A stretch of DNA of 36,994 nt from an uncultured Nitrosomonadales bacterium (lineage in GTDB: Bacteria; Pseudomonadota; Gammaproteobacteria; Burkholderiales; Gallionellaceae): the NCBI GenBank assembly GCA_903915035.1, contig CAIWRI010000034.1, positions 1 through 36,994 of the forward strand, given 5' to 3'. A program made the position numbers and the translations under genes. Positions 1 to 36,994 of the stretch are shown piece by piece; positions within the stretch are counted from its first letter, which is position 1; each line of letters begins with the position of its first letter. The notes beneath the pieces are model-generated. The model worked only from the letters and a program-made list of their open reading frames with translations. It was not told the origin of the DNA and made no database searches.

Positions 1-94
1 CACGAGCAATTTGCCCTGGCTTGAACCCCATTGATAGCTGTGTCTGAATCATTGTTCTCTCTTCGATACTCAACTGCTTGTAAATTTTTCCCAT
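1..94 (-). CDS. IS30-family transposase, N-terminal fragment (cut by window edge)
   Basis: Reading leftward from the ATG at 94 gives 31 residues beginning MGKIYKQLSIEERTMIQTQL and continuing with a GFKPGQIAR segment. This is the N-terminal helix-turn-helix typical of IS30-family transposases, in which an LSxEER stretch precedes a helix with xxIAR. A good ribosome binding site (AGGAGA) lies just upstream. The rest of the gene, including the DDE catalytic core, lies beyond the left edge, so whether the element is intact cannot be judged. Its 5' end faces the NRPS-like gene, so the insertion sits immediately downstream of that gene. Confidence 0.82.
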   Translation of the reverse strand, partial: MGKIYKQLSIEERTMIQTQLSMGFKPGQIAR

Positions 95-114
95 GCAACA
101 TTCTCCTCTAAAAA

Positions 115-142
115 TGTTGCACTTGGTTTTTGAGCGCACCGC
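115..142. repeat. Probable terminal inverted repeat of the IS30-type element
   Basis: The stretch starting TGTTGCACTTGG lies about 20 bp upstream of the transposase start, where an IS30-family end would be expected. The partner repeat is outside the window, so the boundary is inferred from position and general resemblance to IS30-type ends only. Confidence 0.4.
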
Positions 143-244
143 TGATATTTCAGAGCTAGCGAGAGATTTACTTTCGCGCGCCGCCGACTTGCTCGCATAA
201 GATTTCAGTAACGACAATAAGACTCCTGCGGATTTAACTCCTTA

Positions 245-3200
245 CTAACTGGCAGGCCAGGGTTCTGCGGGTGAGCCTATCCATCGGGTACCCTGAGGAA
301 TATTTTCCCCTTTCAGAATCAGGGTGAGCGGCCCAAGGGTTGCGCCATTGCCGATATGTGCGCCGTAAAGTATGGTTGTGCGCGCACCGATGGTGACGCC
401 TTTGCCGATATCGACCTTGCCGATTTTCATGATACGATCTTCGAACAAATGCGTTTGCGGGCCGCACCAGCTATTTAGTACTGAATAGTCCCCAATGCTG
501 ACGCAGTCGAATTCAGTCAGTTGCGTGGTATCCATATAAATTCCTTTACCCATTTTGCAGCCTAGCAAACGCAAACAGGGCGGCAGCATCGGGGTACCAC
601 GCAAAAAATCGACAAAATTGGGCACGGCGATAGACTCATACAAATTAGTGACAGCCTCGCTGGTCCAGACAAAGGGCGTCCACATGGGGGCGGAGCAGGG
701 TTTGTAGCGGCCTACGATCAGCCATTTGATGAGCACGACAAATAAAAATGAACCAATCCCGTAGAGAAAACCCGCTAAAGACAATGCCAGCACGGTATCG
801 GCAACACGTCCTGCGCCGGCTAATGGCATCACCAGTGCGACGGTGAGATAACCTACTGCGATAACCACGGCCATCGGCATGACGATGCGCAGCGCCTCGA
901 CAAAACCGCGGCTCAAGCGCCTGACAAGGCTGGGGTGAAAGGTGAGTTTAGGGTCAAAGCCTGCAAATTGTTCGCGTGCAGGTAAAATAATCGGCGGGTT
1001 GCCAACCCAGGTTTCGCCCGGCTTCATGCGCTCATTGGCAGGAACACTAGATTGCACGCCGATCAACACATCATCGGGTAAGATGCTGCCATCGGGCACA
1101 AAGGCACCATTACCCAGAAAGGTACGGTCGCCGATCACCGTCGGACGCAAGCTCATCCAGCCACCCTCGATGCGCTCGTCACCGAGCATGACACCATCTG
1201 CGACGAAACTGTCAGTGCCTATGGTGAGCATGTCAGGCACCACACCCAGCGCGGTGGAAATTTCAGTGCCGGGGCCGACTTTTGCGCCGAGCAGCCGGTA
1301 CCACCAGGGCGCATAGACCGTGGCATACAGCCCATGCAAGACAAGCAGGCTGGATTCCTGAATCTGATTGCCCAGCCATTTAGCAAAATATACCGGGCTA
1401 TGCACAGTCCAGCTGCCTTCCTTTAATCTGGGCAGCACTACCCAGCGAAAACCGGCTGAGGCGAGTATAGTCGCAACTACCAGCACGGCGCTGGCAGGAA
1501 TGGCCAGCAGCAGATAAGTAAAAAAGGCGGTCATAGGATAAACATGTGCATCCACGTCGATTATCCAGCGTCCATCAATCCAGTCTATCAGAATAAAACT
1601 GGGGAATACCGGCAGGAAAAACACCACGGCAACCAGATTGGCACCCAGGATGTAAAACAGGGTTTCCATGGCTTTACGTCCGACTGAAATTTGCAAGCGC
1701 GGACGGCGAGCGGCGATATCGACTTTACTGAAAAAATTTGCGGGCGAGCCTTCCCATCGCTGGGCTGCCGGGATAGATTGCCCGGGGGGCAGCGAGGATA
1801 GTCCGCCCAGATGTGCAAAGTCGCCAATCGCAGTACCCCCCTCCATCACCGCGTAGGAATCCACTACAGCCTCATTACCTATGCTGATCTGCCCTAAAAT
1901 CAATTCACCGCATTCGACTCGGGCGTTCTCCAGATTCACCGAAGCGCCTATGGACACACCATTGCCAATAGAAAGCAAATCGGGGACGCGAACTGACACC
2001 GCGCCGATCAGCACATTAGTGCCTATTTTCGCGCCCAGTGCGCGCAAATACAAGGCGTTGAGAGAGGAACCTGACAAAAGGTGGCGGGGTGGCACCTCGG
2101 AAATCCGGTCAATCAGCCACCAGCGAAAGTACACGACACCCCACAGAGGGTAACGGCCGGGTTTAAGACGACCGACCACCAGCCATTTGGCGGCGATGAC
2201 AAACAGAAAACTGCTGCAATTGGCGAGCAGGTAAACCAGCAGGGAGGCGAAGATGGCAAGCGTCATGCTGTCACCGGGATCGCCTGTGAAATAATGATAG
2301 GTGAAGAAGGGCGATAACCACTGTGTCATCTTCAGGCACACCAGCGGCGGAATGGTGGCTGCCTGTGCCAGACTGCACAGGATGCGACGCAATCTGGGTG
2401 TCTCAACGATTTCAGCTGTCGCTGCCGCACCGGATGTTTGCTTTTTTGCCAGCGCTGCAGCAATGTCGCCAATTTTTCTTTGGCAATAAATATCATGCAC
2501 GGTTGCATTGGCAAAACGACTATCTTCGCGCAATTTAGATACCAGGCGTGCCGCCAGCAGAGAGTGCCCGCCCAGATCACTAAAAAAATCGGCTCCGCGC
2601 AGCAAGCATTGTCCGGGAAAAAGATCTTTTAAACAGGCAAATAAAACGACTTCTGCGGTGCCTTCCGGCAGATCTGATTCATCTTCGCTATTGAAAACGA
2701 TTACGCTCAACGGCAACAGGCGTAGTGCATTCCGATCGATTTTTCCGGATGTCAGGCGTGGTAGTCGCTGTACAGATTCGAAACGTGCCGGAACCATATA
2801 GGGTGGCAGTTGGGCGGCAAGGTTTTTACGAAGTTCAGAAGGTGCCGGGATGGCCTCTGTACTGGCGACATAAAAAGCGATGAGCTGTTCCACTTCGCCG
2901 ATATTCCTGAGTACCACAGCTGCGGTAGCGATGCCGGACTCTTTTGCCAGTACCGCCTCGATCTCGCCCAGTTCCACACGAAAGCCGCGAATTTTTATCT
3001 GGTCATCCACGCGGCCTAAGCACTGAATGTTGCCGGCCAGATCAATACGTGCCAAATCGCCGGTGTGATACAGGCGTGCTTCATGTTCATTCTGCGCATA
3101 GGGATTGGCGACAAATTTTTCAGCGGTCAGATCGGGCCTGCCAAGATAGCCTTCTGCGACACCGGGGCCGATGATGCACAACTCGCCGGTTTCACCCTGC

Positions 3201-4219
3201 GGTAATAATTTAAGTTCACTATCGGCCACCAGTAGCGCGTAATTGGGCAGCGGTTTGCCTATGGTGACAGTCTCGCCGCGATGCAGGCTGGCGATACTCG
3301 CCGAAACAGTGGCCTCAGTCGGGCCGTAGGTATTGAAAAGCTGTCGTTCAGGGGTGGCCCAGCGTTCGACCAGTGCCTGGGGACACATCTCACCACCCAG
3401 GTTGATTAGCCGCAGTCCGGGCACATCATGCGGGAAAAGCGAGAGCAGGGTAGGGACTGCATGCAAAACGCTTATTTTGTTGTTTTCCAGCGCCTGCACA
3501 AGCGCATCCGGATCGCCTACGATCTCTTTTTCTGCCAGCCATAGCGTTGCGCCGACCAGATAGGAAATCCAGATTTCCTCAAAGGACATATCGAATGCGA
3601 CTGAGAAGCCCTGATAGACACGGTCGTTCTCATCTATACCGAGCACTTCATTTTCACTGCGCAGGAAATGGCTTATGCTGCGATGACTGATCGCTATGCC
3701 TTTGGGTTTTCCTGTAGAACCTGAAGTGTAAATCACGTAGGCGGTGCAATCCGGCGTGAAACCATCGCCACGGCGCAGTTGCGGCACATCAACGGGTAAT
3801 AGCAGATCTTCCAGTATCCACAGCGGGCACGTACAATCTTTAAGTGACGCAAGTTGCGAGCGGCAGGTAAGTAGTCCCGGACTTTTTGCGTCATCCAGGC
3901 ACACTTCAATTCTTGAAATGGGTATGTCTGCATCAAACGGCAACCAGGCGGCAGCGGCCTTGGTAATGCCTGCCTGGGCGATCAGCAAATCTATCCCGCG
4001 TGGCAACCATAATCCCACGACCTGGCCTGGTTTGATGCCTATACCGATCAGAAAGCTGGCGACTCTGTCTGCAGCCGTATTCAGTGCTGCATAACTTAAG
4101 CTATGCTCGCCCAAGACCAGTGCCGTTTTGTCAGGCAATCGACGCGCTGTGGCTTCAAGCAAATCAGGGAGTGTTTCGTTTTTGAGGAGGTCAGGGCGAT
4201 GCGGGCCGCGCAGAATCAT
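245..4219 (-). CDS. Pls/PosA-type NRPS-like protein (adenylation, carrier, membrane beta-helix C-terminus)
   Basis: A protein of about 1324 residues. Residues 15-505 are an AMP-forming adenylation domain with the phosphate loop YTSGSTGKPKG, YGPTEA, YHTGDLARID and the catalytic-lysine motif SGKIDRNAL. Residues 515-595 are a peptidyl-carrier domain with the phosphopantetheine serine in DLGGHSLLAA. The C-terminal 700 residues alternate hydrophobic segments with three hexapeptide-repeat (left-handed beta-helix) blocks near 720-825, 970-1075 and 1210-1320, each ending in a G-S/N-P-A/P motif. This is the architecture of the Pls/PosA family, which includes epsilon-poly-lysine synthetase; the family has no condensation or thioesterase domain. 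The substrate cannot be read reliably. A TTG at 4234 extends the frame by five codons, but ATG 4219 is preferred because GAGA lies 9 nt upstream. No partner biosynthetic gene is adjacent. Confidence 0.85.
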   Translation of the reverse strand: MILRGPHRPDLLKNETLPDLLEATARRLPDKTALVLGEHSLSYAALNTAADRVASFLIGIGIKPGQVVGLWLPRGIDLLIAQAGITKAAAAWLPFDADIPISRIEVCLDDAKSPGLLTCRSQLASLKDCTCPLWILEDLLLPVDVPQLRRGDGFTPDCTAYVIYTSGSTGKPKGIAISHRSISHFLRSENEVLGIDENDRVYQGFSVAFDMSFEEIWISYLVGATLWLAEKEIVGDPDALVQALENNKISVLHAVPTLLSLFPHDVPGLRLINLGGEMCPQALVERWATPERQLFNTYGPTEATVSASIASLHRGETVTIGKPLPNYALLVADSELKLLPQGETGELCIIGPGVAEGYLGRPDLTAEKFVANPYAQNEHEARLYHTGDLARIDLAGNIQCLGRVDDQIKIRGFRVELGEIEAVLAKESGIATAAVVLRNIGEVEQLIAFYVASTEAIPAPSELRKNLAAQLPPYMVPARFESVQRLPRLTSGKIDRNALRLLPLSVIVFNSEDESDLPEGTAEVVLFACLKDLFPGQCLLRGADFFSDLGGHSLLAARLVSKLREDSRFANATVHDIYCQRKIGDIAAALAKKQTSGAAATAEIVETPRLRRILCSLAQAATIPPLVCLKMTQWLSPFFTYHYFTGDPGDSMTLAIFASLLVYLLANCSSFLFVIAAKWLVVGRLKPGRYPLWGVVYFRWWLIDRISEVPPRHLLSGSSLNALYLRALGAKIGTNVLIGAVSVRVPDLLSIGNGVSIGASVNLENARVECGELILGQISIGNEAVVDSYAVMEGGTAIGDFAHLGGLSSLPPGQSIPAAQRWEGSPANFFSKVDIAARRPRLQISVGRKAMETLFYILGANLVAVVFFLPVFPSFILIDWIDGRWIIDVDAHVYPMTAFFTYLLLAIPASAVLVVATILASAGFRWVVLPRLKEGSWTVHSPVYFAKWLGNQIQESSLLVLHGLYATVYAPWWYRLLGAKVGPGTEISTALGVVPDMLTIGTDSFVADGVMLGDERIEGGWMSLRPTVIGDRTFLGNGAFVPDGSILPDDVLIGVQSSVPANERMKPGETWVGNPPIILPAREQFAGFDPKLTFHPSLVRRLSRGFVEALRIVMPMAVVIAVGYLTVALVMPLAGAGRVADTVLALSLAGFLYGIGSFLFVVLIKWLIVGRYKPCSAPMWTPFVWTSEAVTNLYESIAVPNFVDFLRGTPMLPPCLRLLGCKMGKGIYMDTTQLTEFDCVSIGDYSVLNSWCGPQTHLFEDRIMKIGKVDIGKGVTIGARTTILYGAHIGNGATLGPLTLILKGENIPQGTRWIGSPAEPWPAS

Positions 4220-4439
4220 ATCGGGATATCTCAAGGTTTACAGCAAAAGCCTGCATTTTATCATATCGTCATGCTCACATCCTGTTTCACGGAGGCTTTA
4301 GCGGCATAACGGGGGGATATGCAGCGAAATTTCAGTTTATTCATCAGCCATTTGACGATTATTAAGGCCTGGTATTGAAAACTGATTTTCTAATGCCGGT
4401 GCTGATGATACGTATCAGGAAAATGCGGGTGAATATGTT
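4220..4439. other. Non-coding stretch upstream of the NRPS-like gene
   Basis: This should hold the promoter of the leftward NRPS-like gene, but no convincing -35/-10 pair is seen. A GGCCTGGTATTGAAAAC stretch near 4366 could be the eroded end of the adjacent IS5-type remnant. No open reading frame with recognisable similarity is present. Confidence 0.35.
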
Positions 4440-4670
4440 TCAGTGGATCGTGCCGGTGAACATGTCGACATGACGCTCCTTATATTGCCAATAATCGCAG
4501 TCAATCTCTTCGATAACGGCTAAGGTCTTCACGTTTTCCAACAAGGGTATCGCCTGTTTGCATTCCGCTTCCTGCCCGCCGGTCAAAGTCAACTTTAGGG
4601 GTATGCCATGAGCATCGCAAACTCTTGATACACCAATTTTGGCAAAGGAATACCGGCCGCTATATCCGGA
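4440..4670 (-). pseudogene. Decayed IS5-family transposase fragment
   Basis: The reverse strand encodes about 76 codons with no start, bounded by TAA at 4671-4673 and TGA at 4440-4442. The readable part includes IGVSRVCDAHGIPLKLTLTG followed by GQEAECKQAIPLLE, which is the central region of IS5-type (IS427-like) transposases (a THAVCDAHGNPL...LTGGQ type motif). The N-terminus and the C-terminal catalytic part are missing, so this is a relic and not an active element. It lies between the NRPS-like gene and the copper-efflux operon and marks an old insertion or rearrangement point. Confidence 0.7.
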
Positions 4671-4720
4671 TTATTCGATTAACGTTTGACAATCAAGATG
4701 AATTTCGATAGCCTGAGCCT

Positions 4721-5059
4721 ATGCCGTTGAGCTTAATAAAATTTGTCGCTGTGTTTCTCGCTATCTGGCTGCCGTTGTTTAGCGGCGCTGCGCTGGGGGC
4801 CAGTGTATCCATGCAGATGCCGCGGGGTACTTGCCATGAAATGGCGATGGATGATGGCTCTCACGACCTCCACGCTTCTGCGCACGATCAGCATGGCTGT
4901 AGCAACTGCAGCATCTGTCATCTGGCGTGCGGCAGTTATCTGGGGGCTCAGCAAATCCAAACCTTGGAAACTTTGCATGTTGCCGGTTTAGTGACGCCCT
5001 ATCTGTTCTCGTTTCACTCCATTACCTCCACGCCTCTCGTTCCTCCTCCCCTCGTTTAG
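4721..5059 (+). CDS. Small exported His/Cys-rich protein of the copper-efflux locus
   Basis: A 112-residue protein. Residues 1-27 form a signal peptide or single membrane anchor (basic start, hydrophobic FVAVFLAIWLPLFSGAA). The mature part is rich in histidine, methionine and cysteine: a CHEMAMDDGSHDLHASAHDQH stretch, then CSNCSICHLACG with four cysteines in eleven residues. This resembles small DUF2946/CopL-like metal-associated proteins found upstream of Cus/Czc efflux operons. It probably binds metal in the periplasm; this is inference from composition and position. A TTGACA at 4686-4691 is only about 30 bp upstream, with a weak -10, and no strong ribosome binding site is visible, so the start is moderately sure. 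Confidence 0.65.
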   Translation: MPLSLIKFVAVFLAIWLPLFSGAALGASVSMQMPRGTCHEMAMDDGSHDLHASAHDQHGCSNCSICHLACGSYLGAQQIQTLETLHVAGLVTPYLFSFHSITSTPLVPPPLV

Positions 5060-5223
5060 CATCAGTACAGGACGAGTCCGTCTGTCAGTTCCATCGTTCT
5101 GAATTCAACTCGTCGAGCATTAAGCGGTGCTTTCACTCGTCAGCGTTTTACCTGCGTGTTAACTGCAATCAATAATTAAATTTCGCGTTTATACAATATA
5201 AAACATAAACTTGGAGCACTATC

Positions 5224-5532
5224 ATGAGAAATATTATCAAGACCTGCCTGTTCTTGCTGGCATGCAGTAGTGCGATGGCGGCGGAGCCACAACCGATGAA
5301 CCACCAGGCAATGACAGCCGGGCCGCAGTGGATTGATGGCGTAGTAAAAAAGATTGATCCGAAAAATGCAAGGGTCACAGTGATGCAATCTGCAATAGAC
5401 GGGGTGATGCCGGCTATGATCATGAGTTATCAGGTGGCGGCTGAACAATCCCTTAAATCCATACAAACGGGTAACAAGGTGCGCTTCATTCTTGCAAAGA
5501 ACGTTGTAACCCATATCGAAGCGGTTAAATAA
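5224..5532 (+). CDS. cusF: CusF-like periplasmic copper-binding chaperone
   Basis: A 102-residue protein with a signal peptide (residues 1-19, cut near AMAAEP). The mature part fits the CusF_Ec fold: DGVVKKIDPKNARVTV, a central GVMPAMIMSYQV corresponding to the MPAMTM copper-ligand segment of CusF, and a closing VRFILAKN...VTHIEAVK strand. Family members carry periplasmic Cu(I)/Ag(I) to the CusCBA pump. The ribosome binding site GGAG lies 8 nt before the ATG. The gene is first of a tight cus set, 57 bp before the outer-membrane component. The N-terminal Met/His segment (PMNHQAM) may add ligands. Confidence 0.82.
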   Translation: MRNIIKTCLFLLACSSAMAAEPQPMNHQAMTAGPQWIDGVVKKIDPKNARVTVMQSAIDGVMPAMIMSYQVAAEQSLKSIQTGNKVRFILAKNVVTHIEAVK

Positions 5533-5589
5533 TCCATGCCCGCGATGCGTTAAACCTTACAGTGTATTGCGGGACAGTGAGGTATTAAG

Positions 5590-6840
5590 ATGAAAAATTT
5601 GAATATTATAACGTTGCTGGGCTGTTTTTTAAGCGGGGCGGTAATGGCTGTACCTTTAGGGGCGGATGTACAGGGCTTGCTGCGTTATGCGAAGGAGCAT
5701 AATCCCGAATTGGCGGCGATGCGCTATGAGGCCGATGCGGCATCCATGCGTGTACAACCCGCAGGCGCGTTGCCCGATCCGGTGCTGCGTACTGAATTGA
5801 TGGACATTGCCAACCAGGGCACCAATAGACAGGCAAGTTTACTGCCTTCCGGAGTGGCAAGTACGCGTTATTATCTAATACAAAGTGTGCCCTGGTTCGG
5901 CCGCCTTGAGCTGCAAAGCGACGTTGCCAAGGCACAGCTTGCCGGCGCGCGGGGTCAAATTGCCGCTACCTGGGCGGATTTGAGCAGTAAAATCAAAGCG
6001 GCCTATGCGATGAATTACTACCTGGCAGACAGTATCAGGCTGACGCGGGAAACGCTGGATTTGACCCGTCATCTTGAACAAATCGCGCAAACACGTTACG
6101 CAAACGGGCTGGGCAAACAGCAGGAAGTGATACGCGTGCAACTCGGTATGACTGATTTACAGACCCGCTTGCTTGACTTGGGCAATGAGCAGCATCATGC
6201 CCACACCAGGCTAAACGCCTTGTTGGCACGTCCTGCTAATGCCGAACTGGCTGAACCACTGCAGTTACGTCCGTTACCTGTACCCGCCCGGCTCACCACG
6301 CTGGAAGACAGCTTGCGCGCGCACAATCCGCTGTTGCAGGTAGCGGATGCGGGTATCAGTGTCGACGCCAAGCGCCGCGATCTTGCCTATAAAAACCGCT
6401 ACCCGGGATTTACCTTAGGTGTTGCACCCACTCAGAGTGGCAGCACCGTGAAGAGCTGGGATCTAATGGTCGAATTCAATATTCCGTTGCAGCAGGAATC
6501 TCGTCGCTCGCAGGAGGGGGAAGCGGAAGCGCAACTGCTGGCATCCACGGCAAGACAAGCCTCGCTGCTCGACCAGATGCTGGCTGACTTGTCCGAAAGC
6601 ATCTCGGGACTTGCGTTGGCACAGCAAACTTGCCAGATCATTACGGCGCGTCTCTTGCCGCAGGCCGAATCGAGTTTTCAATCCTCGCTGAGTGGCTATA
6701 CGACCGGTAAAGTTGATTTTTCCACGCTGCTGGATGCTCAACTGCAAATCCTCAAAGCACGTCAGCAAAGTATCAAATCACGGTATGAAGCACAATTACG
6801 CCTGGCTGAAATTGAACGCCTGATTGGAGAAGAATTATGA
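5590..6840 (+). CDS. cusC: Outer-membrane efflux channel, TolC family (CusC/CzcC-like)
   Basis: A 416-residue protein with a signal peptide (about residues 1-20). It continues with the long alpha-helical repeats of the outer membrane efflux protein family, including NPELAAMRYEADAASMRV near the start and a second equivalent block (ILKARQQSIKSRYEAQLRLA) near the end. In the tripartite pump it forms the outer-membrane exit duct joined to the CusB adaptor and CusA pump. The length is typical of CzcC/CusC-type proteins. GAGG precedes the ATG. The gene overlaps the next one by four bases (ATGA), which implies translational coupling. No lipobox is obvious, so it may not be lipidated. Confidence 0.85.
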   Translation: MKNLNIITLLGCFLSGAVMAVPLGADVQGLLRYAKEHNPELAAMRYEADAASMRVQPAGALPDPVLRTELMDIANQGTNRQASLLPSGVASTRYYLIQSVPWFGRLELQSDVAKAQLAGARGQIAATWADLSSKIKAAYAMNYYLADSIRLTRETLDLTRHLEQIAQTRYANGLGKQQEVIRVQLGMTDLQTRLLDLGNEQHHAHTRLNALLARPANAELAEPLQLRPLPVPARLTTLEDSLRAHNPLLQVADAGISVDAKRRDLAYKNRYPGFTLGVAPTQSGSTVKSWDLMVEFNIPLQQESRRSQEGEAEAQLLASTARQASLLDQMLADLSESISGLALAQQTCQIITARLLPQAESSFQSSLSGYTTGKVDFSTLLDAQLQILKARQQSIKSRYEAQLRLAEIERLIGEEL

Positions 6841-8390
6841 TCAAATTCAATTTGATAGCAGCTATTGTTGCCATTCTGCTTGCAGTCGCTACAGGCAGCT
6901 ACTGGCTGGGTAGCCATAGAGGACAGGATGCAGTATTCAGAATTCAGGATTCAGGAAAATCTGAAACTGTAAACCAAAAACCGCAAACTGAAAGCAGAAA
7001 ACTGCTGTATTACCGCAACCCGATGGGCCTGCTCGACACCTCGCCAGTGCCCAAAAAAGACAGTATGGGCATGGAATATGTAGCGGTTTATGATAGAGAC
7101 GCACCCGCAGAGGATGGCGCAGTCAGCATCAGTGTGGCAAAGGTGCAAAAACTCGGCGTGCAGAGCGAAGCGGCCGCGTTGCGCAACCTGAATAAGTTGA
7201 TTCAAGTCACAGGACGTATTGAGGTCGACGAACGGCGCATTTACGCCATTTCACCGAAGTTCGAGGGTTGGGTGGAAAAACTTTATGTGAACAGCACAGG
7301 TGAGGCCGTCAGCAGGGGCCAGGCACTGTTCGATGTGTACAGTCCTGAATTAATATCCGCGCAGCGCGAATATGAAATTGCCGCGCAAGCCGAAAAATCG
7401 CTTGCAAATACAGACCCGGATAGCAAAGCCGGCATGAAGCAACTGGCGGACGCCAGCCTGGCACGCCTTGCCAACTGGGATATTACCCCGGCTGAACTTA
7501 AGCAATTAATGTCAGGAAAAGCCAGGCGCAAGCTAACCTATTACGCACCGGTGTCGGGTATCGTGCTGGAAAAAAAGGCGGTACAAGGCGCGCGCTTCAT
7601 GCCGGGTGAGACGTTGTATCAGATCGCCGACTTATCGCAGGTTTGGGTCTTGGCAGATGTCAACGAGCAGGATATTGCACAAATAAAAGTCGGCAGCAAA
7701 GTCCGGATTAATATTACGGCATATCCTGATAAGAACTTCGTTGGGAAAATCGCCTTCATCTATCCTACTTTAAATGCAGCGAGCCGCACGGTACAGGTGC
7801 GCATGGAACTGGCAAATCCGCAGGGGCAGTTCATGCCTGCAATGTTCGTCAGCGTGACGCTGCCGACAGGTGAGGGTGGCAAAGTACTCTCTGTTCCCGC
7901 CTCAGCGGTGATTGACAGCGGAACGCGTCAGATCGTGCTGGTGCAACAGGCCGTGGGCCGCTTTGCACCGCGTACGGTCAGGGTGGGGCAACGCGGTGTG
8001 GATTTTGTCGAAATACTTGATGGCGTTCGTGAAGGCGAGCAGGTAGTCACATCCGCCTTATTCCTGATCGATGCGGAAAGCAATCTCAAGGCCGCATTAA
8101 ACGGATTGGGCACACCGGCTGCTGTTCACGCCGCTTCTGCCAAAGTGAAGGCGATAGTGCATCAAGCCACTGGGGTGCTCAATAGCATCAATGCGGACGG
8201 CACGGTGAGCATCACACATGATGCGATAAAAACACTTGGCTGGCCTGCCATGACGATGGAGTTTGCACTTGCCAATTCGCAGCTCTCCTATGGAATCAAG
8301 CCCGGCACTGCGATCAGTTTCGAGCTTGTCGAACGTGCACCCGATGAATGGGTGATCACTAAACTGCTAGCCCGTCACGAGATGCACTGA
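6837..8390 (+). CDS. cusB: CusB-like RND adaptor with heavy-metal-binding and fused CusF domains
   Basis: A 517-residue membrane-fusion protein. Residues 5-25 are an N-terminal anchor. Residues 57-85 form a heavy-metal-binding domain (YYRNPMGLLDTSPVPKKDSM) of the CusB type. Residues 120-430 hold the hairpin, lipoyl and beta-barrel domains of the adaptor family (for example VTGRIEVDERRIYAISPKFE and YAPVSGIVLEKKAVQGARF). Residues 442-517 form an additional CusF-like domain with TLGWPAMTMEF, the copper-chaperone methionine motif. It links the inner-membrane pump to the outer-membrane duct and probably gates the pump when loaded with metal. The start overlaps cusC by four bases, and cusA follows after one base. 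Confidence 0.88.
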   Translation: MIKFNLIAAIVAILLAVATGSYWLGSHRGQDAVFRIQDSGKSETVNQKPQTESRKLLYYRNPMGLLDTSPVPKKDSMGMEYVAVYDRDAPAEDGAVSISVAKVQKLGVQSEAAALRNLNKLIQVTGRIEVDERRIYAISPKFEGWVEKLYVNSTGEAVSRGQALFDVYSPELISAQREYEIAAQAEKSLANTDPDSKAGMKQLADASLARLANWDITPAELKQLMSGKARRKLTYYAPVSGIVLEKKAVQGARFMPGETLYQIADLSQVWVLADVNEQDIAQIKVGSKVRINITAYPDKNFVGKIAFIYPTLNAASRTVQVRMELANPQGQFMPAMFVSVTLPTGEGGKVLSVPASAVIDSGTRQIVLVQQAVGRFAPRTVRVGQRGVDFVEILDGVREGEQVVTSALFLIDAESNLKAALNGLGTPAAVHAASAKVKAIVHQATGVLNSINADGTVSITHDAIKTLGWPAMTMEFALANSQLSYGIKPGTAISFELVERAPDEWVITKLLARHEMH

Positions 8391-8391
8391 C

Positions 8392-11300
8392 ATGCTTGAA
8401 AAAATCATAGAGTGGTCTGCACGTAACCGTTTTCTGGTCATTCTGGCAACGGTATTTATCGTTCTGGCAGGGATTTATGCAGCAATAAAGACGCCGCTGG
8501 ATGCTTTACCGGATCTGTCTGATGTACAGGTAATTGTTTACACAGAATATTCAGGTCAGGCGCCGCAGGTGGTCGAGGATCAGGTCACCTATCCGCTCAC
8601 CACCGCAATGCTGGCAGTGCCCAGATCCCGTGTGGTGCGTGGATTTTCCTTCTTCGGCGCCTCGTTCGTTTATGTGATTTTTGAGGATGGCACCGATATC
8701 TATTGGGCGAGATCGCGAGTGCTGGAGTATCTTAACAGCATTGCAGGGCGCATGCCCAAAGGCGTATCGCCGCAACTGGGGCCGGATGCGACCGGCGTGG
8801 GCTGGGTGTATCAATACGCGGTATTAAGTGAAAAGCACAATCTCGCCCAACTACGTACCATGCAGGACTGGTATTTACGTTATCAGTTGACCAAGGCGCA
8901 TGGCGTGGCCGAAGTGGCAAGCATTGGCGGTTTTGTACAGCAATATCAGGTGACGGTTGATCCTGTGAAACTGCGTGCTTACGGGATTCCCTTGAGTCTG
9001 CTCTCAAAGGTTATCAGGGATTCCAACCAGGATACGGGTGCGCGCGTGGTGGAGATGTCCGAGACCGAATACATGGTACGCAGCCGTGGCTATTTGCGCG
9101 GCAAGTCTGATATCGAAAGTCTGCTGGTAAAGTCGGACCGTGGCACGCCGGTGTTGCTGCGCGATATCGCGCATGTCGATCTGGGGCCGGATGAGAGACG
9201 CGGCTTGACCGAATTGAACGGGGAGGGCGAAGTAGTATCCGGCATCACGATTGCGCGTTACGGCGTCAATGCGCTGGAAGTCATTAAAAACATCAAGCAA
9301 AAAATTGCCGAAGTTTCCGCCGGCTTGCCGGATGGCGTTCATATTCAGACTGTCTATGACCGCTCCGAACTGATACAGCGTGCAATCAGTACGCTAAAAC
9401 ATACCCTGCTGGAGGAAGGCGTGATCGTGGCGCTGGTATGCGTGGTGTTTCTGATGCATGTGAGGAGCGCATTGGTGGCCATCCTGATGTTGCCGGCAGG
9501 TGTGCTGATTGCCTTCATTGCCATGCATGCACTGGGAATGAATGCCAATATTATGAGTCTGGGCGGCATTGCGATTGCTATCGGTGCGATGGTGGATGCG
9601 GCGATCGTGATGATAGAAAACGCGCATAAGCATATCGAGCGATTAAAGGCGGGGGAGTCTCGAGCCGAGGCCATCATTGCCGCCTGTCGCGAAGTTGGCC
9701 CGTCCTTATTCTTTTCGCTTTTAATCATCACCGTGTCGTTCCTGCCGGTATTCACGCTGGAAGCTCAGGAAGGGCGCTTGTTCGCACCGTTGGCCTACAC
9801 GAAGACCTTCTCGATGGGCGGTGCAGCACTGCTATCGGTCACGCTGGTGCCGGTGCTGATGTTGCTTTTTATCCGTGGTCGCATCATGCCGGAACGGAGA
9901 AATCCGCTGAACCGTTTGATGATACGGGTCTATCGACCGATGATAGCGTTCGTGCTGTTACGCCAGAAATCCACGATTGCCGTCGCTATACTGGCAATTG
10001 CATTAAGTGCTTATCCTGCATCACGTCTTGGCAGTGAGTTCATGCCGACCCTGAATGAGGGCTCCTTGCTCTACATGCCAGCCTCTTTACCCGGCATGTC
10101 TGTCACTAAGGCTGCCGAACTGTTGCAGACGCAGGACAGTATCATCAAGTCTTTCCCGGAAGTGTCATCGGTATTTGGCAAGGCGGGCAGGGCGCAGACT
10201 GCCACCGATCCTGCCCCGCTGGAAATGTTCGAAACGGTAATTAATTTAAAACCTGAGGCTCAGTGGCGACCCGGCATGAATATCGACAAACTGATCAGTG
10301 AGATGGACCGCGCCTTGCAATTTCCCGGTGTGGCGAATTCATGGACGATGCCGATCAAGGCGCGCATTGATATGCTATCTACCGGTATACGAACTCCAAT
10401 TGGAATCAAGGTGTTCGGCAAGAATCTTGAGGAAATGGAACGACTGGCAAAGCAGATCGAAGCGGTGGTCAGAAAGGTGCCTGGTACGACCAGTGCCTTC
10501 GCCGAACGTTTGACCGGCGGATATTATCTGGATATCGAACCTGATCGTATGCAGCTTGCGCGTTACGGGCTGACGGTGGGTGATATGCAAGACGTGGTTG
10601 CAACCGCCTTGGGCGGCGAGAATGTCACCACCACGGTGGAAGGTCTGGAACGCTTCGGGGTGAACGTGCGCTATCCGCGCGAACTGCGCGGCACACCTGA
10701 GCAGATTGCAAGCGAAGTGCTGGTAACTACGCCGGATGGTGCGATGATCCCGCTGGGGCAACTCGCGAAGATCAGCATTACCACTGGTGCGCCATCCATC
10801 CGGACCGAGAATTCTCTGCTGTCAGCCTACATTTACGTGGACATCAGGGGGCGCGACATAGGTTCATACGTGGCTGATGCTCGCCGTGCGGTGAATGAAC
10901 AAGTGAAATTTCCGCCTGGTTACTATGCTACCTGGAGTGGCCAGTTCGAATACATGGAACGCGCGATTGCCCGCATGAAGATCGTTATTCCAATCACCTT
11001 GCTGCTGATATTTTTATTGTTATATCTTAACTTTCAACGGGTGACAGAGTCCTTGATCGTGATGCTGTCCGTGCCGTTTGCGCTGGTAGGCGGTATATGG
11101 CTGTTATGGTTGCTTAATTACAATCTGTCAGTGGCAGTGGCAGTAGGCTTTATTGCACTGGCCGGTGTGGCGGCGGAGACGGGGGTGGTGATGTTAATCT
11201 ATCTGGAGCAAGCCTGGCAGACTGTACAGATGCGTTGTACAGACGAAAAGCGCAAGGCGAATCTGGCTGATTTGCATGAAGCGATCATGCACGGTGCGGT

Positions 11301-11502
11301 CGAGCGTGTGCGCCCCAAGATGATGACCGTGGTAGCTATCATGGCCGGACTGCTACCCATCTTGTGGAGCACCGGCACCGGTTCGGTAGTGATGCGCCGC
11401 ATCGCAGCGCCTATGGTGGGCGGCATGATTTCGTCGGCCGTATTAACGCTGCTGGTGATACCTGTCTTGTTTGCACTGGTAAAACGGCGAGAAGTGTTGT
11501 GA
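8392..11502 (+). CDS. cusA: CusA-like Cu(I)/Ag(I) RND efflux pump
   Basis: A 1036-residue heavy-metal RND transporter with the N-terminal anchor helix, a GGIAIAIGAMVDAAIVMIEN motif in TM4 that is typical of the monovalent Cu/Ag group, and a repeated C-terminal membrane block. The three methionines that bind metal in E. coli CusA (M573, M623, M672) align with M562 (LLYMPAS), M612 (APLEMFE) and M661 (RIDMLSTG), with identical spacing of 50 and 49 residues. That supports copper/silver and not zinc/cobalt/cadmium as substrate. The protein pumps metal from periplasm or cytoplasm using the proton gradient. It starts one base after cusB. No CusRS-like regulator gene lies in the window. Confidence 0.92.
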   Translation: MLEKIIEWSARNRFLVILATVFIVLAGIYAAIKTPLDALPDLSDVQVIVYTEYSGQAPQVVEDQVTYPLTTAMLAVPRSRVVRGFSFFGASFVYVIFEDGTDIYWARSRVLEYLNSIAGRMPKGVSPQLGPDATGVGWVYQYAVLSEKHNLAQLRTMQDWYLRYQLTKAHGVAEVASIGGFVQQYQVTVDPVKLRAYGIPLSLLSKVIRDSNQDTGARVVEMSETEYMVRSRGYLRGKSDIESLLVKSDRGTPVLLRDIAHVDLGPDERRGLTELNGEGEVVSGITIARYGVNALEVIKNIKQKIAEVSAGLPDGVHIQTVYDRSELIQRAISTLKHTLLEEGVIVALVCVVFLMHVRSALVAILMLPAGVLIAFIAMHALGMNANIMSLGGIAIAIGAMVDAAIVMIENAHKHIERLKAGESRAEAIIAACREVGPSLFFSLLIITVSFLPVFTLEAQEGRLFAPLAYTKTFSMGGAALLSVTLVPVLMLLFIRGRIMPERRNPLNRLMIRVYRPMIAFVLLRQKSTIAVAILAIALSAYPASRLGSEFMPTLNEGSLLYMPASLPGMSVTKAAELLQTQDSIIKSFPEVSSVFGKAGRAQTATDPAPLEMFETVINLKPEAQWRPGMNIDKLISEMDRALQFPGVANSWTMPIKARIDMLSTGIRTPIGIKVFGKNLEEMERLAKQIEAVVRKVPGTTSAFAERLTGGYYLDIEPDRMQLARYGLTVGDMQDVVATALGGENVTTTVEGLERFGVNVRYPRELRGTPEQIASEVLVTTPDGAMIPLGQLAKISITTGAPSIRTENSLLSAYIYVDIRGRDIGSYVADARRAVNEQVKFPPGYYATWSGQFEYMERAIARMKIVIPITLLLIFLLLYLNFQRVTESLIVMLSVPFALVGGIWLLWLLNYNLSVAVAVGFIALAGVAAETGVVMLIYLEQAWQTVQMRCTDEKRKANLADLHEAIMHGAVERVRPKMMTVVAIMAGLLPILWSTGTGSVVMRRIAAPMVGGMISSAVLTLLVIPVLFALVKRREVL

Positions 11503-11587
11503 TATGGCTGCTGTAGCTTAAAGTTGTTAATGCCGCTATGATTGAGTTCAGTTGTGATTCTTTACATTACCAATTGGAATAACCGTC

Positions 11588-12946
11588 ATGTCTTATATAA
11601 CTCTCAATCCGGCGACAGGTAAACTGATGCGGAATTTTGCCAGTTGGGATGCTCAGCATCTGCAACTTGCGCTGCAAAAAACACAGCGCGCTCAACAGAG
11701 CTGGGCATCCTTGCCGCTAAAGCAGCGAGCCTGCATGCTGGGCGAAGTGGCAAAAAACCTGCTTGCACAGCGCGATCAATTTGCTTCGCTTATCACAGGG
11801 GAAATGGGCAAACCGTTGCGCGAAGCCCGCGCTGAAATAGAAAAATGTGCCGGAGTTTGCGACTATTATGTACAGCATGCCGAAGAGTTTTTGCGCATCG
11901 AACCGATTTCATCGGATGCGGGAACAAGCTATGTCGCACATTATCCTTTGGGCACGCTGCTGGCGATCATGCCCTGGAATTTTCCTTTCTGGCAAGTGTT
12001 TCGTGCCGCAATACCGGCCTTGATGTCAGGCAACACACTGCTATTGAAACATGCACCGAACGTGCCGCAATGTGCGCTGGCGCTTGAGTCAATTTTCAGC
12101 AGTTTGCCGGAAGGCGTATTCACCACGCTGCTGATAGAAATTGAGCAAGTGGCCGATGTCATTGCAAGTACTTATGTGCAGGCAGTCAGTTTTACAGGTT
12201 CGGAAGCTGCCGGGCGCAAAGTGGCAGCCTGCGCCGGCCATAATCTGAAAAAAACAGTGCTGGAATTGGGGGGTTCTGACCCGTTTATCGTTTTGCAGGA
12301 TGCCGATTTGCAACTGGCTGTAAACGCGGCGGTAGCTTCGCGCTTTCTCAATTGCGGGCAATCCTGTATCGCTGCCAAACGTTTCATTCTGGTACCGCAA
12401 ATTGCGGATGAATTCATACACCTGTTTAAAAGCCAGGTTGCATTACTTAATATCGGCGACCCGATGGCAGAAGCAACGCAAATCGGCCCGATGGCCCGCG
12501 AAGATTTACGCAGCGCATTACACAGCCAAATTAGCGATTCCATCCTTCAGGGCGCTGTTCTGGTGACCGGGTGCCAGCCAATACAAGGCGAAGGATTTTT
12601 TTATGCACCTTCAATATTGGATCATGTTACAGAAAATTGCCGTGCATATCATGAAGAGCTTTTCGGGCCGGTGGCGATCATACTGCGTGCTGACAGCGAA
12701 CAGGATGCACTGCGTATTGCCAATGCAACCCGTTTCGGGCTCGGCTCCTCAATATGGAGCCGGGATGCAGCACGTGCCGAACAATTGTCAGCGGGTATTC
12801 AGGCCGGCTGTACTTTTATCAATGGTATGGTCAAATCTGATCCGCGTTTGCCCTTCGGCGGGCTGAAAGCTTCCGGTTACGGACGTGAGTTGTCGCGTCA
12901 GGGTATGCTTGAGTTTGTAAATAGCAAAACGGTATGGATACGCTGA
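11588..12946 (+). CDS. NAD(P)-dependent aldehyde dehydrogenase, succinate-semialdehyde type (Sad/GabD-like)
   Basis: A 452-residue aldehyde dehydrogenase. It shows MPWNFPFWQ (residues 128-136), the glutamate general base in LELGGSDPF (E226), the catalytic cysteine in FLNCGQSCIAAKR (C260), and the C-terminal EELFGPVAII and PFGGLKASGYGRE motifs. It is short for the superfamily (usually 480-500) and the SLITGEMGKPLREARAEIEK segment resembles the Sad/YneI group of succinate-semialdehyde dehydrogenases, which oxidise the semialdehyde to succinate. Substrate assignment is inference. It lies 85 bp downstream of cusA on the same strand with its own GGAA ribosome binding site, so co-transcription is possible but functional linkage to metal efflux is not shown. 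Confidence 0.8.
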   Translation: MSYITLNPATGKLMRNFASWDAQHLQLALQKTQRAQQSWASLPLKQRACMLGEVAKNLLAQRDQFASLITGEMGKPLREARAEIEKCAGVCDYYVQHAEEFLRIEPISSDAGTSYVAHYPLGTLLAIMPWNFPFWQVFRAAIPALMSGNTLLLKHAPNVPQCALALESIFSSLPEGVFTTLLIEIEQVADVIASTYVQAVSFTGSEAAGRKVAACAGHNLKKTVLELGGSDPFIVLQDADLQLAVNAAVASRFLNCGQSCIAAKRFILVPQIADEFIHLFKSQVALLNIGDPMAEATQIGPMAREDLRSALHSQISDSILQGAVLVTGCQPIQGEGFFYAPSILDHVTENCRAYHEELFGPVAIILRADSEQDALRIANATRFGLGSSIWSRDAARAEQLSAGIQAGCTFINGMVKSDPRLPFGGLKASGYGRELSRQGMLEFVNSKTVWIR

Positions 12947-13005
12947 CGCTGGTTTTCAGCATAGAGCAGGTGGATATGACTGGGCTGGATTCTGTATCAT
13001 TTTGA

Positions 13006-14208
13006 TTAGATAGTCATTTGCCATCCCAAACGGTGCTTCTCTTCAGTTTCTTTGTGGCGCTTATCATCTTCCGAGTGCAGATACCTGCTGGTAGTGGAAA
13101 TAGATTCATGGCCAAGATTATCTCGAACATGACGAAGATCCATGTCACTTCCAGCCATGTTTGAGCCTGCCGTATGCCTAAGCCAATGGGCAGAGGCTTC
13201 TGCGAGCAACAATGCGAGGTGATGAGACTCTGGCCCCCGTTGCCGTATTCGCTCTGATGTACGCGCGAAAACTTCCTTAACAATCAGGTGGACTGCGCTT
13301 CGCGTCAACGGACGTCGTTTTCCACCAATGGGAAGGAGGAGGGGAGTCGTTTCGCCTGGAAGCGGGAAGGGGGTTAGTTCAATCTCCCTTCGGTATAGGC
13401 TTAGTTCTACCATCAGTTCATTGGTGGCCGGCACAATCCGTGTCTTATCTCCCTTGCCTGTCACCTCGATCCACCAACGTTCTTCGCCATCGTTACCTCT
13501 GCGGCAAAAAAATTCCCCCATCGTATTTTCCGTAACCTCAGAAATCCGCAGACCACATATATATAGTAACGAGAACAGCCAACGGACACGGAAAAAATGT
13601 TCGCGCTCCCGATCTGATTCCCTGGGCATAGTTCCAATCGAGACTTTAACCTCATGCCAAAGATTCTCATCCAAAAACCGTGTAATTCGCGGCTTTGCTT
13701 TTCGTTGGCGCTGCCGTGAGAGTGATAACGGGTTACCTGCCAGATACCCGGCATTCACCAGCCAGGAAAATAGAGTGTTGAGGATAATAATGGACTGTCG
13801 CTGGCTTGTAGGTGAGAGAGCTCCAGCAAACGGACGCCAGTCCGGATCAAATCGAGACCATTTTCGCCCGGATTTCATTATCCAGCGTTCAGTTGGTTGC
13901 GGATCTGATAAAAAACGTTGGTAGACCAACATATTTTCATGAGTCAGTGACGACAAAGGTTTTTCAAGCTGAATGACTGACCACAATAAAAGCCGCTCAG
14001 CTTCCTTACGATAGCTTCCAAAAGTATTTTTTGTATCGACGAAGCGAGCCAGCCATGCCTTGATCGCGTCGAGGTCGTTTTGTGCTGCGATTTGGGAATG
14101 TCCGGCAACAGCACGATTTGAACCGGCGTGACCATCCAGTTCGCGAGGTAAACGTACCAGTTCGAACGGTGAAAGCGACGGAATTTGTATTTGTAGTAGA
14201 TCGGTCAT
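13006..14208 (-). CDS. Tyrosine recombinase (integrase family), module member 1
   Basis: A 400-residue tyrosine recombinase. Residues 45-165 form the SAM-like core-binding domain (SYRKEAERLLLWSVIQLEKP). Residues 175-390 form the catalytic domain with the full set of active-site residues: R221 in CGLRISEV, a lysine in TGKGDKTR (about 252-255), H341 and R344 in HWLRHTAG, H367 in LGHESISTTS and the nucleophile Y376 in SRYLHS. It is therefore probably active. An N-terminal LDGHAGSNRA motif is shared with the second recombinase of the module. It is transcribed away from the coiled-coil gene, and its predicted promoter is buried in a palindrome. No good ribosome binding site precedes the ATG. Confidence 0.9.
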   Translation of the reverse strand: MTDLLQIQIPSLSPFELVRLPRELDGHAGSNRAVAGHSQIAAQNDLDAIKAWLARFVDTKNTFGSYRKEAERLLLWSVIQLEKPLSSLTHENMLVYQRFLSDPQPTERWIMKSGRKWSRFDPDWRPFAGALSPTSQRQSIIILNTLFSWLVNAGYLAGNPLSLSRQRQRKAKPRITRFLDENLWHEVKVSIGTMPRESDREREHFFRVRWLFSLLYICGLRISEVTENTMGEFFCRRGNDGEERWWIEVTGKGDKTRIVPATNELMVELSLYRREIELTPFPLPGETTPLLLPIGGKRRPLTRSAVHLIVKEVFARTSERIRQRGPESHHLALLLAEASAHWLRHTAGSNMAGSDMDLRHVRDNLGHESISTTSRYLHSEDDKRHKETEEKHRLGWQMTI

Positions 14209-14238
14209 TTGCGGGGGATTAGGAAAGCTAAATTTGCA

Positions 14239-14276
14239 TAATTATTCGACATTATATGGATAATGTCAAATAATTA
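14239..14276. repeat. 17-bp-arm palindrome, probable recombinase or operator site
   Basis: Arms 14239-14255 and 14260-14276 are inverted copies with one mismatch (16 of 17 pair) around the 4-bp spacer ATGG. Each arm contains ATTATTCGAC or its near complement. The geometry, two inverted arms around a short spacer, is that of a tyrosine-recombinase core site or of a dimeric repressor site. Confidence 0.7.
14241..14269 (-). promoter_or_regulatory. Predicted sigma-70 promoter of recombinase 1
   Basis: On the reverse strand a perfect TTGACA (14269-14264) is followed after 17 bp by AATAAT (14246-14241). The -35 lies in one arm of the palindrome and the -10 in the other, so anything binding the palindrome would block transcription of recombinase 1. 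Confidence 0.6.
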
Positions 14277-14287
14277 AAATACAAGTG

Positions 14288-14317
14288 TTGCATATATAAC
14301 GTATTACGTTGTATTAT
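14288..14317 (+). promoter_or_regulatory. Predicted sigma-70 promoter of the KfrA-like gene
   Basis: TTGCAT (14288-14293), 18-bp spacer, TATTAT (14312-14317). The spacer is almost filled by a second palindrome (14294-14314). The start codon is 30 bp downstream of the -10. Confidence 0.5.
14294..14314. repeat. Palindrome inside the KfrA-like promoter spacer (candidate operator)
   Basis: Symmetric about T14304: AACGTA and TACGTT pair perfectly, then after one mismatch three more bases pair on each side (9 of 10). Its position between -35 and -10 is that expected of an autoregulatory operator, as KfrA is known to bind its own promoter. Confidence 0.5.
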
Positions 14318-14329
14318 TAAAAATAAATT

Positions 14330-14339
14330 ATTATTCGAC
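14330..14339 (+). repeat. Third copy of the ATTATTCGAC half-site
   Basis: An exact 10-bp direct repeat of 14241-14250 lies in the leader of the KfrA-like gene, 8 bp before its ATG. It could be an accessory binding site for the recombinase or the coiled-coil protein. Confidence 0.45.
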
Positions 14340-14347
14340 CGCCAAAA

Positions 14348-15403
14348 ATGGAAACCGACTCAAAAATAGAGAGCCATCTGCAAGATAAAATCGAAGAATT
14401 GCGAAATAATTTTCCTAATACGCAAGATTTGTATGCGGAAGTCTGTGTATTGCTATTCTTTCGCCATGGAATTACGCCCACAGCCAACAGGTTGTATCAA
14501 CTTGTCCGAAAAGGGAGCATGTCGGCACCGGCAGAAGCGCTAGGGAAATTTTGGAAGGATCTTCGTGAAAAAAGTCGCGTGCGCATTGAACACGGTGATC
14601 TTCCTGAAGATTTGAATGTAGCTGCCGGTGAAATGGTTGGGGTCATGTGGGCAAAAGCCCAAGGGCTTGCACAGGAATCGTTAAACAGCCTGCGAGCAGA
14701 TGCGCAGACCTCAATACAGGAAGCTGAAGCTCGGATGAAGGACGCTGATTCAGCCAGGGAAATGGCTCAGCAGAACCTTCAGGAAGCAACCATCACTATA
14801 AAAAACGCTGAATTTCGGATCGGTAAGTTAGAACAAGCCGTTGCAGCTGAAATCGCCACGCGTGTAGCCTTGGAAGCTCAGCTGACAAGCGTTCAGCAGG
14901 ATCGAATTGAGCAGCAGAAAGCAATGGGTGATGCACGACGAGATTTTTCATCTGAGTTGGAAAAATTGCGTGAAGCGCTTAAAATGACAGAAGAGCGACA
15001 TAAAGCGGTTGAATCACGTGCTTTACTGGAAATAGACCGTGAACGTACTATCGCAGCAAAAGTCCAAAGGGAATTAGAAAAAGCCAGATCGTCCGCAACC
15101 GACGCAACCGATAAACTCCGAGTCGAAATTGGTATTCTTCAAGATGATATTGGCAATCAGAAACAACGCAATGGCAATTTGGAAGGCGAACTTCGTGCCG
15201 TTAACATTTTAAAAAGCCAATTAACTGCGGAACTGAACCTCGAGCGAGAATCAGTTATCGGTCTTGGTTCGCAATTGAATGCAATGGTAATGAAAATTGA
15301 AGTCTGGAAGAGTAAAGCCTTTGATACACAGAAGGAACTTGAGTCATTAATATCCACCAACAAACAACGAAGGTCTCGGAAAATCAGAGGGGCAGTTGTT
15401 TAG
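14348..15403 (+). CDS. KfrA/TnpT-like DNA-binding coiled-coil protein
   Basis: A 351-residue protein. Residues 1-110 resemble the KfrA N-terminal DNA-binding domain (LYAEVCVLLFFRHGITPTAN, then the GSMSAPAEALGKFWKDLREK helix-turn-helix-like region). Residues 115-345 are almost uninterrupted heptad-type coiled coil rich in Glu, Lys, Gln and Ala, ending in a basic tail (KQRRSRKIRG). Plasmid KfrA proteins have this layout and autoregulate. TnpT, the partner of the recombinase TnpS in Tn4651-type transposons, is also a coiled-coil accessory protein encoded divergently from its recombinase. Here the gene diverges from recombinase 1 across 139 bp of palindromic DNA, so it is proposed to organise the recombination complex and repress the module; that role is inference. 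Confidence 0.75.
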   Translation: METDSKIESHLQDKIEELRNNFPNTQDLYAEVCVLLFFRHGITPTANRLYQLVRKGSMSAPAEALGKFWKDLREKSRVRIEHGDLPEDLNVAAGEMVGVMWAKAQGLAQESLNSLRADAQTSIQEAEARMKDADSAREMAQQNLQEATITIKNAEFRIGKLEQAVAAEIATRVALEAQLTSVQQDRIEQQKAMGDARRDFSSELEKLREALKMTEERHKAVESRALLEIDRERTIAAKVQRELEKARSSATDATDKLRVEIGILQDDIGNQKQRNGNLEGELRAVNILKSQLTAELNLERESVIGLGSQLNAMVMKIEVWKSKAFDTQKELESLISTNKQRRSRKIRGAVV

Positions 15404-15411
15404 CTGGGTTT

Positions 15412-15465
15412 CTGCTGACAAACAACTACTGATTATTTTTATAATCAGTAGTTGTTTGTCAGCAG
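15412..15465. repeat. Perfect 25-bp inverted repeat with TTTT loop
   Basis: Arms 15412-15436 and 15441-15465 are perfectly complementary around TTTT. No T-run follows on either strand, so it is not a standard intrinsic terminator. Parts of the arms recur nearby: ACAAACAAC at 15359-15367 and GTTGTTT at the end of the KfrA-like gene. It lies 30 bp before the second recombinase. Confidence 0.8.
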
Positions 15466-15480
15466 CGGTGAATTTACTAT
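15452..15480 (+). promoter_or_regulatory. Possible promoter of recombinase 2
   Basis: TTGTTT (15452-15457) in the right arm of the inverted repeat is 17 bp from TACTAT (15475-15480). The -35 is poor and the -10 good. Transcription from it would begin only a few bases before the ATG at 15495, giving a nearly leaderless message. Confidence 0.3.
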
Positions 15481-15494
15481 AGTCGGGGTTAATT

Positions 15495-16733
15495 ATGTGG
15501 ATGGCATCTCTACACTGTCTTGTTATTGATGATACTGAAATTGATGGCCAACGCGGATCTAATCGTGCGCCAATGAATCCTAATGAGCCAATTGTCAATA
15601 CCGACATTGAGGCGGCAAAAGCATTTTTATATGTACATCGAGACACACCAACAACACAACGCAATTACACCAAGGAAATCGAACGGTTGATTTTGTGGGC
15701 GATAAACGTCAAGGGAAAGCCAATGTCAAGTTTGACATTTACTGATATGGATGACTTCGTTGAATTCCTGGCTCACCCCGAACCTGTCTCTGAATGGGCA
15801 ACCCGTCATAAATTTCCCCGTGAAAGTCCGGCGTGGCGTCCATTCAATATGAGCGTGAAGCCGCCAAAAAAAGAAGGTGAAAACCCTACTTTTTTAGCCG
15901 GGCTTGCGCCATCTAGCCGCCTCACCGCAATGGCATCGCTGGAGTCTTTTTTCACCTGGCTGATAGACTACGGCTATTTGATAAAAAATCCAATGCGTCA
16001 AATAAAAACCAAACGTAAAGCCGTTCGTGCGTCACAGTCGACGGAAGAGCACGCCAAAGTCGAACGATATTTGGATGAGCATATGTGGGCGGCATTTCAG
16101 GAGGCAATTGAAATGATGTCGAAAGACACAAAAAAGGATCTTGATAAATATGAGCGCGCTAAATTTGTCTCGTCACTGATGTTACTGCTGGCGCCACGCG
16201 CAAGCGAGCTGGCCAACGGACGGATGAATGACTTTAAGTCAGAAGGTAAACTCTGGTGGTGGCACGTTAAAGGAAAAGGAAGTAAATCAGCTAAAGTCCC
16301 CGTTGTTTCAGATATGCTGCAATCGTTAATACGCTATCGCACCTATCTTGACCTGACACCGCTACCGCTAGATAATGATGATTCTCCCCTGCTCCGCTCC
16401 GTCAAAGATGCAAGCCCGATCACGCCACGTCAACTTAATCTGATTTTGGATGGTTTGTTTGAAGATGCAGCAAAACTACTGGAAGGAAAAGCAAATGACC
16501 TTCCCGTATCCGACTTCATGTCCCAGGCAGAGTTCCTGACCCGCGCAGCAAAAATACGACAAGCATCATCTCACTGGGGGCGGCACACTTCTATCACTTA
16601 CTCAATAAGGAGCGGCGTGCCCAAGGATATTGTGCAGCGAAATGCACGTCATAGTGACAGCAAGACAACGGACGGCTATACGCATGAAGATGAGGAACAC
16701 TGGCATAACGAATCACAGAAGTTGCACGTTTAA
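15495..16733 (+). CDS. Tyrosine recombinase (integrase family), module member 2
   Basis: A 412-residue tyrosine recombinase. Residues 35-170 are the core-binding domain and 185-400 the catalytic domain, with R235 in LLAPRASELANG, a lysine in VKGKGSKSAK (about 259-261), H360 and R363 in HWGRHTSI, H386 in ARHSDSKTTDGY and nucleophile Y395. All catalytic residues are present. It is a distant paralogue of recombinase 1: both share the motif DGxxGSNRA near the N-terminus and a NYTKEIERLILWAI-type helix, which supports the early ATG over M27, since starting at M27 would remove the shared motif. It is transcribed in the same direction as the KfrA-like gene and ends 11 bp from the convergent end of panC. 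Confidence 0.88.
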   Translation: MWMASLHCLVIDDTEIDGQRGSNRAPMNPNEPIVNTDIEAAKAFLYVHRDTPTTQRNYTKEIERLILWAINVKGKPMSSLTFTDMDDFVEFLAHPEPVSEWATRHKFPRESPAWRPFNMSVKPPKKEGENPTFLAGLAPSSRLTAMASLESFFTWLIDYGYLIKNPMRQIKTKRKAVRASQSTEEHAKVERYLDEHMWAAFQEAIEMMSKDTKKDLDKYERAKFVSSLMLLLAPRASELANGRMNDFKSEGKLWWWHVKGKGSKSAKVPVVSDMLQSLIRYRTYLDLTPLPLDNDDSPLLRSVKDASPITPRQLNLILDGLFEDAAKLLEGKANDLPVSDFMSQAEFLTRAAKIRQASSHWGRHTSITYSIRSGVPKDIVQRNARHSDSKTTDGYTHEDEEHWHNESQKLHV

Positions 16734-16744
16734 GGAACGCCTAA

Positions 16745-17575
16745 TTATCCGATACTCAGCTCGATATTATCCAGCAGCCGGGTTTTTCCGAGCCGTGCGG
16801 CAGCCAATATTACCAACTCAGTCTGATCCGCTTGTGCTGCTTGCAAGTCCGACTGATTACGTACCGACATATAATCCACAAGCCAGCCGCGACGGGTCAA
16901 TGCGTCGACAGCACGCTGCTGCATCAATGCAAAATTGCGCTCGCCTTGTACAATTTGCTGACGCAGATGTTGCAAAGTTTGATAGAGGAAAGCGGCTTCA
17001 TTTCGTTCCGCTTCGGTCAAATACTGATTGCGAGAACTCAACGCAAGCCCATCTTCCGCCCGTACCGTTTCGCAACCGGTAATATTCACCGGCAAATTCA
17101 GTTGCGTGACAAGCTGGCGTATAAGGTGCAGTTGCTGATAATCTTTCTTGCCAAACAGCGCAACTTGCGGCTGCACGATATTAAGCAGCTTCAACACTAC
17201 CGTCGCCATGCCGCGAAAATGCCCTGGACGCGCAGCCCCGCACAGCTCACAGGCTACTGGCGGCAATTCAATAAAGACAGTTTGTTGTAGCGGATACATC
17301 TCGTTGATTGACGGCGCGAAGACCACATCGACCAGACCTTGCAGCTTGGCGCAATCGGCCTCCAGCGTGCGAGGATATTGAGCAAAGTCTTCATTCGGCC
17401 CGAATTGCAAAGGATTGACGAAGAGGCTCGCCACCACACTACGACCATGCTCGCGTGCCTTAAGCATCAGATCAAGATGCCCCTGATGCAGATTGCCCAT
17501 GGTTGGCACAAAGGCGATGGCAGATTCATTTTTCAGTCGAACTCGAAGTTCTTCTATGGTTGAAATCAGCTGCAT
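16745..17575 (-). CDS. panC: Pantothenate synthetase
   Basis: A 276-residue cytoplasmic enzyme joining pantoate and beta-alanine with ATP to make pantothenate, the coenzyme A precursor. It shows the nucleotide-binding VPTMGNLHQGH with the HxGH motif at 30-33, VNPLQFGPNEDF, FGKKDYQQL and ALSSRNQYL, all family hallmarks, at normal length. Its ATG overlaps the TGA of panB by one base, so translation is coupled. The 3' end is complete despite lying next to the recombinase module. Confidence 0.96.
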   Translation of the reverse strand: MQLISTIEELRVRLKNESAIAFVPTMGNLHQGHLDLMLKAREHGRSVVASLFVNPLQFGPNEDFAQYPRTLEADCAKLQGLVDVVFAPSINEMYPLQQTVFIELPPVACELCGAARPGHFRGMATVVLKLLNIVQPQVALFGKKDYQQLHLIRQLVTQLNLPVNITGCETVRAEDGLALSSRNQYLTEAERNEAAFLYQTLQHLRQQIVQGERNFALMQQRAVDALTRRGWLVDYMSVRNQSDLQAAQADQTELVILAAARLGKTRLLDNIELSIG

Positions 17576-18366
17576 CAGAAGCCATGCTCCATGGCTGGAA
17601 AGCGGCCGTTTTTTACTTCAGTGACATAGCCGGTCACCGCGTCACTAAGGGATGCAGCCCCCTGCATATAGTTTTTCACAAAACGCGCCTTTTTACCCGG
17701 ATAAATATCCAGCATGTCGTACAGCACCAGCACCTGACCTGAGCAAGATGCACCCGCTCCGATGCCGATGGTAGGGACGTTCACTTGCGCGGTAATTTCC
17801 TCGGCAAGCAGCGCCGGTACCATTTCCAGTAACAACATACCCGCTCCCGCTTGTTCGAGCGCTATCGCATCTTCGAGCAATTGCAGCGCAGCAGCAGGTT
17901 CCCTGCCCTGCACTTTATAGCCGCCAAGTTGATGCACAGATTGCGGAGTGAGACCAATATGCGCGCAAACTGGAATCCCGCGCGAAGTTAAAAAACGCAC
18001 CGTTTCCAGCATCACCGCCCCGCCTTCGAGTTTGACCATTTGCGCACCGGCAGCCATCAATTTAACGGCATGTTCGAAGGTTTTTTCCGGACTGATTTGC
18101 GAAGTACCGAAGGGCATGTCAGCGAGAACAAAAACTTTTTTCGCACCACGCGCCACACAACCGGTGTGATATACCATATCCTCCAGCGTGACGGCTAAAG
18201 TCGACTCCCGTCCTTGCATAACCATCCCGAGCGAGTCGCCCACCAGAAGAATATCTACGCCGGCGGCTTCAAGCAGGGCTGCAAAGCTCGCATCGTAACA
18301 GGTCAGCATGGCAATTTTCTCAGTACGGCCACTCATGCTTTTCAAGGCAGTTAAGGTTGTTCTCAT
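17575..18366 (-). CDS. panB: 3-methyl-2-oxobutanoate hydroxymethyltransferase
   Basis: A 263-residue cytoplasmic enzyme that transfers a hydroxymethyl group from methylene-tetrahydrofolate to 2-oxoisovalerate, the first step of pantoate synthesis. Motifs include [19 protein letters not shown], the metal-binding [10 protein letters not shown] (D44), MVKLEGG and [15 protein letters not shown]. Length is normal. It precedes panC with a one-base overlap and lies 42 bp after folK on the same strand, so a folK-panB-panC transcript is plausible. No strong ribosome binding site precedes the ATG. Confidence 0.96.
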
Positions 18367-18408
18367 TTTAAAATAGTCGATAGTTGATAATCGTAAACAT
18401 CAAACTGG

Positions 18409-18897
18409 TCAAGTTAGCAGTTTTTCCAAATCCTGATCCTGACAATCCCGCATGGCGAGCTTGGCTGAACCAATACCAGGAATCATGCAGCCGGGCGCCA
18501 TCTCCAGCAGCGGCAGCAAAACGAACGCCCGCAGATGCATCAGCGGATGCGGAATGGTCAGACCATGCTCCTGCAGTTGCAAGTCATCGTATAACAAGAC
18601 ATCCAGATCCAGTGTGCGCGGTGCATTATGAAAAGTACGCTCGCGGCCGTAATGCTGTTCAATCTGTAATAAGGCAGCGAGCAAAACTTGCGGCGTTAAT
18701 CGGGTGGAAATTTTAGCGACCGTGTTAACAAAATCAGGCTGACCCAAAAAACCTATCGGCGCACTGCGATACAGTGAAGACTGAGCTAACAGGTTTGTTT
18801 CGGGCAAGGCAGCGATATTTGTCAAAGCCTGTCTTAGTTGTTCACCCGACGCTCCCAGATTGCTGCCCAAGCCGATAAAAGCAATATGCTGTGTCAC
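18409..18897 (-). CDS. folK: 6-hydroxymethyl-7,8-dihydropterin pyrophosphokinase
   Basis: A 162-residue folate-pathway enzyme that pyrophosphorylates 6-hydroxymethyl-dihydropterin using ATP. The N-terminal FIGLGSNLG, the loop RSAPIGFLGQPDFVN and the signature RTFHNAPRTLDLDVLLYDD with metal-binding D97 and D99 are present. Length is typical. Its ATG overlaps the pcnB stop by four bases (18894-18897), the same pcnB-folK coupling as in many gamma- and betaproteobacteria. Confidence 0.95.
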   Translation of the reverse strand: MTQHIAFIGLGSNLGASGEQLRQALTNIAALPETNLLAQSSLYRSAPIGFLGQPDFVNTVAKISTRLTPQVLLAALLQIEQHYGRERTFHNAPRTLDLDVLLYDDLQLQEHGLTIPHPLMHLRAFVLLPLLEMAPGCMIPGIGSAKLAMRDCQDQDLEKLLT

Positions 18898-20234
18898 TCA
18901 GCAACCTGGACTGTCTGCGTAGCATCCGGCTTTTTACGCGGCTTGCGACGACGTTTTTTAACCCCGGCGCCTTCAGGTTGCAGCATTTCCTGACGGCGTG
19001 TTTCACTGGTATCCTGAAATTCATCCCACCAGAGTCCCAGTTCATTATCCACTTCATTACTGGCACAACGCAGCAGTAAAAAATCAAAGGCGGCCCTAAA
19101 ACGCGGCTGTTCAAGCAAACGATACGGGCGTTGACCTGATCGTTGCTCAAAACGTTGCTGCAACAGCCAGATTTCCTTCATCACCGCATCATGACGGTGT
19201 GGAATAGCCAACTTTTTCTTTTGGCGGGCCAGCACTTCATCCATCGCGGTAAACATTGCACTTACCGGGCGTTCACCTTGTGCAACCAGACCGTTCCAGA
19301 CGCTCAACACTTCATGCCAGAGTAAGGCTGCAAATAAAAATGCCGGGGACACTGATTTATCCTGACTTAAACGCTCATCGGTATTTTTCAACGCCAACAT
19401 GATGAATTTTTCACCCGTCGGCTGTTCCATGATCACATCCAGCAACGGCAACAAGCCATGATGCAGTTCCATCTTGCGCAACTGCTGTATGCACTCGACA
19501 GAATGCCCTGACAGCAACATCTTCAACACTTCATCCAGCATGCGCGCTTCCGGCACATTATCCAGCAGGGATTTCAGTTGTGCGATCGGCGCTGCTGTCG
19601 CCGGATCAAGCTGAATGCCAAGCTTGGCGGACAAGCGAACTGCACGCAACATGCGCACCGGATCTTCACGATATCGAACCAGCGGATCACCGATAATGCG
19701 CAATATACCATCCCGAATATCCGCATAACCCCGGTGATAATCGTAAATCTCTTGAGTGGTCGGATCATAAAACAGCGCATTGGCGGTAAAATCGCGCCTT
19801 GCGGCATCCTGTTCCTGATCGCCGAACTCATTATCCCGCAAAAGTCGTCCATTTTCATCGGTCTGTGCAGTTTCTATCATGCAACGAAAAGTGGCGACTT
19901 CAACCAGTTCTTCACCAAACATCACATGTACCAGACGGAAGCGCCGACCTATGATGCGTGAACGTCTGAACACCTGTTTGATTTCTTCAGGTGTCGCATC
20001 GGTTGCCACATCAAAATCTTTAGGTTTTTTGCTCAGCAGAAGATCGCGCACCGCACCACCCACCACAAAAGCCTTGAAACCTGCCGCCTGCAAGCCATCA
20101 GTCACGCGCTTTGCACCATAACTAATCTGTTCACGCGGCACACTGTGCAAGGCGAACGGTATCACCTGCGCGTTGCCAATTTTTTTGGTTTTTTCTGACC
20201 TGCGAAATACCCGTTTTAGAAATTTTTTGATCAT
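18894..20234 (-). CDS. pcnB: Poly(A) polymerase I
   Basis: A 446-residue class II nucleotidyltransferase that adds 3' poly(A) tails to RNA and promotes decay. The catalytic domain shows FVVGGAVRDLLL (56-67) and the metal-binding pair in KDFDVATDAT (D73, D75), followed by RRSRIIGRRFRLVHV. The C-terminus is strongly basic (KKRRRKPRKK), characteristic of PcnB rather than tRNA CCA-adding enzymes. The neighbourhood, with folK directly downstream and overlapping, supports the same call. The start ATG is 8 bp after the dapB stop. Confidence 0.93.
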   Translation of the reverse strand: MIKKFLKRVFRRSEKTKKIGNAQVIPFALHSVPREQISYGAKRVTDGLQAAGFKAFVVGGAVRDLLLSKKPKDFDVATDATPEEIKQVFRRSRIIGRRFRLVHVMFGEELVEVATFRCMIETAQTDENGRLLRDNEFGDQEQDAARRDFTANALFYDPTTQEIYDYHRGYADIRDGILRIIGDPLVRYREDPVRMLRAVRLSAKLGIQLDPATAAPIAQLKSLLDNVPEARMLDEVLKMLLSGHSVECIQQLRKMELHHGLLPLLDVIMEQPTGEKFIMLALKNTDERLSQDKSVSPAFLFAALLWHEVLSVWNGLVAQGERPVSAMFTAMDEVLARQKKKLAIPHRHDAVMKEIWLLQQRFEQRSGQRPYRLLEQPRFRAAFDFLLLRCASNEVDNELGLWWDEFQDTSETRRQEMLQPEGAGVKKRRRKPRKKPDATQTVQVAE

Positions 20235-20242
20235 TAAATTAA

Positions 20243-21416
<1,174 letters not shown>

Positions 21417-21458
21417 GGTTTCCCGTCTCATAATTTCAAAAATCTGTTGCATGATACC

Positions 21459-23120
21459 TCAAGCGGCGACTCCAAGCATCTCTGCTGCGTGTTTGCGTGT
21501 AGTATCGGTAATTGTAACGCCTCCCAGCATGCGTGCAATCTCTTCAATGCGCTGATTTCCTTTGAGTACTTCGATACGGCTCAACGTCGTGCCATTTTCC
21601 ACTGTTTTGCTCACCTGCCACTGACTATCCGCCATCGCAGCGACTTGCGGCAGATGGGTAACGCATAAAACCTGATATTCCCGGCCTAGCTGTTTTAGCA
21701 ATAGTCCGACGATTTCTGCGACACGCCCGCCAATACCACTGTCCACTTCGTCAAAAATCAAGGTCGGCACGGAAGCGATCTGGCTGGTTGCCACCTGCAT
21801 CGCCAGACTGATACGCGACAACTCACCGCCTGAGGCAACACGGGCGACACTGCGTGGCGGCATACCCGGATTAGCGGCAACCTGAAACTCTATCGTCTCA
21901 AGGCCGTTAACATTCCCTTGAGATAGCGGCAGCAACACCACAGCAAAGTGGCCGCCCTGCATCGCGAGGGTCTGCATCGCAGCAGTAATTTGTTTGGACA
22001 GTTTGCCTGCGGCCAAATGCCGGCTACGGCTCAAATCTTGTGCACATTCCAGATAGCGTTGTTGTGCGGCTTTTTCCTGTTGCAGCAGCGCTTCCAGATC
22101 ATCATCGCCGCCCAGCTCAGTCAGACGCGCAACGATTTTCTGTAATACTTCATTCAGGAGTTCGGGCTGAACGCGATATTTACGCGCCATATCCATCACA
22201 TACCCGATTCGTTGTTCTTTTTCAATTAGTTGCTGTGGATCAGTCTCCAGATGCTGCTGGTAATGGCGTAAACTATAAACGGCCTCCTGTAATTCCGCAG
22301 CAGCAGATTCGAGCAAGTGTAGCATCTCAGCCAGACTCGCATCATGTGTCACCCCCTCGCGCACTTTCACCATCAGCGCGTTCAGCTGTGTCAGACAGGC
22401 ACTATCCGACTCGCTCAGGGTTTCAAGACCCAAAGCGGCTGTCTCCAGCAGTCCGGCAGCATGCGCAAGACGCCTATAATCCGCCTGTAACCCCTCCCAG
22501 TCGGCAACATTAAACGCCAGCGCCTCCAGTTCATTGCGCTGAAACGACAGCAATTCGCGCTCGGCAATGATCGCCTGCGAATTATCAGACAAGGCAATGC
22601 GGCGATTTCTCAAAGCCTGCCAGTCACGGTAACTTGCCGAAACCTGGGCAGCATTTTTCTGCAAACTGCCGTATTCATCAAGCAAAGCACGCTGTGCTTC
22701 CGGTTGCAATAAAGATTGATGTGCATGCTGGCCGTGAATATTGAGCAGTTGTTCCCCTGCCTCACGCATTTGCAGCAAAGTCGCGCTACGCCCGTTGATA
22801 AAACCACGCGAACGGCCTCCTGCATCCAACAGACGGCGCATCAGGCACACGCCATCATCCCCCGCCAACGCCTGAGTTTGCAGCCATTCTTGCAAAGACG
22901 GTTGCTGGCGAACATCAAATTCAGCCGTAATTTCGGCACGTTCGCAGCCATTACGCACCATGGCCGCATCGCCGCGCTCGCCTAACGCCAGCAGTAAGGC
23001 ATCGATCAGTATCGATTTCCCGGCACCGGTCTCACCTGTCAGCGCAGTAAATCCGCTGCTAAATTCCAGCTCCAGTTGTGACACGATAACAAAATCACGA
23101 ATACTTAAAAATTTCAGCAT
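21459..23120 (-). CDS. recN: DNA repair protein RecN
   Basis: A 553-residue SMC-like ATPase acting in double-strand-break repair. It shows Walker A GETGAGKS (29-36), two long coiled-coil arms across the middle, the ABC signature region VASGGELSRISLAMQ and Walker B LIFDEVDSGIGG near the C-terminus, ending with THLPQVAAMAD. All ATPase motifs are intact and length is typical. It lies 18 bp downstream of nadK, the common nadK-recN pair. Confidence 0.96.
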   Translation of the reverse strand: MLKFLSIRDFVIVSQLELEFSSGFTALTGETGAGKSILIDALLLALGERGDAAMVRNGCERAEITAEFDVRQQPSLQEWLQTQALAGDDGVCLMRRLLDAGGRSRGFINGRSATLLQMREAGEQLLNIHGQHAHQSLLQPEAQRALLDEYGSLQKNAAQVSASYRDWQALRNRRIALSDNSQAIIAERELLSFQRNELEALAFNVADWEGLQADYRRLAHAAGLLETAALGLETLSESDSACLTQLNALMVKVREGVTHDASLAEMLHLLESAAAELQEAVYSLRHYQQHLETDPQQLIEKEQRIGYVMDMARKYRVQPELLNEVLQKIVARLTELGGDDDLEALLQQEKAAQQRYLECAQDLSRSRHLAAGKLSKQITAAMQTLAMQGGHFAVVLLPLSQGNVNGLETIEFQVAANPGMPPRSVARVASGGELSRISLAMQVATSQIASVPTLIFDEVDSGIGGRVAEIVGLLLKQLGREYQVLCVTHLPQVAAMADSQWQVSKTVENGTTLSRIEVLKGNQRIEEIARMLGGVTITDTTRKHAAEMLGVAA

Positions 23121-23138
23121 TGAAATATCGAATTTCCG

Positions 23139-24011
23139 TTAAAGTAATTGATTCCACTGCAATTTTTCACGCAACGTGTGGTAGTAACTATGCCCTTCCG
23201 GATGCAGCAAATGCGCATGCTGAGGATGACGACTGACGATAATTTTGTCATGCATCTGCATATCAAAACTGGTATGACTATCCAGGCGCACTCGAATATC
23301 ATCAGAATGGTGCATCAAAATTTCCAGCACCGACGCACCATGCACCACAATTGGCCGATTGCTCAGGGTATGCGGGCAGATTGGCACCAATTCCAGCACA
23401 TCCAGACCGGGATGCAGGATAGGCCCCCCGGCCGACATCGCATAAGCTGTCGATCCGGTCGGCGTGGAAACAATCAAGCCGTCGGCGCGCTGGTTATACA
23501 GATATTCGCCATTGATGCGCACCTCAAATTCGACCATGCTGCTGATCTGACTGCGATGCACCACCACTTCATTGAAAGCCAGACCGCTAAAAACCTCGAC
23601 ATCATTTCTCAATACGCGCGCCGACAACAACAAGCGTTGCTCGGTCACATAGTTGCCCGATAGCATCGCGGCGATACTTTCGTACATATTTTCCAGCGTG
23701 AGATCAGTCAAAAACCCGAGCCTGCCCTGATTCACACCGATCAATGGCACATGATGCGGCGAAAAAGTACGGGCGATGTTCAGCATGGTGCCATCGCCCC
23801 CCATCACAATCGCCAGATCAATCTGCTTTTGCATTTCTTCTAGTGGCATAACAGTATAGGGATGATCGCCAAGCTGCTCGGCAGTCAGATTATCTATCAT
23901 CACAGACAAGCCACGTCCTGACAGAAACTCCGCCAAATATAGCAGCGGGGTAACTACGGCAGGAGATTTTCGCTTGCCGATGAGTGCAACGGTTTTGAAG
24001 GGAAAGTTCAT
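23139..24011 (-). CDS. nadK: NAD kinase
   Basis: A 290-residue enzyme that phosphorylates NAD to NADP. Motifs are the catalytic GGDGTMLN (71-78, D73), NQGRLGFLTD, NEVVVH and DGLIVSTPTGSTAYAMSAGG. The frame is open to a TTG at 24053, but ATG 24011 matches the usual family start (MNFPFKTVALIGKRK) and is preferred. It is the first gene of the leftward run that continues through recN and bamE-dapB. Confidence 0.95.
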   Translation of the reverse strand: MNFPFKTVALIGKRKSPAVVTPLLYLAEFLSGRGLSVMIDNLTAEQLGDHPYTVMPLEEMQKQIDLAIVMGGDGTMLNIARTFSPHHVPLIGVNQGRLGFLTDLTLENMYESIAAMLSGNYVTEQRLLLSARVLRNDVEVFSGLAFNEVVVHRSQISSMVEFEVRINGEYLYNQRADGLIVSTPTGSTAYAMSAGGPILHPGLDVLELVPICPHTLSNRPIVVHGASVLEILMHHSDDIRVRLDSHTSFDMQMHDKIIVSRHPQHAHLLHPEGHSYYHTLREKLQWNQLL

Positions 24012-24200
24012 GGGCGTGATTAAACCACATTGCACGAACAATAACAAAGCCAAGATGCCAGATTAGGGATTGGAGATAGGGAATAAAATATCAGGGACAG
24101 CTACAACAGCATGTTAAAAATTGGCTTCAGTTGAAGGATTTGATGCAAAAAAACAGGCCCAATTATTTGCCCGTGAGTGAGCTATGGAAACGAATTCGGT

Positions 24201-24974
24201 TCAGGGCACCAGGCCTGCATCTTTGATGAGACGGATAATGTATTCACCGGGAACTGCATAGGCGATGCCGCTCGGCTCGGAGAGGACGTGCTCTTTAGTG
24301 TTCTTGATGAAAACCATATTGACAATGCCGATGACCCTGCCCGTTTCCGGTTCATACAGCGGGCTGCCGCTATTTCCGGGATAAGCCGTGGCATCAAGCT
24401 GAAACACCATAAACGGACTCAGAAGCTGCCTGATTGATTTGACATTCAATTCGCTCGCATGAGCGGCCGGAATGACAATCGGTGTGATAGCAGACAAAGT
24501 CGCGCGATGCGTCACGGGATAAAGTCCGAGTACAACCCCGATCGGAAAACCGGTAAATGCAAGTGCATCGCCTTCCCTCACGTCGCGAGCATCGCCAAAA
24601 CGCAGAGGCGTCAGGGGCTGACCGCTGATTTTTAGCAAAGCCAGATCATGTTTCGGGTCGACCATGACTTTGGTGGCGCTGCGGGATCTTGCCTGTACCC
24701 CTTCTCCTGCAAATATGGCCAGCACTTCCCTGTTTTCGGTGTTCAGAGGCGGCGGAATGACATGCGCATTAGTGATCACATAACTACCGTCACCGACGAC
24801 AAAACCTGTCCCGATAAATTTCGACGGGGGAGCTCGATCCTGCTGGAAGGTGCCCACAGCAACCACCGACTGTTTGACCATGACAACCGTGTCGGCAAGA
24901 TTTGCAGCAACTGCGGGTACGCTGAGCATGAAGAGACAGGCAAACCGAATAGCGCATCCAGATCTGAACAGCAT
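24201..24974 (-). CDS. Exported trypsin-like serine protease without PDZ domain
   Basis: A 257-residue protein. Residues 1-24 form a signal peptide (AIRFACLFMLSVPAVAA). The rest is a single trypsin-like domain of the S1C/DegP type with the catalytic triad H71 (ITNAHVI), D110 (KHDLALLKI) and S202 (YPGNSGSPLY). No PDZ domain follows, unlike DegP or DegS, so it is a compact periplasmic protease of unknown target. It lies 226 bp from nadK and is divergent from the ACP-hydrolase genes; a link to the exosortase-related cluster is suggested by position only. Confidence 0.82.
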   Translation of the reverse strand: MLFRSGCAIRFACLFMLSVPAVAANLADTVVMVKQSVVAVGTFQQDRAPPSKFIGTGFVVGDGSYVITNAHVIPPPLNTENREVLAIFAGEGVQARSRSATKVMVDPKHDLALLKISGQPLTPLRFGDARDVREGDALAFTGFPIGVVLGLYPVTHRATLSAITPIVIPAAHASELNVKSIRQLLSPFMVFQLDATAYPGNSGSPLYEPETGRVIGIVNMVFIKNTKEHVLSEPSGIAYAVPGEYIIRLIKDAGLVP

Positions 24975-25410
24975 TTACACTTCCTTATGAATGGGTTGAA
25001 GGATAATCCGTTGTCGTGACATAATAAATCAGCACATTTACAAGATTAACGTCAAGAGTCAGGCTGTAATGATGGAACTCGCCGCTTTCCGGATGAGGAG
25101 ATTAGACTTTCCCGGGAAATTGTTGCCAAAACAGCCACCTCAACCCTGCGCCTGCAAAATGACACTATTGAGTAATATTTTTTTCATAGCTTCATTATGC
25201 TATTTATCCTGCTCAATAAAATAATAAGCAAATTACGCGCCAATATTAAATAATCCTTTTTTTTCATAGTATTAAGATTATAAATTAATTAATCTTCTGC
25301 AGACTTAACCTGCGTGTGTAAATTTTTCCGACAACGAGAAAAGAAAAGCAAAAATACCTGCAATCAAACGGGCGAGCTATAATCGCCACTGATTATCACT
25401 TGGAGATAGC
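24975..25410. other. AT-rich divergent intergenic region
   Basis: 436 bp between the protease and the ACP gene, with no recognisable gene. It contains long A/T tracts (25170-25300) and a short inverted repeat near 25267-25290 (AAGATTA...TAATCTT). Promoters for both flanking genes should lie here. Confidence 0.5.
25378..25383 (+). promoter_or_regulatory. Candidate -10 element of the ACP-hydrolase operon
   Basis: A perfect TATAAT lies 27 bp before the ACP start codon; GGAG precedes the ATG. No good -35 is seen at the right distance, so an activator or extended element may be needed. Confidence 0.4.
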
Positions 25411-25662
25411 ATGGCAAACGTAGACGAAGTCCGAAAAGTTTTAGGCAGCGCGTTACAACTCGGCAACAGAATTCAATCAATGACACCTGAAACCCATCTT
25501 TTGGGCAGCCTGACCGAGCTGGATTCGATGGCTGTGGTAAGCCTGATTGCGGCACTGGAAGATCATTTTGGAATTGTTGTCAACGACGATGAAATCAATG
25601 CCGAAATTTTTACCACGCTGGGCAGTTTAGGCAATTTTATTACGCAAAAACTGGCTGCATGA
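25411..25662 (+). CDS. Acyl carrier protein, exosortase-A-cluster type
   Basis: An 83-residue acyl carrier protein with the phosphopantetheine attachment serine at S39 in TELDSMAVVSLI, followed by the helix DHFGIVVNDDEI. It is not the fatty-acid-synthesis ACP, which carries DSLD(T/S)VELVM. Its stop overlaps the next start by four bases (ATGA). Specialised ACPs of this kind accompany hydrolases 1 and 2 and an AMP-forming ligase in exosortase-A/EPS clusters, where the ligase is thought to load the ACP. Confidence in the ACP fold is high; the partner relation is inferred. Confidence 0.88.
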   Translation: MANVDEVRKVLGSALQLGNRIQSMTPETHLLGSLTELDSMAVVSLIAALEDHFGIVVNDDEINAEIFTTLGSLGNFITQKLAA

Positions 25663-26489
25663 ACACAGCGTTTTCCAGACAAATCCCTTTTTTTCTGGAA
25701 ACCAGTCCGGGTAAACGGTTTTGCATATTTTACCCACCACAGGGTACCTGCAAGGGTGCCGTGCTTTACGTCCCCCCCTTTGCCGAGGAAATGAATAAAA
25801 GCAGGCGCATGGCCGCTCTTCAGGCAAGAACGCTGACGGGTATCGGTTTTGCCGTACTCCAGATTGACCTCTACGGATGTGGCGATAGCAGCGGTGATTT
25901 TCGGGAAGCGCGCTGGGAAATCTGGAAAAATGATCTTGCAGTTGCAGTCGAATGGCTAAAGTTGCGCTGCGATCTGCCTGTCAGCTTATGGGCATTGCGG
26001 CTGGGTGCGCTGCTACTGCTGGATTTCGCGCATGATACCAAAACCCCCATTCAGCGCATCGTACTCTGGCAGCCCGTGCACAGTGGCGAAGCATACGTCA
26101 CGCAATTTCTTCGATTGCGTTTGGCCAGTGCGATAATTGCAGGCAAAGCAAAAACAGGCTTACAGCACTTGAGAAACGAACTCGCCTCACGCGGAACACT
26201 GGAAGTCGGGGGCTACGAAATAGCGCACGAGCTTGTTGACGCTGTGAGCAGGTTGAAGCTAGCCGATCTTGGCAAATCCGGCGTACGGCATCACTGGTTG
26301 GAAATCATGCAGGATGTGAATCAGCCCTTCTCTCCAGCCGCATCAGGCGTTCTGCAAGACTGGCAAAGTCGCGGGATAACGGCTCATGCCTGCAAGGTGC
26401 CGGGCGAACCCTTCTGGTCTGTACAGGAAATTACAGACTGTCCGGCGCTTATTGACAAAACAACGCAGATTTTCTCAAAAGCGTACTAA
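25659..26489 (+). CDS. Exosortase-A-system-associated hydrolase 2
   Basis: A 276-residue alpha/beta-hydrolase-fold protein with LYVPPFAEEMNKSRRM, the strand-turn IDLYGCGDSSGDF and a nucleophile-elbow region LWALRLGALLLL (residues 110-121). The elbow serine of G-x-S-x-G is replaced by arginine (A-L-R-L-G), so it is unlikely to be a classical serine hydrolase. This pattern fits the hydrolase 2 family that accompanies exosortase A. It overlaps the ACP gene by four bases and shares one base with the next gene (TAATG), so the three are translationally coupled. Its reaction is not known. Confidence 0.85.
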   Translation: MNTAFSRQIPFFLETSPGKRFCIFYPPQGTCKGAVLYVPPFAEEMNKSRRMAALQARTLTGIGFAVLQIDLYGCGDSSGDFREARWEIWKNDLAVAVEWLKLRCDLPVSLWALRLGALLLLDFAHDTKTPIQRIVLWQPVHSGEAYVTQFLRLRLASAIIAGKAKTGLQHLRNELASRGTLEVGGYEIAHELVDAVSRLKLADLGKSGVRHHWLEIMQDVNQPFSPAASGVLQDWQSRGITAHACKVPGEPFWSVQEITDCPALIDKTTQIFSKAY

Positions 26490-27322
26490 TGGAATTTACT
26501 GAATCCGCCTTTACGTTCGATTGCAAAAAAAACATCCTGACGGGTATCCTGTCTCGACCTGAATTACCGCTTTCTCGCGGCGTGCTGATCATTGTTGGCG
26601 GGCCGCAATACCGTACCGGCAGCCACCGGCAATTTACGCTGCTGTCCCGGGATCTCGCCCGTGCAGGCATACCCTGCATGCGTTTCGATTACCGTGGCAT
26701 GGGGGACAGCACGGGGGATTTGCATACCTTTGAAAATATTCAGGAAGATATTCACTGTGCAGTCAATGCCTACTATACGCGATGTCCCGAACTTGAGCAG
26801 GTCGTCCTCTGGGGGCTATGTGATGCAGCATCAGCAGCGGTTTTTTATGCTCATAATGACCTCCGTATAGGCGGCCTTGTGCTTGTCAATCCGTGGGTTA
26901 GAACTCCGCAAGGAGAAGCGAAAACACAACTTAAGCACTACTATCTATCCCGCCTGATCAATCCGGATTTGTGGCGAAAACTATTTAGGGGAAAATTCGA
27001 ATTCGGGGATGCTTGCAAAGATATCCTCGGTGCGATTTTGAAACTCAAAACACCAGATAGCGAAAAAAAATTGCCACTTCCGGATAAAATGCGCTCGTCC
27101 TTGGAAAAATTTCAGGGTGACATTCTACTCATCCTGAGCGGTAATGACCTTGTAGCACGGGAATTCGAAGACGTGGTCAAGGCTTCCTGGCAATGGCGTA
27201 ATCTGCTCAATACGCCCAAAATGACTCGTCACGAACTGCCCGGTGCAGACCATACTTTTTCATGTCGCCTCTGGCAGGATCAGGTTGCGCAGTGGACCTG
27301 CGAATGGATAAGCAAAATTTAG
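26489..27322 (+). CDS. Exosortase-A-system-associated hydrolase 1
   Basis: A 277-residue alpha/beta-hydrolase with IIVGGPQYRTGSHRQF, FDYRGMGDSTGD and an elbow motif VLWGLCDAASAAVF in which cysteine (C111) takes the place of the usual serine. A late ELPGADHTF supplies the expected histidine. This matches the hydrolase 1 family of exosortase-A/EPS clusters. The cysteine suggests thioesterase- or acyltransferase-like chemistry, perhaps with the ACP two genes upstream; that is inference. Its start codon shares one base with the stop of hydrolase 2. Confidence 0.87.
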   Translation: MEFTESAFTFDCKKNILTGILSRPELPLSRGVLIIVGGPQYRTGSHRQFTLLSRDLARAGIPCMRFDYRGMGDSTGDLHTFENIQEDIHCAVNAYYTRCPELEQVVLWGLCDAASAAVFYAHNDLRIGGLVLVNPWVRTPQGEAKTQLKHYYLSRLINPDLWRKLFRGKFEFGDACKDILGAILKLKTPDSEKKLPLPDKMRSSLEKFQGDILLILSGNDLVAREFEDVVKASWQWRNLLNTPKMTRHELPGADHTFSCRLWQDQVAQWTCEWISKI

Positions 27323-27417
27323 AATAGACATGCAGGTATTCCGATGTATCATATTGCCATTCCGCACTAAACCAGATTAGTAAGTGAAAACATTATTTAC
27401 TCAAGGGGGAATCGGTT

Positions 27418-27834
27418 ATGAAATATCTGACAATGACAAGTTTTGTTTTGCTCGCAGGCCTTTCCGGAGAGACGATGGCGGCCTGTAGCGGCACCCAGGT
27501 CACAAATACGACAACGCCCACACTCTCGGCGCTGATCTCAAACAGCACGGTCTGTGCTGCAGCCGGCAGCGACACGTGGCAGGAGCAGCATCGCAGCGAC
27601 GGCCTCCTCTGGGACTTCAAGAAAGGTCCTTCCGATCCGGTCGACCCAACTGGACAAGTGGGAAACTGGAGTGTCAATTCAACTGGAAACACGGTTACAT
27701 ACAATTATACCGGCGGATCCAGCTACACCTACACCGTCTATGACGAAGGCGCAGGTGCTTCTTATTGCTTCAACGGCGCCACTGTTATCAGCGGCGCCAA
27801 AATCAAGATGAACTTCATCGGCGGTTGCCCCTGA
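27418..27834 (+). CDS. Small exported protein of unknown function
   Basis: A 138-residue protein with a clear signal peptide (MKYLTMTSFVLLAGLSGETMA, cut before ACSG). The mature part is rich in Ser, Thr, Gly and Asn, with four cysteines (ACSG, TVCAA, SYCFN, GGCP) suitable for two disulfides, and segments WQEQHRSDGLLWDF and NTVTYNYTGGSSYTYTVYD that predict beta structure. No PEP-CTERM, LPXTG or membrane tail is present, so it is probably secreted or periplasmic. A strong ribosome binding site (AAGGGGG) precedes it. It lies 95 bp after hydrolase 1 and convergent to the VanZ/ligase gene. I do not recognise a function. Confidence 0.72.
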   Translation: MKYLTMTSFVLLAGLSGETMAACSGTQVTNTTTPTLSALISNSTVCAAAGSDTWQEQHRSDGLLWDFKKGPSDPVDPTGQVGNWSVNSTGNTVTYNYTGGSSYTYTVYDEGAGASYCFNGATVISGAKIKMNFIGGCP

Positions 27835-27887
27835 GTCAGTCTTAGTCATCAAGCAGGACTTTGGATTGCACGTTGATTGAAGGGTAA

Positions 27888-30800
27888 TCAGGATAGCTGC
27901 GCGCTGCGACCGATCCGACTACAGAACAAAAGCAATAACATAAAAAGCATGAGCAGGCGCGGACTATCGACCAGGCTGTCGAGAATTCCAATCACCAGAA
28001 ATCCGATACCGGATGCCAGCATCGCGCCTGCCATCGCATCGCCACGCCATGCATCACATGCCGCGCGCCACAGACCTGCCGCGACAAAAAGCATCAGCGC
28101 GACGACCCCCAGCCAGCCCTGATCGAACAGCACCTGAACAGGCATACTCCAGATATGCCACGGTTTATCATTATCAACACTGAAAAACCAGCTATCCATC
28201 CCCCGTGAAAAATCCCCGTTGAGTAGCAGATTGCGACCCTCTTTGCTCTGCAAGCGCAAGTTGTCGACATCCACCCGTTGAGTATCTGAATTATAAATAG
28301 ATAGCTTGACAGGACGTGCTGCATACCAGGGGCCGCTACCCAGATCACCCGACTGCAGATGAACAGTCACCGGCATCCACCGCCCGTTTCCGCTCACATC
28401 AATAGACCGGGAGACACAACGGGCTGAAGTGAGCAGCCATTTTTCGCAGATCGATACGCTGACTTTTCCGTTTGCCTGATCGCTGCGTGCGGTTAGACTG
28501 AGCAGATAGTCATGCTGTGGTTTAATCGAGACAAATTGTTCCACATAAAGCCCGCCGCCAGTTCCCAGCCGCAGAAAGCGATTGCCAGTCTCGAAGATCA
28601 GACGATAACCGGAAGCTCGCCTTTCCCTGCTGCGCCAATAATGCATTTCGGGGAAACGACCCAGCCCCATTCCGAACAGTGACGTAATCCAGCCGGCATC
28701 GCGCAGTTGCAAAGCATCATTCCAATGCGCCTGCCGCACTTCGAAATCGGTGCCGGATTGCGACATGCGTTGCTGTGTAAATGAACCGTTCAATATCGGC
28801 ACAGCGACAGTGAGCACGACGAGCCCCGCTACAACGATTCTGAACCAGCGACCTGATACCGGTATTGCTACCAGCAGTGCGATCGCAATGCCATAGGCCG
28901 CGTAACCTGCACGCGAGTAAGTGACCATCAATCCGTAGCTTGCGCCTGCCAGCAACATAAGTCCTGTCAGCCTCACTATCCGGCTTTTTCCTTCAAACAG
29001 CAGCACAAGCAGGAATGGCGTTGATAACGTCAAATAAGTCTCAATATCAGCCCCACCGGTATGCATCTGGGAAAAGGGTCCGCTTACCCGGTAAACATCA
29101 GTAAAATTGAATATTCCGGGAAAGGCTAAACGCTCCCAGATAATGACAACAACGGTGCCTGCCAGACCGGCTACCAGCCCCAGAGCGAACAGGCATCGAA
29201 CATTGTGCCCGATGGATGACAGGCGCTCGAACAATCGATATAACATAAACGCCCACAATACCCCCTTGGCAATGCGCAGCGCATTATACGGGCTGTCGTA
29301 ATTACTGAAGTCGTTTGCCTCAGGCAGGTGCCAGGGCAACAGTCCGCGAACGGTAGCAACGGCATAAGAGGTCGCCATCAAGACCGCAAGCAAGGAAAAA
29401 CCAAAGTCCTGACTCACATGTGGCGCAGCAGGAGGTAACCTGACGTGAGCAATGGCAACGCTGATCAGAAGCAGTAAATCGAATTCGTCAAAATAGAAGC
29501 GTCCACTCCAAGGGGCAATGTCAAAAAGTGCCAGTGCGACGGGTACAACAAAAGCGATCGACTGCGGCCGGTACCAGATCAAAGCGGCATAGCCGGCCAG
29601 AAACATCCCTAGGGCCAGGGGCTGAACCGGGAAATGCATCACATATAAGCCTGCGCATGCGATGGCCGCAATGAACACCATGTAACCCGCCCATGATGGC
29701 CTCTTGAGCAGGGTGAATACATCCGGCTTTGGCTCATCAACATCGGGCACCTGGATACTCTCCAGCACAGCCTCGCTGACCGGAATGTGGCTACGGTCAG
29801 CGGTAGCTGGAGTGCGTTCTGTCCCGCTGATGGTAGAAACGAGTTCAATCCGATTGATTATTTTCGTGCTAGCCCAGGCAGAAAATCCTGCAATAAGCAA
29901 ATTGGTAGGGTCCGGGTGTAAATCAACAAGGAACAGCTTACTCATTTCTATCAGGCCTGCTATCAACACGGCCATCAACATCGCCAGCACAGGTGCTCTC
30001 CAGTATGCCCAGGTCAGCATCCCGATGGGTGCGTACATCAGACCTACGGATACCAGACTTAGCAGGGCGGCTTGCTCTGTCGTATAGTAATGGTAATAAA
30101 ACGGCAGAAAACTGACATGTTGAAGAGTGTTTTTGGCAAAGTCGATGCCCATCCAGCGATGGCCGAACAATTCATTTACCGCCATCAGCGTAATCAAATA
30201 AGCAACCGCCAGAGGTAAGCTGAATCGTCTCATGCCGAATGCAACTTGCTGCGGAGAGAAAAGCGCACGGTGATACCAAAGCAACCCGCCAAGATACATA
30301 CCTATTGCGCGCGTTAGTACGGAAATCCCCTGGCTCACGCCGGTCGCTATGAAGAACTGAGCACTTTCGACCAGCAAACCCAGCAGCGCACCCAAAAAAA
30401 GTGCCCGCGCGGGAGACCATGGGCGGGTCGTCATTCGACCGAGCAGCGACCCCAGAGGCACAACCGCCAAGATTTCCGCAAACAGTTTAGCAAGGTTCAG
30501 TACGGGATCTCCACGCAGACCCTCCGTTGCGATCAGCCATCCCCATCCATCCGAATGGATCTTCCATTCTATCTCAGCTATGGATACTAGAAAATCGTAG
30601 GGAAACAGGCTGAATGCCACGTAGGCAATCGCATATGCCTTGAGCAGGTGGGCAACCAGACGGTCGGAGTTTCCCGCCAGCGTTGCCAGCAACGACATAA
30701 AGCGATTTGACCAGCGCACCGCAAAAAACGCCCCAAGCATGCTGCCGAGAAATTCGGCAATAATATCGTTAAGAGAGACTGTTCGTGGCGGGAAATAAAT

Positions 30801-31169
30801 CTGTGTAAATTCGACCGACACGGCCAGCAGCAATGAAAACAGCAGCGCGCCAATAAACGCAGTGCCATGCGTCCTGAAGCGCCTGAACAGCGTGGCAATG
30901 AGAAAACCAACGGGCACATACAGCACCGCATTCGCCACCCAGTCGGCACGCGACTCGATGCCGAGATTGAGATAGGGGATATTCATAAACGCCTGCCAGG
31001 CGTTATTCCAGCTTCGGTAATGAAAATCAAGCGGCACCAAACTGCCGTATATGACAAAAAAAATGTAGGCCCAGCTTAAATTAACCAGGAAATTGCGGCT
31101 GCCTGCCGAAACCGGCCTCACGGAACGACCATTCTCCGCCCTTATGCCCTGTTTGATTGCGCTCATCAT
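27888..31169 (-). CDS. VanZ-repeat/O-antigen-ligase fusion membrane protein
   Basis: A 1093-residue polytopic membrane protein. Residues 29-165, 175-305 and 318-435 are three VanZ-like blocks, each with a buried acidic residue near a helix end (SVEFTQIYFP, LVESAQFFI, LIEMSKLFL). A linker and four more helices (495-575) follow. Residues 590-840 resemble the O-antigen ligase/polymerase core, with VTYSRAGYAAYG and GMGLGRFPEMHYW. The periplasmic loop is enlarged by a beta-rich, probably carbohydrate-binding insert (about 845-990, ending LLLNGDFSRGMDSW). The loop then resumes with PWHIWSMPVQVLFDQGWLGV, equivalent to the H-x-x-x-L...E-x-G motif of the family, before the last helices. It probably polymerises or ligates the exopolysaccharide. 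It is 238 bp downstream of the acyl-CoA ligase. Confidence 0.8.
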   Translation of the reverse strand: MMSAIKQGIRAENGRSVRPVSAGSRNFLVNLSWAYIFFVIYGSLVPLDFHYRSWNNAWQAFMNIPYLNLGIESRADWVANAVLYVPVGFLIATLFRRFRTHGTAFIGALLFSLLLAVSVEFTQIYFPPRTVSLNDIIAEFLGSMLGAFFAVRWSNRFMSLLATLAGNSDRLVAHLLKAYAIAYVAFSLFPYDFLVSIAEIEWKIHSDGWGWLIATEGLRGDPVLNLAKLFAEILAVVPLGSLLGRMTTRPWSPARALFLGALLGLLVESAQFFIATGVSQGISVLTRAIGMYLGGLLWYHRALFSPQQVAFGMRRFSLPLAVAYLITLMAVNELFGHRWMGIDFAKNTLQHVSFLPFYYHYYTTEQAALLSLVSVGLMYAPIGMLTWAYWRAPVLAMLMAVLIAGLIEMSKLFLVDLHPDPTNLLIAGFSAWASTKIINRIELVSTISGTERTPATADRSHIPVSEAVLESIQVPDVDEPKPDVFTLLKRPSWAGYMVFIAAIACAGLYVMHFPVQPLALGMFLAGYAALIWYRPQSIAFVVPVALALFDIAPWSGRFYFDEFDLLLLISVAIAHVRLPPAAPHVSQDFGFSLLAVLMATSYAVATVRGLLPWHLPEANDFSNYDSPYNALRIAKGVLWAFMLYRLFERLSSIGHNVRCLFALGLVAGLAGTVVVIIWERLAFPGIFNFTDVYRVSGPFSQMHTGGADIETYLTLSTPFLLVLLFEGKSRIVRLTGLMLLAGASYGLMVTYSRAGYAAYGIAIALLVAIPVSGRWFRIVVAGLVVLTVAVPILNGSFTQQRMSQSGTDFEVRQAHWNDALQLRDAGWITSLFGMGLGRFPEMHYWRSRERRASGYRLIFETGNRFLRLGTGGGLYVEQFVSIKPQHDYLLSLTARSDQANGKVSVSICEKWLLTSARCVSRSIDVSGNGRWMPVTVHLQSGDLGSGPWYAARPVKLSIYNSDTQRVDVDNLRLQSKEGRNLLLNGDFSRGMDSWFFSVDNDKPWHIWSMPVQVLFDQGWLGVVALMLFVAAGLWRAACDAWRGDAMAGAMLASGIGFLVIGILDSLVDSPRLLMLFMLLLLFCSRIGRSAQLS

Positions 31170-31407
31170 TTTCGCCTGTCAGTTCATTAAACCGAGGAAA
31201 GCACTTCAGCGGAAATTCTATACCATTATCAGCGTATCCAGAACAACAACGTAATCGCAAAATGACGTTCGGTGTTTAGTTGCGGCAATTCAAGTGTATT
31301 AAAGGTGCGGACAACCGCCTCTTTTTGCACATTCAAAAAGCCTCTTATTTCGTGCGTTTCGTGGCAAATAGTTTTTAGGTTGGATTGCAGAACTAAAATG
31401 CGATGTT

Positions 31408-32967
31408 TTAACCGCTCAATATTTCATTAAGCAGATATTTCCTGTCAATCTTGCCGTTCGGATTGCGCGGCAAGTTGCCGGCATAAAGCTTTATTTCACC
31501 TGGGACCATATAACCCGGCAGGCGCAGTTTGCATTCGGCAAGTAACACATCAATGTCCAGCAACATTCCTTGACGAGCAGTAGCAACCACGATGATCGTC
31601 TGTCCTAGCACCGGATGCGGCACGCCGATGGCTGCAGCCTCCCCCACCAGTTTTGTCGAATAAATCACTTCCTCAACCTCGGTAGGACTAACCCTGTAAC
31701 CTGAAGTCTTGATCATTTCATCACTGCGGCTGATGAAATACAGAAACCCCTCCTCATCCATCCGCACCGTATCGCCGGACCATACCGCCATTTCCGGCAG
31801 AGTCAGACCGTTTTCCTGATTTGGCGACGGCTTGAAACGTTCACTGGTTTTTTCATGATCATTCCAGTAGCCAAGTGATACCAGCACACCGCGATGCACC
31901 AACTCCCCGGGCTCTCCGGGCGCGCAAAGCGAACCGTCTTCTCGCACTACCAGAATTTGTGCATTGGGAATCGCCTTACCGATTGAATCGGGGCGACGAT
32001 CAACTTCTTCCGGCGGCAAATAGGTAGAGCGAAAGGCCTCTGTCAGACCGTACATAAGATAAGGACTCGCCCCGGGTAAACGGGCGCGCAGCTGTTCCAG
32101 CGTCGATACAGGCATCGCACCGCCGGAATTGGTGAAATAACGCAGCCGCGCATCAGCTGGCCACTCAAGTTGGGCTAACTGTATCCATAATGGAGGGACT
32201 GCCGCAAGCCCCGTGATGTGCTCTTTAGCCACGGCTTTTACAATGTCACCCGGCAACAGATAATTGATCAACACGACACTGGCACCAACATGAAAAGCCG
32301 TGGTCAACTGACTCAAACCATAGTCAAAACTCAAAGGCAGAACCGAAAGGATACGATCATCCGGTCTATTTCCCAGATACTGCGCAACGCTGTAAGCGCC
32401 GCTCACCATGTTCAGATGGGACAACACCACCCCTTTAGGTTTGCCGGTGCTGCCCGAGGTATAGAGTATCGCCGCCATGTCGCTGTTGATGGTGCGATGC
32501 GGCAATGAAACTTCTGCTGCATCATCCCAATGCAGAAGACTGACTCCGGGAAACTCGGGCAAACCGCACGGTTTCCCAACCACCAATATGGTATGCAAGT
32601 CGCGGCAATCTCGCAACGCTTCAGCCAAGGCCTTTAGCCGATCAGCTGAGGTGACCAGAATACGCACGTTACAGTCTGTTAGTATATAGGCTACCTGTTC
32701 AGCTTTAAGAACCGGATTTACGGGGACAAATACCCCGCCGGCGGCAGATGTCCCGAACATCGCAGTGATGGTTTCGATGCGTTTTTCAAGATACACCGCG
32801 ACCCGCTCGGATTTTGCAAGACCGGCACCCAACAAGACGCCGGCGGCTTTAGCTACCTGTGTCGAAAGTTCGCGGTAAGTCAGACGGGATTGTTGATATA
32901 TCAGCGCCTCTCTTTCAGGCAGGCGCTGTGCGGTATTGAATATCAGTTCATGCAGTAATTCTGCCAT
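31408..32967 (-). CDS. Acyl-CoA ligase (AMP-forming), exosortase-A-system-associated
   Basis: A 519-residue adenylate-forming enzyme. Motifs are ILYTSGSTGKPKGVVLSH (167-184), YGLTEAFRSTYLPP, WSGDTVRMDEEGFLYF, SRSDEMIKTSGYRVSP and the C-terminal catalytic lysine in NPNGKIDRKYL. The best fit is the exosortase-A-associated ligase family. It would activate a carboxylic acid with ATP and pass it to CoA or to the dedicated ACP encoded at 25411. A pyridoxal-dependent decarboxylase gene often next to it elsewhere is not in this window. AGGGAGG lies 11 nt before the ATG. Confidence 0.87.
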   Translation of the reverse strand: MAELLHELIFNTAQRLPEREALIYQQSRLTYRELSTQVAKAAGVLLGAGLAKSERVAVYLEKRIETITAMFGTSAAGGVFVPVNPVLKAEQVAYILTDCNVRILVTSADRLKALAEALRDCRDLHTILVVGKPCGLPEFPGVSLLHWDDAAEVSLPHRTINSDMAAILYTSGSTGKPKGVVLSHLNMVSGAYSVAQYLGNRPDDRILSVLPLSFDYGLSQLTTAFHVGASVVLINYLLPGDIVKAVAKEHITGLAAVPPLWIQLAQLEWPADARLRYFTNSGGAMPVSTLEQLRARLPGASPYLMYGLTEAFRSTYLPPEEVDRRPDSIGKAIPNAQILVVREDGSLCAPGEPGELVHRGVLVSLGYWNDHEKTSERFKPSPNQENGLTLPEMAVWSGDTVRMDEEGFLYFISRSDEMIKTSGYRVSPTEVEEVIYSTKLVGEAAAIGVPHPVLGQTIIVVATARQGMLLDIDVLLAECKLRLPGYMVPGEIKLYAGNLPRNPNGKIDRKYLLNEILSG

Positions 32968-33229
32968 GGAACACGAGCCTCCCTGGAGGTAAATAAGTGT
33001 GCGCTCATTTTTTTGAGCAGATCAAAGTAGACGGCTTTATGCAGGACGTTTTAGCACCGGCAACGTATATTACACCCTGCGGCAATTACAGATCAGGCCA
33101 TCAACATGCAATGCCGTTAGCATAAAGTAATCATATTCGCAGCTCCCAAGGTAACAGTTGATACTTAAGCTCATAGCAGTGGCAGATATCGTGAAAATGA
33201 ACCTGCTCATGATATTGCATTCTGCCAAA

Positions 33230-33538
33230 TTATGCGTCCGCAGGTACCGCATAATATGTTTCCTCAACCAAACTCTTCAATTTTGCGCTTGGATGAAAAG
33301 AAACCACGCGACGCGCAGAGATGGCAACTTCCTCGCCTGTTTTAGGATTCCGTCCGGGACGCTCTGGTTTGTCGCGCAACTGAAAATTGCCAAAGCCGGA
33401 CAGTTTTACATCTTCGCTTGCTTCGAGTTTGACGCGAATTTCCTCGAAAAACGCCTCCACCATGTCTTTGGCTTCACGTTTGTTCAAGCCCACCTTGTTA
33501 AACAACAAGTCTGCGAGTTCTGCTTTGGTCAATGTCAT
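33230..33538 (-). CDS. ihfA: Integration host factor alpha subunit
   Basis: A 102-residue DNA-bending protein of the HU/IHF family. [40 protein letters not shown] and [11 protein letters not shown] are IHF-alpha-like, and the DNA-intercalating proline is P65 in [10 protein letters not shown]. It has a good ribosome binding site (AGGAA). IHF-alpha is normally encoded after pheT; here it stands alone beside exosortase-related genes, so it may be an extra copy. IHF acts in nucleoid structure, sigma-54 activation and site-specific recombination. Confidence 0.92.
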
Positions 33539-33708
33539 ATTATTTCCTGTTGATTCAAATACTGGTCGCGTATTTTACACCGTGGCTCATAATCATGCGC
33601 AGTCAAGATTACCCTGAGAAAATACCCGCGCCGACCGTGCCGAATTGCACCTGTGTAACAGCCTTCACCACCGAGAAAGGCGGGCGAAAGTATCGCGCTA
33701 TCCATACG

Positions 33709-34527
33709 TCATATCTTGCGTGATACGACACCAGGTGACATCCCCGTGCATCGGACAAAGGCCCGCCGCAGCCCAATGGCGCTAGCATAGCCGACAGTTG
33801 ATGCAATCAACTTCAGTGATTTACCTTTCTTGAGTAAAGTCTGAGCCAGGCAAATTCGCCACTCGGTCAAGTAGCCCATTGGTGTCATACCCGTTGTTTC
33901 ACGAAAATGAGCCGAAAACCTGGCACGAGACATACCGGCTTGATTCGCCAGTTTTTCTATCGTCCAGTCAAACTCCGGACGTTCATGCATAGCAAACAGT
34001 GCCTTCTTTAAACGCGGATCCGCCAAACCCGCCAATACACTCGCCCCGACCAACTTTGCGTTGATTACGTGACGAAATAACAAAATCAGAAAATATTCCA
34101 TCAGCCTGTCGATTGCAACTTGACGACCGGGTGCTTCGGCAAAGGCTTCCGCAAACATCAAAGTAAGCAACGGGTCTGCCTCCGGCATATCTGACAGACG
34201 AATGATCAAGGCATCTGGAAGTGTCGAAATAACGGGATTGCCTGCGCTGACACCGAAATCGATCATAGCGCAGACCAGTTTTGCCCCGCGTTGGGTGTCT
34301 ACATTGAATTGATGGGCGCAAGGACGCGGATAAAACAGCAGTGAAGGCTCCGTGATGTCCTGCGAAGTTCCATCCGGTGCCGCAACGGTCACGGTGCCTT
34401 CGCGTAAAACATGCAGATAACCCAAACCCGGCTGAGGTGCAAATGGAGTGGACTGACACAGCAGCCCACTGTAAAAAACACTGGCACTGAGATTGAATCG
34501 TGAAAATAAAGGTGCAAGGATATCCAT
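33709..34527 (-). CDS. AraC-family transcriptional regulator (cupin type)
   Basis: A 272-residue regulator. Residues 1-150 form a cupin-like sensor domain of the AraC N-terminal type (LGYLHVLREGTVTVAAPDG, LLFYPRPCAHQF). Residues 165-270 form two helix-turn-helix motifs (IEKLANQAGMSRARFSAHFR and IASTVGYASAIGLRRAFVR, then TGMSPG). It is divergent from the AhpD-like gene across about 110 bp, so it is the likely regulator of that gene and of itself, as is usual for this arrangement. The inducer is unknown. Confidence 0.9.
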   Translation of the reverse strand: MDILAPLFSRFNLSASVFYSGLLCQSTPFAPQPGLGYLHVLREGTVTVAAPDGTSQDITEPSLLFYPRPCAHQFNVDTQRGAKLVCAMIDFGVSAGNPVISTLPDALIIRLSDMPEADPLLTLMFAEAFAEAPGRQVAIDRLMEYFLILLFRHVINAKLVGASVLAGLADPRLKKALFAMHERPEFDWTIEKLANQAGMSRARFSAHFRETTGMTPMGYLTEWRICLAQTLLKKGKSLKLIASTVGYASAIGLRRAFVRCTGMSPGVVSRKI

Positions 34528-34635
34528 TTGAGACGATCAGTCGCTTTTTAGAGATTTTAAGGCATCTATTATATCACCAATGACGCATAATTCGTTCAGT
34601 GCAATATCGCACGTTTAGCTTAACAGGTGAATAAA

Positions 34636-35184
34636 ATGCAACGAATTTCAGCCCTTGTACCGTCTAATACGCCAGTCGCTTCTCAGGCAATGCTTGATGC
34701 CGTAAAAACAAAAATCGGTATGGTACCGAACCTGTTCAAAACCATCGCCCACTCTCCTGCCGCCTTGCAGTTTTATTTGCAGCAAATGGAAGCACTTGCC
34801 GGTGGCGTACTTTCTGCACCGTTGCGTGAGCAACTCGCGCTTACCAGTGCCGGTGAAAATGCCTGTGATTACTGTGCTTCTGCTCACACCTTGATGGGCA
34901 AGGGTGCCGGTGTTCCGGAAAAAGAACTATCGGAGAATTTGCGCGGTCGTTCTGATGATGCAAAAACCCGGGCAGCACTCACTTTTGCCCGTGCAATCAT
35001 AGCCGGGCGCGGGCAAATTAGTGATATGCAAATTGAGGCTGTTCGCGCTGCGGGATTTACTGACGCGGAATTAGTTGAAATCATTGCGCACGTCGGCATG
35101 AATATTTTCACCAATTACTTCAACCTTGTTGCCCAAACCGTAGTAGATTTTCCATTGGTGCGTACCGAAGTGACCACCGTTTAA
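34636..35184 (+). CDS. AhpD-like/carboxymuconolactone decarboxylase-family peroxidase-related protein
   Basis: A 182-residue protein of the AhpD-like fold with the redox motif ENACDYCASAH (C77, C80, H84), preceded by a glutamate about 12 residues earlier, the arrangement of AhpD alkylhydroperoxidases. Residues MVPNLFKTIAHSPAALQFYL near the start are typical of the peroxidase-related subfamily. A GTG at 34627 is in frame, but ATG 34636 has the properly spaced AGGTG and is chosen. Expected role: thiol-dependent reduction of peroxides or reactive electrophiles. It is divergent from the AraC-type regulator. Confidence 0.87.
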   Translation: MQRISALVPSNTPVASQAMLDAVKTKIGMVPNLFKTIAHSPAALQFYLQQMEALAGGVLSAPLREQLALTSAGENACDYCASAHTLMGKGAGVPEKELSENLRGRSDDAKTRAALTFARAIIAGRGQISDMQIEAVRAAGFTDAELVEIIAHVGMNIFTNYFNLVAQTVVDFPLVRTEVTTV

Positions 35185-35198
35185 ATTCACGTTGCTCG

Positions 35199-35239
35199 GC
35201 TGCTAACACGCCTTGCTGAAAATGCAGAGTGTTAGCAGC
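35199..35239 (+). repeat. 11-bp inverted repeat after the AhpD-like gene
   Basis: GCTGCTAACAC (35199-35209) and its exact complement (35229-35239) flank a 19-nt loop, 15 bp past the stop codon. It may end transcription of the AhpD-like gene, but no T-run follows. Confidence 0.5.
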
Positions 35240-35360
35240 TAACCTGTGATCGCCTCATTCAAAAATTGACTGTTTTTCCAATTAAAAAAATACCAACCAA
35301 AAAATTGCTTACGAAATTTCTATTTTTTTTCATCACACTTCTGTCGCAACAAGCAATGCC

Positions 35361-35400
35361 GCAAAAAAACGCTATATAACCGCCTGAGTGGTTATATAGC
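35361..35400 (-). terminator. Rho-independent terminator of the nitroreductase gene
   Basis: GCTATATAACC (35371-35381) pairs perfectly with GGTTATATAGC (35390-35400) over an 8-nt loop. On the reverse strand the stem is followed by GTTTTTTTG, the T-run of an intrinsic terminator. It lies about 190 bp beyond the nitroreductase stop. Confidence 0.7.
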
Positions 35401-35590
35401 CATTTCAGCCATAGCAGACGATTTCGCGGGCCAACTATGGTACGTCATAAATCAGCCCTGTCATTGCAGCTCTCAAAAGATCACAGCGACCCCATGGCCC
35501 ATGTCGCCCTTTTCACATCTTAGCAGAGGCTGACCGCAGTTAAATCAACAGCATACGTTCAAATGTGTCTATTGCGAATGTACTAAGCGA

Positions 35591-36226
35591 TTACTTGATC
35601 TCAGTGACAAAATTTTCACGGGAACGGCGAACTTTTTTCAAATTGACTAACCAATCCTTGTCCGCTTCCCTGTAGCCTAAAGGCATCATTGCGACACTAC
35701 GCAGACCACGCGAACGCAAATTAAGGAGTTCATCCAAAGCATTCGGATCAAATCCCTCGATCGGTGTACTATCCACTTTTTCGCAGGCTGCAGCAATCAA
35801 GGCAACACCCAGACCAATGTAAGCTTGTCTTGCTGCATGTTGAAAGTTCACTTCGTGTCCACGGGGTGGATATTTGCTTAACAGCATATTGCGGTAGTTC
35901 TCCCCGCTTTCACTTTTGCAGCCACGCTCGTCGTCGGTCAGGTCAAACATCATGTTGATGCGTTCAGATGTGTAATCATCCCAAGCGGCAAACACCAGCA
36001 AATATGAGCAATCTGTAATTTGCTCTTGTCCTGATGCAATAGGCTTTATTTTTTCAAGTATCGCGCGGTTCGTAACGACAATGACTTCAAACGGTTGTAA
36101 GCCGCTGGATGTTGGCGCAAGCCGCACAGCCTCCAGAATTCGCTCGACCTTATCATGCGGCACAGTTTGATTAGGATTCATTTTCTTGGTTGCATAGCGC
36201 CATTTCAGGCTCTGAATTAATTCCAT
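35591..36226 (-). CDS. NAD(P)H-dependent nitroreductase-family protein
   Basis: A 211-residue FMN-dependent oxidoreductase. It shows WRYATKKMNPNQTVP, EAVRLAPTSSGLQPFEVIVV (the FMN-contacting serines) and GLGVALIAAACEKVDSTPIEGFDPNALDELL, all characteristic of the NfsB-like group. An ATG at 36235 sits directly on the ribosome binding site; ATG 36226 lies 8 nt after AAAGGA and is chosen. Natural substrates are probably quinones or nitro compounds. The gene is convergent to the AhpD-like gene. Confidence 0.88.
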   Translation of the reverse strand: MELIQSLKWRYATKKMNPNQTVPHDKVERILEAVRLAPTSSGLQPFEVIVVTNRAILEKIKPIASGQEQITDCSYLLVFAAWDDYTSERINMMFDLTDDERGCKSESGENYRNMLLSKYPPRGHEVNFQHAARQAYIGLGVALIAAACEKVDSTPIEGFDPNALDELLNLRSRGLRSVAMMPLGYREADKDWLVNLKKVRRSRENFVTEIK

Positions 36227-36510
36227 AATGTACATCCTTTACTTGTTAAATTAGTCATCCTATTCATCGTCAACTATTGGTCGACTGCCGCTTGTTGCCG
36301 ATATTTTACTGGTCAGTGACTGCCACAGAAACTCGTCGCATAAGCTCAGGCTCCCTGACGGTCAGCTGTTGGCACACAATAGATATGCTCCGTAATACAC
36401 GGCCACAAACCTGGCCTTTATGAATTTTTAAGGTAAATTTTAAGCCTGTCGAATTGCAGACGAGCGCGACAGGTAATTGAGATAAAACCAGTCTTCAGGG
36501 TTCGTGCTAA

Positions 36511-36802
36511 TTAACGACCAGCAGATTTAGAATCACTATTTGGAAGATCTAAACCTGTTGACCAAGTTTGCAGAATATCAGCATGCTCGGGTTCAAAAGA
36601 AATCAGTACAAGAGTTCGATCGGATTGAAGGTCAGCGGGGAGAGAGAACCGTTTTCCACTGAGGCTTTCGCCTGAAATAGCAGGAAATACGCCAAGGCTA
36701 TTAATCGTCATAAGCGCCTTGTTAACATTGATATTTTGAATATGCTTCCGAACTATTCATTACAGCAAAAGCGTAACCGAGAACAAACAAGATCTTTTTC
36801 AT
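36511..36802 (-). pseudogene. Frameshifted, truncated exported-protein gene
   Basis: An ATG at 36802 begins a signal peptide (MKKILFVLGYAFAVMNSSEA) that runs into a stop after 26 codons. The downstream frame (start 36711) continues with NSLGVFPAISGESLSGKRFS, LPADLQSDRTLVLISFE and then stops in an unrelated-looking tail at 36511. The two pieces read as one exported, perhaps thioredoxin-fold protein broken by a single frameshift and lacking its C-terminal part. The IS66-type fragment lies 87 bp beyond the 5' end, so mobile-element activity may have caused the damage. Family identity is uncertain. Confidence 0.55.
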
Positions 36803-36888
36803 AGCAATACCTTATGTAGACCTTACGCAATCATAATAGCATGTATTGGACAGCTTGAAGCATAAGTGATCCATGAACCCCAGGCTGT

Positions 36889-36994
36889 TCAGCATGTCAT
36901 TTCAATGGTTAAATCCGTGTTATGCAAATTCCACGGCAACAGCGCTTCAATTTTTTCAGCCGTGCGGGCGGCGGGCAAGTCACGCATGATGCGG
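36889..36994 (-). CDS. IS66-family transposase, C-terminal fragment (cut by window edge)
   Basis: The reverse strand from the window edge reads RIMRDLPAARTAEKIEALLP followed by WNLHNTDLTIEMTC and TGA at 36891-36889. The LPxARTxxxxxALLPWN pattern is the short C-terminal element of IS66-type TnpC transposases. The main DDE part lies beyond the right edge, so the state of the element cannot be judged. Confidence 0.6.
   Translation of the reverse strand, partial: RIMRDLPAARTAEKIEALLPWNLHNTDLTIEMTC

Follow-up and report, generated by a model that had tools for sequence, protein, structure and literature searches.

A Xer-like recombinase and its palindrome as a possible substitute for XerCD/dif at the replication terminus of a Gallionellaceae bacterium

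Genes and sites between SSADH and panC

The stretch of DNA analysed here (the window) comprises 36,994 nucleotides of a contig from an uncultured Nitrosomonadales bacterium of the Gallionellaceae. Between the SSADH and panC genes it carries three real and intact open reading frames, with the coordinates and strands that a first-pass annotation had given them: two Xer-like tyrosine recombinase genes, int1 and int2, and a kfrA-like gene (Table 1). Pfam searches identified Phage_integrase in int1 (E 1e-17) and in int2 (E 5e-11), and KfrA_N in the middle protein (E 4.5e-17), which is present in one copy in this genome. Alignments confirmed that the catalytic set (R, K, HxxR, H, Y) is complete in both recombinases. 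The two had been described as paralogous, which holds only distantly: they share about 29% identity and belong to two well-supported separate clades, both of them well apart from XerC and XerD in the tree. When compared with the PDB, int1 gave weak matches to XerD and XerA and int2 gave no match, and single-protein scans for close relatives in genome and viral collections returned no matches. As had been noted before, there is no transposase between SSADH and panC, and the two recombinases with one KfrA match neither the three tandem recombinases of RIT elements nor the tnpABC layout of Tn554. No cargo or flanking repeats were found around the module. Upstream of the SSADH gene lies a CusA/CzcA-type metal efflux RND gene (window 8392-11502).

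The first-pass annotation had missed two inverted-repeat sites, one in each intergenic region, as well as the terminus signature of the window. The first site, the int1 core, lies between the divergent int1 and kfrA genes. Its right arm (TAATGTCAAAT) differs by one base from the XerD arm of the congeneric dif (TTATGTCAAAT), and comparable inverted-arm cores occupy the equivalent position in many other divergent int-kfrA pairs. Promoter-like hexamers overlap the core on both strands (11/12 and 10/12), an arrangement that suggests autoregulation. A second palindrome in the same region, of the TACGTA type and about 50 bp beyond the core in the window as in most Halomonas pairs, is a candidate KfrA-binding box. 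The second site is a long perfect palindrome that begins 9 bp past the kfrA stop codon and ends 30 bp before int2. It is present in a single copy in the genome and forms a DNA hairpin with a z-score of -11.8. We considered whether it could be a transcription terminator and rejected this, as it is absent from the terminator scan list and its stem is not followed by a run of T.

Table 1. Coordinates of the genes, candidate sites and KOPS octamers in the window
Feature	Position	Strand	Basis
int1 (400 aa), Xer-like tyrosine recombinase, paired with kfrA	13006..14208	-	ORF, Pfam, alignment
int1 core site TTATTCGACATTA-tatgga-TAATGTCAAATAA, 13-bp arms, 6-bp centre	14242..14273		inverted-repeat search
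Second palindrome ATATAACGTATTACGTTGTAT, candidate KfrA-binding box	14294..14314		palindrome search; binding inferred
kfrA-like gene, KfrA_N and long coiled coil, 351 aa	14348..15403	+	ORF, Pfam
Perfect 25-4-25 bp palindrome (arm, loop, arm), putative dif-like site for int2	15412..15465		repeat search
Palindrome core with 6-bp centre, CAACTACTGATTA-ttttta-TAATCAGTAGTTG	15423-15454		13-bp arms
int2 (412 aa), Xer-like tyrosine recombinase that is proposed to resolve dimers alone	15495..16733	+	ORF, Pfam, alignment, tree
KOPS octamers GGGNAGGG	3448, 9220, 10185, 13364 (3448..13371)	+	pattern search
KOPS octamers	17901, 24335 (17901..24342)	-	pattern search

The replication terminus and the search for XerC, XerD and dif

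The window lies at the replication terminus of this genome. Its cumulative GC skew reaches a maximum at 16 kb, and its KOPS octamers are fully sorted, with four forward copies on the left, two reverse copies on the right and a switch interval of 13364-17901 that includes the int1 core; with n = 6 only, the Fisher p is 0.067. On the other contigs of this genome KOPS are mostly of a single polarity, and a convergence like that of the window also flanks dif in G241 and G421. We looked for an empty SSADH-panC site, but SSADH and panC lie apart in the congeners examined, where panC is usually followed by panD. In most relatives SSADH and panC are located away from the terminus, so the terminus has been rearranged here. 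SSADH was also considered as a general terminus marker, and this was rejected because it was seen only in the congener G028. The panC and panD genes, adjacent in most relatives examined, are separated in this genome (window 16734-16745; G000 C75:34579-34953), and the break at the panC 3' end, beside int2, looks like a rearrangement ending at the module.

No dif was found in this genome with two patterns and up to three mismatches, whereas dif is present in 57 of the 76 genomes of the genus set. In congeners malQ directly adjoins dif in all 14 dif loci that carry malQ, and no dif was found on the malQ contig of this genome. A search with the XerD model likewise found neither XerC nor XerD: the best matches scored 84 and 80 bits, the latter being int1 itself, compared with 374-399 bits for XerD and 266-283 bits for XerC in the congeners G028, G055 and G039, which have both genes. 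The genome is rated 100% complete, yet it is a draft of 155 contigs and the three could sit in gaps; the xerC/xerD neighbourhood was not met in 60 sampled contigs (0.83 Mb). The nearly universal XerC/XerD/dif machinery, by which joined daughter chromosomes are parted, has apparently been lost from this bacterium. The same absence recurs in genomes with an int2-type gene, as all four that were tested (G275, G470, G482 and G483) gave no XerC/XerD and no canonical dif. Genomes without an int2-type gene, namely G241, G153 and G421, have XerC and XerD, and G241 and G421 also have dif. Altogether, five int2-type genomes lack XerC/XerD and six others have them, a split with a chance of 1 in 462 by an exact count that ignores kinship. 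The first-pass annotation had read the module as a self-contained recombination system; that reading was not supported and overlooks the context, a replication terminus in a genome for which the searches recovered no XerC, XerD or dif.

Relatives of int2 and of the int1-kfrA pair

In the tree, int2 clusters with int2-type recombinases (support 99/96) from Zoogloea, Methyloversatilis, Variovorax megaplasmids and others, although it sits on a long branch (1.62) and is just 42-48% identical to its own clade. At least 20 Zoogloea loci have the int2-type gene in conserved synteny beside mltG-tmk-holB-pilZ-tatD, and it thus behaves as a core gene there. Of 16 int2-type genomes searched, 15 have a palindrome of this type near the int2-type gene, 12 of them just once; the usual state is one dif-like site per genome, built of two inverted arms around a 6-bp centre. 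Extra matches are weak and asymmetric in G476 and G479 and reflect a prophage duplication in G483; in G275 the KOPS and skew signals are weak and the palindrome was not confidently identified. The palindrome of Zoogloea and relatives reads ACTTCTGAAAA-n6-TTTTCAGAAGT, and nine of its 13 arm bases equal those of the window palindrome (chance 0.001).

Terminus position and KOPS convergence are strong for the int2-type sites of Zoogloea and weaker in the window alone. In Zoogloea dura, 20 forward and three reverse KOPS lie left of the palindrome versus three forward and 27 reverse on the right (p 1.2e-8), and the best switch interval (265338-266066, 728 bp) includes the palindrome. The switch interval of Methyloversatilis thermotolerans (1016058-1020653, p 0.0014) includes it as well. 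In M. universalis the best KOPS switch is about 14-21 kb away from the palindrome copies, with polarity still significant. Two palindrome copies with identical 6-bp centres enclose a 7-kb prophage of the filamentous type in M. universalis (G483, L232:5134-12152), which carries Zot and Rep_trans genes. Filamentous phages integrate at dif (PMC5357621), and the dif of Legionella was revealed by the integrated element LME-1 (PMC9765430). The M. universalis prophage has integrated in the palindrome as filamentous phages do in dif.

The exact trio of int1, kfrA and int2 was seen in no other genome searched. In Zoogloea oleivorans a cluster of about 8 kb (L128:7809-16015) holds three different tyrosine recombinase genes, one int2-type, one int1-type and a third, along with two KfrA genes and both kinds of core site. 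A plasmid recombinase of Aquicella (Legionellales) is 31.5% identical to int2 (E 1e-50), with a long branch in the tree; on the plasmid of Aquicella lusitana a KfrA-like gene overlaps an int2-related recombinase gene (L315:1920-4134).

The int1-kfrA pair is common in Beta- and Gammaproteobacteria, often beside canonical dif. Divergent pairs without int2 are common in Burkholderiales, on chromosomes and on plasmids. The int1 of the window is 78% identical to that of G241, where kfrA lies about 150 bp from a canonical dif. We surveyed the dif adjacency of int-kfrA modules with a dif scoring matrix and patterns. Such modules or related recombinases lie 0.8-1.3 kb from canonical dif in G421, G140 and G250 and 8-9 kb from it in G310 and G339. 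Among the Halomonas/Vreelandella loci, 15 extend far enough to judge, and in 14 of these a canonical dif lies near the divergent KfrA/tyrosine recombinase pair, for the most part at 5.3 kb. The Halomonas/Vreelandella pair (L190-L207) resembles a fixed chromosomal system. Across the genus set (61 genomes) KfrA was found only in the present genome and as a fragment in G028. What remains of int1-kfrA in this congener is decayed and lies next to phage-like replication genes, 1.7 kb away from canonical dif (L115:12281-15181). A dif-type site repeatedly lies close to the 3' end of kfrA: the distance is 9 bp in the window, about 150 bp in G241, where the dif is canonical, and less than 300 bp in several Zoogloea.

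A proposed dimer-resolution locus and its relation to known systems

We propose that this is a chromosome-dimer-resolution locus at which int2 and its palindrome have replaced XerCD/dif, with int1-kfrA as a separate pair, and we put the probability of this at roughly 0.7. Int2 and the palindrome are best read as a dif/Xer system with a single recombinase, comparable to that of XerL in Legionellales. The proposal was built on computed gene content, sites, terminus position, the failed search for XerC, XerD and dif and the parallel in int2-type genomes; from these we infer catalysis, the role of FtsK, KfrA binding and the function of int1. Acting alone as a tetramer, int2 would recombine two palindrome copies, each with 13-bp arms and a 6-bp centre, paired in a chromosome dimer, and would thereby resolve the dimer into monomers. 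Delivery of the sites would fall to FtsK, guided by KOPS that point towards the module from both sides. An ancestral XerC/XerD/dif, which sister species kept, would have given way to the int2 system. As a second recombinase pair, int1 would act on its own core between int1 and kfrA, whereas KfrA would bind beside that core and regulate the divergent promoters, possibly recombination too.

Alternatively, int1 and KfrA could resolve dimers at the int1 core, leaving int2 as an accessory or passenger. The core lies in the KOPS-switch interval with its nearly dif-like right arm, and int1-kfrA pairs adjoin dif in several genomes. However, XerC and XerD are kept in the int1-kfrA carriers G241 and G153 and in G421, which has a related recombinase, and dif is kept in G241 and G421; such modules are therefore additions to XerCD, not substitutes for it. 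In addition, it is the palindrome that lies at the KOPS switch in int2-type genomes without XerCD, and we regard a resolving role for int1 as unlikely. Integrative elements are attracted by dif regions, and slightly less probable again is a mobile integrase cassette that for this reason inserted close to the terminus, with dimers resolved by an XerCD hidden in assembly gaps. The sporadic occurrence of the module in the genus, the plasmid-borne int1-kfrA pairs and the decayed copy near dif in G028 fit such a cassette, and the module is indeed absent from almost all congeners. Yet this explanation requires that XerC, XerD and dif were all overlooked in a genome rated 100% complete, and the module has neither cargo nor flanking repeats. 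Int2-type genes are moreover syntenic core genes in Zoogloea, where the XerCD search was also empty.

Least plausible is a TnpS/TnpT-like resolution module left by a Tn4651-type Tn3 transposon, which shares the KfrA_N domain of TnpT and a site between divergent genes with the int1-kfrA pair but leaves the terminus position unexplained, and for which Tn4651 TnpS, tried as a homologue, gave no significant match to int1 or int2. In the tree TnpS groups with the XerC/XerD rows outside the int1/int2 group, on a very long and unreliable branch. The likeness to TnpS/TnpT drawn by the first-pass annotation thus extends to KfrA and the layout and not to the recombinases, and its absence of a Tn3 context stands, as no transposase brackets the module. 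Its view of a TnpS/TnpT pair that gained a second recombinase missed the terminus context, in which int2 is the likely replacement dimer resolvase.

Given the recurrent closeness of kfrA 3' ends to dif-type sites, we also tentatively suggest a wider role for KfrA, which we hold to be clearly less probable than the replacement by int2. KfrA coiled-coil proteins might be dedicated partners of a broad terminus-linked family of Xer-like recombinases, including Burkholderiales int1, Zoogloea int2 and those of Halomonas and the Aquicella plasmid. They might bind beside the core and replace or assist the activation of XerD by FtsK-gamma, and their repeated capture at dif could be a route to XerCD/dif replacement. 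In the literature searched we found no paper tying KfrA to dif and none on a Xer system for Zoogloea. The present findings suggest a link between KfrA proteins and dif that has gone unrecognised. In 2009 a dif/Xer system was recognised in all but about 12% of the proteobacterial species examined, and what replaces it in the others was left open (PMC2731167; also PMC3025954); the single-recombinase replacements found in the literature are XerS, XerH, XerA and XerL. If our proposal is true, the list grows by one, with predicted sites in genera that can be cultivated (Zoogloea, Methyloversatilis), and both states occur in one genus, as sister species have XerCD/dif and the present genome has the substitute.

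Among known systems, TnpS/TnpT-rst of Tn4651 (pWW0) is alike in layout, with the site flanked by divergent genes for a tyrosine recombinase and its KfrA_N coiled-coil partner, but its recombinase shows no significant similarity and there is no transposon here. XerCD/dif shares the 6-bp centre, the terminus position, the KOPS convergence and the dif-like int1 half-site; it differs in that neither XerC nor XerD was found in this genome and in that the sites here are symmetric. Like int2, the recombinases of XerS/difSL and XerH/difH are single, are encoded beside a dif-like site and replace XerCD (PMC5357621). However, int2 has about 412 aa, falls outside those lineages as far as seen (no PDB match), uses a perfect palindrome and has int1-kfrA attached. 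The XerL/dif system of Legionellales (PMC9765430) differs from int2 of a betaproteobacterial host in its distances, with dif and xerL more than 400 kb apart in L. pneumophila and int2 and the palindrome 30 bp apart here, and the two are likened by features, not by sequence. These shared features are one tyrosine recombinase (about 390 aa in XerL), long uninterrupted inverted arms, a site near the GC-skew maximum, a genome without XerC/XerD/dif and an integrated element that reveals the site.
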